This document shows, piece after piece, positions 1 to 64,000 of a stretch of DNA of 64,000 nt. The notes below the pieces were generated by a model. That model was given only the letters and a program-made list of their open reading frames with translations. It made no database searches and was not told where the DNA came from. The translations under genes and the position numbers were made by a program. Source of the stretch: Paludibacteraceae bacterium (GTDB lineage Bacteria > Bacteroidota > Bacteroidia > Bacteroidales > Paludibacteraceae); NCBI GenBank assembly GCA_024692565.1, contig JAILMN010000010.1:124001-188000 (forward strand), given 5' to 3'. Every line of letters begins with the position of its first letter. The first letter of the stretch is position 1.

Positions 1-1
1 G

Positions 2-673
2 CTGCTAAAAGCGCTGAACGGGAACGGAGGCAAGTACGCGTATATATCGTTGGGTTTGCCGGACCAAGACCGGATAGGGGGACTATTCCTCTACGACAGT
101 ACGCGCGTTCGTCCTATCGGCGAATGGATGTCGGCATACCGAGACAGCACGAGTCATTATCATTCGCGCATCATGGCGCAGGGATTTGAGGCGATAGACC
201 GCAAGGGTGCGCCGACGGGGAAGAAGCTGATCGTGAGCCTGAGTCACTACAAATCGAAACGTCCGGGTAGGGGCAACTACGACACGAACGAGAAGCGATT
301 GGCTAATGCAGATTCGATGCTGACGATGCTGCCGAAGGCGATAGCGATGTACGGCGATTCGGACGTGCTGCTGCTGGGCGACTATAACTGCTACACGCAG
401 GAGGCGCCGATACAGAAGGTTATTCGTGCGGGTTACGCGGATATGTTACCTCACGGCGAGGCACCGGATTACTCGTACACATACAAAGGCGAGGCAGGGT
501 ATTTGGATCGATGCTTCGCAAGCCCGACGATGGCAGGGCAGATAGTGCGGGTAAGACCATGGCATGTGAATGCAGATTGGTATTATCAGCATGCGGCGTA
601 CCGGATGAAAGATAAGACGTATCATCGGTATGCGGATCACGAACCGATAATCGTAGATATCAACCTACGATAA
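2..673 (+). CDS. Endonuclease/exonuclease/phosphatase family protein (5' partial, runs off window start)
   Basis: Open frame continues upstream of the TTG at 50; VSLSHYKSKRPGRG..., LLLGDYNCY, YADHEPIIVDI match EEP-fold motifs (GDxN-like, DHxPI). Confidence 0.8.
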   Translation: MLKALNGNGGKYAYISLGLPDQDRIGGLFLYDSTRVRPIGEWMSAYRDSTSHYHSRIMAQGFEAIDRKGAPTGKKLIVSLSHYKSKRPGRGNYDTNEKRLANADSMLTMLPKAIAMYGDSDVLLLGDYNCYTQEAPIQKVIRAGYADMLPHGEAPDYSYTYKGEAGYLDRCFASPTMAGQIVRVRPWHVNADWYYQHAAYRMKDKTYHRYADHEPIIVDINLR

Positions 674-723
674 TGTGTAAGGTGTAAAAATAAAAATAGG
701 CAGCGGATGGCTGCCTATTTTTG

Positions 724-797
724 TGACCCCGCTGGGGCTCAAACCCAGAACCTTCAGAACCGGAATCTGACACTCTATTCAATTGAGCTACGGGGCC
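724..797 (-). tRNA. tRNA-Arg (CCG)
   Basis: Reverse complement folds as cloverleaf: acceptor GGCCCCG/CGGGGTC, anticodon arm TCAGA-TTCCGGT-TCTGA, T-arm CTGGG-TTTGAGC-CCCAG. Confidence 0.93.
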
Positions 798-821
798 GGA
801 GGGAGGTTTACCTCCCGATGT

Positions 822-1514
822 TTATCTTCTATTGCTTCCTAAAAAGATCAGTATATAATAGACCAAAGTGGCGAGTGCGCTGAGGGCTGCGACGACATAG
901 GTGTATGCTGCGGCATGGAGCGCATCGGACGCCATTTCGGTAGTGGTATTATCGGTGATGCCTGCTTCGCGCAGCCAAGTGACGGCGCGCTGGCTGGCGT
1001 TGACCTCAACGGGCAGGGTGATGAAGGAGAAGAGGGTGATCATGGCATAGAGGGCTATACCGATGAGCAGGAGCATCTGTCCCGCACCGGAACCGATGAG
1101 GAGAAGTCCGCCGAGGATGATCCACGTAACCCAGTTGCTGCTGAAAGAGACGACGGGCACGAGTGCCGAGCGCATCTTGAGCGGAGCGTAAGCCTGCGCA
1201 TGCTGAACGGCATGTCCGCACTCATGTGCTGCTACAGCCGCCGCCGAGACGTTAGCGCCATGATAGACTTCGTCGGAGAGGTTGACGGTTTTGTTAGCCG
1301 GGTTATAATGGTCGGTCAGTTGGCCTTTGATACACGTGATTTGTACATCATAAATACCATGGTCATGGAGCATTTTCTCTGCGACCTCGCGTCCGGTGAG
1401 ACCGAGGGGTTGCTTGGAATAGCGCTCGAACTTACGCTTGAGCGAAGCGGAGATGATCCAGCTGGCGAGTGCGATACCGATAAAAATGATCCAATATAAA
1501 GTGGTAGGCGTCAT
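822..1514 (-). CDS. Zinc metallopeptidase, YugP-like
   Basis: HECGHAVQHA zinc motif with several TM segments. Confidence 0.85.
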   Translation of the reverse strand: MTPTTLYWIIFIGIALASWIISASLKRKFERYSKQPLGLTGREVAEKMLHDHGIYDVQITCIKGQLTDHYNPANKTVNLSDEVYHGANVSAAAVAAHECGHAVQHAQAYAPLKMRSALVPVVSFSSNWVTWIILGGLLLIGSGAGQMLLLIGIALYAMITLFSFITLPVEVNASQRAVTWLREAGITDNTTTEMASDALHAAAYTYVVAALSALATLVYYILIFLGSNRR

Positions 1515-1975
1515 AAGGAAGTGGGTTTTGTTTTACAAGTTTTACATTCTCCGTATATAAAAAGGGATATATGCTGCGGAATGAAGTTCGTATATTGTCG
1601 ATTCTTGATCATATCCGTGAGCGCGGCATTATGGAGAGCGGTGATACGTCCGCACTTATAGCAGATGGTATGCATGCGTAGGGACGAGCCGACCATGAGT
1701 TCGTACTCGGCATGGGAGCGCCCGAGCCTGCTTTCGCTCACATGGAGGATATGGGCATCAACGAAGAGGTTGAGCGTATTATAGACGGTGCCTTTGGATA
1801 TACGATGTTCGGCGCAGGCATCGACGAGTTTGTCCGCGGTGAAAGGTTGATTGAGCGTACAGGCGACATTGAGTACGAGGAGCCGCACGGGCGAGTTCCG
1901 TCCGTCATGCTTCTGCACGTATTCATTCAATCGCTCGAGCAGTGCATTATATGATCGATTACTGATTTTGGGCAT
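1511..1975 (-). CDS. Fur-family transcriptional regulator
   Basis: ISKGTVYNTLNLFVDAHIL winged helix; CYKCGRI and CKTCK cysteine pairs. Confidence 0.85.
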   Translation of the reverse strand: MPKISNRSYNALLERLNEYVQKHDGRNSPVRLLVLNVACTLNQPFTADKLVDACAEHRISKGTVYNTLNLFVDAHILHVSESRLGRSHAEYELMVGSSLRMHTICYKCGRITALHNAALTDMIKNRQYTNFIPQHISLFIYGECKTCKTKPTSL

Positions 1976-3105
1976 CAGATAGCTTTGATATATGCGCGGC
2001 GGCGTTTATGCTGCTTATGGTCGAACTGGGTGAAGTTAGCGATATTCTTGGTGTTGGTTTCCAGGATGGAGGTAGTCTCGAGGATTTTCATTCCATACTG
2101 ATTCATACGCGGAATCTGGTCCTGGAAGAAGAGCGCGTTGACGCCGGTTCCCTGATAGTCGGGTCGGACGGCGATGAGCAGGAGGTTGAAGACCTCGATA
2201 TGCTTCGCTTTGAGTGCTTTGAGGATATGATACCAACCGAAGGGGAAGAGTTTACCTCCGCATTTGCGCAGAGCATTGGATATATCCGGCATGCCGAGTC
2301 CTACGCCGACGATCTCATCTTTCTCGTTGACGACGAGGGTGACGAAATCGAAGTTGAGGATAGGGAAGTAGATATTCTTATAGTAGTTCTTCTGCGCATC
2401 GGTCATGGGTTGGAAATTATACAATTTCTGGTAAGCCTCGTCGATGACGTCCATATACTGGATGCCATACTTACGCACGAGTTCGCGCGAGTTCTTCACT
2501 TTATCCACGCGCACATGCGAGCGCTGCTTGACTATCTCGGCGATGCGGTTGAGTCGTTCGGGACAACCCTGAGGCGGATAGACCTGGAGTTCGATCCAAT
2601 CGGCTTCTTTGGTGAGCCCATAGGCTTCGGCATGCTTCACATAATAGGGATAATTATAGAGCGAGGCCATAGGCGCGAGGTATTCGTATCCCTCGAGGAG
2701 GAGTCCTTCATGGTCGAAATCGGTGAATCCGACTGGTCCATTGAGTTCGTTCATGCCTTGCGCTTTACCCCATGCTGCAACGGTGCCGAGCAGCGCTTTG
2801 CTGACCTCGAGGTCGTCGATGAAATCCCACCATCCGAATCGCACACGTTTGGTTCCCCAGGTCTCATTGGCGCGACGATTGATGATGCCGGCTATACGTC
2901 CGACGGGCTTGCCGTCCCGGTACGCCATCCATAGTTGATAGTCGCTGACGTTGAGCGCGGGGTTATGTCCGCGTTTGAAACAATTGAGTTCATCGAAGAG
3001 CAAAGGCGGGCAATAATACGGGCAATCCGCATAAAGGTCGTTGGCGAACTGGATGAATCGCTTCAGTTCCCGCTTGGTGCTGATGGGTCGGATCTCTACT
3101 GCCAT
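1975..3105 (-). CDS. GNAT-like N-acetyltransferase (about 375 aa Bacteroidota family)
   Basis: RPISTKRELKRFIQFANDLY..., C-terminal GNAT-like RPDYQGTGVNALFF. Confidence 0.7.
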   Translation of the reverse strand: MAVEIRPISTKRELKRFIQFANDLYADCPYYCPPLLFDELNCFKRGHNPALNVSDYQLWMAYRDGKPVGRIAGIINRRANETWGTKRVRFGWWDFIDDLEVSKALLGTVAAWGKAQGMNELNGPVGFTDFDHEGLLLEGYEYLAPMASLYNYPYYVKHAEAYGLTKEADWIELQVYPPQGCPERLNRIAEIVKQRSHVRVDKVKNSRELVRKYGIQYMDVIDEAYQKLYNFQPMTDAQKNYYKNIYFPILNFDFVTLVVNEKDEIVGVGLGMPDISNALRKCGGKLFPFGWYHILKALKAKHIEVFNLLLIAVRPDYQGTGVNALFFQDQIPRMNQYGMKILETTSILETNTKNIANFTQFDHKQHKRRRAYIKAI

Positions 3106-3107
3106 GG

Positions 3108-4037
3108 TTATAGTGATTTGATGTATTTATCTGCTTCGATTGCCGCTTTGGCACCTGAGCCTGCGGCTACGATGGCTTGACGATAATGGGGATCGGCACA
3201 GTCGCCTGCGGCAAAAACTCCGGGTACATTCGTCTGCGTAGTATTATCTTTGACGATGATATAACCCTCCGCATCGCGGTTGAGGTAGTCTTTGAACAGG
3301 TCGGTATTCGGATGATGTCCGATAGCGAGGAAGAAGCCGTCGATAGCGATGTGTTTGATGGCTTCGTCGGGTTCGCCTTTGCGGAAGATGAGGTCGGCTC
3401 CTTGCACTTTGCCTTCGCCTGTGAGTTGTAGGGTGTTATGCTCGAAGAGGACTTCTATCTTGGGATTGTTGAGCACGCGCTGCTGCATGATCTCGGATGC
3501 GCGGAGATAGGGTTTGCGCACGATGAGGTACACTTTTTCGCAGAGTCCGGCGAGGTAGTTCGCTTCTTCGCAGGCAGTGTCTCCTCCTCCGACGACGGCT
3601 ACTGTTTTCTTGCGATAGAAGAACCCGTCGCAGGTAGCGCAAGCGCTGACGCCTCGTCCGCGATACGTGCGTTCGGACTCAAGTCCGAGGTACTTGGCGG
3701 AAGCGCCGGTAGCGATGATGACAGCATCGGCTTCGTATTCTATTTCATCCTCCACGATGACTTTCTTCGGCGAAACCGAGAAGTCCACTTTAGTGACGAT
3801 GCCGGAGACAAAGGTGGTACCGAATCGCTCGGCCTGACGGCGGAAGTCGTCCATCATGGTGAAGGGTTCGACGCCGTCCGGGTAACCGGGGAAGTTCTCC
3901 ACTTCGGTAGTGGTAGTCAGTTGGCCGCCGAGTTGTGGTCCTTCTATGAGTACCGGCGCGAGGTTAGCTCGTGAGGCATAGATGGCAGCGGTGTAGCCGG
4001 CAGGGCCGGAACCGATTATGAGGCATTTAACTTTCAT
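3108..4037 (-). CDS. trxB: Thioredoxin-disulfide reductase
   Basis: GSGPAGYTAAIYASRA, CATCDGFF redox site, GGGDTACEEANYL, FAAGDCADP. Confidence 0.95.
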   Translation of the reverse strand: MKVKCLIIGSGPAGYTAAIYASRANLAPVLIEGPQLGGQLTTTTEVENFPGYPDGVEPFTMMDDFRRQAERFGTTFVSGIVTKVDFSVSPKKVIVEDEIEYEADAVIIATGASAKYLGLESERTYRGRGVSACATCDGFFYRKKTVAVVGGGDTACEEANYLAGLCEKVYLIVRKPYLRASEIMQQRVLNNPKIEVLFEHNTLQLTGEGKVQGADLIFRKGEPDEAIKHIAIDGFFLAIGHHPNTDLFKDYLNRDAEGYIIVKDNTTQTNVPGVFAAGDCADPHYRQAIVAAGSGAKAAIEADKYIKSL

Positions 4038-4597
4038 ATGCGCATGTCGTTGATGTAGGTTGATTTATCGGGAGTGATTTTGTACTCCGGTTGGGTAGCG
4101 ACGAACTTAGGATTTTTCATCTTGAGTGTGGTCGCTTTTTTTCCTTCTTTGATATCTATCTGCAGGGGCATGAGGTTGTCCGTTTGTACGCGCAGTACGA
4201 AGCGGTTGATGCCGAGGGATTGATCTTTTGGTGTGAGTGTGATGATGGTTTGTTTGCCATCGGCTGCGGCTCGCTCGGTGATGTTACAGACGTTGACGAG
4301 CGCTTTGGCATAGAGGAAAGGGTTGGTAGCCGTCAGTTCCTCTTGCGTGGGGTTGGATAGCGTCAGTTCGTCCGTTTCAGGCGAGTACATATAGAGCGTT
4401 TTGCCGTCGTAAGCCGCATCGACATTGAACATCGCGAGTCGGAACTGCGAACCGCGCATAGTGAGGGTACCCGGATAGTTCATCGGGGCATTGACCTCTT
4501 CGTTCACGGTGATGGTGAAGTCCGATTGGAGGGTTTTGTTCTCAAGGTTCGTTAAAAACGAGGTCAAAACGGATAATATTAATAATAATGTCGTCAT
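4034..4597 (-). CDS. LolA-like outer-membrane lipoprotein carrier protein
   Basis: SDFTITVNEEVNAPMNYPGTLTMRGSQFRLAM LolA pattern; overlaps trxB start. Confidence 0.75.
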   Translation of the reverse strand: MTTLLLILSVLTSFLTNLENKTLQSDFTITVNEEVNAPMNYPGTLTMRGSQFRLAMFNVDAAYDGKTLYMYSPETDELTLSNPTQEELTATNPFLYAKALVNVCNITERAAADGKQTIITLTPKDQSLGINRFVLRVQTDNLMPLQIDIKEGKKATTLKMKNPKFVATQPEYKITPDKSTYINDMRI

Positions 4598-7137
4598 TTC
4601 ACTCCGAGGTCTTCGAGGAGTTTATCGAGTTGATCGAGGTCTTGGATGAGTACGTCTCGACCTTTAGGTCCTTTGTTGGGTCCTACGACGCCGGCAGCTT
4701 CGAGTTGGTCGGACAGTTTACCGGCACGGTTGTATCCGATCTCGAACGCACGTTGGAGTCGGGATGTGGAGCCTTCCTGCTTGGTAACCACATAGCGCGC
4801 TACGTCTGCGAACATAGGATCAAGTCGTTTCATATCTACACTTCCCGGTGCCAACGCTTCGCCTTCTCCTCCTTCGCCGATGTATTCCGGCAGTTGGTAG
4901 GGTTCGGTATAGCGCTGTTGCTTGGATATATGCTTGACGATCTCGTCCACTTCGGGTGTGTCCACAAAGGCGCACTGGATACGTGTGACGGATGCGTTTC
5001 CGGCATAGAGCGAGTCACCGCGACCGATGAGTTGTTCGGCTCCCTTGGCATCAAGTACGGTTCGCGAGTCGATGACCGATTGCGTACGCAGGGCGATACG
5101 GGTAGGTATGTTCGCTTTGATGACACCCGTCACGATATTGACAGACGGACGTTGCGTAGCGAGGATCATGTGCATACCTACGGCACGGGCTTTCTGCGTG
5201 ATACGTGCGATCGGTGTCTCAACCTGTTTGCCCGCCTGCATGATGAAATCACCGTACTCATCGATGATGATGACGATGTAAGGCAGGTACTGGTGATGGA
5301 GGCTGTCGGCTACGAGTTTATTGGGGTTGAGTCGACGGCGGACGAACTTATCGTTGTAGTCCTCGAGGTTGCGCACACCGGCATCCATGAGCAGTTTGTA
5401 TCGGTTCTCCATCTCGATGACAAGCGAGTTGAGCGTATTGATGACGCGGTCGCAATCGGTGATGACGATCTGCTCGGGGTCGGTGTCGGGTTGAGCTGCG
5501 AGGAAATGCTTGATCAGCGGTTTGTATGGTGCAAACTCGACCATCTTGGGGTCAACCATGACGAGTTTGAGTTCCGCCGGATGCTTCTTATAGAGCAGCG
5601 AAGTGATGATGGCATTGATAGCAACGGACTTACCGGTTCCCGTTGCACCGGCTACGAGGAGGTGCGGCGTTTTGGCGAGGTCGAACATAAAGACCTCATT
5701 GGTGATGGTTCGTCCGTAAGCGATCGGCAGGCGCATCTTGTTCTCTTCCTGGAATCGTTTGGAAGCGATGACGGAGTGCATGGAGACGACTTGCGGTTTC
5801 TCGTTCGGCACTTCGATACCGATGGTTCCTTTACCCGGCATCGGCGCGATGATACGGATACCGGTTGCGGAGAGCGACATCATGATATCGTTCTCGAGCG
5901 CTTGGATCTTGGCTACGCGGATACCTGCTTTGGGCACTATTTCATAGAGCGTGACGGTAGGTCCTACTGTTGCTTTGATACTATCAATTTCTATGCCATA
6001 GTTGCGCAGGGTTGTTACGATTCGTTGTCCGTTGTTGCGTTGCTCCTCTTCGTCAATGACGGGAGCCGCCTCGTTGTCATAGACCTTGAGGAGGTTGAGG
6101 GACGGGAATTTATAGAACTCGAGGTCCTTGCGCGGATCGTATGGACCGAGTTTCTCAAGCAGTTTGTCCGGATCTTTGGTATAGAGTTCGTCTTCGACGA
6201 CATCTTCTATCTCTAATTTCGCATCTTTCTTCTCTTCCGCAGACTCCTCTGCTGGCAGCGGAGCGTCACCAAGAGGCTCTCCTTCTTCATCGACGATGGG
6301 TTCAGCGGGTTGCTCGGGTTCTTCGGCAATCGGTTCTATCGAGAAATCGAAGTCGTCGGACGGGGCAGGCGTGTCGGAAGGTTCGGAAACCGGAATATCG
6401 AGTACCACTTCATCGGACGGTTCGGACTTGTTGGAAACCTCTAATTCTTTCGGCTCTTTCGGTTTTCTCTTGAAGAGACCGACGAACCATGCGCCGAAAG
6501 CTTTACAGCGGTCGATGAAACGCGGGTCGGAGATGACGAGGAAGATGACGAGTGTAACCGCAAGGATGAGGATGGTTCCGGTTGTTTGCACATAGCTGGA
6601 CAGTTCTTTGGCTGCCCATGTGCCGAACGCTCCTCCCCAACTGAAGACACCGAGATGCACCATCTGTTGGGCAAAGCCCAAGACGATAGATCCCCAGAGC
6701 ACCCAGAACGTGCCGCAGCAGAAGATGCGGATAGCGCGGATGTCGCGGAAGACGTGCATCAGACGCAGACCGTAAATACCGATCATGAAGACAAGTATGA
6801 CGCTGACGAAGCCGAAGCTGCCGTCGATCATGAATTGCGCAAGCGCTGCACCGGGTAAGCCCAAGAGATTACGAATCGATTCGCGGTTAGCGAGTCGTTC
6901 CGCACGCGTAAGGGACAGCAGGTCTTGGTCTGCCGTGCCGGTGAAGAGGAAACTGACATACGCCAGGAGTGCTACGACCGCGAAGGTAAGGAGAAGTATT
7001 CCGATGACCATACGTGTCTCGCGGGCTGCGAAGAAATGTTGCAGCGCTTCCCACCAGTTCGTTCGCTCCACACGAATCGCCCTTTCGGTCGGTCGTTCAA
7101 CCGTTATATTTACTGTTTTTGATGAAGTTCTGGGCAT
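4594..7137 (-). CDS. ftsK: DNA translocase FtsK/SpoIIIE
   Basis: 4 TM N-terminus, Walker A GATGTGKSVAINA, C-terminal winged helix STSRLQRAFEIGYNRAGKL. Confidence 0.95.
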   Translation of the reverse strand: MPRTSSKTVNITVERPTERAIRVERTNWWEALQHFFAARETRMVIGILLLTFAVVALLAYVSFLFTGTADQDLLSLTRAERLANRESIRNLLGLPGAALAQFMIDGSFGFVSVILVFMIGIYGLRLMHVFRDIRAIRIFCCGTFWVLWGSIVLGFAQQMVHLGVFSWGGAFGTWAAKELSSYVQTTGTILILAVTLVIFLVISDPRFIDRCKAFGAWFVGLFKRKPKEPKELEVSNKSEPSDEVVLDIPVSEPSDTPAPSDDFDFSIEPIAEEPEQPAEPIVDEEGEPLGDAPLPAEESAEEKKDAKLEIEDVVEDELYTKDPDKLLEKLGPYDPRKDLEFYKFPSLNLLKVYDNEAAPVIDEEEQRNNGQRIVTTLRNYGIEIDSIKATVGPTVTLYEIVPKAGIRVAKIQALENDIMMSLSATGIRIIAPMPGKGTIGIEVPNEKPQVVSMHSVIASKRFQEENKMRLPIAYGRTITNEVFMFDLAKTPHLLVAGATGTGKSVAINAIITSLLYKKHPAELKLVMVDPKMVEFAPYKPLIKHFLAAQPDTDPEQIVITDCDRVINTLNSLVIEMENRYKLLMDAGVRNLEDYNDKFVRRRLNPNKLVADSLHHQYLPYIVIIIDEYGDFIMQAGKQVETPIARITQKARAVGMHMILATQRPSVNIVTGVIKANIPTRIALRTQSVIDSRTVLDAKGAEQLIGRGDSLYAGNASVTRIQCAFVDTPEVDEIVKHISKQQRYTEPYQLPEYIGEGGEGEALAPGSVDMKRLDPMFADVARYVVTKQEGSTSRLQRAFEIGYNRAGKLSDQLEAAGVVGPNKGPKGRDVLIQDLDQLDKLLEDLGVK

Positions 7138-7307
7138 AGTAACTCAAAATTAGCATGCAAAGGTACAACAAAAAGTTGAATGTAAAAAATAGAAAGTTTA
7201 ATTTTTTGTGTTTTTGGGGCAAAAACAATTATTTTTTATAAAAATGTCCGCGTGCGCTTGCGTATATAAAAAACTTTTTGTAATTTTGCGCCGCTTTTTG
7301 TGGATAT

Positions 7308-7721
7308 ATGGACGAGATGATCCGACATACGGGTGTAGTGCGGAGCGTGAACGGTCACATGGCGCATGTGGAAATCACGCAGACGAGTGCTTGTTCGGCA
7401 TGCAAGGCGCGGAGTATGTGTATGTCGGCGGAGAGTCAGCAGAAAGAGATGGATTGTGTGATGCTGGAGGCTATGCAACCGGGTGATGAAGTGGAGGTAG
7501 AGGTTCGTGAGCGGTTGGCATGGAAAGCGGTGCTGCTGGCGTATATACTGCCGTTCGTAGTGATGATGGGTTTGATCGCGGTGCTGGATTATATGACCGA
7601 TTGGAGCGAGGCGGTGGTAGGTACATTGTCGCTGTGCGGAATAGCGCTGTACTACATCGGGTTGAGTGTTTTCAAGCATCGGTTGCAGAAAGAGTTCAGT
7701 TTCACAGCGCGGAAGAAGTAA
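7308..7721 (+). CDS. rseC: RseC/MucC-type SoxR-reducing system protein
   Basis: HTGVVRSVNGHMAHVEITQTSACSACKARSMC plus two TM segments; precedes rnf operon. Confidence 0.85.
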   Translation: MDEMIRHTGVVRSVNGHMAHVEITQTSACSACKARSMCMSAESQQKEMDCVMLEAMQPGDEVEVEVRERLAWKAVLLAYILPFVVMMGLIAVLDYMTDWSEAVVGTLSLCGIALYYIGLSVFKHRLQKEFSFTARKK

Positions 7722-7739
7722 ATCAATTTAACAAACGAT

Positions 7740-8162
7740 ATGAATATCATTTTTATTTCTATGGGAGTATTGGGTGTGACAGCCTTGGTAGCCGCGGTGC
7801 TGCTGTATGTTGTCAGCCTGTTCTTCAAAGTAGAGGAAGACCCGCGTATTGATTTGGTGACGGCTGTTTTGCCGGGAGCCAATTGCGGCGGCTGCGGTTT
7901 TGCGGGTTGCCGTAATTTTGCGGAGGCATGTGTGAAAGCCGGCGGTATCGACGGTTTGGCTTGTCCGGTAGGCGGTGAGCCGACGATGGAGCAGGTGAAG
8001 TTGATTCTTGTGCCGAGTGAGGAAGGAGCGCCGGAGGTATCGGACGGTTCCGATAAGTCGGAGAAGAAGGGCTTTGATCCTGTTATCGCGGCGAAGATCA
8101 AAGCTTTGGCTACGCCAAGAGCCGTATTCCCGAATGTAACAACAAGAGCGCAGAAAGTATGA
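7740..8162 (+). CDS. rnfB: RnfB-like subunit, short form (no ferredoxin domain)
   Basis: N-terminal TM, NCGGCGFAGCRNFAEAC...CPVGG 4Fe-4S motif; stop overlaps rnfC start. Confidence 0.85.
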   Translation: MNIIFISMGVLGVTALVAAVLLYVVSLFFKVEEDPRIDLVTAVLPGANCGGCGFAGCRNFAEACVKAGGIDGLACPVGGEPTMEQVKLILVPSEEGAPEVSDGSDKSEKKGFDPVIAAKIKALATPRAVFPNVTTRAQKV

Positions 8163-9505
8163 AAACATTCCATATAGGCGGAGTTCATCCGCGTGATAAC
8201 AAACAATTCTCTGCTCATCAGCCTATTGTAGAGTGCCCGCTGCCGAAGCAGGCTATTATTCCGTTGGTGCAACATATCGGTGCGCCGACGCAGGCTGTGG
8301 TAGAAGTAGGAGCGAAAGTGAAAGTGGGCGAATTGCTGGCGAAGGCCGGTGGTTTCGTTAGTGCGAATATCTGTTCGCCGGTTAGCGGTACGGTGACCAA
8401 GATCGGTGATTGGACAGACGCTTGGGGTGCTCCGGGGCAAGCTATTTTCATTGATGTAGAAGGTGATGATTGGTTGCCTGAAATCAACCGCACGCCGGAC
8501 TTGGAGCGTCAGTGTACGCTGGAGCCGAAAGCGATTATCGACAAGATCGCTGCGGCCGGTATCGTAGGTCTGGGCGGTGCTTGTTTCCCGACGCATGTGA
8601 AGTTGTTGCCTCCTCCGGGTAAGAAAGCGGACGTGCTGATTGTCAACGGAGTAGAGTGCGAGCCGTACTTGACGTGTGACCATCAGTTGATGTTGGAGCA
8701 CGGCGAGGAGATCATCATAGGTATCAAGATATTGATGAAGGCGTTGGGTGTTCAGCGTGCGATTATCGGTATCGAGAACAATAAGAAAGATGCAATCGAG
8801 CACATGCAAACGCTGGCGCAGAGTCAGTTGGGCATCGAAGTGCTGCCGCTGAGGCTGAAATATCCGCAGGGCGGTGAGAAGCAACTGATTGATGCTTGTA
8901 TCGGTCGTCAGGTGCCGAGCGGTGCGCTGCCGATCGAGGTGGGTGCTGTGGTGGACAATGTAGCTACGGTGTATGCAATCTATGAGGCGGTGCAGAAAAA
9001 TAAACCGCTTGTGAGTCGTGTGATGACGGTGACGGGTAAGCACGTTTCGAAACCGGGTAATTACTTGGTTCGTTTCGGTACGCCGATCGATGAGGTGATT
9101 GAGTTCGCAGGCGGTGTGCCGGTAGGTACAGGTAAGGTGATCGGCGGCGGTCCGATGATGGGCCGTGCGATGGATCATACGGAGAACATGCCGGCTAACA
9201 AACGTCTGAGCGGTCTGCTGTTCCTGGATGAGAAAGAGAGTATCCGTCCGGAGGAGGAGAACTGCATCCGTTGCGGTAAGTGCGTGCAGGCTTGTCCGAT
9301 GGGCTTGGAGCCGTACCTGCTGAGCCGCATGGCGGAGTTGGAGATGTGGGACGAGTTGGAGAAACACGACATCATGGATTGTATCGATTGCGGATGCTGC
9401 GTGTTCACTTGTCCGGCGCATCGTCGTCTGCTCGACGGTATCCGTCCGGGTAAAGCGAAAGTGGGAGGTATTTTGCGTGAGCGTGCCGCTGCCGAGAAAA
9501 AATAA
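8159..9505 (+). CDS. rnfC: Rnf complex subunit RnfC
   Basis: GGACFPTHVKLLPP, ENCIRCGKCVQACPMGLEP and DCIDCGCCVFTCPAHR 4Fe-4S motifs. Confidence 0.95.
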   Translation: MKTFHIGGVHPRDNKQFSAHQPIVECPLPKQAIIPLVQHIGAPTQAVVEVGAKVKVGELLAKAGGFVSANICSPVSGTVTKIGDWTDAWGAPGQAIFIDVEGDDWLPEINRTPDLERQCTLEPKAIIDKIAAAGIVGLGGACFPTHVKLLPPPGKKADVLIVNGVECEPYLTCDHQLMLEHGEEIIIGIKILMKALGVQRAIIGIENNKKDAIEHMQTLAQSQLGIEVLPLRLKYPQGGEKQLIDACIGRQVPSGALPIEVGAVVDNVATVYAIYEAVQKNKPLVSRVMTVTGKHVSKPGNYLVRFGTPIDEVIEFAGGVPVGTGKVIGGGPMMGRAMDHTENMPANKRLSGLLFLDEKESIRPEEENCIRCGKCVQACPMGLEPYLLSRMAELEMWDELEKHDIMDCIDCGCCVFTCPAHRRLLDGIRPGKAKVGGILRERAAAEKK

Positions 9506-9540
9506 ATCTCAAATGTAAAATATAAAATATAAAATATAAA

Positions 9541-10527
9541 ATGAAAAATTTTATAGTTTCTCCGGCGCCGCATGCGCATAGTGGTGACAGCGTTCGTCGG
9601 AATATGCTCTTGGTGATTCTGGCGCTGCTGCCGGCTTATGCGGTTTCGGTGTTGGAGTTCGGTTGGGGCGCTTTGATCACAGCGGCTATCAGTGTAGCGG
9701 CTTGTGTGCTGACGGAATGGCTGGTCAGTCGATTCCTGCTCAAAGAGCAACGTCTGTCTATCGGCGATTTGTCGGCTGTGCTGACGGGTCTGCTGCTGGC
9801 ATTTAACTTACCGTCTAACATCGATTGGTGGATCGTTCTGATTGGCGCGGTGGTAGCGATCGGTGTAGGGAAGATGACGTTCGGCGGTCTGGGTCAGAAC
9901 CCCTTCAACCCGGCGTTGGTGGGACGTGTGTTCCTGTTGGTTTCTTTCCCTGCGCAAATGACCACTTGGCCGCTGGCGAAAGGGTTTGAGACGAGCTACG
10001 TGGATGCACAGACAGGGGCTACGCCGTTGTATTATCTGAAGCACATGATGAAGACGGGTGACCTGAGTGTGATGGATCAACTGCCGGCACTGAAAGATGC
10101 GTTCTTGGGTGCGATGGGCGGTAGTCTCGGTGAGGTATGCGCCTTGGCGCTGATCATCGGTGGTCTGTTCCTCATCTGCACGCGTGTCATCACATGGCAT
10201 ATACCGGTAAGTATCATCGCTACGGTTGCGTTGTTCGCATGGATCGCTACGCCGGCAGGTATGGAGCCGGGTACGTTCATCGCTTATCAGCTGTTGAGCG
10301 GCGGTCTGATGCTCGGTGCGTTCTTTATGGCGACCGATTATGTGACGAGTCCGATGACGGCATGGGGTAAGATTCTCTTCGGTATCGGCATCGGTTTCAT
10401 CATGATGGTGATCCGTACCTGGGGTTCGTATCCGGAAGGTATGTCGTTCGCAATCCTGATCATGAATGCGTGCGTGCCGTTGTTGAATAAATTCCGTCCG
10501 CAGCGTTTCGGCGAGAAGAGAAAATAA
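9541..10527 (+). CDS. rnfD: Rnf complex subunit RnfD
   Basis: NPFNPALVGRVF, multiple TM, GATPLYYL flavinylation-type motif. Confidence 0.95.
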   Translation: MKNFIVSPAPHAHSGDSVRRNMLLVILALLPAYAVSVLEFGWGALITAAISVAACVLTEWLVSRFLLKEQRLSIGDLSAVLTGLLLAFNLPSNIDWWIVLIGAVVAIGVGKMTFGGLGQNPFNPALVGRVFLLVSFPAQMTTWPLAKGFETSYVDAQTGATPLYYLKHMMKTGDLSVMDQLPALKDAFLGAMGGSLGEVCALALIIGGLFLICTRVITWHIPVSIIATVALFAWIATPAGMEPGTFIAYQLLSGGLMLGAFFMATDYVTSPMTAWGKILFGIGIGFIMMVIRTWGSYPEGMSFAILIMNACVPLLNKFRPQRFGEKRK

Positions 10528-10538
10528 GGAGGTTAGCT

Positions 10539-11111
10539 ATGGAAAAGTTACAAAGTTCGTTTAAGAATATGGTGCTGAGCCTGGTTATCATTTCGGTGGT
10601 AGCAGCAGGTGCGCTGGCAGGCGTGTATATCTTGACGCTGGAAGCCATCAATGCGCAGAAATTGGCGAAGCAGGAAGCGGCTAAACAGGCTGTTTTGGCG
10701 GGTCATGAAGATGGCGTAGCGATAGAGACGGCGGTGGACGGTTTCGGTGGTCAATTCCGCGTGATGGTGGGTTTTGATGCCGAAGGCAATATCTTGGGTT
10801 ACGAGATTCTGGAGCACCAGGAGACGCCGGGTCTGGGTTCGCATATGGAACATTGGTTCAAGAATGCCGAAAAGCCGAATCAGAATATCATCGGTCGCAA
10901 AGCCGGTCAGTTGACAGTCAGCAAAGACGGCGGCGATGTGGATGCTATCACGGCTGCTACGATATCGAGTCGTGCGTTCCTCAAGGCCGTCAATCAGGCT
11001 TATGCGGAGCATTTTGGAGTAGAGGCGCATACGGGTGCCAGCCAACTGCATAAAGAGGCGAAAACCGAAGAGGTGGTAATTATCGAAGAAACGGAGGTAA
11101 GCAATGAGTAA
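10539..11111 (+). CDS. rnfG: Rnf complex subunit RnfG
   Basis: FMN-binding domain ETPGLGSHM..., VDAITAATISSRAF; operon position. Confidence 0.93.
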   Translation: MEKLQSSFKNMVLSLVIISVVAAGALAGVYILTLEAINAQKLAKQEAAKQAVLAGHEDGVAIETAVDGFGGQFRVMVGFDAEGNILGYEILEHQETPGLGSHMEHWFKNAEKPNQNIIGRKAGQLTVSKDGGDVDAITAATISSRAFLKAVNQAYAEHFGVEAHTGASQLHKEAKTEEVVIIEETEVSNE

Positions 11112-11694
11112 TGCATTAAAAACATTCACCAACGGACTTCTCAAGGAGAATCCGACGTTTGTGTTGGTGCTCGGTATGTGTCCGACCTTGGCGACGACGA
11201 CCAGTGCTATCAACGGTATGAGTATGGGTCTGGCGACGATGTTCGTGCTCGTTTGCTCGAATGTGGTTATTTCGCTGCTCAAGAATTTGATCCCGGACAA
11301 GGTGCGAATCCCTGCGTTCATCGTAGTGATAGCTACCTTCGTGACGCTGGTGCAGTTGCTCATGCAGGCTTATGTGCCGGCAATATACGATGTGCTGGGT
11401 CTGTTCATTCCGCTGATTGTGGTGAACTGTATCGTGCTCGGTCGTGCGGAAGCTTTTGCGGCGAAGAATAGTGTCGGATTGAGTGCATTGGACGGTCTGG
11501 GCATGGGTCTCGGATTCACGCTGGCGCTGACGGTTTTGGGTGCTATCCGTGAGTTACTCGGAACCGGTGCTTGCTTCGGCTTCCACATCTTCCCGGATAA
11601 CTACGGCGCATTGATTTTTGTCCTTGCCCCAGGTGCGTTCATCGCATTGGCATACCTGATGGCGATTATTAACAAAGCCCAAAAGAAATCGTAA
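11104..11694 (+). CDS. rnfE: Rnf complex subunit RnfE
   Basis: GLLKENPTFVLVLGMCPTLATT; six TM; operon position. Confidence 0.95.
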   Translation: MSNALKTFTNGLLKENPTFVLVLGMCPTLATTTSAINGMSMGLATMFVLVCSNVVISLLKNLIPDKVRIPAFIVVIATFVTLVQLLMQAYVPAIYDVLGLFIPLIVVNCIVLGRAEAFAAKNSVGLSALDGLGMGLGFTLALTVLGAIRELLGTGACFGFHIFPDNYGALIFVLAPGAFIALAYLMAIINKAQKKS

Positions 11695-11724
11695 ATCGTA
11701 AATCGTTAAATCGTAAATATAATC

Positions 11725-12318
11725 ATGGTCTATTTCTTGATTTTTATCTCTGCGATATTCGTCAATAATATCGTTTTGAGCCAGTTTTTGGGCATTTGTC
11801 CGTTTCTGGGAGTAAGTAAGAAGATCGATACCGCGATGGGTATGAGTGCGGCGGTTGTGTTCGTGCTCACGCTTGCGACGGTGGTCACATATCTGTTGCA
11901 GATGTTGCTGGTTGCGTGGGGCTTGGAGTTCCTGCAGACCATCCTTTTCATCCTTATCATCGCGGCGCTGGTGCAGATGATTGAGATCATTCTGAAAAAG
12001 ATCAGCCCGTCGCTGTATCAGGCGCTGGGTGTGTTCCTGCCGCTGATTACGACCAACTGCTGTATCCTCGGTGTAGCGATTTTGGTTGCTAACGGCACGG
12101 AGAAGTTGCCGATGGGCGCTGAGCACGGGATGCTGACCGGTACGCTGTTTGCGTTCGCTACGGCGCTTGGCTTCGGTTTGGCACTGATCCTTTTCGCAGG
12201 TCTGCGCGAGCAGTTGGCGATGAATAAGGTGCCGAAAGCGATGCAAGGCACGCCGATTGCTCTCCTCACCGCCGGCCTCCTCGCCATGGCCTTCATGGGC
12301 TTCAGCGGAGTGGTATAA
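11725..12318 (+). CDS. rnfA: Rnf complex subunit RnfA
   Basis: NNIVLSQFLGICPFLGVSKK; LPLITTNCCILGVAI. Confidence 0.95.
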   Translation: MVYFLIFISAIFVNNIVLSQFLGICPFLGVSKKIDTAMGMSAAVVFVLTLATVVTYLLQMLLVAWGLEFLQTILFILIIAALVQMIEIILKKISPSLYQALGVFLPLITTNCCILGVAILVANGTEKLPMGAEHGMLTGTLFAFATALGFGLALILFAGLREQLAMNKVPKAMQGTPIALLTAGLLAMAFMGFSGVV

Positions 12319-12342
12319 AAAACAGGGCACACGCCCTGTTTT
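12319..12342. terminator. Bidirectional intrinsic terminator
   Basis: AAAACAGGGC-ACAC-GCCCTGTTTT perfect 10-bp stem between convergent genes. Confidence 0.85.
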
Positions 12343-12416
12343 CTTTTGCTCAGTCTAACAAAAATTTTTTTTATGTTTTCTCCTTCGGAGAGCTATTACC
12401 GCTATTGGCGGTATTT

Positions 12417-12995
12417 TTATTGTTTTTTTCTATATAATAAATATTTAAGGAACGCACGTGCGAGTGCATATGCGCACGCGAGAGCCATCATCGGCCACAA
12501 CACATCGCCTAGCGGAGTAGCCCACGGATCGTCAGGATTTTCCGGTCCCGGGTCGCCACCACCACTATTGCCGCCGCCAATCTTACGCGGACCGCCTGCT
12601 GCAGATACAGATCCTCCTGCAGAACCGCCTCCGCCTGCTGCCACAGAGCTGTAGCGGCTACCGCTGGACATCAATCCGCCGGCTGAAGCACCGCCGCTGA
12701 AGCCGCCTCCGGACATTCCGCTTCCGCTTTTCAGACGCGAAGTGCTGGTGAACATCGGCGAAGCACTGCTGCCGCTGCTACTACTCATCGTTGTCTTACG
12801 TGTACTCTTCACCGCTACCGGTGTTATCGAACGTCCGGAACGGGACTGCAAACCGCCTGAGCTCACTTGTCCCGGTGCGCTGACGACGATATCTTCCGCC
12901 ATCTGCGTGCCGGGTTGTGAGGCAAAGCTCTGAGCGTTTCCGCTCAAGAAGCTTGCCATCGCCAGCGCTATCAATAAATATCTCAATGTTTTCAT
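12417..12995 (-). CDS. Small Gly/Ser-rich secreted protein with C-terminal PLGD-TM-basic tail
   Basis: Signal peptide MKTLRYLLIALAMASFLSGNAQ; tail DPWATPLGDVLWPMMALACAYALARAFLKYLLYRKKQ. Confidence 0.8.
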   Translation of the reverse strand: MKTLRYLLIALAMASFLSGNAQSFASQPGTQMAEDIVVSAPGQVSSGGLQSRSGRSITPVAVKSTRKTTMSSSSGSSASPMFTSTSRLKSGSGMSGGGFSGGASAGGLMSSGSRYSSVAAGGGGSAGGSVSAAGGPRKIGGGNSGGGDPGPENPDDPWATPLGDVLWPMMALACAYALARAFLKYLLYRKKQ

Positions 12996-12997
12996 GA

Positions 12998-15900
12998 TTA
13001 CCTCACTTTCCGTCCTGTTGCGTCATAAATCACTCCATTCCGCAGAATATAGAGTTGGTTACGATAGATGAATTTCATCGGCTGCTCGCTATTCAGGTTG
13101 ATGTCTTGCAAATCGGTAGGCGTCTCTTCTTCATCTTTCAGCACCACACGAATTGTGAATCGCGTCTCGTTATAAAGCGCCTCGTCGCTCTCAAACTCAT
13201 AATTGCCTTTCAGCAAGTCAAAGTCAGTCACACTCTCCACATGATCCGTCAGCAGCACCTCTTTGACGCAAGTCAATTTCGATGCACTCGTGTTGAGATA
13301 GAATGTGTAGGTTCCGCTTGCCGGAGCACGATAACCCATTGTCACTGCCCCTGCGGCACGGCTCTCCGTCATCTCCTCAAACGCCAGACGAGTTTCGCCG
13401 TTCAGCAACCATACTTTCGGCTTATCGGTTGACGAACCGAAGGTCTTCTCCGAATCGTCAAAATCGATCTCGTCGGTGTATGCATCGCTCACGAACAATC
13501 CCGTACGGTCTTCGTTGACGCCTTCCGTTATCTCCACCTGCACATATCCCGAACGCGGATCAGCGGTTCGCAACATGGCCGGTGCCTTCTTTACTCGGCT
13601 GGTGTTCGCAAACTCCAACGTACCGCTTCCGCCACCTGCCGTCTCTTGGAAGAAGAACGGGAAGAATGGCTTCAGTTCGGTCTCCGATGCTACATATTGG
13701 TCATAATCCGAACCACTTACAGCAGACATGACGGTGATATACTTAGTCGCTCCGTCTGCCCATTTATAGGTGCCGTCCCAATGCGCTGCATCCGGATTCT
13801 TCTGCAACTGCTGATGACCGATGTCGCTTTTCCATGTGGACATAAACGGATTACCCACAAAGTTCCAACCTACGTTGTTTGCGGTCACCGTGCGCGGATT
13901 TGCATTGTAGCCGGAAATACCGTGAGCCGTCGTGCTAACCGACTTCGTTGCCTCGCCGCTACCGTTGAAAGCACTATTGCCCAACGGGAAACGAATGATA
14001 GACAACGGGCGGTTACGAACTCTCGCATCATCCGAAACACCTTGTCTCGGACGAGCGGCGATAATGTATCCTATACCGGCATTGAAGTTCGAACCTTCAT
14101 ACCAAGCCCAACTCGTCGCACTCGCATCAGCAGCGCGTAATGCACCATTATAATACTTAACCCATACGGGGAAGTCGTCAACGCCCGCTTCGTCGGTTAC
14201 CTTATTCAATGCAATGGTATAAGGCAAGCAGAACTGATAGTACTTATAGTTCTGGATGTAGTAGTCATAGATAATCTTACCACTACCATTGAAATTGATA
14301 TTTCCGTTCACATACACTTCCGGAGTGTTATATTCAGAGGTGTTCAGCCAACTATGACCGCCGCGAACATATACTTGTTGTTTAGCGCCGAGGCTATATC
14401 CATCCAATATCAACTTACCGCCCGGATATACATAAATGTTCGCAAAGTCCGTATGATCTGCTTTTGCTTGGTCGGCTGTCAGCTTTCCGTTCTTCAAAAT
14501 GACGATGTCGCAACTTGCGCAAACTTCATCTGTTAATGCTGTGCGGTAACCGGAACTTACAGAAGAGCCGCTTACCAATATCGGCTTGCGAATCAGGCAT
14601 CCCTTCGATGCGTCTGATGCGTCTTCTATCTGCATCACCTCGCAGTCGTTGCTGCTCAGCGACAGACCTTCCACTTTCCAAAGGTCACTACCCGTACCGA
14701 TAGCCGTTAACGTCTTCGCGGCAGATGTTACGCCGCCCAAAGTTACTTTGACACTCGAAGGAGCAGTTACGTCACTCGGGAAACGCAGCACCATACTCGT
14801 CGTGCCCCATTCCATCACTTCTGCTTTCAAATCCGTCAGCACGGTCTGGATAGGCAACAGGAAGATATCTTGGTTGGCTCCCGAAGCGTACATACCCCAT
14901 TTGCCAGAAGAAGTACTATAGCCAAGCACTAAATTGCTGGTGTGAGTTGTATTACTATTTGTTACAGTATAATGTACCAGATCTGTAGATACCAACTTCC
15001 ATTCATAGAATAGATTATTTACTGAATTTGCAGCATTAGTTGCAGTAGCTCCAGTGTTAATTTGTGTCTTTGTCGCATCAGAAGTTGATTGATTCAATAC
15101 TTTACTTGTTTGGCTACTGAGGAAATGAATTGCCTCTCCGTTGTTTGCATAACGCGAGTTCGTGGTAGGTAATCCTAAGAGACTATACTCGCTGGTGTTC
15201 AGCGCAACCGAAGCCTTTGTCGGCGTCATAGTGTTATCCACGCGGATTGGTATAGCATCTTGCGTGCTCATTCCTGAGATTCGAGCCGTCAACGCTACCC
15301 ATTCGCTTCCCGCTTTCGCTGCAATAACGAACTGATCCGGCAAACAGCGACCGGTCACCAAATTATTGAATGTTCTGTTCTGACCGTGGCATGTTACTCT
15401 GATCGTTGGATGCACAAAACTCTCATCCACGTAGGCAGAAGGTGCATAGGCTACCACTATTTTCGTCGTTGCCAGATCGCCGCTAGCATTGGTTTGCAGC
15501 ACACTACCGGTAATTTGCGTTCCGTCTGTCTTATAGAAAAGCAAATCTGTTCCGGAAAGTGTAACATCTTGCGTAGCATCGGCCGCAGCGCCGTCCACTG
15601 TCAGATCCAGCGTACGTATGGCTTTCACTTTCTGCCCGGCTGCTGATGTGATATACAGCGGTGTGGATGTACCATCCGTTTGTGTAAGCGTTATATCTAT
15701 CTCCGGTTCACAGAACGCACGTAAGTCACCATAGAGATATGCACTAACGGTCACATTGTAATTTGGCATCGTGAATGAGTTCGAAGTTACAGTTACCTTC
15801 GTACTCTCTTCGCCTGTCTTATACACATTCCAGCCTGCCCATGCGTATGGCGCCATTGCATCTCCGTGTGTCAGCGTCACTACCGTTCCAGGTGTAACCA

Positions 15901-17770
15901 ATGTGCTACCACCTTCTGCAACAGACGGAGTGGTTGCACTGATATCCACATTAGCTACACTCGCTACCGCCAACGTACGTTGCTGCGTCCATTTCGCGTA
16001 GAATGTCACATCTGCCGCGGTGGATATAAGAGCCATGTTGGCATAGTTAGTGCCACTTACGCCATCCGCATTTGTGTTCCAACCGTTAAATACATAACCA
16101 TCTCTGGTAAACGTGTTATTGCGTGTAGTTGTAGCAACGTTGCGTCTAATTATTTGATCCGCCATCGAACCGCTTCCACCATTCGCATTATATTGTACTT
16201 TTTGCAGTATGATTTCAGTGGAACTAGAACTATATTGATATGAACCGCTGGCATAACCATTTTTTCCATATGCGCGAACGAAATACGAGGTGTTCGTGGC
16301 AAAGGATCCTGTTAGATTCCCATCAAATGCAGCATCTGTTCCGGATGTTTTGACTTGCACCTTATTATTGCTTGTAGTAGGATCTGTAGAGGTGTTCCAT
16401 ACAAATCCGGCATCTGTCCATTCGCAGTTTGCCCCTACAACAAGGCCGGAAACGGTCACAGGTATACTGCTTAGTGTGAACGTTGCACCATCTTTTGCCG
16501 AGGCATTTGCCATTGTGGGGTTAGTGCTGCACTCAACTGGAGCGCATAATGTTCGATAACTGCTGGCACTATACGTGGCTGGCGTATAAAGGACAATAGA
16601 CAGATCTTTGATGAAAACACGATTCTCCGCAGTTCCTGTGAATGTGAGAGTGGTTGATGAAGAGCCGCCGGTGAGTGTAGTTGATACTTCTTGCCAGACA
16701 GTGTACGTCTCGTAAGGAGCCGTAAATTGGGTTTTCCCTAGAGTACCTGAGCTAGCAGAAAGTGTAACTTTTCCAGACTCATCATCGTCCCATGCCTTAA
16801 TCTTAAAGGTAATCGTAGCCGCAGCACTTGTTAATGATGATAAGGCAGACGTTGTTGCGACGCCTGCAGAACTACTGGATGATAAACGGAGACTTCCTTG
16901 TCCTCCATAACAATACAAATTGAGAGACGACCAACCGCTACGTGATGAAACGACTCCCGTTCCAGAGATATTTAAATCATCAGAGAATACATTAGTTTCC
17001 GAAGCAGGGGTGAGTTGCTCGGCAAATACAGCATAATATACAGCATCTCCTGTCAACGTTACCTCTCCGTTAAATAAGTCTGCAGGAGCTGTTGATGGTG
17101 TTGCTCCTATTTCTGTAGCAGTCCAACCGACAAATTTCAAGCTGCTACAATCTCCACCTAACGCCCCATTAGAAACTGCAGGAGGAGTGCTTGCAGCAAC
17201 GCCTGTTTCCGATTTTGTAGTAGACTCACCGACATGCCATTCTACGTCATATGTTGGGGCTAAAGAGATGCTAATAGTACCCAATCCCACGTTTCCGGAA
17301 CTTTTTAATGTGTATATAAATTTTATATACCTGGTTGAGGGTTTTAAGGTATGCTCTTTTGCTGTAGCAGACCCGGCAAGAGTTGTATGAACTGCAACGT
17401 CTGTATAGGTACCATCATCTGCAGACTCTTGTACCTTAAATGTTCCGCCGCTGAAACTATTACCCATAATTTTATATGACAATGTTCCTGGGGCATTAGC
17501 CAGTTGAATCGTCATATAATCCCCGGTACCATCGAACTTAAGTTTCACACCCGAAGTTCCATAATCGGTACCAAGGCCACTTTTTGTGCAACCTAACTCA
17601 GGGGTATAAGCCGAATATCCATCGTCCGCTCCCCAAGCATGAGGAAGTGACAATGGTGTAAATGCTCCCCACGCGTGCGCGCACGTTCCTAACAGCATTA
17701 AGAACAAGCAAATATATTTCGAATAGTTTTTCATAACTTTGTTATTTTGCAAATTAAAAACTCTTTTCAT
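12998..17770 (-). CDS. Large secreted protein with InlB/Listeria-Bacteroides repeat and T9SS-like C-terminus
   Basis: Signal peptide ending AHAWGA (start may be 17737, MKNYSKY); repeat VQYNANGGSGSMADQIIRRN...FNGWNTNADG...FYAKW; C-term MKFIYRNQLYILRNGVIYDATGRKVR. Confidence 0.88.
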   Translation of the reverse strand: MKRVFNLQNNKVMKNYSKYICLFLMLLGTCAHAWGAFTPLSLPHAWGADDGYSAYTPELGCTKSGLGTDYGTSGVKLKFDGTGDYMTIQLANAPGTLSYKIMGNSFSGGTFKVQESADDGTYTDVAVHTTLAGSATAKEHTLKPSTRYIKFIYTLKSSGNVGLGTISISLAPTYDVEWHVGESTTKSETGVAASTPPAVSNGALGGDCSSLKFVGWTATEIGATPSTAPADLFNGEVTLTGDAVYYAVFAEQLTPASETNVFSDDLNISGTGVVSSRSGWSSLNLYCYGGQGSLRLSSSSSAGVATTSALSSLTSAAATITFKIKAWDDDESGKVTLSASSGTLGKTQFTAPYETYTVWQEVSTTLTGGSSSTTLTFTGTAENRVFIKDLSIVLYTPATYSASSYRTLCAPVECSTNPTMANASAKDGATFTLSSIPVTVSGLVVGANCEWTDAGFVWNTSTDPTTSNNKVQVKTSGTDAAFDGNLTGSFATNTSYFVRAYGKNGYASGSYQYSSSSTEIILQKVQYNANGGSGSMADQIIRRNVATTTRNNTFTRDGYVFNGWNTNADGVSGTNYANMALISTAADVTFYAKWTQQRTLAVASVANVDISATTPSVAEGGSTLVTPGTVVTLTHGDAMAPYAWAGWNVYKTGEESTKVTVTSNSFTMPNYNVTVSAYLYGDLRAFCEPEIDITLTQTDGTSTPLYITSAAGQKVKAIRTLDLTVDGAAADATQDVTLSGTDLLFYKTDGTQITGSVLQTNASGDLATTKIVVAYAPSAYVDESFVHPTIRVTCHGQNRTFNNLVTGRCLPDQFVIAAKAGSEWVALTARISGMSTQDAIPIRVDNTMTPTKASVALNTSEYSLLGLPTTNSRYANNGEAIHFLSSQTSKVLNQSTSDATKTQINTGATATNAANSVNNLFYEWKLVSTDLVHYTVTNSNTTHTSNLVLGYSTSSGKWGMYASGANQDIFLLPIQTVLTDLKAEVMEWGTTSMVLRFPSDVTAPSSVKVTLGGVTSAAKTLTAIGTGSDLWKVEGLSLSSNDCEVMQIEDASDASKGCLIRKPILVSGSSVSSGYRTALTDEVCASCDIVILKNGKLTADQAKADHTDFANIYVYPGGKLILDGYSLGAKQQVYVRGGHSWLNTSEYNTPEVYVNGNINFNGSGKIIYDYYIQNYKYYQFCLPYTIALNKVTDEAGVDDFPVWVKYYNGALRAADASATSWAWYEGSNFNAGIGYIIAARPRQGVSDDARVRNRPLSIIRFPLGNSAFNGSGEATKSVSTTAHGISGYNANPRTVTANNVGWNFVGNPFMSTWKSDIGHQQLQKNPDAAHWDGTYKWADGATKYITVMSAVSGSDYDQYVASETELKPFFPFFFQETAGGGSGTLEFANTSRVKKAPAMLRTADPRSGYVQVEITEGVNEDRTGLFVSDAYTDEIDFDDSEKTFGSSTDKPKVWLLNGETRLAFEEMTESRAAGAVTMGYRAPASGTYTFYLNTSASKLTCVKEVLLTDHVESVTDFDLLKGNYEFESDEALYNETRFTIRVVLKDEEETPTDLQDINLNSEQPMKFIYRNQLYILRNGVIYDATGRKVR

Positions 17771-17788
17771 ATCTGTTTGCCCTTTCTA

Positions 17789-20700
17789 TTAAAGTTCCTT
17801 CGCCCAGATGGCCCAATAGGTCTTGTCTGAAGCAGGATGATTAGTTGTTCCTCCTGTGAGTATCGTCGGTGAACCAATTAACGTACCATCCGAATCTACA
17901 TCATCTGCTGCCACCCATCCAACGAATTTGTAGTGCAATTGCTCGCAAGTCTCATCGCTCGGAGCGGATTTATCACTTAAGTTTGGTACCGTATATTTGG
18001 CACTCTCTGCGTGGTTGTCACTCTCCGTGTAGCCGGTTGTCTCATGCAACTTATCAATGAAATGATCTACCATCGCCGTAAATGTCGCATTGGCGGTGTA
18101 TGTGCCGGTAGTCGTGTTCTGAGTGAACGTCACCGTTATCGCTTGCGCCGATTTGCTGTCATCACCGCTTGTTGCTACAGCAGGGCTGACCGAAGCAGGT
18201 GTCACACCGGTTGTGCTCCAGCCTGTTAACTTATAACCCGCGTTCGGCGTAATAGTCATCGTTGTCTGTCTGTCTGCCGCAGTCGCACTACACGTAGCAA
18301 TCGGTCCCGCAGGACTAAATGTCACCGTTCCGTTCGACGGACTATTATGAGCCAACGTCACATTTTTGTCACAGCAGTTGGTAAGATATTGCGTATAAGA
18401 GCCCGCTTTGGTCTTCACTTTAATAGAAATGTCGTCTAAACGCACGTTTTTACTACCACTCGGACCAGTAAAGGTTAAGTTAAACGTACTTCCGGAACCA
18501 CATGTAATATCCGTAGAGGTCGTTCCTGCTGTACTGGTTCCTTTTCCTCCACTATATCCTGTTCCACTTACTGATGAAGTAAGACTATTTCCATTTTGTT
18601 TATAAGTCAGAGTGAGCTCGGAAGCTCCGCAACGAGGTATACCTGTAATAGTAAATGTGCCAGATGTATTAGCAACCAACAATTCAGGCGATGTGCCTCC
18701 GGCGGTATTTTCTGTATATATTTTAGTAGTACCTCCTCCATTGGTACATGCATAGGTCACGCTACCGGAATACAATGTAGTTCCGGTATGACTATTAGTA
18801 ACACTACCGCTCGGTACTGCGTCTTTGCTATAGCCACTAAAATCTTCTGCGTAAATAACTGTATTTACGGCAGGTCCTTCTTCAAACTCAGCTTTGGCAA
18901 ATACTGCGTAGTAGATTGTACCATTTGCAGAGACTGTAGGTAAAGAACCATCAGTAGTATAAATCGTTTTACCGGCAACACTATTAATCTTACCGGTCCA
19001 CTCCGCTGTTGCCCAGCCGTAGAAATCGGTACTCGTATCATCGCAACTACTCGGTGTACTCGGCGGTGTAGGTCTCTGGCCACTAGTTACGAGCGTTGTT
19101 GCGATTGTGCTACCATTATTCTTCCACGTCACTTCCCACTTACCTGTTCCGCTTAGTGTAACCGTTTTGCTTGTTGCTCCGGTGCTACTTATGGTTATAG
19201 TTGCCCCGTTATATGCTGAACTTGGGGTCCACGTTACGGTTATTGTAGTTGTCGCTACAGAACCTGCGCTTGGCGTTAATGTAGTCTTATCTACGGAGAA
19301 AAGAGTAGGATTAGCACCACTGATGGCCAACCCGATGTTTGCTGTTAAATATGACCCACTAACTGTAAATGTCTCTTGGTAGGAGCCTCCCACCTTCTTG
19401 TCTCCGAAGGCAATCGATGTTTTGCTCACGGTAATAACTGGTACGTGTACCCACTGCGCTGTCAACGTGATATTGCCCTGAATATCTTGTATAGTTGCTG
19501 TATTGGCGATCAACGTACCGGCTGTTACGGTCGCACCACCAATCTTCACATCCACATTAGCAGTCCAACCGGAGAAGGTATGATCGGTTTTAGTATACCC
19601 ATTGGAAGCTAATGTTACATTATTTCCGGGGCAAATACCCGATACGTTAGTCATTGAACCGCCGCTGTTTCCGTTACCGGCATAAGTAATTGTATAAGTA
19701 TTGAAATCTTTCCATCCCGAAAAATCATAGTATTTCGCGCCGTTGCTAGTCGATGAAAGGTCTGGAGTCTTATGACTTCCGTCACCACTGGCTGCATCTT
19801 TAACCAAGAAATTCGGATAATCCGCCAGTATCGGGAAATAGATGTAATCATTTCCACATACAGAATAAGTCTTCGTTATACGGATGGCAGAATTATAATC
19901 CTGAACAGGTGTTCCTCCTCCATCCCACCAGTGGACGTAGTAACTATCATTCCAATCTGCCCATTTCTTGAAATAGACATAGGCATCATCCGGGTGGCTC
20001 GGTGTTGGATAGATTACTTGAACCGCCTTGGTGGATGTGTTGATTTTAAAGGTATAAGTACCCGCCCTTCCGGTAAAGATCTTACAGTTGGCACCGGAAC
20101 CACCGGTAAAAGTCCAACCGCTTATATCTTCAACGATATTACCTCCGTTATAGTACCATGTGTTGTTTTGCTTATCGTAGAACTGGAATTCGTACTTGAT
20201 GTTTTTCGCCAGAGAAACAGTCGCTGTAGCTATTCCATCTGCCACGGTACACGAATTATCTTCGCTCCATGAGTTAAAGGAGCCTTTCAGATACCAAATA
20301 GGAGTGAATGTAACAGTAATCGTCGAGTTTCCATTCCATCCTGTCGGATAGGTGACCGTCCTGGTGTTTCCACTACCTCCGTAAGAGATAGAACCCGAAG
20401 GTGCTGTTGCCGGATTGGTGGCACTTACCGCGCTCACATAATATCCGGTGTTTGGAGTACAATTCACCGTAACCGTTCCTGCCGAACTGGTCGTCGTAGC
20501 AGGACTGCCGCTCAAAGTAAACGTCCCATTACTTGATGCCGCTCCGGAAGCTGTTACGGAAGTACCGGCAGAATATGAAGTCCAACTAAACTCATCAACG
20601 CAGATTCGCCCTCCACCATTATTAACATTGATGGTAACCGTTGCACTTGCAAGAGACTGATTTACAGTAATAGTTCCGGTTGTTGCAGATGAAGTGTAAC

Positions 20701-21094
20701 TTAATGTCCCGGAAGAATAGGTATTTTTACCGATGGTAATGGAGAGTTCACGACTCTTTCCACTATCCGAATATGGATACTTATACTTAAATGTTAGGAC
20801 TCCGAAACCCGCACTTTGTTGTGCTGAAGTCAACTTCATTGTAATTGTACTCGCCGTGCTTGCCTTGAAGGTCAATCCTCGTGAGCCTGCGGTCTTTTGG
20901 TCTGTACGAGCATTAGTAGCTGCCCAACCGGTTTGACCGTTAGTTCCTGTCCAAGAACGACTACCGTAACTAGTCGCACTACTTAAGTTTTCAAAACTTT
21001 CGGTGCCAGCTCCCCATATTTGTCCAATGCAGAGCGTTGTTAATAAGATGATGGTTACCAGCCATCGAGTTTTGGTAAAAAGTTGTTTTTGCAT
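17789..21094 (-). CDS. Large secreted repeat protein (1101 aa), no recognisable T9SS C-terminal domain
   Basis: Signal peptide ...CIGQIWGAG; repeats YTITYAGNGNSGGSMTNVSG...FSGWTANVD...LTAQW; ends YWAIWAKEL. Confidence 0.82.
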   Translation of the reverse strand: MQKQLFTKTRWLVTIILLTTLCIGQIWGAGTESFENLSSATSYGSRSWTGTNGQTGWAATNARTDQKTAGSRGLTFKASTASTITMKLTSAQQSAGFGVLTFKYKYPYSDSGKSRELSITIGKNTYSSGTLSYTSSATTGTITVNQSLASATVTINVNNGGGRICVDEFSWTSYSAGTSVTASGAASSNGTFTLSGSPATTTSSAGTVTVNCTPNTGYYVSAVSATNPATAPSGSISYGGSGNTRTVTYPTGWNGNSTITVTFTPIWYLKGSFNSWSEDNSCTVADGIATATVSLAKNIKYEFQFYDKQNNTWYYNGGNIVEDISGWTFTGGSGANCKIFTGRAGTYTFKINTSTKAVQVIYPTPSHPDDAYVYFKKWADWNDSYYVHWWDGGGTPVQDYNSAIRITKTYSVCGNDYIYFPILADYPNFLVKDAASGDGSHKTPDLSSTSNGAKYYDFSGWKDFNTYTITYAGNGNSGGSMTNVSGICPGNNVTLASNGYTKTDHTFSGWTANVDVKIGGATVTAGTLIANTATIQDIQGNITLTAQWVHVPVITVSKTSIAFGDKKVGGSYQETFTVSGSYLTANIGLAISGANPTLFSVDKTTLTPSAGSVATTTITVTWTPSSAYNGATITISSTGATSKTVTLSGTGKWEVTWKNNGSTIATTLVTSGQRPTPPSTPSSCDDTSTDFYGWATAEWTGKINSVAGKTIYTTDGSLPTVSANGTIYYAVFAKAEFEEGPAVNTVIYAEDFSGYSKDAVPSGSVTNSHTGTTLYSGSVTYACTNGGGTTKIYTENTAGGTSPELLVANTSGTFTITGIPRCGASELTLTYKQNGNSLTSSVSGTGYSGGKGTSTAGTTSTDITCGSGSTFNLTFTGPSGSKNVRLDDISIKVKTKAGSYTQYLTNCCDKNVTLAHNSPSNGTVTFSPAGPIATCSATAADRQTTMTITPNAGYKLTGWSTTGVTPASVSPAVATSGDDSKSAQAITVTFTQNTTTGTYTANATFTAMVDHFIDKLHETTGYTESDNHAESAKYTVPNLSDKSAPSDETCEQLHYKFVGWVAADDVDSDGTLIGSPTILTGGTTNHPASDKTYWAIWAKEL
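20523..20571 (-). repeat. Inverted repeat arm A (partner 22041-22089)
   Basis: Reverse complement CTGCCGGTACTTCCGTAACAGCTTCCGGAGCGGCATCAAGTAATGGGAC; 48/49 match to partner. Confidence 0.92.
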
Positions 21095-21241
21095 ATGTTT
21101 TATGTTTTGTATTTTTTCGTTTTACTTGCACTTGCCTTCGAAACGCCTTCGAGATGCGTCCTTAGTGCCTCTAATATGAGGCCTGTTATTATATCAGTTG
21201 TTTCAATTATGTATGAAATACGAATATAAAAACTAAATATT

Positions 21242-22099
21242 ATGACAACAAAATTATTTTCAAAACGAGTATTGTGGTTATTAATTCCACTGCTCACATT
21301 GTTTAACGTTAGTGCGTGGGGAGCATCAGAGACGGCAGCTTACACGCTCTCTTGCTCTACAAGCGGAAGTAACAACTCCTACACAGGCAATTGTGACATA
21401 ACAGTATCTAGCATCACATGGAATGTGGCCGGTAACTCACAGCAAAATCCATGGCGCTTTGGTGGAAAATCATTCTCCAAGACAGACCGATGCCTGTATT
21501 CTAAAACTGCCATAGCTGATGATATAACAAAGATTGCTGTTGCCTTCGGCGCAAATAGTGGCTCAATTACTGTAAATAGTGTAAAACTTGAGGTTTATTC
21601 TACTGCAGCTCTCGCCGCAGCGAAAGGAACTGGAGATGTCAGTAGCACAACCATCTCATACGCAGCAAGCACGACTCGAAATATAACTGTACCTGACGGA
21701 AAAAGTTGGAAGGGAAGGTATTATTGTCTTAAAATGAATCTTACCGTTTCGGGTAGTTCTAATAAGTATATCACTGTCAGTAGCATTACATTCTATACAC
21801 CTACTTATAGCGTCACTTATAATGGAAACGGAAATACAGGAGGTTCCGTTCCAACAGATGCAACAGCTTATAAGAAAGGCACAACAGTAACTGTTAAGTC
21901 CAATAGTGGTTCTCTTGCAAAGACCGGTTACACCTTTAGCGGCTGGAATACCAATACTTCTGGTACAGGGACAAACTACACCGCTGGTTCTGGAACTTTC
22001 AGTATCACAAGTGACATTACTTTGTATGCGAAATGGGTTGCTGCCGGTACTTCCGTAACAGCTTCTGGAGCGGCATCAAGTAATGGGACTCTTTCTTGA
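21242..22099 (+). pseudogene. 5' fragment/cassette of a secreted InlB-repeat protein (285 aa)
   Basis: Complete signal peptide ...NVSAWGA and one repeat (YSVTYNGNGNTGGSVP...FSGWNTNTSG...LYAKW); stops abruptly at the inverted repeat shared with the neighbouring gene. Confidence 0.75.
22041..22089 (+). repeat. Inverted repeat arm B (partner 20523-20571)
   Basis: CTGCCGGTACTTCCGTAACAGCTTCTGGAGCGGCATCAAGTAATGGGAC. Confidence 0.92.
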
Positions 22100-22911
22100 A
22101 CCAAGTTTTTGCGACTCTTCTTCTTTGATAATCAATTACTTACGTTCTCCTCAAGTATGCTCTTAAAGCCCTTTTTGTTTTTTCTTTCTTCCTGATTATC
22201 AAGTATTTACAAACTCACCTTTTCACTTTTTCTCCCAAACTCGTGTTTTTTGCCACTAAATTTGCTGTTTTTGCTGCCTTACATTTTGGTTTTTTAACAC
22301 ATGCAAGCAATCAAGCAAAATTTTATTTTTTGCCTTTATTTAGTTATTATATCAGTATTTCAAAGATCAATCTCACTTTTGTTTAAAGTACTTGTGAGAA
22401 GTACTATGCTTCATCTATCAGACGTATCGAAATTACTGAAATTATCTTTGGTTCGCTAATCTTTTCCTTTTTTTGATCATAAAATGCATTTTTTCTTTCA
22501 AAAACCTAAACTTTTCACAAAAAAATGGTATATTTATAGTAAAGATAATTGATAGAAAAAAACAATATAAAAATTATGGAGATATTGAGATATAATTATA
22601 TTACATTTATTATTTCCATTGGTTTACACTGCGTTAAACCTTTTTTGATCAACTGGTTTCCAAAACAGGCGGACTTAATCTCAAAGATGTATAAGGTAAT
22701 AAGTATTATAGAAATCCTTCACTTATTCGGGATCCTATAACTACCAGCTAAACCGACCACTATGGAAATGGATCAGCATTGCCCGGGGAACATTTGATTT
22801 CCCGGGAGTTCAGCATTTCTCTACGTCAAAGATCATTTGATGCTGTTTTATAGTGTTGCATCTTGCACTATTCCTTATTTATCTACTACGCGCGTACGCG
22901 CTCAAATTGGA

Positions 22912-24000
22912 TTATACTTTGATTCTTTGATACAACTCAGGGTTTTCTAATCTTTTTTCTAATGCCCAGAATATTGTATTTCCATAATCCCCATCAGGAA
23001 AAGGTAAATATCCTCTCAATGGATCTTTGTTATCTTCATACTCTGTTGTTGTCGGTTCTGTTAATTCGAACATACAGCTTAGTTTCGAACAATAGCCTTC
23101 GTCCTTAACATCATATACAGGAATAGCAATATTTTCAATTCTTCTAAAGTTATCCTTGGTAACCACCTTAAAATCATCTTCTTGTTGTGTGGTATTATAT
23201 ATCACTCCGTCCAACTTTCTGTCATAAGCACTATCCTTTACTATGAGGTGCATAACCAATTGAGGAAAGACATATTCCGGAATATATACACCCGCCTTAC
23301 TCATTGTTTTGAAAGAACAAGCAATAATTAATGGAAGTGTGCGCAAATATTCTTTCAAACTAATCTCAGCTTCAAATTCTCTTTTGAGGCGCAAATCTAA
23401 TAGATTTAAAGTGTACCCTTTGCATAATTTAAAGGCCGATATCATCAAGTTGTTTATACTTGCTCTTCTCATCTCTTCCCAGCACACATAAATTGAACAC
23501 CCTAAATATAAGCAGGGCATACCAATCATACTATACCGATATGGTTTTATCAAATCACGCCTATTGAATGGTATGTGAAACAAGTCTTCCCTGGTAAATA
23601 TCTTGTGAGTATCGTTACCTTCCACCCTTGATCGCATACGATAGTAAACATTATCTTTCCCATCAGCATCTTCATGGCACTTTGACCAAGAATCTTTATA
23701 TTTATCCCACCAATTATTCTCAATGCATTTGGCTATAGTTCCATTATTGTAGTCGTTGTACGTAGTAAGAATATTATCACAAAGTTCACGAATCTCCGAT
23801 AAAAAAGTATCATCAACACGGATACAGAGCGTATGATCTAATAACAGGTCATGGCTTTCGCCAATTCCATCATATAAAATACCTTCTGCAAGGACTTGTT
23901 GATAGTTTTCAAATGCGACACGCAGACGTGTGGCGAAAGGTTTGCTTTCACCCTTTGTCCACTCCTCAATTTGTAATATTAAATCTTTATAATTAAGCAT
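22912..24000 (-). CDS. RES-domain protein (putative NAD+-degrading effector)
   Basis: VYYRMRSRVEG...LFHIPFNRRDLIKPYRYSMIGMPCLYLGCSIYVCWEEM and EYVFPQLVMHLIVK...LDGVIYNTTQ match RES-domain layout. Confidence 0.72.
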   Translation of the reverse strand: MLNYKDLILQIEEWTKGESKPFATRLRVAFENYQQVLAEGILYDGIGESHDLLLDHTLCIRVDDTFLSEIRELCDNILTTYNDYNNGTIAKCIENNWWDKYKDSWSKCHEDADGKDNVYYRMRSRVEGNDTHKIFTREDLFHIPFNRRDLIKPYRYSMIGMPCLYLGCSIYVCWEEMRRASINNLMISAFKLCKGYTLNLLDLRLKREFEAEISLKEYLRTLPLIIACSFKTMSKAGVYIPEYVFPQLVMHLIVKDSAYDRKLDGVIYNTTQQEDDFKVVTKDNFRRIENIAIPVYDVKDEGYCSKLSCMFELTEPTTTEYEDNKDPLRGYLPFPDGDYGNTIFWALEKRLENPELYQRIKV

Positions 24001-24067
24001 TCTTACAAATTATTCTTTTATTGCTTTCTTGTAATAAAACTACCTGGTCCTATTATATTTGATATCT

Positions 24068-25729
24068 TTATTTATTCGCTGTTAAAAATTCATATATCTG
24101 CTCTTTGTGCCTTGCGGCCTCTTTAAATCCTCCGATATGGAACATTACTTTACCGTTTTTAGATGTCAAGTAATGTTCCGAAACATGGCTATAATCGAAC
24201 CCCTCCCAGACATTGCTTTGAGCATCATCTTGTAGTAACCTTTCAAAAAAGTGATTCATGAAGGCTCGTTCCTTATGGTTGTAAAAGTATTCAGCTATTG
24301 CATATTCTTTTTGTGAATCTAACTGTTCAATAACTAAAAAATCTATAACAGCTACCCTATAATTGTTATGATAAAGTGTCAAACTTTCTAATAGATTGTT
24401 CACGTAATAATCGTTAAAAGAGTAGCCTACTATCAACAAACTGTCATTCTCAATTAATTGCACATCCATTTGTGTACGGTAAAATGAGAATGGTTGTGAA
24501 ACGATTTTGTCTGTTTTGTGAAGACCTGTAATAATACTATCTTGCACTAAAAGGTCTCCACTTTGTCCTCTGCCTGCACTTAAACTTCGACAAGTGATGT
24601 TATCAAGATTTGTTTGAAAGTCTTTCCACTTAAATTGGTTATGTGAATATACTTCCTGAATCTCTCTATCTACTTTAAAATTAGGCTTTTCACCACTATA
24701 TAATAAACATCCATGCACATGATTTATTGTATGTTTCTCGGAATTTTTTTTGTCATCTATATACTTCTGAGGTTCAAAGTGCTGATAATCGCCAGATAGG
24801 CTATAATATCCATCAATGTATTCTTGCAAAGAGGTTTCAATAGTAGTATCATAATTGAACGTAAATATATCCCAAATAATATTCTGAGGGCCTTTCCAAA
24901 AATTGGTGTACCAACTTAATGCATTATTTTTTTCTTGCTCAAAGTAAGTATTGTATACATTGATTAGACTCATTAGTTCCATATACATACTTTTCAACAC
25001 CTCATTGGGGCTCTTTTGCTTATCAGTTAACTTAAAAACTTTCGTCGGATTTATAAATGGCGATAATGGATGTTGAACTATATATTCTCCACTACCTTTT
25101 TGCTTCCAATCTGGATAAAAAGAGGCCAATTGTTCGACAACGTGAAAATACGCCTCAAAGTTATCCTTATATTTATTAGGAAATGTCTTCTTTATTTTTT
25201 GCAGCAAATTTGTTTTACCATCATCTGTATTTTTCAATAATTGCTCTGTTAAATAATGGCTTGACGGCTGCTGTCCTTCTGGTCCTAATCCGATAGCAGC
25301 GCCAGCTCCAACTATGGCAACGACACGCCTTTTCTTTTCTTCAATATGTTGGTCTGTTGTTGTGTCGTCACTATATCTCACCTCGTATGTATTCTCCTTA
25401 GAGTTGTAAGTGACTATAAACAATGGGCATTGTCTTAAAATAGCAAGCACAAATCTCCTATGCTTATATTGGCGTGACACACGGTCCGAATATGTAGTAT
25501 ATTTTCCCGTGTTATTAAGTATATCATGTACAACATGAAAACTTCGAGTTAAATCAACATATTCTCCCTCATTTGAAGATATATATCTATAAATATATAT
25601 TCTCTTTTCAGAGACTTCTGTTAACTTAAACTTTAGACGATCAATTATCCCACTATGAATCTCCACACCTCTCAACTTATATAAGGCGTCGATAAGTTCA
25701 CTCCATGTATGTGTTGCTCTTATTCCCAT
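24068..25729 (-). CDS. SIR2-like domain protein
   Basis: RRVVAIVGAGAAIGLGPEG, WDIFTFNYDTTIET, INHVHGCLLYSG, SLLIVGYSFNDYYVNNLL: SIR2 NAD-binding/catalytic motifs. Confidence 0.82.
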   Translation of the reverse strand: MGIRATHTWSELIDALYKLRGVEIHSGIIDRLKFKLTEVSEKRIYIYRYISSNEGEYVDLTRSFHVVHDILNNTGKYTTYSDRVSRQYKHRRFVLAILRQCPLFIVTYNSKENTYEVRYSDDTTTDQHIEEKKRRVVAIVGAGAAIGLGPEGQQPSSHYLTEQLLKNTDDGKTNLLQKIKKTFPNKYKDNFEAYFHVVEQLASFYPDWKQKGSGEYIVQHPLSPFINPTKVFKLTDKQKSPNEVLKSMYMELMSLINVYNTYFEQEKNNALSWYTNFWKGPQNIIWDIFTFNYDTTIETSLQEYIDGYYSLSGDYQHFEPQKYIDDKKNSEKHTINHVHGCLLYSGEKPNFKVDREIQEVYSHNQFKWKDFQTNLDNITCRSLSAGRGQSGDLLVQDSIITGLHKTDKIVSQPFSFYRTQMDVQLIENDSLLIVGYSFNDYYVNNLLESLTLYHNNYRVAVIDFLVIEQLDSQKEYAIAEYFYNHKERAFMNHFFERLLQDDAQSNVWEGFDYSHVSEHYLTSKNGKVMFHIGGFKEAARHKEQIYEFLTANK

Positions 25730-25730
25730 T

Positions 25731-26540
25731 TTAGTCGATATTATTTACTATCAATTCAGCCATTTCACGCATATTGGTACCTAAATATCTAAAATAATTC
25801 GGATTGGGACACCATATGAGTTTACTTCTTTTGTATGAGCCGAATATCTCACCTGTTACAATATACTCCTCCAATTCTGGTGAGAAACTCCAATGAATTT
25901 TTTCTTCCAACCCGTTAAACAATACAGCCTCTTGGGCTTCATTGAGGTCGCGACAGAATATTACTATAACATCCGGCTCATATATATCAATAATGGTTTT
26001 TAAATGTTCAAATTGTGTAACAGCATTTCGCAATTTCCAGTATAAATCCGTATTTATTTCTTCTAATCCATAGTAATTCTGTAGTGTGCGAATAGACATC
26101 AAACTGTTAACATTTCCATATCCCAATGATTGGATGACGGAATACGTATTAGTTGGGATCTTTGTCAAATCAAACCACTTCTCTGTATGAATCAGCAAGT
26201 GCAATTTTACAACCATAGTCCAAAAAGCGCCATTATTGTTGCCCCATGCGATTTTTTGCTTTACAGGATTCATTACACTGTTGTTGGTTTCGATGTATCG
26301 GGAGTACATTCCATCGTCAAACCTTCTCCCCATTTCTTCAGCATTAATCCAATATGGTACATCTTGACCGATGTAAAAAACTTTAAGAGGACTCTGAGCG
26401 TAATTCTCATAAACGTGCGGCAAAAACACCCCATTGGGGTATCCGCTATCCAAATAAATATTCCTATATTTGTTCCAAAATTCTTTTAAATGCGGAACAA
26501 TATATTCTCCATATTTCTTATTATAATCAAAGTCCATCAT
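25731..26540 (-). CDS. Uracil-DNA-glycosylase-superfamily-like protein (tentative)
   Basis: PLKVFYIGQDVPYW (UDG motif-1-like GQDPY), DVIVIFCRDLN, SKLIWCPNPNYFRYLG (motif-B-like). Confidence 0.45.
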   Translation of the reverse strand: MMDFDYNKKYGEYIVPHLKEFWNKYRNIYLDSGYPNGVFLPHVYENYAQSPLKVFYIGQDVPYWINAEEMGRRFDDGMYSRYIETNNSVMNPVKQKIAWGNNNGAFWTMVVKLHLLIHTEKWFDLTKIPTNTYSVIQSLGYGNVNSLMSIRTLQNYYGLEEINTDLYWKLRNAVTQFEHLKTIIDIYEPDVIVIFCRDLNEAQEAVLFNGLEEKIHWSFSPELEEYIVTGEIFGSYKRSKLIWCPNPNYFRYLGTNMREMAELIVNNID

Positions 26541-26593
26541 CTTTGCACTATCAATACATGCGCACTTTTACTTATTATATTTGTTTGACTTTT

Positions 26594-26902
26594 TTACTTG
26601 GTCCTTTTTTCCAACTCCAAGGATTTACTTGGTCCTTTTTTTACTCGGCTTGTTCCTTTTTTACCCCCAAAGGGAACAACCCTCACATCTAGCTTGTGTC
26701 TTTTTATCTACCTTGTGTCTTTTTATGCTCAAAACCTCTTTCAAAAAAAGACACAACCCCTGTTTTCTTGTCCTACCTTTGTCGGTACTGTTGTTTTGTG
26801 ATTGTTCTAATTGTACTTTTCTCAGGTTCTTCTCGGGACTTCTCGGTCGGTTTGGTCTCCCCGACCACCTTTCCTTTTCGAAGCCAAAAGTCAATTGGCT
26901 TC
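26594..26902. ncRNA. Hairpin-rich intergenic region, candidate structured RNA or regulatory DNA
   Basis: Stem-loops at 26650-26679, 26713-26756 (12-bp perfect stem), 26845-26866, 26880-26902 (8-bp stem, 7-nt loop) plus direct repeats; ORFs across it look non-coding. Confidence 0.4.
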
Positions 26903-27215
26903 TCCATCCCGTGATGCTCCTGTTCTAAATAGTATAATCTATGCTATATGACATGTCCTGTACTTTGTATTTGTAGTTCAATTATCTTTCTCGGTCTTGT
27001 GTCGGTCGTCTCCCGCTCTTCGGTCGGTGGCACCTTGTTCCTTTTGACCTATTGAAATGACTGATTTTGTGATTTTATGCACTTTGCAAACTGAAAAATA
27101 TACATTTTTATGCAGTTTCATATCAAAAAATCTTACATTTTCTTGCATATTCCATTTTTTTATAGTACCTTTGCCGCGGTTTTTGAACCACGAAGCATTC
27201 TTTTAATACACTTTT

Positions 27216-28511
27216 TTGCAGTATATTGCTATGGCAACCGATTATTTAAGCATCTTAAGCGACCAGTTAGAGGAGCTACGCAAAACCCCGTGGGAATCTA
27301 TCATCACTCGCAAAGAGGAACAAGAGGTAAATCTCAACAGCCCACTTGCGCAAGTAGTGATTGGTGTGCGTCGTAGCGGTAAGTCCACGCTATGCGCCAA
27401 GTTGATGATGGAAAGTAAACTTCCATTTGGTTACATCAACTTTGACGATGATCGCTTCGGCAAACTCACCCGTGACGATTTCGACCCGTTGTTGCAAACC
27501 TTATATCGACTCAATGGCGATTTTAAACACTTGCTTCTTGACGAGGTGCAGAATATCGAAGGCTGGGAGTTGTTCGTTAACCGAATGCTCCGACAAGGAA
27601 TGCGCGTCATCATTACCGGAAGCAATGCCAACCTGCTTAGTGGCGATTTGGCAACTCATCTGACCGGGCGTCATCATAAGATTGAACTCTATCCTTTCTC
27701 CTTCCACGAATATTGTCAGGCTCACAATGTGGATATCACGTCATATTCCACCAAAGCAATAGCTCTGCGCGAACGTGCTCTCGACGAATACCTCTTTCAA
27801 GGCGGATTTCCGGAACTGCTCAACCTCAACGAGGCTGAACAAACCGACTATGTGCGCTCGTTGGTGCGAACTATCGTTGAGAAGGACATTGCAAAACGCT
27901 ACAAAATCCGCTATGTGGAGACTCTGAAAAATATTGCTGACCAAGTGCTGGATGAGTTCACCAATGAGCAATCATCCTTTTCCATCCAAGAGAAGCATCG
28001 TCTCAGTTCGGCTCACACTGCAAAGAATTACTTGCAATATATCCAGAATGCTTATCTCGTATATGGCGTACCACGTTTCTCCCTAAAAAGCATTGAGCGC
28101 CGCAGTGTAAACAAGTATTATGCAATGGATAATGCCATGGTTGCCAAGCGCGAAGGAGCGTTGCTAACTGAAAGCCTTGGACCACGATTGGAAAACATCG
28201 TAGCTATTGAACTCAAGCGTCGCTCTTCTATTGACGACCAAATCTACTATCTTCGCAAAGTGCGCGAATATGAAGTGGATTTTGTTCGCGTGCATAATCA
28301 CCATGTGCAGGAACTTATCCAAGTTACCTATGATTTCCGAGATCCAAGCACCAAGTTGTACAATCGCGAAGTAGGCAACCTCTTTAAGGCCGGCCAATTA
28401 CTACACTGCAATAACCTTACACTTGTGATGGCTTACGGCGAGAAGCGCGATATTGTCCAAGACGGTAAAACTGTCCATTGTGTTCTTGCCTCCGATTGGC
28501 TTTTGCCGTAA
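27216..28511 (+). CDS. AAA ATPase with DUF4143-type C-terminus
   Basis: Walker A VIGVRRSGKSTLCAKL, Walker B HLLLDEVQNIEGW, ELKRR...YYLRKVREYEVDFV; start may be 27231. Confidence 0.85.
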   Translation: MQYIAMATDYLSILSDQLEELRKTPWESIITRKEEQEVNLNSPLAQVVIGVRRSGKSTLCAKLMMESKLPFGYINFDDDRFGKLTRDDFDPLLQTLYRLNGDFKHLLLDEVQNIEGWELFVNRMLRQGMRVIITGSNANLLSGDLATHLTGRHHKIELYPFSFHEYCQAHNVDITSYSTKAIALRERALDEYLFQGGFPELLNLNEAEQTDYVRSLVRTIVEKDIAKRYKIRYVETLKNIADQVLDEFTNEQSSFSIQEKHRLSSAHTAKNYLQYIQNAYLVYGVPRFSLKSIERRSVNKYYAMDNAMVAKREGALLTESLGPRLENIVAIELKRRSSIDDQIYYLRKVREYEVDFVRVHNHHVQELIQVTYDFRDPSTKLYNREVGNLFKAGQLLHCNNLTLVMAYGEKRDIVQDGKTVHCVLASDWLLP

Positions 28512-28524
28512 TAACCATTTCTCA

Positions 28525-28555
28525 AACTGGCGCAGACACCTGTGTCAGTTTTTTA
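28525..28555 (+). terminator. Putative intrinsic terminator after the ATPase gene
   Basis: ACTGGCGCAGACACCTGTGTCAGTTTTTT. Confidence 0.5.
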
Positions 28556-28574
28556 TTCAGTCATTTCAATCTGT

Positions 28575-28611
28575 CAAAGATCTTTTTTCGGCACTAATTA
28601 AATGCCCGTTT
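28575..28611 (+). repeat. Left arm of imperfect inverted repeat
   Basis: 34/37 match to reverse complement of 28908-28944. Confidence 0.85.
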
Positions 28612-28907
28612 TCCTTTCCTCTTTGCGTGCGCTTATATACATGCCCGCTCTTTAATATATACGCGTACGTTGCGAGGGCCGGAGATATTATGTATATAAT
28701 ATCGCGGCAAAGGTACGACAATTTTTTTATATGTGCAAATATTTTTTATAAAAAATATATTATTTTTTCATTATTTCACGAAAAGTCGCATTTTTTGTAC
28801 TTTTGTGCGCCAAAAATGTGCATTTTACGCTCGGATTTTTTCTTCTCCGTTCATCTCCATTTTTCCTTATTTTGGGGACCAATTTTCCCCACTTTTTAGC
28901 ACCAATT

Positions 28908-28944
28908 AAACGGGCATTTAAATGGTGCCGAAAAGAGATCTTTG
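28908..28944 (-). repeat. Right arm of imperfect inverted repeat
   Basis: AAACGGGCATTTAAATGGTGCCGAAAAGAGATCTTTG. Confidence 0.85.
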
Positions 28945-29067
28945 AAATAGTGGAATTACCGAAAAAAGCAAAGAATTAAATAATTTTTGCTTAAAAACTT
29001 GCACAATTCGAAAAAAAGCAGTACCTTTGCAGCGTCAAAGGTAAACGAACAACAAAATTTTGAGAAT

Positions 29068-29316
29068 ATGGAAGCAACATTGACGTTCAACCCTCGCAAT
29101 CGCATAGCGATGTCAACGATGGAATACATTCAATCCTTGGGTGTATTTACTATTACTACACATCGTCCGGAGGAAACACGCAGAAGGACAAAGGCTAAAC
29201 AAGGTGTTGACCAGCAGCTCTGGAGTGACCTCAAAGGAGCTTTACGCGAAGTGAAGACTCATCATGAAGGTAAGCAACAAATGCAAGATGCGTATGAACT
29301 CCTCAATGAACTTTGA
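29068..29316 (+). CDS. Putative antitoxin of a type II TA pair
   Basis: MEATLTFNPRNRIAMSTMEYIQSLGVF..., small, overlaps the downstream RelE-like gene; internal ATG after promoter-like TACCTTTG. Confidence 0.6.
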   Translation: MEATLTFNPRNRIAMSTMEYIQSLGVFTITTHRPEETRRRTKAKQGVDQQLWSDLKGALREVKTHHEGKQQMQDAYELLNEL

Positions 29317-29647
29317 TATTCGCGTATCAACGTATTTCGCTCACGAGGCGAAACGGCTGGCTAAACATTATCCGTCTTTCAAGAGCGACTACAATGATTT
29401 CTTGAAATCGCTCAAAGAAAACCCTTATCAAGGTGACGATTTAGGAAATGGAGTTCGGAAAGTGCGTATGGCGATTGCGTCTAAAGGGAAAGGCAAATCC
29501 GGTGGCGCTCGCGTTATTACGCTGAATATCCTGATCGACGCGGAAAATATGGAAATCAATCTTCTGTTGTTATACGACAAACAGCAGGCAGACAACTTCA
29601 ATCCGGAGGCGTTAAAGGATGCTTTGAAAGAATTAGGATTGATTTAA
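29306..29647 (+). CDS. RelE/HigB-like toxin
   Basis: FAHEAKRLAKHYPSFKSDYNDFLKSLKENPYQGDDLGNGVRKVRMAI, GGARVITLNI, LLYDKQ. Confidence 0.72.
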   Translation: MNFDIRVSTYFAHEAKRLAKHYPSFKSDYNDFLKSLKENPYQGDDLGNGVRKVRMAIASKGKGKSGGARVITLNILIDAENMEINLLLLYDKQQADNFNPEALKDALKELGLI

Positions 29648-29670
29648 TCAACATTTTATCATAACTAACA

Positions 29671-29707
29671 AACGGTAATTCCACAAACAAACGGAGTTAC
29701 CGTTTTT
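29671..29707 (+). terminator. Intrinsic terminator of TA operon
   Basis: AACGGTAATTCC...GGAGTTACCGTTTTTT. Confidence 0.75.
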
Positions 29708-29855
29708 TGTGCGTGACCATTTTGGTGACGTCAACGAAATGATGACCGAAGAGTGTCAGAGTGTCAGAGTGTCACGGGAAATTTTGAAAGTTTGTCAACT
29801 TTGCCACTTTGCCACTGCAAAAAAATCAATATAAATCGAAAACAAGTAGAAAACA

Positions 29856-29884
29856 AAATAAGAAAACGAGCCGAAAACAATTAT
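29856..29884 (+). repeat. 29-bp direct repeat copy 1
   Basis: AAATAAGAAAACGAGCCGAAAACAATTAT; 28/29 match to 30368-30396. Confidence 0.8.
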
Positions 29885-30103
29885 AATAAAAATAACTCGA
29901 TAGCAATGCGCCTTACAGCGCTCCGAGGGCTCGCACTAACCGCCTATGTATAAATAAATTTAATATAGTCCGTCAGAGCACCCCCTCACATCCAAAGATG
30001 TAATTGCTACCCGAGGAGATTATAATAATTATAGATTTTAGAATGATGAGAGAAGGGTGTAATTAGGTAGATGGAGTGATTAAAGTCTAGGATTACCTCG
30101 ATA

Positions 30104-30147
30104 TTGGACCGAGAATGGACCGATGTTGGACCGAGAATGAGCCGATG
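30104..30147 (+). repeat. 22-bp tandem duplication
   Basis: TTGGACCGAGAATGGACCGATG / TTGGACCGAGAATGAGCCGATG. Confidence 0.85.
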
Positions 30148-30367
30148 AAGTTGAGTAAAAAGAACTAAGTAGAAAGAGACAAAAACATATAAAACACTTT
30201 TGAAATGATTGTCTATAGTTTTTATGGTTAATCGAAAACGCGGCAGCTTGGTTGTGGTCAACCGGATGAATTTTACGAGACTCTACTTGTAAGCAAGCTC
30301 CCAGATAGACTCTTGTAGGCATTCCATCCCGTATGGTGAAAAGACCATCCTGCTGCCTTAAGAAAAC

Positions 30368-30396
30368 AAATAAGAAAACAAGCCGAAAACAATTAT
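30368..30396 (+). repeat. 29-bp direct repeat copy 2
   Basis: AAATAAGAAAACAAGCCGAAAACAATTAT. Confidence 0.8.
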
Positions 30397-30495
30397 TTAT
30401 TATCAATCATTCAAAAGCAATAAACATAAAAAATATTTGATCTCCAGTGTAGGGAAAAAAATGAACGTGAAGCCAACACGATAATGGTGAAATAG

Positions 30496-31386
30496 ATGGA
30501 CACTAATGACATCATCATACCAAAGAGTCCGAATGAACCGGATGAAGTCCTGCTAGCCGATGTGCAAACGGTGGCTGAAGCTCTTGGGGTATCTTGGTTG
30601 ACGCAGAAGCAATATATCAGTTTTGAACCTGGAAGGCACTATAGTCCGAACACCTTGACACATCGATTTAAAACATCGTGGAATGGAGTGATGAAGTTGG
30701 CTGGGCTTGATATTAATACCAAAAGGAACAAAAAAAATCTCTATTGTCCGTCAAAAGATGCACTGATTGAAGATGTAAAAGCCGTTGCTGCACAACTTGG
30801 AAAAGATACAATAACGAGTGCCGAATATGAACAGAAAGGCAAATATGGACGCTCATGTGCTTATAACTTGATCGGCAACTGGCAGGAAGTTTTGAATGCG
30901 GCGGGTTTGAAAGAAACAGGGTATCATACCGCCGGGGTTACTGACGAACAATTATTGGAAGCAATATATCAAGCATGGGAAAGATTGGGACGGCAACCAA
31001 ATACGGGAGATTTGAAGAACAGAGAGATGGGGTATGGGCAAACGACTTACATTAATCGATTTGGCTCTTGGCGGAACAGTATGATCGCCTTCAAAGAATA
31101 TGTGCAGCAACGACAAGGAGATATTAAAGTTGTGAGCCCAAGCCCAGTCGCACACAAAACAAGTAGATCGGCGAGCAAGAAGTTACGAGCTCAAGTTTTT
31201 GATAGAGATCAAGCAACATGCCAGATATGTGGTGCAAATGAAAGAACAAAACCGGGAGTGAAACTCGTACAGGATCACATCGTTCCCTATAGCAAAGGAG
31301 GCGAAACGACATATGATAATCTGCAAGTATTATGCAGAAGTTGTAATATTAAGAAAAACAACAAGTTGATAAATAAAACAAAATAG
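30496..31386 (+). CDS. HNH endonuclease with three homing-endonuclease-associated-like repeats
   Basis: Three about 50-aa repeats (...SWNGVMKLAGL, ...NWQEVLNAAGL, ...SWRNSMIAF) then CQICG...VQDHIVPYSKGGETTYDNLQVLCRSCN. Confidence 0.85.
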   Translation: MDTNDIIIPKSPNEPDEVLLADVQTVAEALGVSWLTQKQYISFEPGRHYSPNTLTHRFKTSWNGVMKLAGLDINTKRNKKNLYCPSKDALIEDVKAVAAQLGKDTITSAEYEQKGKYGRSCAYNLIGNWQEVLNAAGLKETGYHTAGVTDEQLLEAIYQAWERLGRQPNTGDLKNREMGYGQTTYINRFGSWRNSMIAFKEYVQQRQGDIKVVSPSPVAHKTSRSASKKLRAQVFDRDQATCQICGANERTKPGVKLVQDHIVPYSKGGETTYDNLQVLCRSCNIKKNNKLINKTK

Positions 31387-31389
31387 ATT

Positions 31390-32124
31390 ATGGCTGAAAA
31401 TAAAAGGAAATATTGGTTACATCGTATAACAGGAGGAGCAAATGCGAAGAAATTATCGCATCCGTTGCTGTTTAAGCACAGAATATTAACAACTGGATGG
31501 GCTAGACTTTCTTGGGATGAATTTGTTACCAAGAGCCAAGGAGATTGGAACACCTTTATTAAAGAATTCAAGTTAGAATATCCTTCATTGGGCAATTTCA
31601 GAAGTTTATGGAATTTCCTTGAGATGAAAAAAGGTGATATAGTTGTAGTTCCAACGGTTGGGAAGTTTAGTCTATACAGAGTAGCAGACAATAATGTCTA
31701 TACAAATCAATCACTCTCTTCAATTATTAGTGAAGATGACTTGTTAGATAAGTATGGTAAAAAGGCATATGTGGATATAGATAATGATGGGTATTCCTAC
31801 CTTTTCGACGAAGACGGGGATTTCATAGATTTAGGCTTCTTCCGAAGAGTCGAGCCAATCGTAAAGCATTTAAGACGTTGTTCTTGTAAAGATGGCCTAC
31901 GTAACATGATGAGTGTTCCACGAACGAATATCAATCTTGATGGGGTTAAAAATTATGTAGAGCCAATCATCAACCAATATGATATAGATTTTGAAGAACC
32001 TGAAGAAAATGAAGACGATTTCTATTCTCCAACAAGTTGGGAAAGAGACCCTTATGAGACGGATGAAGAATACCAAGACCGAATGCAAGACCAAGAGGAT
32101 TTTCTGGAATACTTTGATGAGTAA
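31390..32124 (+). CDS. Uncharacterised protein, possible PUA/EVE-like or restriction-associated N-terminus
   Basis: KYWLHRITGGANAKKLSHPLL...LTTGWARLSW, MKKGDIVVVPTVGKFSLYRVAD; acidic C-terminus. Confidence 0.5.
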   Translation: MAENKRKYWLHRITGGANAKKLSHPLLFKHRILTTGWARLSWDEFVTKSQGDWNTFIKEFKLEYPSLGNFRSLWNFLEMKKGDIVVVPTVGKFSLYRVADNNVYTNQSLSSIISEDDLLDKYGKKAYVDIDNDGYSYLFDEDGDFIDLGFFRRVEPIVKHLRRCSCKDGLRNMMSVPRTNINLDGVKNYVEPIINQYDIDFEEPEENEDDFYSPTSWERDPYETDEEYQDRMQDQEDFLEYFDE

Positions 32125-32191
32125 TCCACATCTAATATCATTATTAACACTTTAAACGTGTAGCCTGCACGATAACAGGGCTAGAAGAAGT

Positions 32192-32557
32192 ATGGCAAAG
32201 TTTCAACAAGATTCATTTCACAAATTGTATGATGACATTTCATTCGTTCCGACAGGAATGGGAAATTACGGTTTCTACAAGGTGATCGAAGGAAGGTATA
32301 AGGTTCGTTATATAGGTAGATCTGATTCAAACTTGCAGGACGAAATCGATCAACAGAGGAATAAGAAAAAAGATAAAGGCTATACTCATTTTAAATATGC
32401 AACGGCTTCTTCTAAAACAGAAGCATATGAAGAAGAATGTAGAAATTATCATGAATTTGGAGAGAATGTAGGTTTGGATAATGAAATCCATCCGAGGAAG
32501 CCAAAAGACAATGGACATTATAACTGCCCAGAACCGAGTTGCTTCTATCATCAGTAA
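32192..32557 (+). CDS. GIY-YIG-like small nuclease-fold protein
   Basis: GFYKVIEGRYKVRYIGRSDSNLQDEI...AYEEECRNYHEFG...NEIHPRKP. Confidence 0.6.
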   Translation: MAKFQQDSFHKLYDDISFVPTGMGNYGFYKVIEGRYKVRYIGRSDSNLQDEIDQQRNKKKDKGYTHFKYATASSKTEAYEEECRNYHEFGENVGLDNEIHPRKPKDNGHYNCPEPSCFYHQ

Positions 32558-32646
32558 TAGCAATATTGGCCTAATGGTCATGGGGCATTGGGTTGCCCTA
32601 TGGTCTCAAACAAAAAAAACGATAATAATATAAAAATCAAAATAAA

Positions 32647-35600
32647 ATGAAAAATCTATTTTTACTTAATCGATTAGGGTTTAACCCTGATTTGACCACG
32701 AGACAGTCTCGAGTCGATTCCGTGTCGATAGCGTCTCGTTGCCGTGTTTTGGCTACACTTCTGCTATGTCTGACTCTCTTTGTCGGCAGCGGAAATGCGT
32801 GGGGCGCGGAGGGAACAACACATGATTTCAGCCAGTCCTTGTCACAATTGTTGAACAACAATGCTTCGATTTCTAGTATTAACATTGCATCGCAATCCTA
32901 TACAGTAAAAGAAGTCAAAGTAACCTATTCTTACAACAATAAGTTGGCGGCGGACATTGTCACCATAAGTGTTTCTGTAGGAGGAACAAGTTTTGGCTCT
33001 TTCAAAGTTGTTTCCACTAAAACAAGTGGAACAACTGCAGGAACACAATCTTTTAAAACATCGCCTCAAACGTCCGTTGGTGGAGCTATTACGGTGTCAT
33101 TTACGAACCACACTGGCTCGGGAACGGGACATGGAACATTCCAAGTATCCAACGTCCAATTGGTAGAAGGTGCAGCTGCAGGCCCATGCACTGTGACTTT
33201 TACTAAAACAGATGGCAGTACGCAAGACATAACGGAAGCATCTACCGGAGCCGGCGTTACACCACCAACAATGTCGGAAACTTGTGATGGATGGGAATTT
33301 CAGGGATGGAGTGAAGATGAATCGGACGATGACGAAAGTACAGACGAACTTGACTTGGTTACTCTTACGGCGGGTAAATATTACCCTTCATCCGATGTTA
33401 CGCTATATCCGGTTTATACAAAAACGGTAGATGGTGCTCCTGCTGAAACCAAAACTCAAACATTCCAATATGATACATGGACATACGGAGGTTCTTCGAC
33501 AAATAAGAGCACGTATCGTCTGTTCCATAGTGGAGGATATGTAGAATCGGCATCTACGCTTGACTTCAGCAAATTATCCAAGGTCATTGTTTATGGAGGA
33601 ACATATGGCGGTGGTTCGTATAATGGTATCTCAATAAGAAAAGCCGATGGTTCCACCGTTTGGAAAAATGCAACGGTATCTGGTTCAAGCCAAACCGCGG
33701 CGAATAACATCACTGGTGGGACATCGTTAACGGGTACCGCTAAGTTGCGAGTCTATTCAACAAGCGGAACCGCCACTGGCTCAGGAGTCCGCATCTCTAA
33801 AGTGGAAATATTTACATTGGAGCCTAGCTCTGTTACCTATTATTATTCTTATCCGACTTGTTGTTCGGATCCGGGATTGGCGTATGGAACGGGAAGTGTG
33901 ACGAAAACATATGGAAATTCGGCGTTTACGAATACGCTGACTAATAGTCATAGCGTGGCGGTAACGTATGCATTAAGCTCCGTTTCGCCGGCAGGCTGTG
34001 TATCTATCAATGCTTCTACAGGTCAAGTGACTATTAACGGCGCCGGTTCGGCAACGGTAACGGCTTCTTCTATAGCACAAACTGTCTCGACGGTTGATTA
34101 TTGTGCGGATGAGGCATCTTATACATTGACGGTCAATAAGGCTAATATCACACCGACATTGACCTATAGTCCTGCGAGTGTGGCAGTAGGAGACAACTCT
34201 GCTACTCCATCTGTTTCCGGTAATACAGGAAGTGGAACGGTGACATATGCGATCACATCTGCTACGCCAGCAGGTTGTGCGACTATCAATACCAGCACGG
34301 GTGTTGTAACCGGTGTGGCGATAGGTACTGTAACTGTCACTGCTACTATTGGTGCCACGGCGAATTATAATGGCAACACAGCAACAGCGACGGTGAATAT
34401 TACTGCGGCATCGAACTTCATAAACGGAGAGACGGTATTTATACAAGCTGAGAGTAGTAGTGCATGGAATGATAATGCTTGCGTAAAAGCATGGTTTAAT
34501 AATTCTGGTGCCGGTGGCGCAGCACAGACAACATACTGGTTGTTTGATGCGACAGGAGGAGATGCTGGAAAGAAAGTGTATGCTACTATTGTTCCTTCAA
34601 CAGGGACATTGAACCAAGTGCAACTTCAGCGTTTTGCAAGCAACTGTTCTACATGGTGGAACTCCAATGGCGATTTGACCAAAGCGGCCAGCAGTGGAAG
34701 CAATGCATTCCGTTCCTATGGTGGTGCAGAGAATAATGTTGCCTGGAATCCAGGAAGCGTGACGCTGGATTTGATGGGCGATCCGAATAGTTGGGCAAGC
34801 ACACTTGGAACACTTACCGACCAGGGTAACGGTGTTTGGTCAACAACCTATAATAACTACGCGCCAGCTAATGCGGCGGGCGAATCACAGGAGTTTAAAT
34901 TAGCATGTAACTACAATGGTTGGGTCGCTACGAACAATGGTGAGAATGAGACATTGAGTGGTATGCATGTAGGATCAACATACAATATTACTGCGACGTT
35001 GGACATCAAAGATCACACCCTAACGATGAGTAAGACGTATGTGAAGGGAACGGTGCATTTCAATATGAATGGTCATGGAAGTGCGATCGCGGACTTGACA
35101 AATGTGACAGCAGGTAGTAAGATCAGCGCACCGAGTGCGCCTACCGAGACAGGTTGGACATTCGGCGGTTGGTACAAGGAAGCCGGTTGTACAAATGAAT
35201 GGAACTTCGGTTCGGATGTCGTTAACGAGACGATGACGCTGTATGCGAAGTGGACCATTAAGACAACCACTCTCTCGTTCAACCAGAACGGCGGCACGGG
35301 CGGACAGACAACAACCAAAACTGCTACTTATGGCTCGGCAATGCCGACACCGATTACCTGTCCGACCAGAACGGGTTATGATTTTGGAGGATATTATGAG
35401 AGTAGTGGCGGCACAGGGACACAATATTACACCAATGCTGGTGCGAGCGCTCGCACATGGAATAAAGAAAATGCCACTTGGACATTGTACGCAAAGTGGA
35501 CCGCGAAAGAATATAGCGTTACACTGGATCGTGAAGGTGCAACGACCGGTTCGACGAGCGTGACGATGACGTATAACTCGAGCAGCCACACCGCAATTAC

Positions 35601-38600
35601 TGCTCCCTCTAAAGACGGTTATACTTTTGGTGGCTGGTGGACCGGAGATGAAGGAACAGGTACGATGGTAATGGATGCCAGTGGAGTTCTTCAAGCAAAT
35701 GTTGCCGGATACACCGGTGCGGGTGGTATATGGACAAGAACCACTACACCTACTACGCTATACGCCAAATGGGAAACATGTAAGCAGTTTACGCTTGCAA
35801 CCAGCTCCACCACTTTAGTTGACGGCGATGAGATTGTGTTAATGAATACTGGTTCTACATATGCAATGAGCACTACACAAGAGAGCAACTATCGAGGTTA
35901 CACAAACACCGGTATCTCAGTAAGCGGTACGACATTGTCTGTTTATGCCAACAGCGATGCACAAATAATATTCTTGGAGGAAAGCGGTTCATATCTATTG
36001 TTTAATGTGGGTGGATACAATTATTTGTATAGTACATCTGCAAGTAGTGGCTCTCTCAAGACTCAAGATATTACTCAAGATGAGATTACCGGTAATAGCA
36101 AATGGAGTTATTCTATTGATGCCAGCAATAATGCCAATATTTATTCGAACGGAGACAATGCAACTTATAAGTACCTACAATATAATAGTGGGAGTCCACG
36201 TTTTAAATGCTATTCCAGTGATAATCAGCAAAAGGTTAAGATTTATTGCCATCATATTACTACGCCGTTTGTGCGCTATAGTCCTGAAGCTCTGCAGACA
36301 TTCCAGTATGCAGTAGGTTATGGTCCTTCCTTAGCACAGGCATTGCAAATAAAGGGTTATAACTTAACCGGCAATTTGACCGTAACCTGTCCGAGCGGTT
36401 ACGAATTAAGTACTACGCCTAATGCAAGTGATTTTGGTACCAGCAATATAACTCTGACTCGAAGCAGCAACAAGGTAAATGCGACTATCTATATCCGTTT
36501 GGCTGCAGGCAAGAGTGTCGGCAGTTACGATACGAATTTAGCTATCTCTGGTGGCGGTATAACAACCACTAACGTACCTTTAGTTGGTTTAGTGACTGCT
36601 GCTGATGGCACAGGAGAGATGTATGTGGCGCTTAGAGACGTATCGGATCTCTTCCCTGATGACGAGATGGTATTACTGAATGATACCGGAACATGGATTA
36701 TGAATAATACGAACTTAAGCGGTAATAATCAACGGGGATCCAATACCGGATTTATATACAAAGGAACAACTGTGTACGTGACAGATGGTTATTCTAAAGT
36801 ACAGAAAATTACTACAGAAGAAAGCAGTGTGGCTAATCGTTGGTTGCTTAAGGCCGGAACAAAATATATATATGCAGCATCGGCTTCTGCAAACCAGTTG
36901 AAAACTGCGGCCACGAAGACGACGGCAACCAGTAATCATAGCGGTGAATGGCTGATAGAGACGAATGCTACAGGTATTGCCACCATTCATGCTCCGGAAA
37001 GTAGCGTGAGGGATACTATTAACTTCAATTACAATGGGGGAGGTGACTATCGGCTATTCAGTTGTTATAATAGGTTTTTAAATAGAAAGCATGGTGGAAC
37101 GTCCCTCTACTACCGTACTATCCCGAATATCTGGTGTCAGCCGTCTTCGCTGACAGGCTTCAGCGTAGATTATGGTGCAGGCGCTTCTGCGGCGCAGACT
37201 TTCACCGTAAAAGGAAAGAATCTTGGCGAAAATACAGTGACGTTGACGGCACCGGCAGGTTATGAGATAAGTAAAACTTCAAGCTCTACCGGTTACGCTA
37301 CATCGCTGACTTTAACACCGACAAATGGCAAGATAACGAGTACCACTATATGGGTTCGTATTACAGCCGGGAATGAGGCAGGCACCTATAATGGTGACAT
37401 CACAGCAACGGCTACAGGTGCCGCAACAAGGACGGTTACTCTGGAAGGTGTTGTTAACCCTGTTCCGGAAATTATCTTAACGGCCTCAAGTGATCCGCTG
37501 TACGTAACGAGCCGTAACGGCATCAGCATCATGGCGGTGGGCCACCTGACGCTTAGCATCAGTGGAGCAAGAGCCGGGCAAGCTGTTACGATTAGCGGAA
37601 CGGATCTGGTATTCTATAAGGATAACGGAACGAAATATGTAAATCTCAGTACTACTCCATTAACGGCTCCGTTAACCAACCAAGTGGTGTATGTGTTCTA
37701 TAGTCCGTCCAGCGATGGAACAGGTGCCATTACATCGCCGGATATCACAGTGTCTTGCGATGGCGGAAGCGAGACGTTCTCAGGCAAGATAAAGGTACGT
37801 AATCTGCCGGACAAAGTAGCCATTGTGGCTAAGACAGGAGATACGTGGATGGCGCTGCCAGGAAGTATCCCATCAGCAACTAACCCGTCCAGCGTTTTAG
37901 TATCCGTAGCGGATGGAAAGGCATATGGAACGAATGCAGTAGCTTATAAACTATGGCCTGTTAAAACAACCAACGGAACAGCTGACCGTTCAGGAACGGC
38001 TACCGGGTATGATCCTGCGGCAAAAGTAGCAGACCGCTTGCGTTTCACAGGTTATGCCGGTGGTAATAAAGGATTATGGGCAAATAACGTTTCAGGAACA
38101 GGAACCGGCTACACAAGGATCCGCACGGTTGTTGTAATTGATGAAATCAGCGATGATGGCTCATCAGGCGAGACACCCGAGGAGTGGAAAGTTGTAACAA
38201 CGGAAGTGGATGGACAATTTGTCTATACCTTGCAAACTCAACAATCGAACAATACCAAGTATCTTCGTTTCTATGGCAGCGCAAGTGGCGGTCCGAAATG
38301 GGGAACGTATGCCGATGGTACCGGTATAAATAACTTATACATATTGCCATTAGAAGAAATCACAGAAGCGGATATAACGGTTATGGAGTGGGGTACGAAC
38401 AAGATAGCAGTTAGTTATCCCAATCGTGCAAGTTGTACCGCTATGACAGCAAAGATCGGCACCAATTCGCCTACAGCCGTAACGATCAATTCTATCGGAG
38501 GTGATATCTATGAATTGACGGGCGTTGGTGATTTGCAAAGTAATCCGGCAAAGACACTGATTCTTTCTGCTACAGAAGGAAGCGCAAAGCAGAAGATATT

Positions 38601-40170
38601 GTCCATACCTTATATTATTACCACAAATGGCGTGGCAGAAGCGACGATACGTACCGCTATTGGTAGTGATGTAGCAAAGATAACCGATGTGGTTATCCGT
38701 AGCGGAGGTAAGTTGACAACCGGAACGACATCAGGCAGTTTTAAGGACTTGTATATTTATCCAGGCGGCAAGGCAAGTGTCACTAAGGCATTCGCAGTTA
38801 AGCATGTATACATGCGCGGAGGTTACAGTTGGTTAGGCGGCGCTTATGCTCTTCCGCAGTTATATGCGACTGCTACCATTAGTGGTACAAATTCAACGAA
38901 TGGCGGTGTCTTCTATGACCTATGTATTGATAACTCTATCTACTATATGATGGCGTTACCAAAGACGGTAGCTCTCGCCGATGTTACCAATGAGATCGGT
39001 ACAAAAGTATTCGATGCATGGATCAAAGAGTACAGCGGTGAAGGCCGAACGTTAACTCCTAAATCAAGTGGCTGGAGTTATATTTCCGGAGACAGTATCA
39101 AACGCGGAAAGGGTTACGAAATTGCCATTAAGCCGCGTGTGAGTGGCCGTCCATACGGAATCTTGCGCTTCCCGTTGTTAAAGAATGCAAAATTGACCGC
39201 CGAAACAGACTGCACGCCTGCAGTAACGGGATGGGGATGTAACGACGGCAATGTGACGGATAACAACAAGGGTTGGAACTGTATCGGTAATCCGTTCCTG
39301 ACGTCTTATAATAACACGGCAACACCGGGTAGCGCACCAGACGGATTAGTGCAGACTAAGACACTTGTGCATCATCCGGGAGATCCGTGGAACGGCACTT
39401 GGGATTGGGATGAATCGACAGTGAAATACTTCACGATTCCGCGATACACGGAATATGAGTATGACGATGTACGTGCATATCCTTACAAGTTAGATGCCTT
39501 CTATCCGTTCTTCCTCCAAGTAACCGGAGACGGAACGCTGAGTTTCACAGCAAGTAACAAAGCTCTCAAGGCTCCGAGCATGTATGCGAAGAAAACGGAA
39601 CGTGAGGTGTTCGTCGATTTCGCGATAAAGGATATTGACGGAAAGAAAGATGAGGCCGGTCTGACGATAAGCAACCAGTATTCCGAGGCATTTGATATGA
39701 ACGACAAGGAGAAAACCATCCAGAACGGCAATTCAACACTGAAGGTGTACACGATGGTTGGTGACTATCGCGTGGCATACAATGCTCTTCCGGAAGCAGC
39801 TGCAGCGCAACTGATACCGGTTGGTTATATCGCCCCAGCTGCGGGTTCGTATAAGTTCTCACGTGTTGACGGCGCAGATTACTCCGAGGTGGAGCACTTG
39901 TGGCTGACAGATTACGAAACGAACGACGTGGTTGACTTGTTGGTAGAAGAGTTCTATGCGTTTGAAAGCGCAGCCGGACAGATTAATAATCGTTTTGCCA
40001 TCAATGCCGTTCTGAAGCCGGAGCAAGATAATACCGCAACAGGTCTCGAGGATCAGGAGAATGATGTAGCGCAGCCGATGAAGTTCATCTATCAAGATAA
40101 ACTGTACATCTTGCGCGGCGGAGTGATTTATGACGCAACCGGTAAACGGGTGCGGGAAGTCAATAAATAA
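32647..40170 (+). CDS. Giant secreted protein (2507 aa) with InlB/Listeria-Bacteroides repeats and T9SS-like C-terminus
   Basis: Signal region ...VGSGNAWGAEG (start possibly 32721 GTG); three tandem ...FGGW/FGGY...LYAKW repeats; C-term MKFIYQDKLYILRGGVIYDATGKRVREVNK. Confidence 0.88.
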   Translation: MKNLFLLNRLGFNPDLTTRQSRVDSVSIASRCRVLATLLLCLTLFVGSGNAWGAEGTTHDFSQSLSQLLNNNASISSINIASQSYTVKEVKVTYSYNNKLAADIVTISVSVGGTSFGSFKVVSTKTSGTTAGTQSFKTSPQTSVGGAITVSFTNHTGSGTGHGTFQVSNVQLVEGAAAGPCTVTFTKTDGSTQDITEASTGAGVTPPTMSETCDGWEFQGWSEDESDDDESTDELDLVTLTAGKYYPSSDVTLYPVYTKTVDGAPAETKTQTFQYDTWTYGGSSTNKSTYRLFHSGGYVESASTLDFSKLSKVIVYGGTYGGGSYNGISIRKADGSTVWKNATVSGSSQTAANNITGGTSLTGTAKLRVYSTSGTATGSGVRISKVEIFTLEPSSVTYYYSYPTCCSDPGLAYGTGSVTKTYGNSAFTNTLTNSHSVAVTYALSSVSPAGCVSINASTGQVTINGAGSATVTASSIAQTVSTVDYCADEASYTLTVNKANITPTLTYSPASVAVGDNSATPSVSGNTGSGTVTYAITSATPAGCATINTSTGVVTGVAIGTVTVTATIGATANYNGNTATATVNITAASNFINGETVFIQAESSSAWNDNACVKAWFNNSGAGGAAQTTYWLFDATGGDAGKKVYATIVPSTGTLNQVQLQRFASNCSTWWNSNGDLTKAASSGSNAFRSYGGAENNVAWNPGSVTLDLMGDPNSWASTLGTLTDQGNGVWSTTYNNYAPANAAGESQEFKLACNYNGWVATNNGENETLSGMHVGSTYNITATLDIKDHTLTMSKTYVKGTVHFNMNGHGSAIADLTNVTAGSKISAPSAPTETGWTFGGWYKEAGCTNEWNFGSDVVNETMTLYAKWTIKTTTLSFNQNGGTGGQTTTKTATYGSAMPTPITCPTRTGYDFGGYYESSGGTGTQYYTNAGASARTWNKENATWTLYAKWTAKEYSVTLDREGATTGSTSVTMTYNSSSHTAITAPSKDGYTFGGWWTGDEGTGTMVMDASGVLQANVAGYTGAGGIWTRTTTPTTLYAKWETCKQFTLATSSTTLVDGDEIVLMNTGSTYAMSTTQESNYRGYTNTGISVSGTTLSVYANSDAQIIFLEESGSYLLFNVGGYNYLYSTSASSGSLKTQDITQDEITGNSKWSYSIDASNNANIYSNGDNATYKYLQYNSGSPRFKCYSSDNQQKVKIYCHHITTPFVRYSPEALQTFQYAVGYGPSLAQALQIKGYNLTGNLTVTCPSGYELSTTPNASDFGTSNITLTRSSNKVNATIYIRLAAGKSVGSYDTNLAISGGGITTTNVPLVGLVTAADGTGEMYVALRDVSDLFPDDEMVLLNDTGTWIMNNTNLSGNNQRGSNTGFIYKGTTVYVTDGYSKVQKITTEESSVANRWLLKAGTKYIYAASASANQLKTAATKTTATSNHSGEWLIETNATGIATIHAPESSVRDTINFNYNGGGDYRLFSCYNRFLNRKHGGTSLYYRTIPNIWCQPSSLTGFSVDYGAGASAAQTFTVKGKNLGENTVTLTAPAGYEISKTSSSTGYATSLTLTPTNGKITSTTIWVRITAGNEAGTYNGDITATATGAATRTVTLEGVVNPVPEIILTASSDPLYVTSRNGISIMAVGHLTLSISGARAGQAVTISGTDLVFYKDNGTKYVNLSTTPLTAPLTNQVVYVFYSPSSDGTGAITSPDITVSCDGGSETFSGKIKVRNLPDKVAIVAKTGDTWMALPGSIPSATNPSSVLVSVADGKAYGTNAVAYKLWPVKTTNGTADRSGTATGYDPAAKVADRLRFTGYAGGNKGLWANNVSGTGTGYTRIRTVVVIDEISDDGSSGETPEEWKVVTTEVDGQFVYTLQTQQSNNTKYLRFYGSASGGPKWGTYADGTGINNLYILPLEEITEADITVMEWGTNKIAVSYPNRASCTAMTAKIGTNSPTAVTINSIGGDIYELTGVGDLQSNPAKTLILSATEGSAKQKILSIPYIITTNGVAEATIRTAIGSDVAKITDVVIRSGGKLTTGTTSGSFKDLYIYPGGKASVTKAFAVKHVYMRGGYSWLGGAYALPQLYATATISGTNSTNGGVFYDLCIDNSIYYMMALPKTVALADVTNEIGTKVFDAWIKEYSGEGRTLTPKSSGWSYISGDSIKRGKGYEIAIKPRVSGRPYGILRFPLLKNAKLTAETDCTPAVTGWGCNDGNVTDNNKGWNCIGNPFLTSYNNTATPGSAPDGLVQTKTLVHHPGDPWNGTWDWDESTVKYFTIPRYTEYEYDDVRAYPYKLDAFYPFFLQVTGDGTLSFTASNKALKAPSMYAKKTEREVFVDFAIKDIDGKKDEAGLTISNQYSEAFDMNDKEKTIQNGNSTLKVYTMVGDYRVAYNALPEAAAAQLIPVGYIAPAAGSYKFSRVDGADYSEVEHLWLTDYETNDVVDLLVEEFYAFESAAGQINNRFAINAVLKPEQDNTATGLEDQENDVAQPMKFIYQDKLYILRGGVIYDATGKRVREVNK

Positions 40171-40216
40171 TTTCAATGTGTAATGTTTAATGTGTAATGT
40201 GTAAAGATTCGAAATC

Positions 40217-40591
40217 ATGAAAACATTGAGATATTTATTGATAGTGATAGCGATGGCGGGGTTCCTGAGCACTCATGCTCAGGGGCTCGCGCAGCAGCCG
40301 CAAGCGCAGATGCGCTCGACATCCGGAATGGTGTATTCCGGTTCGACGCTTCCGCAGGCTGCCGCTACCGGCGCTATGGTGACGGGAACAACTCCGGGAA
40401 CCTACACTCCTGCGAATTCGGGTGGGCCGAACCGCGCGAAGAAAGGTTGGGGAACCGGAGGCGAATCCGGAGAACCGGGTGACCGTCCGGAGCCATATGA
40501 AGATCCGCTGGGCGATGTGATGTGGCCATTGGCATTGCTTGCTGCGGCATATGCCTTGCTGCGCGTGTATAGGCGTAGATGCCGTGTATAG
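40217..40591 (+). CDS. Small secreted protein with C-terminal PLGD-TM-basic tail
   Basis: MKTLRYLLIVIAMAGFLSTHAQ...; EPYEDPLGDVMWPLALLAAAYALLRVYRRRCRV. Confidence 0.8.
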   Translation: MKTLRYLLIVIAMAGFLSTHAQGLAQQPQAQMRSTSGMVYSGSTLPQAAATGAMVTGTTPGTYTPANSGGPNRAKKGWGTGGESGEPGDRPEPYEDPLGDVMWPLALLAAAYALLRVYRRRCRV

Positions 40592-40743
40592 CCTGCGGCG
40601 TTTATGCTTCGCGTGTATATGCGCACACGTGCGTTCCTTAAATATTTATTATATAGAAAAAAACAATAAAAATACCTTCCGAGAGCGGTAATAGCTCTCC
40701 GAAGGAGAAAACATAAAAAAATTTTTGTTAGACAGAGCAAAAG

Positions 40744-40767
40744 AAAACAGGGCGTGTGCCCTGTTTT
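40744..40767. terminator. Bidirectional intrinsic terminator (same 10-bp stem as 12319-12342)
   Basis: AAAACAGGGC-GTGT-GCCCTGTTTT. Confidence 0.85.
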
Positions 40768-40770
40768 TTG

Positions 40771-41262
40771 TTATGATTGACTATGTTCCACTATGAAATT
40801 GTGGAAAGTGCTGATCACTTGATTATGCAAGGGGTGATCCTTGCGCAAAATGATGCTGGAGAAATAGCGTACGTTATCTATAACCATCGGCTCATTGTAC
40901 ATCGAATAGGAGTCACTCTCAATGTATGTGTGGAACCAAATGCGGAACAATCGGTCGCGAGAAGCTTGGCGCTTATCCGTGGTATCGCAGATATACAGCA
41001 TTACCGGTTCCTTCTGCGCAAAGAATTCCTCTATAATCACGCGCACCGTCTCAAATACATCCTTATCAGCACGCGATGAACGACCAGACTCGTTGATAAT
41101 ATAGAATTGATATACTCCTTCGTCAAAAAACGATACATCCGCAATGAAACCTACGGTATATATTATACCATGTTTCGTCCGAAACAAGAAAATATTCTCA
41201 TCCTCTTGCTTCACTTTATAGGGAGAACGCAGATTGACTGCTTCGGCAGAGATGTGGACCAT
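40771..41262 (-). CDS. DUF6169-like hypothetical protein
   Basis: YKVKQEDENIFLFRTKHGIIYTVGFIAD..., RDRLFRIWFHTY. Confidence 0.55.
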   Translation of the reverse strand: MVHISAEAVNLRSPYKVKQEDENIFLFRTKHGIIYTVGFIADVSFFDEGVYQFYIINESGRSSRADKDVFETVRVIIEEFFAQKEPVMLYICDTTDKRQASRDRLFRIWFHTYIESDSYSMYNEPMVIDNVRYFSSIILRKDHPLHNQVISTFHNFIVEHSQS

Positions 41263-41408
41263 TATACTAATTGTAAGTCTTCTCGTTCTGCCATAATCTC
41301 ACGGACGCGTGCCTCGAAAACCTTCCTTAAGCCCACCATACGGCGCAAAGCCTCCATGCGTTCTTCTTCTGTTTTGAATTGAACAGCTTCCATACGCTTT
41401 CCTTTCAT
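41262..41408 (-). CDS. 48-aa small protein translationally coupled to the DUF6169-like gene
   Basis: Not in supplied track: MKGKRMEAVQFKTEEERMEALRRMVGLRKVFEARVREIMAEREDLQLV; TAATG overlap with downstream ATG; TACCTTTG promoter upstream. Confidence 0.65.
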   Translation of the reverse strand: MKGKRMEAVQFKTEEERMEALRRMVGLRKVFEARVREIMAEREDLQLV

Positions 41409-41490
41409 TTTACCTTTGACGCTGCAAAGGTACAACTTTTTTTTGAATTACGCAAATTTTAATTGAATATTGTATGATTTTTTATACTTC

Positions 41491-41605
41491 GCGTGCGCAT
41501 ATGCACTCGCACGTGCGTTCCTTAAATATTTATTATATAGAAAAAAACAATAAAAATATTCCAATAGCGGTAATAGCTCTCCGAAGGAGAAAATACAAAA
41601 AAATC
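41491..41605 (+). pseudogene. Orphan 3' fragment of a PLGD-tail small-protein gene plus downstream repeat
   Basis: 63 nt identical to the coding 3' end of 12417-12995 (ACAYALARAFLKYLLYRKKQ*), followed by shared AGCGGTAATAGCTCTCCGAAGGAGAAAA. Confidence 0.8.
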
Positions 41606-41683
41606 TTTAAAATGCGAAAAAAATTTGGCTATTTCAAATTTTTGTAGTACCTTTGCAGCCGCAAAGGTTAAAGAAAGGAAAAT

Positions 41684-41989
41684 ATGCCAAGTGCAGAAGT
41701 AGCCAATATGATTCCACAGATTCAGCATTTCTTTGCTCAACAACCTGTGAACAGAGCCTATTTATTTGGCTCTTGTTCGCGTGGCGAGGAGACGAAAGAT
41801 AGCGATGTGGACATCTTGGTCGATTTAGATAAGTCCAAGCCTATGGGCTTATTCCAATATGTAACTATGAAATTGGATCTGCAGGAGCTGCTTCAACGTG
41901 AGGTTGATTTGGTAGAAAGCAATGAGTTATTACCCTTTGCGCAGGAATCCGCTAATCGCGATAAATTCTTAATCTATGAGAGAGCATAA
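41684..41989 (+). CDS. MNT-type minimal nucleotidyltransferase (MntA-like antitoxin)
   Basis: AYLFGSCSRGEETKDSDVDILVDLD; overlaps HEPN gene. Confidence 0.88.
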   Translation: MPSAEVANMIPQIQHFFAQQPVNRAYLFGSCSRGEETKDSDVDILVDLDKSKPMGLFQYVTMKLDLQELLQREVDLVESNELLPFAQESANRDKFLIYERA

Positions 41990-42335
41990 CAGAGACAAAG
42001 AACGCCTTGAGCACATTCTGGATGCTATAAGCGTAATTGAAAATGGTTTAGCCACATATCCAAAAGATGAGTTGCTGAATAATCGCTTACTATATTATGG
42101 ATTGGTTAAGCAGATAGAGATAATCGGTGAGGCGGCTAACATGTTAACTCATGAGTTTAGAGAGAAACATACGGAAGTCGATTGGCGACCAATAGTGGCC
42201 ATGCGGAATGTGCTGGTACACGACTATATTCATATCAGCAAAGAAATGTTATGGGCTACTATCACAGCAGATATACCGCATTTCAAGACTCACATAGAGA
42301 ATTTTCATGCGGAACTGAATAGTGGCGCACATTAA
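41976..42335 (+). CDS. HEPN-domain toxin (HepT-like, DUF86)
   Basis: RNVLVHDY matches RX4HXY motif; adjacent MNT. Confidence 0.88.
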   Translation: MREHNRDKERLEHILDAISVIENGLATYPKDELLNNRLLYYGLVKQIEIIGEAANMLTHEFREKHTEVDWRPIVAMRNVLVHDYIHISKEMLWATITADIPHFKTHIENFHAELNSGAH

Positions 42336-42834
42336 AAGGATAGGGCAAAAAGAGGGGGTGCAATAAACACGATAAAAATGTTCAAAAGGGTGACAAAATT
42401 GATTTTTTGTCACTTTTTTTGTGCAAAAAGTAAAAAATATTTGTGCATATGGAATAAATTTTGTACCTTTGCACGCTTTTCCCTCTTGTGCGCGTTATGC
42501 ACACGCATATACGCGAGGAGGAGAGTTAGAGACAAAAACATACAAAACCCTGATAGAAAATTATAAAGAAAATATCTTTTTGAAAAAGCAATTACATTGC
42601 GACCGACTTGTCTTGATTATTTTTAATCAAAAGTAAACTTTCATTAAAAATCCTCAATCCAACTCGCAATACTACGTATCCGTTTTTCAAAAAGAGAAAA
42701 TAATAAAAATTATAATTTTTCATCAGCGAAAACATAAAAAACACGTCTGCTTTAACAGACAGTCGCCATATGGCAATGAGTTGATAATCAAGCCTGTGGG
42801 CAAAAGATATTTCGAAATTTAGACAAAAACAAAT

Positions 42835-45800
42835 ATGACAACAAAAACACTTAAATCAATCGCATTGGTGCTTCTGTGCACTATGCTAAACATTAACTAT
42901 GCGTGGGGAACAACATATACCATAATTACATCTATTGACGATTTAAGCAATGGAGATAATGTTGTAATAGCCACCGATGATAGTGGTCCATCAATAGGAG
43001 TAAGTGGGTATAATAGTAATAAGGATGCAACAGTATCTACATCGGAGGATGATTGGGTTGAATTCACTGTGGGAAATGCATCAGCCAGCGGATGGACTCT
43101 GTATGATAGCGGAGCTACAAAATATATTGCATCCCCGGGAGGAAATGAATTTAAATATGGTGCTACTGGTGGCACTTGCTCAGTTGATGGTTCTGGCAAT
43201 CTCATTTGCAATAGTCGATATCTTTGTATTAATAGTGCAAACTATCGCTTTTATGGGTCGATTGGCTCGTATACTCCATTCCGAGTATGGAAAGTTTCTT
43301 CTTCTGTTTGCTCTTGTACCGGCAACCCTTCTGTATCTGCCCCAAGTAAAGGAGAGGTGTCTTCGAGCACTGCAGAGTTGGCTTGTTCCGGTGGTGTAAC
43401 TGCTGTTGGCACAGGTACAGGCTGCGCACTTACTTCATATGGTTTTGTTTATAATACCAGCGGTACTCCTACTATTTCGGATAGTAAAAAAGAAGTTGGT
43501 ACAACTATTGCTACGGGGACGAGTTTTAATACCACAATAACAGGACTTGCGCCGAGTACACACTACTATGTGCGCGCGTATGCCACCAATTGCAATGGCA
43601 CTGCATATAGTACAACGACCATAGATTTTACAACTGAATCCAAAGGCTGTACGGATCACGCAGGAGATAATGCGCAAAGTTATACCGGTACGGAGTATAC
43701 ATATGGGCCGGTTGATGCGTTTTACGAATACAATACCCGCCAAATACTTTACACGAAAGCGGATTTAGGATTAGCGGCAGGCAAAAAAGGAGTGATTAAA
43801 TCAATTTATTTCCGTTATGCGTATGGGACTGCGATGAGTTCAAAGACGTCCGTGAAAATTTACATGGCGAATACATCTCTTGCTGCTCTATCTACGAGTA
43901 ACTATGTAACCTCGTTCACAGAAGTGTATTCCGGAGCATTGAATGGCTCTGGAAACGGGACTTGGAATGAAATCATACTTGATAGTCCGTTTAACTATGA
44001 TGGTATCGGGAATCTGGTTGTAGTTATAGACGATAACTCCAATGCTTATGATGGTACGAATTATGTGTACAGTTATCATACAGCAAGTACCACTTCAGGC
44101 GCACAACTCTATACGCGTAGCGCAAGTAGCAATGCTGATCCTACGGCTGCAGCTACATGGACAGGAGCTACGCTGGTAAACTACCGTCCAGCTACTAAAT
44201 TCTGTATTCAGGAGCAAGATATGGTTGCGTGCACTGTAACTTTCAATGCTGGTACAGGCTCGTGCGGAACTTCTTCGCTAACGGAGCCTTCTGCCGGAGC
44301 AGGAGTAACATTACCTGCTGCAAGTCATAGTTGTGATGGATGGGATTTCGCAGGTTGGGCTAATGCAAGTGTTAGCTCTGAGACGACCAGTAAGCCGACT
44401 CTATATACTGCTGGTTTTAACTATAAACCCTCTTCCGATGAGACATTATATGCGGTTTATAAAAGAACAGAAGGAAGTGGATCCCCAGCAACATCGTCTG
44501 ACTCTTATGATTTTAGTTCTTCGTTGGGAGACTGGGATGGTACCGTAGAGGATTATTTCACTCAACCTTGCGGATTCAAAGCAGCAAATCAGTATGCGGC
44601 GAATTCGGCAATCGCCAATTTCTCTTCTTACGCTTCATCTGCTACATCTATTCAAATTTGGGTTTCAAGTATGCAAAATGGCGGCACGGGTTCGCGACTG
44701 ACTATTTCGCTGATTAACAGTAGTGGAGCTATTCTTACATCACAAGAAATTACACCTGTAAATGGAAGTGGTGCCGGTTCTTGCACAGAACAATCAGTTA
44801 CCTTTTCGTCCAGTTTAAGCGATGCGACAGGTTATAGAATGGAGTTGACGACTAAGGATAAGAATGTCTTAGTTAATGACACAAGGTACACTATTTCCTA
44901 TACCTCGGGTACCACTACGTATTATAGCAACCCTGTTTGTTGCTCTGGCGAAAAGGTTGGAACGCCGGTTGTAACGGCTACTCCGTCTAATGCGCAAATA
45001 CAACTCACGTGGCCGACTGTGACCAATGCAACCGCTTATAAATTAAAATGGAACGGTGGCGATTGGGAAACGGTTACTTCGCCTGTGACCAAGTCTGGTT
45101 TGACGAATGGAACGTCTTATACTTATCAAGTAAAAGCTATTGGTAACGGAACTACTTACTGCGATGGAGATCCTTCTGCTGAGGCTAGTTGTGTGGCAGG
45201 TGTTAGTTATACGGTGACCTGGATGAATAATGGCGAGACGCATACTACAACATCTGTATTGAGCGGCGAGAAACCGACCTTCCCGGCTACTCCGATTAGC
45301 TGCGATGTAGCAGAAGGAGGTGAGAGTACTGTGTTCTATGGTTGGGCAGAAGGAACATGGATTGGCAAGACGGACGATATCAGCGGTGAGACGATTTATA
45401 CCAGTGCGGACGATATGCCGGCGGTTGACGGAGCCGTTACCTATCATGCAGTATTTGGGAAAGGAAGTGCGGCATCTTACCGGTTGGTAAAATCCGATCC
45501 GGGAAGTGCTAACTGGGCAGGTAATTATCTAATCGCATATAATTCATCTACTTTCGCCGATGGGCGTGTTGGAGGTAAAGATGACTCCGGCAGCATTGGA
45601 GAAGGAGGACATTATGTTACCCCTGGTGCTAACTTGGATGGAGAAGTGGTTGCTGCAAGCTGGGGTGATACGTACAATGTTACATTGGAAAAAATCGGTA
45701 GTTCATCCACTTATTTGCTAAAAACGAAAGACGGAAAATATAATTACCAGACTTCGAACGCCAACGGACTTGCTGTTACCGCAACTAAAGCGACCGCGGA

Positions 45801-48800
45801 GGAATATCCTCTCTCGTTGAATTTCGAAAGTTCGAGTGATATTGAGATTTCTGTAGCTGGTACGAAATTCCACTATAATGCTTCTTCGCCGGGTTACTTC
45901 CGTTTCTACAAAGACGGCGGACAAAGTGCAATTTACATGTACAAGCGAGTAGGTGGTGAGTTTACAGAATATATGACCTCTTGTACTCCTTGTGAAAACA
46001 GAATCACAATCTCTAAGGGAAGCGAATCGCACGGAACATTCACATTGAGCAAGAGTGGCGAGCAAGGTACTTGTAGCGGACCGCGCGTAGTTACTGTAAC
46101 TCCTACACCGGACGAGCACTATCGTGTGGCTTCTGTTACCGCTTCGAATCCTGCGACAACCGGAACAGCTGCGGTAACAGGTCCGATAAATAATGCCTAT
46201 ACCGTGACATATAGCCAGAACTCCAAGGGTGCAACAACGATTAGTGTAACTTTTGAAGCCATTCCGCAACATACTATTTCGCTTAGTCCTTCTGCTCCAG
46301 CGCATGGTACGACTTCTTTGGAAGCTCCGGGGACCACATCTGTGACTATTTACGAAGGTACGATTGTCAATCTCCGTGTCACACCGGATGAGTGCTATGA
46401 ACTCGGAAGCATTTCTATTACTCCGGAAAGTGGCTATTCAGAATTGGAGCAGGTTGATGATGATGACTACCAGATCTTGGGTATCACAAACAACCTCACC
46501 GTGGCTGTGACTTATGCTCAACGCACGCAGTATACTGTCACATTAGATGCTTGCACCGGAACGGTAAGCTCAACCAGTTTAACGCAATCTGATTGCGGCT
46601 CTGTTGATTTGCCATCGGCAACGCCGTCTGAAGCTTGTGCTGCTGCGGAAGGTTGGTCTTTTGCCGGATGGTCACGCACCAAAGTGAATGGAGAAACTAA
46701 CACTCCGCCGGTATTGATTCCTGCCGGTTCGTTTACTCCGACAGCCAGCGAAACACTCTATGCGGTATATACAAAGAGCAGTGGCGCTGCTGCAACGTAT
46801 TGGGTGAAAGTTTACGACGACAGCAAATTGTCCGTTGGAGATTCGGTGATTATAGTATCTGATCCGTCGGACTATGCGATGAGTAAGACTCAAAACACAA
46901 ACAACCGTGATGCGGTTTCTATTACAAAATCTGTCACAGAGGATACGTTAACAGTCATAAGTAGTGATGTATGTAAATTTGTTCTTCAAAACGGTGCGTC
47001 AAGTGGAACGTGGGCATTTTATGATCCGAATGCGAAGGGCTATCTATGTGCTGCGAGTTCAAGTAATAACTATCTAAAAACGCAAGGAACGAATGATGCA
47101 GAGGGTAGTTTTGAAATCAGTATTAATAGTATAGATGGTGTTGCTTCGGTTACCGCCCAAGGCTCGTATACGAGAAACAAGATAAAGAAAAATAATAGCA
47201 ATATATTATTTGCATGTTACGCAAGCGGACAACATGAAATTTGTCTATATACGAAAGCAATGAGTGCAGCTAACGTATATAACTCCGTTCCGAGTTGTTT
47301 GCCTTGCGTTTCGTCTGAAGCATCGTTGTCCTCGTCGGCATTATCTCTGTCTACAGGAAAGACGAGTGTCGTTACTCTGACCAGCGCAAATACCAGCGCT
47401 GTATCGGCAACATCGGCAGACCCGACGATAGCTACGGTTTCTGTGGTCGGCAAAGAATTGACCATCAATGGACTCAAAGAAGGCGAGACAACGATTACCG
47501 TGGAGCAGGTGCGAGATGACCCGGGAGAAAGCGGACACTGCGAGGTGTATTTTGAATTAGTGGTATCCGTTACAACATCCACGATTGAGATTATTGAGTG
47601 GGAGCGTGAAGCTGTGATCATTGAGTATGACGGAGATGCAGATGCAAGCGTGGTACTTGGTAAGGAGGTGGAGCACGGTTCTAAGACAGGAAACGTTGCT
47701 ACAGAATTGTTCTTCTCAAAATATTTTGAGGCTGCCGGTGAGGATAAGCTGCTGGGCATCTATAATGGTACAGACCACACGATATATTTGGAGGATTATT
47801 TTATTTGGACTAAAGGATATGGTACAATATTGGAATTAAAAAACTATGGAGCTACAACTGGACAAATAAAGCCCCAAGAAGAAATTATTGTCTATCGATA
47901 TGGTACCACTGGATATTCTAAGGATTGTATGGACACTATTCCTGGGCATGAGTCATGGAACGAGATCACATGGGAAGGCATGAAGTTCTCCGGTCGACAT
48001 AGTATTGGACTTTACAGAAAAGACAAGAGTGGTAACGATAGTATAATTGATATTATTGGTGCTACCTATTACGACAAGTCCAAACCAAACGATTATGATC
48101 CTGGTTTAGTGCTCCTGGATACTAAATCAAATGGCGGTAAAAAACCAAGTTGGGGTGATGAGTCAGGTTTCAATGCGGAAGGTTGCGGCGATAACATTAT
48201 GACGAAAAACGATGTGGAGACTGCTTATGGACTTTCTACCAACCGCTGCTTGTTGGTTCGTAAGAATACAGTAACCAGTGGAGCGAATGCTTTGACTAAA
48301 GATACGTTGAATATAAATTACCCTGCAAGTAGTAATGACGCGTTAGCAGCTACTGCATTCAAAACATTATGCGAGGAATGGACTGGTTATCATGTGGTAG
48401 GAGATGGAGCAGCCGGCGAAACGAACACCTGCGAAGGTATGAGTGAGGTGGCGAAATTTGACTATTCGAACTACTACGTAACAATGGAGACCTTCTCCGA
48501 CGATAAAGAAATCGGTTCGTATTCGTTGGGCGATGGAACCTATCGAATTCCTCTGCCGGATTTGGATACTTTGGCTTGTAGACTCCTTCGTATCCAGTTG
48601 GCGAAAGACGGAGAGGTTATTGCTTCGTCTGACCCGAAAGTGCCTATCGTAGTAGATGCCAATATGTCCACCAATAGTGCTGAGTTCTATAAGCACTCTA
48701 TTGATACATGTAAAGTGTGCGATGTTGTGGTGCGCGATAATTCAACGTTGACGAAAGCTGCCAATGGAGCAGCCAATGACCGCGCTGAAGTACGCAATAT

Positions 48801-50418
48801 CACCGTTTACTCCGGTAGCCATTTGATTATTCCTTCCGGTGCAACCAATATGAAAGCGAGCTCCATTGTGCTGCGTTCGTTAGATGATACCGTTTCCACC
48901 GCTTCGTTTGTAGGAGGAATACAATTCAAGGATGCCGGCTATCATGCTTATCACAGCAAACGTGTCAAAGAGAATCGCTGGTACTGGTTCTGTCTGCCGC
49001 ATGCATGTCGTACCAACCGAATCACATGGCAAGATGGTTCGCTGGCTCGCTTAGGCACGGACTTCCACCTCAAGTATTATGATGGTGAGCAACGTGCAGC
49101 TACGCAGTCAGGTGGTTGCTGGAAAGAATATACAGGTTCTACCATCCAACCGGGTGTGGGATACATCCTGTCTGTAGAGAAACGTGAGGGTCACACCTAT
49201 CGTGAGCTTATCTTCCCGATGGATACCATCAGCGAGGGAGAGACCACAAAACCGGTATCTGTAGATGACTACGGAGCAGGCGAAGACATCACTCCTAATC
49301 ACAAAGGATGGAACCTCGTTGGTAACCCGTACATGACTTATTATCAAAAGAACACTATCAATGCGGGTGACAAGAACCTGCCTGCTTTGACAGTAGGTAA
49401 GCTGAATAGAATCCGCGTGGATGATCCGGGTGACCCGACAAAGCACCTGCTTACCTATGAGATTCTTACAGATGGAGTTAATGGAGCTCCGTTCGTCACA
49501 GTGCCCGTTAGTAACGGTAATTCGGAATATACGCAGGTTCTGCTCATGGATTATGACTTGCCTCCGTTCATCTCGTACTTCGTGCAGATTGGAGACGATG
49601 CAGCACCTTCGTCCGACCCGCTCTATGTGAACTTTGCCAAGGCTGACTTGACGAATACAACCACGAATCCGCTTCAGGCTTCGTATATGCGCAAGCGTAT
49701 CCAGGAAGAGGAGGATGCATTGGAGCCGATCTTGGTAACACTGCGTATGCAGAACGGCAAGAACGAGAGCGACGAGACAACGCTTATCATCTCTGACCTC
49801 TACTCCAATGAGTACGAGATAGGTTCTGACCTGGGTAAGATGTTCGGCGACGAATATAAGAGTCATAGCAAGCCGGTGTTCTATTCCAAGATGGAGGACA
49901 ATACCAAGTTGGCATTCATGTCGATGCCGGATGCATCTGCCAACGAATGGACACCGCTCGGATTCTGGGGCTATAATACGCAACCTATTACCGTTTCCCT
50001 GCGCCGCAATAACCGCAAACTGGATTATGTAGAGTCCGTGATGCTGTACGACAAGACGATGAATACCTATACGGAATTGCTGACGGACGATTACGTACTA
50101 TATCCGACCAAACAAGGTTTGTTTGGTAGCCGTCTGAGCGTAAAGGTAAAGGTAAAACGACCGACTCCGGCTGTCGCAACAGGAATGGACGAGGCGCATG
50201 AAGGTCTGTATGCTTATGCTGCAGGAAACCAGCAACTTGTGGTCGCCGGTATTCCGGAGCATGCGACTGTTTGGCTCTATGATGCCCTTGGAAAACTGAT
50301 TGCGATGGAGAATACGAGCCATTATATGCGTACTTATACGCTGCCAAGTAGCGGAGTATATTTCGTGCGCGTAAATAATGAACAAGGACAGCGCATATTG
50401 CGTGTAATCATCAAATAA
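42835..50418 (+). CDS. Giant secreted protein (2527 aa) with FN3-like domains and T9SS type-A sorting domain
   Basis: Signal peptide ...NINYAWGTT; FN3-like segments; C-term AYAAGNQQLVVAG...VWLYDALGKLIAM...YTLPSSGVYFVRVNNEQGQRILRVIIK. Confidence 0.9.
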   Translation: MTTKTLKSIALVLLCTMLNINYAWGTTYTIITSIDDLSNGDNVVIATDDSGPSIGVSGYNSNKDATVSTSEDDWVEFTVGNASASGWTLYDSGATKYIASPGGNEFKYGATGGTCSVDGSGNLICNSRYLCINSANYRFYGSIGSYTPFRVWKVSSSVCSCTGNPSVSAPSKGEVSSSTAELACSGGVTAVGTGTGCALTSYGFVYNTSGTPTISDSKKEVGTTIATGTSFNTTITGLAPSTHYYVRAYATNCNGTAYSTTTIDFTTESKGCTDHAGDNAQSYTGTEYTYGPVDAFYEYNTRQILYTKADLGLAAGKKGVIKSIYFRYAYGTAMSSKTSVKIYMANTSLAALSTSNYVTSFTEVYSGALNGSGNGTWNEIILDSPFNYDGIGNLVVVIDDNSNAYDGTNYVYSYHTASTTSGAQLYTRSASSNADPTAAATWTGATLVNYRPATKFCIQEQDMVACTVTFNAGTGSCGTSSLTEPSAGAGVTLPAASHSCDGWDFAGWANASVSSETTSKPTLYTAGFNYKPSSDETLYAVYKRTEGSGSPATSSDSYDFSSSLGDWDGTVEDYFTQPCGFKAANQYAANSAIANFSSYASSATSIQIWVSSMQNGGTGSRLTISLINSSGAILTSQEITPVNGSGAGSCTEQSVTFSSSLSDATGYRMELTTKDKNVLVNDTRYTISYTSGTTTYYSNPVCCSGEKVGTPVVTATPSNAQIQLTWPTVTNATAYKLKWNGGDWETVTSPVTKSGLTNGTSYTYQVKAIGNGTTYCDGDPSAEASCVAGVSYTVTWMNNGETHTTTSVLSGEKPTFPATPISCDVAEGGESTVFYGWAEGTWIGKTDDISGETIYTSADDMPAVDGAVTYHAVFGKGSAASYRLVKSDPGSANWAGNYLIAYNSSTFADGRVGGKDDSGSIGEGGHYVTPGANLDGEVVAASWGDTYNVTLEKIGSSSTYLLKTKDGKYNYQTSNANGLAVTATKATAEEYPLSLNFESSSDIEISVAGTKFHYNASSPGYFRFYKDGGQSAIYMYKRVGGEFTEYMTSCTPCENRITISKGSESHGTFTLSKSGEQGTCSGPRVVTVTPTPDEHYRVASVTASNPATTGTAAVTGPINNAYTVTYSQNSKGATTISVTFEAIPQHTISLSPSAPAHGTTSLEAPGTTSVTIYEGTIVNLRVTPDECYELGSISITPESGYSELEQVDDDDYQILGITNNLTVAVTYAQRTQYTVTLDACTGTVSSTSLTQSDCGSVDLPSATPSEACAAAEGWSFAGWSRTKVNGETNTPPVLIPAGSFTPTASETLYAVYTKSSGAAATYWVKVYDDSKLSVGDSVIIVSDPSDYAMSKTQNTNNRDAVSITKSVTEDTLTVISSDVCKFVLQNGASSGTWAFYDPNAKGYLCAASSSNNYLKTQGTNDAEGSFEISINSIDGVASVTAQGSYTRNKIKKNNSNILFACYASGQHEICLYTKAMSAANVYNSVPSCLPCVSSEASLSSSALSLSTGKTSVVTLTSANTSAVSATSADPTIATVSVVGKELTINGLKEGETTITVEQVRDDPGESGHCEVYFELVVSVTTSTIEIIEWEREAVIIEYDGDADASVVLGKEVEHGSKTGNVATELFFSKYFEAAGEDKLLGIYNGTDHTIYLEDYFIWTKGYGTILELKNYGATTGQIKPQEEIIVYRYGTTGYSKDCMDTIPGHESWNEITWEGMKFSGRHSIGLYRKDKSGNDSIIDIIGATYYDKSKPNDYDPGLVLLDTKSNGGKKPSWGDESGFNAEGCGDNIMTKNDVETAYGLSTNRCLLVRKNTVTSGANALTKDTLNINYPASSNDALAATAFKTLCEEWTGYHVVGDGAAGETNTCEGMSEVAKFDYSNYYVTMETFSDDKEIGSYSLGDGTYRIPLPDLDTLACRLLRIQLAKDGEVIASSDPKVPIVVDANMSTNSAEFYKHSIDTCKVCDVVVRDNSTLTKAANGAANDRAEVRNITVYSGSHLIIPSGATNMKASSIVLRSLDDTVSTASFVGGIQFKDAGYHAYHSKRVKENRWYWFCLPHACRTNRITWQDGSLARLGTDFHLKYYDGEQRAATQSGGCWKEYTGSTIQPGVGYILSVEKREGHTYRELIFPMDTISEGETTKPVSVDDYGAGEDITPNHKGWNLVGNPYMTYYQKNTINAGDKNLPALTVGKLNRIRVDDPGDPTKHLLTYEILTDGVNGAPFVTVPVSNGNSEYTQVLLMDYDLPPFISYFVQIGDDAAPSSDPLYVNFAKADLTNTTTNPLQASYMRKRIQEEEDALEPILVTLRMQNGKNESDETTLIISDLYSNEYEIGSDLGKMFGDEYKSHSKPVFYSKMEDNTKLAFMSMPDASANEWTPLGFWGYNTQPITVSLRRNNRKLDYVESVMLYDKTMNTYTELLTDDYVLYPTKQGLFGSRLSVKVKVKRPTPAVATGMDEAHEGLYAYAAGNQQLVVAGIPEHATVWLYDALGKLIAMENTSHYMRTYTLPSSGVYFVRVNNEQGQRILRVIIK

Positions 50419-50436
50419 GTAAGGAGGACTATCACG

Positions 50437-51132
50437 ATGAAATTGATGACAAGCGCAATATTACGAAAATCTTCCTTCTTCCTGATGGGAGGACTGACGG
50501 TGGCAGCCGGGTGGGGTGTGTTCGCCGTAGGAGATGTATTCGAGAGAGCAAAGAAGCCCAAGCTCGGCAATAACCCCGTGGAGATCTTTGCTACATCGCC
50601 TGTGCAACGTAAAGAAGGCGCCAAGACGCTGCCGTTCAGTACCACCTCGCATGTGCGTCGTTCCTCCGCCCGTATGGCTTCGCAGCCTTCGACGGCAGGA
50701 GACCTCACAACCGCTATGCCGAGTGCATCGATGGGAAGCGTTAATCCGTTCCAACACTCCGGCGCTATCGCTATGAGCGGTACGAGCCGTCACAGCGCAG
50801 CCCGAAGCAGCAGTAGCCGAGGAGAGGTGCATAGTACGGCAGAAGATGCCAAACGCGCAGCCTCCATCAGCCGAGGCGGAAACATGCTCGCGTTATCTTC
50901 ATCGACGATGATCACTGCGCCGGGTGCTTCCAACGCCGCCAGCATCGCAACGATGGCGGTAAATGCGTCCATCAGCAGCGGACCGCGTCGTAGTCCAGAT
51001 CCGAAAGATCCGTATTTGGATGAAGAAGAGGAGGATGATGTACCTGTAGGACCGATTCCGTTTGCCTTTATGGCTCTCCTCGCCGGAGGATATATGTTCC
51101 TCCGTCAGCGGAGAAGGGAAATAGATGAATAG
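50437..51132 (+). CDS. Small Ser/Ala-rich protein with C-terminal PVGP-TM-basic tail
   Basis: EEEEDDVPVGPIPFAFMALLAGGYMFLRQRRREIDE; directly downstream of giant gene. Confidence 0.75.
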   Translation: MKLMTSAILRKSSFFLMGGLTVAAGWGVFAVGDVFERAKKPKLGNNPVEIFATSPVQRKEGAKTLPFSTTSHVRRSSARMASQPSTAGDLTTAMPSASMGSVNPFQHSGAIAMSGTSRHSAARSSSSRGEVHSTAEDAKRAASISRGGNMLALSSSTMITAPGASNAASIATMAVNASISSGPRRSPDPKDPYLDEEEEDDVPVGPIPFAFMALLAGGYMFLRQRRREIDE

Positions 51133-51182
51133 GTAATAGATAATAGATAAAACTAAAAATCCGGTGGAGGCCGGATTTTTTG

Positions 51183-51255
51183 TGGAGCATAGGGGAGTCG
51201 AACCCCTGACCTCAACATTGCGAACGTTGCGCTCTACCAACTGAGCTAATACCCC
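51183..51255 (-). tRNA. tRNA-Ala (CGC)
   Basis: Acceptor GGGGTAT/ATGCTCC with G3-U70, anticodon arm CAACG-TTCGCAA-TGTTG, T-arm AGGGG-TTCGACT-CCCCT. Confidence 0.9.
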
Positions 51256-51488
51256 TCGCTTACACTAACACTCGCGCGACTACAGGCTATGCCTTTGTAT
51301 AGCGCTACGTGTTGTGCTACGCTCTTCGATCCGCAAACGCTTCCAGACAAGGGTCGTTTACGTCTCGAGGAAATTATTGAATCGAGCATAGGGGAGTCGA
51401 AAAATGCATGTGTGCATTAATCGTGCCCTTCGGGCTAAGAACCCGGGTGAGCATCCCCCTTGGCTCCCCAAAGACGCCGTCTTTGGAG

Positions 51489-51879
51489 TGGAGCTAGCGG
51501 GGATCGAACCCGCGTCCAAACAAGGAATACTTATGCTTTCTACACGCTTATCTTGGCTTCGGTTTTCGTCCGGCGGCAAGACCCAAGCTACCAACCACCG
51601 GCTTATCTGCTAATTTTTCGAAACCGTATCGCAGCCTACGATCTCTATTCTGTGAATTTCCGCACCGCTATATCCATTGAGCCCACAGACTCGGCTTGGA
51701 GCGATGTCTCGTTCAGACGCCTTGCATCCGAAAAAAGCTAATCTACTATACTTCGATTAGGCAGCGAGAGCATACTCATAGTTGCCAGTTAATTGTTCGA
51801 AGCGAGTTTAACGAGCGTTGCCTCATTGCTCGGCGTGCTTACACAACCATTCTACCTGCTGTCAAAACCAAATAGCCCC
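51489..51879 (-). ncRNA. ssrA: tmRNA
   Basis: 5' GGGGCTATTTGGTTTTGACAGC, 3' GGGTTCGATCCCCGCTAGCTCCA, tag reading frame ...GNYEYALAA*. Confidence 0.95.
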
Positions 51880-52004
51880 TATGTTGCGAAAAAAGCGTGC
51901 AAAAGTACTGCTTTTTTTTGGAATATGCAAATAAAAATGCAAAAAATTTGCATATATGGGAATTTTGTAGTACTTTTGCAGCCGCAAAAGTGATTCGAAT
52001 GCTT

Positions 52005-52430
52005 ATGAAGAAGTATATTTTGACTGTGGCGATGAGTCTGCTGATGGTGCTGCCGATGGTGGCGGAGGACGTGGTGTATATCACTACGGAGCAGTTCCGC
52101 GCACGTATTTTTGACTATAAGACGGAGAAAGAATGGAAATACAAAGGTGACAAGCCTTGTGTGGTGGATTTCTATACCACGTGGTGCGGACCATGCCGAC
52201 GTTTGGCGCCGATCATGGAGGAGTTGAGTCAGAAATACTGCGACCGCGTGCAGTTCTACAAAGCCGACACGGAGCGCGAACGCGAGGTAGCGTACGTCTT
52301 CGGCATCAGTTCGATCCCGCAGGTGCTGTACGTGCCGGTGGAAGGTAAACCGATTTTGCTCAAGGGCTTGTATCCCAAAGAAGAAATCATACGCATCATC
52401 GACGATTTCTTGTTAAAGAAGAAAGATTAG
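52005..52430 (+). CDS. Secreted thioredoxin-family protein
   Basis: Signal peptide MKKYILTVAMSLLMVLPMVA; DFYTTWCGPCRRLAPIM. Confidence 0.88.
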   Translation: MKKYILTVAMSLLMVLPMVAEDVVYITTEQFRARIFDYKTEKEWKYKGDKPCVVDFYTTWCGPCRRLAPIMEELSQKYCDRVQFYKADTEREREVAYVFGISSIPQVLYVPVEGKPILLKGLYPKEEIIRIIDDFLLKKKD

Positions 52431-52449
52431 AGGGTTAGAGATTAGAGGT

Positions 52450-54048
52450 ATGCAAGTTGAGTTTGTTTTATTGATTCTGTCGCTGCTGTTTTTCATCAGT
52501 ATTTTTGCGGATAAGATAGGGTACAAATACGGTGTTCCGGCGCTGCTTCTTTTCCTGGCGGTCGGAATGATTTTCGGTCACCACGGTCTGGGTGCTTTCT
52601 TCGACCATTCGGGTATTGAGATCGAGACCAGTACGGCGCAAGCGATCGGTACGGTAGCGATGTGTATCATCCTGTTCACCGGTGGTTTGGAAACCAAACT
52701 CGGCGATATCAAATCGGTGTTAGCACCGGGTATCGCGTTGGCGACCGTAGGTGTGCTTGTCACGTGCGCGGTGACGGGCGTAATCATCTATTTCCTTTTC
52801 GGTTGGATCAACGCCGTAGCGAGTGTATCAATCTGGATGGCGCTACTGATGGCGGCGACGATGTCGAGTACCGACAGCGCGAGTGTGTTCTCCGTACTGC
52901 GCACCAACGGCATCGGTCTGAAGCATGACCTGAAGCCGCTGCTCGAGTTGGAGTCGGGAGCCAATGACCCGATGGCGTATGTGCTGACAACAACACTCAT
53001 CGGCGTGGTGCTGGCAGAGCAAGACAACGTAGAGACGCTGCCGATCATCCAGACCGTAGTCATCCAACTCGTCATGGGTACGGTCATCGGTCTGGCGTTC
53101 GGCGAAGGCTTAGTGCAACTGATGCGTCGCGTCAAATTGGGCAACGAAGCGCTGTATCCGATCATGGTGCTGACGGCATGTATCTTCATCTTCGCCATCA
53201 CTTATTATCTGCAAGGCAACACGTACCTCGCCGTCTATGTAGGCGGCTTGGTGATCGGCAACAATAAGTTCACCCGCAAGCGTCAGACGCGGTCCTTCTT
53301 CAGCGGCCTGACCTGGCTCAGCCAATTGGTGATGTTCCTTATGTTGGGTCTGATGGTCAAGCCCATAGACCTGCTTAATTACCGCGTGTGGTTGCCCTGT
53401 CTGATCATCAGTATTGTGATGATCGGTATCTCGCGTCCGCTGGCCGTTTGGCTCTGTATGCTGCCGTTCAAACGCTATCACTCGCGCGACAAGGCGATGC
53501 TCAGTTGGGTGGGGTTGAAAGGTGCAGTACCCATTATCTTCGCCATCATGTGTAAGTCGCAAGGTGTGCCGAATGCCGACCTGCTCTTTAATGTGGTCTT
53601 CCTCTGTACATTGGTGTCGCTGCTGACACAAGGCACGACGCTGACACCGGTAGCGAAGAAACTGAAACTGGATACCAAACCCGAAGAAGAGCGTTCGCTC
53701 GAGCATTTTGACTTGGACCTGCCGGATGAGATTCAGTCGTCCGCACGCGAGGTGGAAGTAGATGCACGGATCTTAACCAACGGCAACACCTTGAGTCAAC
53801 TCAATATCCCGCCGCGTACGCTGGTCATCATGGTGCGCCGCGGCGAAGATTTCTTTGTCCCTACAGGCTCAAGCACCCTCGAGTTGGGCGATCAACTGTT
53901 AGTTATCTCCGATAAAGATGCTGAGGCTACCTACAAACAGATGACCAATGAAGCGGAGGAAGAAGCCCTTTGGCGCGCGGAGATGAAACAGAAAGCGCGC
54001 GAACGCTTCGAGCGCGCTACGCGTTGGATGAAATGGAAGAAGAGTTAA
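52450..54048 (+). CDS. K+/H+ antiporter, NhaP2/CvrA-like (CPA1 with TrkA-C domain)
   Basis: Multi-TM; SSTDSASVFSVLR; C-terminal TrkA-C-like region. Confidence 0.88.
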   Translation: MQVEFVLLILSLLFFISIFADKIGYKYGVPALLLFLAVGMIFGHHGLGAFFDHSGIEIETSTAQAIGTVAMCIILFTGGLETKLGDIKSVLAPGIALATVGVLVTCAVTGVIIYFLFGWINAVASVSIWMALLMAATMSSTDSASVFSVLRTNGIGLKHDLKPLLELESGANDPMAYVLTTTLIGVVLAEQDNVETLPIIQTVVIQLVMGTVIGLAFGEGLVQLMRRVKLGNEALYPIMVLTACIFIFAITYYLQGNTYLAVYVGGLVIGNNKFTRKRQTRSFFSGLTWLSQLVMFLMLGLMVKPIDLLNYRVWLPCLIISIVMIGISRPLAVWLCMLPFKRYHSRDKAMLSWVGLKGAVPIIFAIMCKSQGVPNADLLFNVVFLCTLVSLLTQGTTLTPVAKKLKLDTKPEEERSLEHFDLDLPDEIQSSAREVEVDARILTNGNTLSQLNIPPRTLVIMVRRGEDFFVPTGSSTLELGDQLLVISDKDAEATYKQMTNEAEEEALWRAEMKQKARERFERATRWMKWKKS

Positions 54049-54093
54049 TAGTTAATAGGTAATAGTTAATAGATAATAGATAAAAAACAATAT

Positions 54094-55638
54094 ATGGCAA
54101 AAACAACCGTATTCTTGACCGGTGCAACCGGTACGATGGGCTACGCAGGCATGATGGAGATCCTGCGCTATCCGAAAAAGTACACGCTGCGTATTCTGGC
54201 GCGGCCGAGTAAGAAAAACAAAGAACTGCTGACGCCGCTGTTGGCGGAGCACAAAGCGCTGCACGTCATATGGGGTGACCTGACCAAATACGAGGATGTG
54301 CTGCGCGGTGTGTCCGGTGCAGACATCGTGCTGCACGTAGGCGGTATGGTGTCGCCGCAAGCGGACTATCGTCCGAAAGCGACGCTACGCACCAATATCA
54401 CCGCAGCAGAGAATATCACCAAAGCCGTGTTGGCGCAACCCGCTGACAAGCAACCCAAAGTGGTGTATATCGGTTCGGTAGCTCAGATGGGCGACCGCCG
54501 CGAACCGCTTCATTGGGGTCGCGCAGGTGACCCGATCTGCGTCTCGGCATACGACCACTACGGTCTGACCAAAGCGCAAGCGGAACGTATCATCACCGAC
54601 TCGGGCATCAAGACCTGGGCATCGTTGCGTCAATCGGGTATCCTCTATCCGTCTATTCTCAAGAACTACGACCCGATCATGTTCCATGTGCCCATCCGCG
54701 GCGTATTGGAGTGGGCTACGGTCGAAGACAGCGGACGTCTGCTGGAGCGCGTATGCCGTCCTGACGTGCCGGAAGAGTTCTGGAAGAACTACTATAACAT
54801 CGGTTCGGGTGCTGAGTACCGCCTGTCGAACTATGAGTTCGAATGCCTCATCTTGGATGCCATCGGTTGTCCCAAACCCGAGCAGATATTCAATGCCAAC
54901 TGGTTCACCACCCGCAATTTCCACGGCATGTGGTACATCGACGGTGACCGCTTGGAAGAACTGCTGCATTTCCGTGCGAACGTGCCGGTGAAGGAGTATT
55001 TCGCGAAGATGGCTTCGGCGCCGTCGCTGCCGTTAGGACTCAAGTTTGCTGCCAAAACACGTATCGCGAAGTTGTTCCCGCACTGCGTGAAGATCGCTAT
55101 GTGGGTAATGGCAAACAGCAAGGAGCACGGCACACAATGGTGGATCAAGAACAACAAACAGCAGCGCATCAACGCGTACTACGGCAGCCTCGAGGCATAC
55201 AAAGCTATCCCCGATTGGAAGCATTTCGACGTGAGTCATAACAGCGAAACGCCGGTACTGCTCGACCACGGTTACGATGAGCAGAAACCGAAAGCAGAGT
55301 TCACGTTAGAGGACATGCAGAAAGCTGCGGCTTTCCGTGGCGGTAAATGCCTGAGCAAGAAGATGAAGAAAGGCGATTGGGACACCCAACTCGAATGGGA
55401 AGATGCAGAGGGACGTAAGTTCAAAGCATCGCCGCGTCTGATCTTGCTCGGCGGTCACTGGAGTCCGTTCGATATGCCGTACCCCTATGCGCACGAGCCC
55501 AAAGAAAAACAAGTTCCTTGGCATTGGGACCGCGTAGCGAAGAAGAATCCGTTCTTTGCACAACTATGGGCACCGCTGCATGATGCCAACGAAGATAATA
55601 TCTACGGACCCGAAGTATTCGAAGGCTGGGAACGGTAA
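54094..55638 (+). CDS. NAD-dependent epimerase/dehydratase family protein
   Basis: TVFLTGATGTMGYAG; YDHYGLTKAQAE. Confidence 0.85.
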   Translation: MAKTTVFLTGATGTMGYAGMMEILRYPKKYTLRILARPSKKNKELLTPLLAEHKALHVIWGDLTKYEDVLRGVSGADIVLHVGGMVSPQADYRPKATLRTNITAAENITKAVLAQPADKQPKVVYIGSVAQMGDRREPLHWGRAGDPICVSAYDHYGLTKAQAERIITDSGIKTWASLRQSGILYPSILKNYDPIMFHVPIRGVLEWATVEDSGRLLERVCRPDVPEEFWKNYYNIGSGAEYRLSNYEFECLILDAIGCPKPEQIFNANWFTTRNFHGMWYIDGDRLEELLHFRANVPVKEYFAKMASAPSLPLGLKFAAKTRIAKLFPHCVKIAMWVMANSKEHGTQWWIKNNKQQRINAYYGSLEAYKAIPDWKHFDVSHNSETPVLLDHGYDEQKPKAEFTLEDMQKAAAFRGGKCLSKKMKKGDWDTQLEWEDAEGRKFKASPRLILLGGHWSPFDMPYPYAHEPKEKQVPWHWDRVAKKNPFFAQLWAPLHDANEDNIYGPEVFEGWER

Positions 55639-56921
55639 TGTATTTCGACGAATTAGCTTTATCGGACGAGGTGTTGGATGCATTGTGGGACATGCATTTC
55701 GATGAGTGTACCCCGGTGCAGGAGCAGACGATACCGGTGATCCTCGATCGCCGCGATGTGATCTCGTGTGCGCAGACAGGTACCGGCAAGACGGCTGCCT
55801 ACATATTGCCGTTGCTCACCAACTTGGCGTACGACGACCACGACCCCGATAAGCTGAACGCCATCATCATGGCGCCGACACGCGAGTTGGCGCAACAGAT
55901 AGACCAACAGATGGAAGGGTTCGGGTTCTATGTCCCGTTCTCTTCCGTCGCCATCTACGGCGGTAAGGATAACGGCGCGTGGGGCAACCAAGTCTCGGGT
56001 TTGCAGAAAGGTGCGGACATCGTCATCGCTACACCCGGACGACTCCTCGCGCAGATGAATATATACGATGTCGATTTCTCCGGCGTGAAGTACTTCATCC
56101 TCGATGAAGCCGACCGCATGCTCGATATGGGCTTTTACGACGATATCATGACTATCGTGCGGAAACTGCCCAAAGACCGCCAGACCATCATGTTCTCCGC
56201 TACGATGCCGCCGAAGATACGGCAGATGGCAAAAGCCATCATGCATGATCCCGTCGAAGTGCAGATAGCCGTTTCCCGTCCGCCGGAGACCATCCATCAG
56301 ATGTGCGCACAGCTCTTCGAGGCGCAGAAACCCGGTTTTGTGCAAATGGCGCTTCAGGGACGCAACCTCAAGAAAGTGATTATCTTCGCCGGAAAGAAAC
56401 AGCGCGTCAAGGACCTCACGCGCACGCTGCGTATGTTAAAAATTGACGCGCGCGCGATGCATAGCGACCTTGAGCAGAGCGAACGCGACCAGGTGATGCT
56501 CGATTTCCGGAACAGTAAGATCGATGTGCTGGTAGCGACAGACGTCGTTTCCCGCGGCATTGATGTGACCGATGTGCCGCTTGTTATCAATTACGACGTA
56601 CCGCATGATCCCGAAGACTATGTGCATCGCATCGGTCGTACCGCACGTGCGGAGAACAGCGGCGAAGCGATTACACTGGTCGCACCCGAAGATGCACGAT
56701 ATTGGTCGCGCATTCAGCAATTTCTGAAAAAAGAGATTGAAAAAGTACCCCTGCCGGAAGCCTTGGGCGAAGCTCCTAAAGATGACGTATACGCCACTCG
56801 TTCGGGTAGAGGTTGTTCTGGTGGTTTCCGACATTCTTCGCGAAACCGAGGGGCACACCCTCATAAGTCACGAGGACGAGGCCAAGGGGCACATCGCTCA
56901 GGTTCAAAGCCTCGGCCCTAA
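55638..56921 (+). CDS. DEAD-box RNA helicase
   Basis: AQTGTGKTAAY, PTRELAQQ, DEADRMLDMGF, SATMP, HRIGRTARA. Confidence 0.93.
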   Translation: MYFDELALSDEVLDALWDMHFDECTPVQEQTIPVILDRRDVISCAQTGTGKTAAYILPLLTNLAYDDHDPDKLNAIIMAPTRELAQQIDQQMEGFGFYVPFSSVAIYGGKDNGAWGNQVSGLQKGADIVIATPGRLLAQMNIYDVDFSGVKYFILDEADRMLDMGFYDDIMTIVRKLPKDRQTIMFSATMPPKIRQMAKAIMHDPVEVQIAVSRPPETIHQMCAQLFEAQKPGFVQMALQGRNLKKVIIFAGKKQRVKDLTRTLRMLKIDARAMHSDLEQSERDQVMLDFRNSKIDVLVATDVVSRGIDVTDVPLVINYDVPHDPEDYVHRIGRTARAENSGEAITLVAPEDARYWSRIQQFLKKEIEKVPLPEALGEAPKDDVYATRSGRGCSGGFRHSSRNRGAHPHKSRGRGQGAHRSGSKPRP

Positions 56922-58116
56922 GATACGCCAGCGCTTGCTCGCGCGTCAGCGCAATATTCGGAAAGGCTTCCTTTCGGAGATCTTTCAGCATACTCAGACT
57001 ATGCTGCGGAGCGATACCCTTACCGCGCTCTTCACCCAAGCCGAAACCTGTAGAGATACAGGTCAGTTGGGTCGAGAACCAATCGATGATTTCCTTGTAT
57101 TTGAGCGGGTAGGCGGTAGCAAAACGATCGGCATAACGAATCGCCCAATCGTCCGGATGTTGCAGCCATGAGCGCATCACCGGCAGATACTCCGGATGCG
57201 GCATAGCCTTCGCCTCTTTGACCTTGATCTTCACAGGATTAAGCGCTTCGTCTTCGTTCTTACGCAGCGCACAGATATAGAATCCTTCGCCTTTGGTCTT
57301 ATGCGGATAGAAATGATAGCCCAGCGTGCCTTCCACAATTCCCCACGACGGGTCATAGTCAATTGGCAGCACTTCGGCTCCTAAGCTCTCGGCAATCCAC
57401 TCAACGTTCTTCTCGTTCTCCTCGGCGTTGAAGGTACAAGTAGAATAAATCAGCACACCACCGGGCTTGAGCGCATCCCATACGTCCATGAGGATCGAGC
57501 GCTGACGTTCCGCACATTGCTTAACCGCTTTGAGACTCCACTCGCTGCGCGCCTGCTCGTCCTTGCGGAACATACCTTCACCCGAACACGGGGCATCCAC
57601 CACCAGACAATCGAACAGATGACGGCATTTCTCGCCGTATTCGGCGGCACTGTTATGCGTTACCACCGTGTTCCCGTTGCCCCACTTCTGGATATTCTCG
57701 CTCAACACAAACACGCGCTGACGCACCACTTCGTTACTCAGCAGCAAGCCGTCATGACCAAGATACTCACTGATCAGCGTCGATTTGCCTCCCGGCGCAG
57801 CACACAGATCCAGCACCAAGGACGACGGGTCAACATATTGCTCCAGCACCTGCTGAAGGAACATCGAACTCGCCTCCTGCACATAATAACAACCGGCGTG
57901 GAACAACGGATCCAATGTGAACTGCGGACGCTCGCTCAGATAATAGCCGTCTATATGCCACGGCACTTCGTCCGTATCGCAATCAAACGTCAGCACGTCC
58001 AACTTCGTATTCAGACGTATTGACGTCACAGGCTCCGTTTCCAGCGCCCGTAACAGCAGCTCCGCCTCGTTGCCCAACTGCTGACGGATACTCTCTATGA
58101 ACTCTACCGGTAGCAT
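56776..58116 (-). CDS. RsmF/NOL1-NOP2-Sun family rRNA cytosine methyltransferase
   Basis: LDLCAAPGGKSTLISEYL, VDAPCSGEGMFRKD, STCTFNAEENE, C-term NVGNHQNNLYPNEWRIRHL. Confidence 0.92.
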   Translation of the reverse strand: MLPVEFIESIRQQLGNEAELLLRALETEPVTSIRLNTKLDVLTFDCDTDEVPWHIDGYYLSERPQFTLDPLFHAGCYYVQEASSMFLQQVLEQYVDPSSLVLDLCAAPGGKSTLISEYLGHDGLLLSNEVVRQRVFVLSENIQKWGNGNTVVTHNSAAEYGEKCRHLFDCLVVDAPCSGEGMFRKDEQARSEWSLKAVKQCAERQRSILMDVWDALKPGGVLIYSTCTFNAEENEKNVEWIAESLGAEVLPIDYDPSWGIVEGTLGYHFYPHKTKGEGFYICALRKNEDEALNPVKIKVKEAKAMPHPEYLPVMRSWLQHPDDWAIRYADRFATAYPLKYKEIIDWFSTQLTCISTGFGLGEERGKGIAPQHSLSMLKDLRKEAFPNIALTREQALAYLRAEALNLSDVPLGLVLVTYEGVPLGFAKNVGNHQNNLYPNEWRIRHL

Positions 58117-58208
58117 AAATCGGCTGCAAAATTACTGCTTTTTTTCGATATATGCAAATATTTCCGTTCTTTTTTGCATATGTGAAAAATTTTTACTACT
58201 TTTGCGGC

Positions 58209-58895
58209 GTGAAAGGATTTCTACTCAGTTTGTTTTTCCCGCGTACGTGCCCTATGTGCGGTGCGTACGCCGGCGAACATGCGTTGCGCGGGCAAATCTG
58301 CAGCGCGTGCGACCGCTCGTTGCCGCGTACCGAGCAAGCCGAACTGAGACAAAACATCACAGAGATGACGCTGCGGGACATCAGACGCCTTGACCGCGCC
58401 GCGGCGTTCCTTTTCTATGAGAAAAATCATCCCGTTCAGCAACTGATTCATAAGATGAAATATGCCGACCAACCGATGATCGGTTATTACCTCGGTCGGC
58501 AAGCGGCACTGGAATTTCAGTACGCCGAGTTCTTTGAGGGGATTGACCTTATTATCCCTATGCCCCTGCACCCGCGGCGCATGCGCGAACGCGGCTACAA
58601 CCAATCGGAGTACATCGCCCGAGGGATCAGTGAGGTTACCGGTATTCCTCTTGATTTGACGCACGTCACGCGTGTACGTAACACACCCAAACAGGCGCTG
58701 CAGGAAGGCGCAGAACGCACCACGAACGTCAAAGAAGCATTTGCCGTCAATCATCCCGAGCAACTCTATCACAAACATATCCTGATCGTGGACGATCTGG
58801 TTACAACCGGCGAGACAATGAAAGCCTGCATCAGTGCCATGCGCTACGTCCGCGACGCCAAATTCAGCGTCTTTGCTCTCTGCAAAGCACGATAA
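58209..58895 (+). CDS. ComF-family phosphoribosyltransferase
   Basis: GTG start; CPMCG...CSAC zinc motif; HILIVDDLVTTGETM PRPP site. Confidence 0.88.
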   Translation: MKGFLLSLFFPRTCPMCGAYAGEHALRGQICSACDRSLPRTEQAELRQNITEMTLRDIRRLDRAAAFLFYEKNHPVQQLIHKMKYADQPMIGYYLGRQAALEFQYAEFFEGIDLIIPMPLHPRRMRERGYNQSEYIARGISEVTGIPLDLTHVTRVRNTPKQALQEGAERTTNVKEAFAVNHPEQLYHKHILIVDDLVTTGETMKACISAMRYVRDAKFSVFALCKAR

Positions 58896-59012
58896 CACGA
58901 TTTTTTTTTCGCAAACGCTTGCATATATCAAAAAAAAGTAGTACTTTTGCAGCCGCAAAAGTGCTGACGCACCTTATCCTTATCGCAAATAAACTGAAAA
59001 ACACATACAACT

Positions 59013-61082
59013 ATGGCAACAAAGAAAGTGGAAAGTCCCAAACATCTGAAAATCGTTGAGCGTGACCCGTACCTGCAGCCGTACGAAGGTGCGCTGCAAG
59101 CACGCGCCGACTACGCTCGTAACAAAGAAGCCGAACTGACCGGCGGCAAACCCCTGTCTGAATGGGCTTCGGGCTACCTGTATTTCGGTCTGCACCACAC
59201 CAAAAACGGATGGGTGCTCCGCGAATGGGCACCGAACGCAACCGCCATCTACATCAAAGGCGATTTCAACAACTGGAGCAAGGACGAGGCCTATCGTCTG
59301 CAGCCCGTCGGCAACGGCGTATGGGAAGCCAAACTGCCGGAGAACGCGATACAGCACGGCCAGATGTACAAACTGCTCGTTGAATGGAACGGCGGCTACG
59401 GCGAGCGCATCCCGTCCTATGTGCGTCGCGTAGTGCAGGACGACCAGACCAAGATCTTCTCCGCGCAAGTATGGGACGAACCTGAGTTCCAATGGAAGAA
59501 CCGCGGCAAGAAACTCAAAGACAAAGGCGGACTCTATATCTACGAATGCCATATCGGTATGTCCTCGTCCGAGGAGAAAGTGAACTCGTACGAAGAGTTC
59601 CGTCGCGATGTGCTGCCGCGTATCGACAAACTCGGCTATAACTGCGTGCAGATCATGGCTATCCAGGAGCACCCGTACTACGGCTCCTTCGGCTACCATG
59701 TATCCAATTTCTTCGCAGCCAGCAGCCGTTTCGGTACTCCCAACGAACTGAAAGCCCTCATCGACGACGCGCACGGACGCGGCATGCATGTCATCATGGA
59801 CCTTGTGCACAGTCACGCGGTAAAGAACGAGCTCGAAGGCCTCGGTAATTTCGACGGCACGCCGTATCAGTATTTCCATGACGGCGCACGCCGTGAGCAC
59901 CCGGCTTGGGACAGCCTCTGCTTCAACTACGGCAAGAACGAAGTGCTGCATTTCCTGCTCTCCAACTGCAAATTCTGGATTGACGAATATGACTTCGACG
60001 GCTTCCGCTTCGACGGTGTGACATCCATGATCTACCGCAGTCACGGTCTGGGCGAAGACTTCAACGGTTACCCCTCTTATTTCAACGGCAACGAAGACGG
60101 CGACGCCCTGATGTACCTGACGCTGGCGAACAAAGTGATCCATGAGGTCAAACCCGAAGCCATCACCATCGCCGAAGAGATGTCCGGTATGCCGGGTCTG
60201 GCTGCGTCCATCGAAGATGGCGGCGTAGGCTTCGACTATCGCTTGGCGATGGGTATCCCCGATTTCTGGATCAAGTATATCAAAGAGGTCAAAGACGAAG
60301 ACTGGAAAGCGGGTCACATCCTCTATGAGATGACCAACCGCCGCGAGGACGAGAAAACCATCTCCTATGCCGAGAGTCACGACCAGGCACTCGTGGGCGA
60401 CAAGACCATCATCTTCCGTCTCGTCGATGCCGATATGTACTGGCATTTTGAGCACGGTCACTCAACCTATATGGTTGACCGCGGCATCGCCCTGCATAAG
60501 ATGATTCGTCTCGTGACGGCATCTACCATCAACGGCGGTTACCTCACCTTCATGGGTAATGAGTTTGGTCACCCCGAATGGATTGATTTCCCGCGTGAGG
60601 GCAACGGTTGGAGCTATAAATATGCCCGTCGACAGTGGGACCTCGTGGATAACCCCAACTATTTCTTCGCCGACCTCAACCGCTTCGACGCTGCGATGAT
60701 TCACCTGCTCAAGCAGCATATCCTGACGCAGAACCCGACCGCTGAGGAGAAGAAATACAACGTCGGCAAACACCTGCCGTGGGTGATGAAGTGGTGGGAC
60801 AACGAAGGCGACCAGGTAGTCGCATACTCGCGCAACGACCTGCTCTTCATCTTCAACTGGAACGGCCAGAAATCGTTCACCGACTACGGCATGCTCGTGC
60901 CCGAAGGCAAATACAAAGTGGTGCTGAATACAGACGCCAAAGAGTTCGCAGGTTTCGGCCTCAGCGACGACAGCGTGGAGCATTTCACCGAACATGACAA
61001 CCTTTACGCCAAAGACGGCAAGGGTTGGCTCAAGATGTACCTCCCCGCACGCAGCGCAGTCGTGCTCCAAAAAATTGACTAA
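59013..61082 (+). CDS. glgB: 1,4-alpha-glucan branching enzyme
   Basis: GLHHTKNGWVLREWAPNA, GFRFDGVTSMIY, AEEMSGMPG, YAESHDQALVG. Confidence 0.95.
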   Translation: MATKKVESPKHLKIVERDPYLQPYEGALQARADYARNKEAELTGGKPLSEWASGYLYFGLHHTKNGWVLREWAPNATAIYIKGDFNNWSKDEAYRLQPVGNGVWEAKLPENAIQHGQMYKLLVEWNGGYGERIPSYVRRVVQDDQTKIFSAQVWDEPEFQWKNRGKKLKDKGGLYIYECHIGMSSSEEKVNSYEEFRRDVLPRIDKLGYNCVQIMAIQEHPYYGSFGYHVSNFFAASSRFGTPNELKALIDDAHGRGMHVIMDLVHSHAVKNELEGLGNFDGTPYQYFHDGARREHPAWDSLCFNYGKNEVLHFLLSNCKFWIDEYDFDGFRFDGVTSMIYRSHGLGEDFNGYPSYFNGNEDGDALMYLTLANKVIHEVKPEAITIAEEMSGMPGLAASIEDGGVGFDYRLAMGIPDFWIKYIKEVKDEDWKAGHILYEMTNRREDEKTISYAESHDQALVGDKTIIFRLVDADMYWHFEHGHSTYMVDRGIALHKMIRLVTASTINGGYLTFMGNEFGHPEWIDFPREGNGWSYKYARRQWDLVDNPNYFFADLNRFDAAMIHLLKQHILTQNPTAEEKKYNVGKHLPWVMKWWDNEGDQVVAYSRNDLLFIFNWNGQKSFTDYGMLVPEGKYKVVLNTDAKEFAGFGLSDDSVEHFTEHDNLYAKDGKGWLKMYLPARSAVVLQKID

Positions 61083-61083
61083 T

Positions 61084-61584
61084 ATGAGAAAAATCCTAAT
61101 TATTCTGGCAGCAGCCTTGATGATCGTCGGCTGTACCAAGAAACCCGCGCAACCTGCGGAAGAGCAGGCACCCGCGGAAGAGAATCTGTATATCAACTTC
61201 ACCGCCCTCACTCCTGAAGGCACCGAGTTGTCACTCAGTGACCTCATCGGCAAAACGGACTACGTGCTCGTTGATTTCTGGGCATCGTGGTGTGGTCCTT
61301 GCCGCCGTTTCATCCCTGTACTCAAAGAGATGTATGCCGGACAACCCGAAGGTCATTTTCAGATCTTCAGCTGCTCCGTGGACCAAGACCCCATAGCTTG
61401 GCAGGTAGCGCTCAACGAAGAGCAAATGCCCTGGCCGCAAGTACGCGAAGATGCGGAGCACCCCTGCTCCGATAAGTACGACGTGCAGTTCATCCCGCAC
61501 ACCGTGCTCATCGACAAAGAGGGACACATCCTTGGCGTCAACCTCGAAGAGCCCGACATCGAAGCTATCCTATTCGGAGAATAA
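61084..61584 (+). CDS. TlpA/thioredoxin-like lipoprotein
   Basis: Lipobox MIVGCTKK; DFWASWCGPCRRFIPVL. Confidence 0.9.
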   Translation: MRKILIILAAALMIVGCTKKPAQPAEEQAPAEENLYINFTALTPEGTELSLSDLIGKTDYVLVDFWASWCGPCRRFIPVLKEMYAGQPEGHFQIFSCSVDQDPIAWQVALNEEQMPWPQVREDAEHPCSDKYDVQFIPHTVLIDKEGHILGVNLEEPDIEAILFGE

Positions 61585-61603
61585 AATATAAAATATAAAA
61601 TAT

Positions 61604-62413
61604 ATGCGAGTAATTATTGAACCTTCGTACGATCTGCTGAGCCAGTGGGCTGCGAATTATGTAGCAAAACGTATCAATGAGTTTGCACCCAAAGAGGGCA
61701 AACCCTTCGTTCTCGGTCTTCCTACCGGCTCATCGCCGCTGGGTATGTACCGTGCCCTCATCGAACTCAACAAAGCAGGCAAAGTGTCCTTCCGCAACGT
61801 GGTGACCTTTAACATGGACGAGTATGTCAACCTGCCGGAAGAGCATCCCGAGAGTTACCACAGCTTCATGTGGACCAATTTCTTCAGCCACATCGACATC
61901 CGCAAAGAGAATGTCAATATCCTCAACGGCAACGCCGAAGACCTCGTTGCAGAGTGTGCGCGCTATGAGGAGAAAATCCGCAATATCGGCGGTATTCATC
62001 TGTTCCTCGGAGGTATCGGTCCTGACGGCCACATCGCCTTCAACGAACCGGGTTCGTCGCTCTCCAGCCGTACGCGTAAGAAAGAGTTGACCACCGATAC
62101 CATCATCGCTAACAGCCGTTTCTTCGATAACGACGTCAACAAAGTGCCCAAGACCGCCCTCACCGTAGGTGTAGGTACTGTCATGGATGCCAAAGAAGTG
62201 CTTATCATGGTCAACGGCCACAACAAAGCACGCGCCCTGCAGCATGCTATCGAGGAGCCGATTAGCCATATGTGGACCGTCAGTGCACTCCAGATGCACC
62301 AACATGGTATCATCGTCTGTGACGAAGCTGCATGCGAAGAACTCAAAGTAGGTACATTCAACTATTTCAAAGACATCGAGCGCAATAACCTCGATCCCAA
62401 GACATTGCTTTAA
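61604..62413 (+). CDS. nagB: Glucosamine-6-phosphate deaminase
   Basis: [56 protein letters not shown]. Confidence 0.96.
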
Positions 62414-63876
62414 TGCTGGAAATTTATAATTCATTAACGCGTTTCAAAGAAACGTTCAAACCCCTGCACGAAGGGCACGTAGGCATGTATGTCTGCGGGC
62501 CTACCGTCTATGGTGACGCCCATCTGGGACACGCTCGTCCTGCCATCACTTTCGACCTGCTGTACCGCTATCTGCAGTACCTGGGTTATAAAGTGCGCTA
62601 TGTCCGTAATATCACCGATGTGGGACACCTCGAGCATGATGCCGATGAAGGAGAAGATAAGATAGCAAAGAAAGCACGACTCGAGCAACTCGAGCCGATG
62701 GAGGTCGTGCAATTCTATACCAACCGCTATCATCGCGATATGGCGGCGCTGAACGTGCTGCCGCCCTCTATCGAACCCCACGCATCGGGACACATCATCG
62801 AGCAGATCGCCTTCGTGCAGAAGATTCTTGACAAGGGCTACGCCTACGTGTCCAACGGTTCGGTTTATATGGACGTGGAGAAATACGCCAAGGACTATCC
62901 GTACGGCAAACTCTCCGGACGTAACCTCAACGATATCGTCACCGAGACGCGTGAACTCGACGGACAGGACGAGAAAAAACACTCTTATGACTTCGCGTTG
63001 TGGAAGAAAGCCGCACCGGAGCATATCATGAAATGGCCGAGTCCTTGGTCAGAGGGCTTCCCAGGCTGGCATATGGAGTGCTCCACGATGGGCACGAAGT
63101 ACCTCGGTGAGCAATTCGATATCCACGGCGGCGGACTTGACCTCATCTTCCCGCACCACGAGGCAGAGATCGCACAGAGTTGTGCTGCCCTCGGTCATGA
63201 GTCGGTTCACTATTGGATGCATAACAATATGATCACCATCGCCGGCAAGAAGATGGGTAAGAGTTACAATAACTTCATTACCCTTGAGCAGTTCTTCAGC
63301 GGCAATCATCCGCTGCTGTCGAAACCCTTCGGACCGATGGTAATCCGTTTCTTCATCCTGCAGGCGCACTATCGCTCTACCGTGGACTTCTCTTCCGAAG
63401 CCCTCGAAGCGGCGGAGAAAGGTCTGCAACGTATGCAAGAAGCGTATGCGCGTCTAATCAAACTGCAAGCCGGCAAAGAGACGACCGTAGAAGTAGTCGG
63501 TCTGCGTCAGCGCTGTACCGAAGCTATGGACGACGACCTCAATACGCCGTTTGTCATCGCCGCGCTCTTCGATTCTACACGTGCCATTAATACTGTTCAT
63601 GACGGCAAAGGCACCATCAGCGAAGCGGACCTCAAAGAGCTGCGCGAAGTATGGCATACTTTCGCCATCGACATCCTCGGTCTGCGACTCGAAGAGCAAT
63701 CGGCTGACGGCGGCAAACAGAAAGCTTTCAGCGGAGCCATCGACCTGCTACTGAATATCCGTCTGCAAGCCAAGCAGAACAAAGATTGGGCGACATCCGA
63801 TAAGATCCGCAACGAACTGACGGCTCTCGGATTCCAAATAAAGGACACCAAAGACGGCTTCGAGTGGAGTCTCTAA
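62413..63876 (+). CDS. cysS: Cysteinyl-tRNA synthetase
   Basis: [40 protein letters not shown] (KMSKS). Confidence 0.97.
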
Positions 63877-64000
63877 AAGAGAAATATTACTGGTATAAGA
63901 AGGCGCTGTGGGTGCTTGCCGCCCTGGCCCTTCTTCCGTTTGTGCTTATCCCTTTCTGGAAATGCAGCGGGCCGAAAGAACCGGCGGAAACGATTCAGGA
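63864..64000 (+). CDS. Hypothetical protein with N-terminal TM segment (3' partial, runs off window)
   Basis: GTG start overlapping cysS end: [45 protein letters not shown]. Confidence 0.5.

Follow-up and report, generated by a model that had tools for sequence, protein, structure and literature searches.

How does a gene for a large secreted protein come to share a near-perfect inverted repeat, placed inside its coding sequence, with a short divergent open reading frame on the other side of a small intergenic region? The question is raised by a locus in a 64,000-nt window (the whole stretch of DNA that was analysed) from a rumen-type Bacteroidales with a 1.54-Mb assembly and a 77%-complete genome. 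The first-pass annotation read this arrangement as a possible DNA-inversion switch exchanging the 5' ends of the two genes, and that reading is well supported by the sequence comparisons described here. The locus very probably constitutes a two-state invertible cassette (a coding inverton) that is flipped by an Mpi-family serine recombinase encoded elsewhere in the genome.

The locus and its divergent genes

Gene 1 (17789-21094, minus strand) encodes, in the present phase, a 1101-aa secreted protein with signal peptide MQKQLFTKTRWLVTIILLTTLCIGQIWG. Residues 1-174, which comprise the signal peptide and N-domain A, are followed by the recombination site and then by a 908-aa body, in which residues 542-638 constitute a choice-of-anchor D-like stretch (score below cut-off). 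The divergent 285-aa ORF (21242-22099, plus strand) has the look, in the present phase, of a silent 5' cassette, as had been proposed: it specifies a signal peptide of its own (MTTKLFSKRVLWLLIPLLTLFNVSAWG), N-domain B and an InlB/Listeria-Bacteroides repeat, and its stop codon lies 10 nt past the 49-nt inverted repeat described below. The extents of both secreted-protein ORFs and their signal peptides are as first annotated; the InlB repeat of the cassette (21806-22033, plus strand) is also confirmed, by Pfam PF09479 at 48 bits versus a cut-off of 27. The 147-bp divergent intergenic region (21095-21241) holds both 5' regulatory regions; a canonical TAnnTTTG -7 box is found on neither of its strands.

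The mature parts of N-domain A (20570-21010, minus strand) and N-domain B (21320-21802, plus strand) are modelled by AlphaFold2 with pLDDT of 78 and 95, respectively. The nearest PDB folds of N-domain A include CBM29 (the top match), CBM6 and CBM22, and those of N-domain B include CBM86, the BT0996-C CBM and CBM35. Both domains are predicted, on these models, to be carbohydrate-binding-like beta-sandwiches.

Gene 2 (12998-17770, minus strand) lies 18 nt downstream of gene 1, is probably its operon partner, and encodes a secreted protein of 1590 aa that contains a List_Bact repeat. A second secreted-protein ORF close behind the counterpart of gene 1 is also seen at the loci of other species. 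The C-terminal T9SS sorting domain TIGR04183 is absent from gene 1 and gene 2, and is present in a neighbour (42835-50418).

The inverted repeat and its inversion in silico

One arm of the repeat is located within gene 1 (20523-20571, minus strand) and the other at the 3' end of the cassette (22041-22089, plus strand). The arms are identical at 48 of 49 positions, as originally noted, and ungapped extension carries the match to 57 nt at 93% (20515-20571/22041-22097). Both copies are translated in one common frame (AGTSVTASGAASSNGT), and the single mismatch between the 49-nt arms sits at the third position of a codon (TCT/TCC). Judged from the letters, a match of this quality cannot be of chance origin; no further copy of the 49-nt repeat is found in the 1.54-Mb assembly.

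Inversion of 20523-22089 in silico yields an open 1193-aa fusion and leaves a 193-aa stub, which bears out the predicted in-frame joining of the cassette front end to a body of roughly 900 residues (908 aa). A full-length ORF is obtained in both phases, and the sites lie inside two ORFs rather than bounding a promoter-only segment. The intergenic region is contained wholly within the invertible segment, so that both promoter regions would move on inversion, again as anticipated. A separate 31-nt repeat (I2; 21209-21239/22337-22367) was considered as a switch and set aside as AT-rich intergenic sequence.

Recurrence in related species

Comparison with relatives, as the first-pass annotation had suggested, turns up the same arrangement in at least 16 other species of the genus (one genome per species), with a common recombination site and an Mpi-family invertase. 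The resulting set comprises 17 genomes and 18 cassette-gene pairs, all of them in frame and with the repeat at the cassette 3' end. The sequence of the repeat differs from locus to locus, and across 61 whole genomes, drawn from the organism itself, its genus and its order, the 49-nt repeat of the window is not a conserved sequence. The stop codon of the cassette ORF is at most 76 nt from the repeat, with two exceptions: L163 (196 nt) and L085 (where the contig ends). N-domains within one locus are unrelated by BLAST in most pairs, and one genome (G090) contains two silent cassettes.

The silent N-region of G118 is 62% identical over 277 aa, up to the site, to an expressed one in G019. The cassette arm of G118, at a contig end, continues into gene-body sequence, and this passage from cassette N-region into gene body is, as assembled, suggestive of inversion. 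Locus L107 of G019 is related to the window locus at the DNA level (86%): only N-domain A is in common, the bodies being different and homology reaching no further than the repeat; no cassette is seen at L107. (Matches at L095, L157, L159 and L171 were dropped as non-coding, out of frame, or located between two long genes.)

The recombination site

A palindromic site of ~34 bp (consensus TGGNTCAANNAAATGGNNCGTTTNNTTTGANCCA) is common to the repeats. The shared motif has a log-likelihood of 222, compared with 127-138 in shuffled arms, and its dyad is centred identically on either side, with complementarity of 54% and 48% versus a mean of 25%. In the window, the gene-side site is located at 20508-20541 (minus strand; CGGCATCAAGTAATGGGACGTTTACTTTGAGCGG) and the cassette-side site at 22071-22104 (plus strand; CGGCATCAAGTAATGGGACTCTTTCTTGAACCAA). 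A leave-one-out matrix (that is, one built without the window locus) ranks these first and second, respectively, over all window positions. The right half-site on the cassette side is degenerate.

Serine invertases require that the crossover dinucleotide agree within a pair of sites. The central dinucleotide is identical in 18 of 18 pairs, the window included (GA/GA), with several different dinucleotides represented between loci. The predicted crossover dinucleotide of the window, GA on the coding strand, is at 20524-20525 (minus strand) on the gene side and at 22087-22088 (plus strand) on the cassette side, and from it the boundaries of a predicted 1561-bp invertible segment are set at 20526-22086. 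The dyad centre is also the point at which the Mpi consensus of B. fragilis, ARACGTTCGTN (PMC8375218), falls into exact register, with a partial match (mean score 6.5/10 over 36 arms versus a background of 2.7; z 4.9); the halves of the window site match it partially, at 6/10 on the gene side.

Identity between cassette and gene is 0.91-0.98 in the core and declines to 0.19-0.37 ~30 nt away, a profile that, taken alone, is partly a matter of construction because the pairs had been found by identity. The motif also coincides with a recurring protein junction, G-S-x-N-G-S/T, so that some of its conservation may be at the level of protein. The TCAAAGATC element, which follows several silent sites at a distance of 60-290 nt on their downstream side, was entertained as a candidate enhancer and rejected as unspecific (77 intergenic occurrences in the fetched loci).

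These properties of the site bear on two other accounts of the repeat. RecA-dependent homologous recombination between the 49-bp arms (by inversion or gene conversion, and not site-specific) would find in the window a repeat long enough for rare events, with arm identity reaching 46 nt inward of the predicted crossover. The arms are just 21-30 nt at L137, L133 and L163, however, and such recombination predicts no palindromic motif, no invariant dinucleotide within pairs and no linkage to Mpi; as the explanation of the locus it is very improbable. It is scarcely credible that the repeat merely marks the place at which two paralogous secreted proteins start the same downstream domain, the plus gene having been truncated by chance. 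The proteins do belong to one large modular family, and at all loci the site does coincide with a domain junction, but the near-identity includes third codon positions, identity drops right past the crossover instead of continuing through the domain, and eighteen independent truncations would be needed, each soon after a palindromic site.

A candidate recombinase

The first-pass annotation suggested looking for a recombinase outside the window, and another contig of the same genome, far from the locus, does encode one. This complete Mpi-family gene (G000:C30:114382-114996; 204 aa) scores 306 bits with NF009949 (the NCBIfam 'master DNA invertase Mpi family') against a cut-off of 272; it could serve other sites. 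In the comparative set, 8 of the 18 cassettes have an Mpi copy no more than 2.8 kb away, and for 5 of these the copy lies within 200 bp. Local copies are present in G162 and G032, for example. Mpi is present in all 10 cassette genomes that were not found through the recombinase, as compared with 99 of 168 others (P 0.006).

The sole tyrosine recombinase found in the 77%-complete genome is presumably XerD-like (a name given from its sequence only). In the 16 other cassette genomes, no cassette has one less than 20 kb away, whereas Mpi copies are nearby, and the predicted two-base overlap and Mpi-like core would likewise fit Mpi. That a tyrosine recombinase of the Tsr/Xer type, and not an Mpi-type serine recombinase, is the flipping enzyme is consequently improbable, even though a ~34-bp palindrome is close in size to loxP-type sites and tyrosine recombinases are used by Bacteroidales shufflons at SusC loci (PMC4747536). 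Unlikely, too, is a frozen relic, in which an ancestral invertible cassette no longer switches in this organism, the plus ORF having become a truncated gene in decay. The absence of a recombinase gene near the locus and the imperfect right half-site of the cassette would be in keeping with decay, but the 48/49 identity takes in third codon positions, the cassette ORF is intact and retains its signal peptide, a complete Mpi-family gene exists elsewhere in the genome, and both window sites come out on top of the leave-one-out scan.

A probable two-state switch of front ends

In the favoured reading, that of an invertible cassette, an Mpi-family serine recombinase would bind the two ~34-bp palindromic sites, of which the first is in gene 1 just past the N-domain and the second is where the divergent cassette ends. 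It would then cut at the common GA dinucleotide and invert the intervening 1561 bp. In each orientation, the ~908-aa body would receive one complete front end, consisting of promoter region, signal peptide and ligand-binding-type N-domain, and the unused front end would remain as a short truncated ORF. This would be a switch of the A/B rather than the ON/OFF type. Its outcome may be an altered surface ligand or antigen, and the present strain presumably flips, although the contig of the window is continuous across the locus, with no break.

On balance, there appears to be a genus-wide class of Mpi-type invertons, in which the unit swapped on large secreted proteins is a whole 5' module made up of promoter region, signal peptide and carbohydrate-binding-type domain. 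Members of this class would sometimes have more than one silent cassette and often a dedicated copy of the recombinase beside the cassette, and would equip each lineage with a combinatorial set of ligand-binding domains for its surface.

Relation to other invertible systems

Hin, Gin and Cin are serine invertases with a 2-bp overlap; Gin/Cin and Rci alter the 3' end of a gene, and Hin moves a promoter. These systems, the Rci shufflons included, resemble the present locus: a surface or tail protein has alternative parts that become joined to a constant one. At the present locus, in contrast, it is the 5' end and promoter region that would change and the 3' body that stays constant. Mpi is reportedly the subject of Coyne 2003, and Milman 2023 and Chanin 2024 are said to deal with gene-altering and intragenic inversions, respectively.

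The Mpi invertible promoters at the capsule loci of Bacteroides fragilis and its relatives involve the same recombinase family (NF009949) and a related palindromic core (PMC8375218), and their master enzyme is able to act at a distance, as it would here. The known sites flank promoters and switch expression ON/OFF, whereas those of the present locus are inside coding sequence; promoter region, signal peptide and N-domain would move as a block, with the body always fused. The SusC/SusD shufflons of B. fragilis (Tsr0667), in the same bacterial order, also alter the expressed version of a surface protein by inversion (PMC4747536), but they rely on a tyrosine recombinase and concern outer-membrane transporters, whereas here a serine recombinase would act on a different, secreted modular family. 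In the reported invertons of Type I restriction S subunits (PMC11892184), inversion between in-frame coding repeats brings in another recognition domain, taken from a partial gene that is itself inactive, much as proposed here. The hsdS domains recognize DNA for a methylation system; those of the present locus are extracellular, of ligand-binding type, and come with their own promoter regions.

In the literature cited here, Mpi-type invertases operate promoter switches; the sites described above are inside genes and would exchange protein modules. If this is true, phase variation in Bacteroidales is widened from ON/OFF control to the choice of a binding domain. Seventeen species have the arrangement, and in each the repeat sequence is its own; this supplies a ready-made set for comparison and a definite site consensus, with which the evolution of master-invertase sites, coding versus site constraint, and the ligands of large secreted proteins become testable. 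Gene models and assemblies call for some caution at such loci, where truncated 'genes' and contig breaks can be switch states and not pseudogenes.

The probable switch locus and its predicted inversion

Gene 1 (17789-21094, minus strand) and a plus-strand ORF (21242-22099) are divergent, each with its own signal peptide, and have in common an inverted repeat of 49 nt, 48 of them matching (20523-20571 and 22041-22089), in the same reading frame; the stop codon of the plus ORF lies 10 nt past the repeat. The first-pass annotation had read this arrangement as a possible DNA-inversion switch; ORF and repeat analysis recovers it, and the predicted sequence consequences are all borne out by flipping 20523-22089 in silico, which generates an uninterrupted 1193-aa ORF (17789-21370) starting with the signal peptide of the silent plus ORF (the cassette) and leaves a 193-aa stub with the old N-domain. 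(The source is a metagenome assembly of 1.54 Mb, 77%-complete.) Most probably, a recombinase of the Mpi ('master DNA invertase') type inverts 1561 bp and joins the constant body of gene 1 to one of two front ends. As either orientation would leave the body joined to a front end that brings an upstream region of its own, this would be a switch of the A/B rather than the ON/OFF kind.

A shared design in the genus

Queries with the recombinase and with the C-terminal domain of gene 1 covered all 178 genomes of the genus sample; those with the cassette and with the body covered 100 each. Surroundings of matches were fetched and scanned for repeats between divergent ORFs. The comparison with relatives proposed by the first-pass annotation shows the design recurring in 18 cassette-gene pairs from 17 genomes, the window included: a short ORF carrying a signal peptide runs divergently from a long secreted-protein gene and has in common with it an in-frame inverted repeat of 20-57 nt whose sequence varies from locus to locus, and in nearly all pairs the short ORF stops within 76 nt of the repeat. 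In one genome (G090), two cassettes go with a single gene. The N-regions of one locus usually have no significant similarity to each other. (Repeat matches at four loci, L095, L157, L159 and L171, did not fit the design and were set aside.)

The front ends of gene 1 and its cassette are likewise unrelated outside the repeat. A 1992-aa gene of another species (G019) opens with a region 80% identical to N-domain A, the one in gene 1, but this homology stops at the inverted repeat, the bodies being different. N-domain B, of the cassette, is found in expressed form, fused to long bodies, in three genomes (G107, G035, G017), and a further silent cassette, in G118, carries it. For both domains the AlphaFold2 model is a beta-sandwich (pLDDT 78 for A, 95 for B); the nearest PDB folds include CBM29 (top match), CBM6 and CBM22 for A, and CBM86, the BT0996-C CBM and CBM35 for B. 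TM-scores of these matches are only 0.4-0.6, so that 'carbohydrate-binding-like' denotes a resemblance of predicted fold and not a function. The predicted folds and membership of a modular protein family suggest ligand or antigen switching as a possible purpose; the switch may act against phage, against host immunity or in glycan choice.

The predicted recombination site

A Gibbs search finds one motif common to the 18 cassette arms (log-likelihood 222; shuffled arms reach 127-138). Aligned on this motif, cassette and gene have an identity of 0.91-0.98 within the core but of 0.19-0.37 some 30 nt out; because the pairs were found by identity, this peak is partly by construction in its height, though not in its coincidence with a motif shared between species. 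In a separate symmetry test one centre stands out on both sides (54% complementary for the gene and 48% for the cassette, against a mean of 25%). The site is a palindrome of ~34 bp with consensus TGGNTCAANNAAATGGNNCGTTTNNTTTGANCCA. The published B. fragilis Mpi repeat, ARACGTTCGTN (as quoted in PMC8375218), aligns best at the dyad centre (6.5/10, with a background of 2.7; z 4.9). In 18/18 pairs both sites have the same two central bases, which differ among loci (TC, TT, GC, AC, CT, GT, AA, GG, GA), the pattern expected of serine recombinases that act through a 2-bp overlap.

In a predictive test, a matrix built from the 34 arms of the other species ranks the two arms of the window first and second of all positions in 64 kb, with crossover predicted at 20524-20525 (gene side) and 22087-22088 (cassette side). 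The 1.54-Mb assembly contains a single exact copy of the consensus core, at the gene arm of the window. A weaker match, the third best region of the window (43337-43370, plus strand), lies at residue ~167 of another large secreted-protein gene (42835-50418); no cassette is seen opposite this match, which is possibly a vestigial or orphan site. That gene has a T9SS sorting domain, which was not found in gene 1 or in gene 2, the secreted-protein gene downstream of gene 1.

The candidate recombinase and alternative explanations

The first-pass annotation had suggested looking for a recombinase outside the window, and one is there: the genome's one serine recombinase (204 aa, C30:114382) scores 306 bits against the 'master DNA invertase Mpi family' model of NCBIfam, above the cut-off of 272. 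Genes of this family are present in 109 of the 178 genomes, and in 10/10 cassette genomes found without the recombinase query as against 99/168 others (Fisher P 0.006). Five loci have a copy no more than 200 bp from the cassette, two of them (L137, L146) identified independently of the recombinase search; at a limit of 2.8 kb the number is eight. (In G030, two near-identical Mpi-family genes, L154 8328-8930 and 10095-10697, lie 1.2 kb apart beside a truncated secreted-protein ORF.) A tyrosine recombinase as the flipping enzyme is very improbable: the window's genome has one, XerD-like to judge by its sequence, and none was found within 20 kb of cassettes in the 16 other genomes. Slightly less probable still is homologous recombination between the two arms, which share the conserved site, and simple paralogy with chance truncation, set beside the 18 pairs of one design, is the least probable.

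That the locus is a relic no longer able to switch is the likeliest of the alternatives, at a rather low probability. What speaks for a working switch at the window's locus is that the arms are near-perfect (they differ at a single third codon position) and that both the cassette ORF and the recombinase gene are intact. The best hint of switching itself is in G118, whose contig C35 stops precisely at the end of the repeat (L085 10378-10426): there the cassette arm matches the gene arm over 49 nt, and the last ~15 nt past the crossover, read on from the cassette N-region, are gene-body sequence; in most other pairs, unlike G118, identity beyond the crossover is soon lost. An assembler faced with reads of both phases would be expected to produce such an end.

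Mpi has been described as a promoter invertase (PMC4747536, PMC8375218). Inversion by an Mpi-type enzyme at this locus would share with promoter invertons the enzyme family and probably the type of site but not the promoter ON/OFF feature; by design the locus would work like a coding shufflon. The shufflons at SusC loci of Bacteroidales depend on a tyrosine enzyme (PMC4747536). Coding invertons have been described, for instance in restriction specificity subunits (PMC11892184), and within-gene inversions are cited in PMC12632263. These four papers yielded no instance of Mpi-type sites in coding sequence that swap the promoter region and N-domain of secreted proteins.

Other elements

Beside the switch lies an accessory or defence-type island with genes for a SIR2-domain protein (24068-25729), an AAA_14/DUF4143 ATPase (PADLOC PDC-S01; 27231-28508), a RelE-like toxin (29264-29644) and an HNH endonuclease (30496-31383); in relatives, the sequence that lies upstream of the switching gene is likewise taken up by variable accessory genes. 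Two adjoining small ORFs (41684-42335) look, by sequence, like an MNT nucleotidyltransferase/HEPN-type pair. Long, near-perfect inverted intergenic repeats (12317-12481 with 40626-40769 and 41489-41603; up to 70 nt at 100%) lie 28 kb apart, close to the 3' ends of two secreted-protein genes in opposite orientation, and could permit a much larger inversion. An element around TCAAAGATC, often followed by a short stem, recurs at 22360, 22826, 28574 and 28945 and in many loci; 77 of its 92 distinct occurrences in the fetched loci are intergenic.
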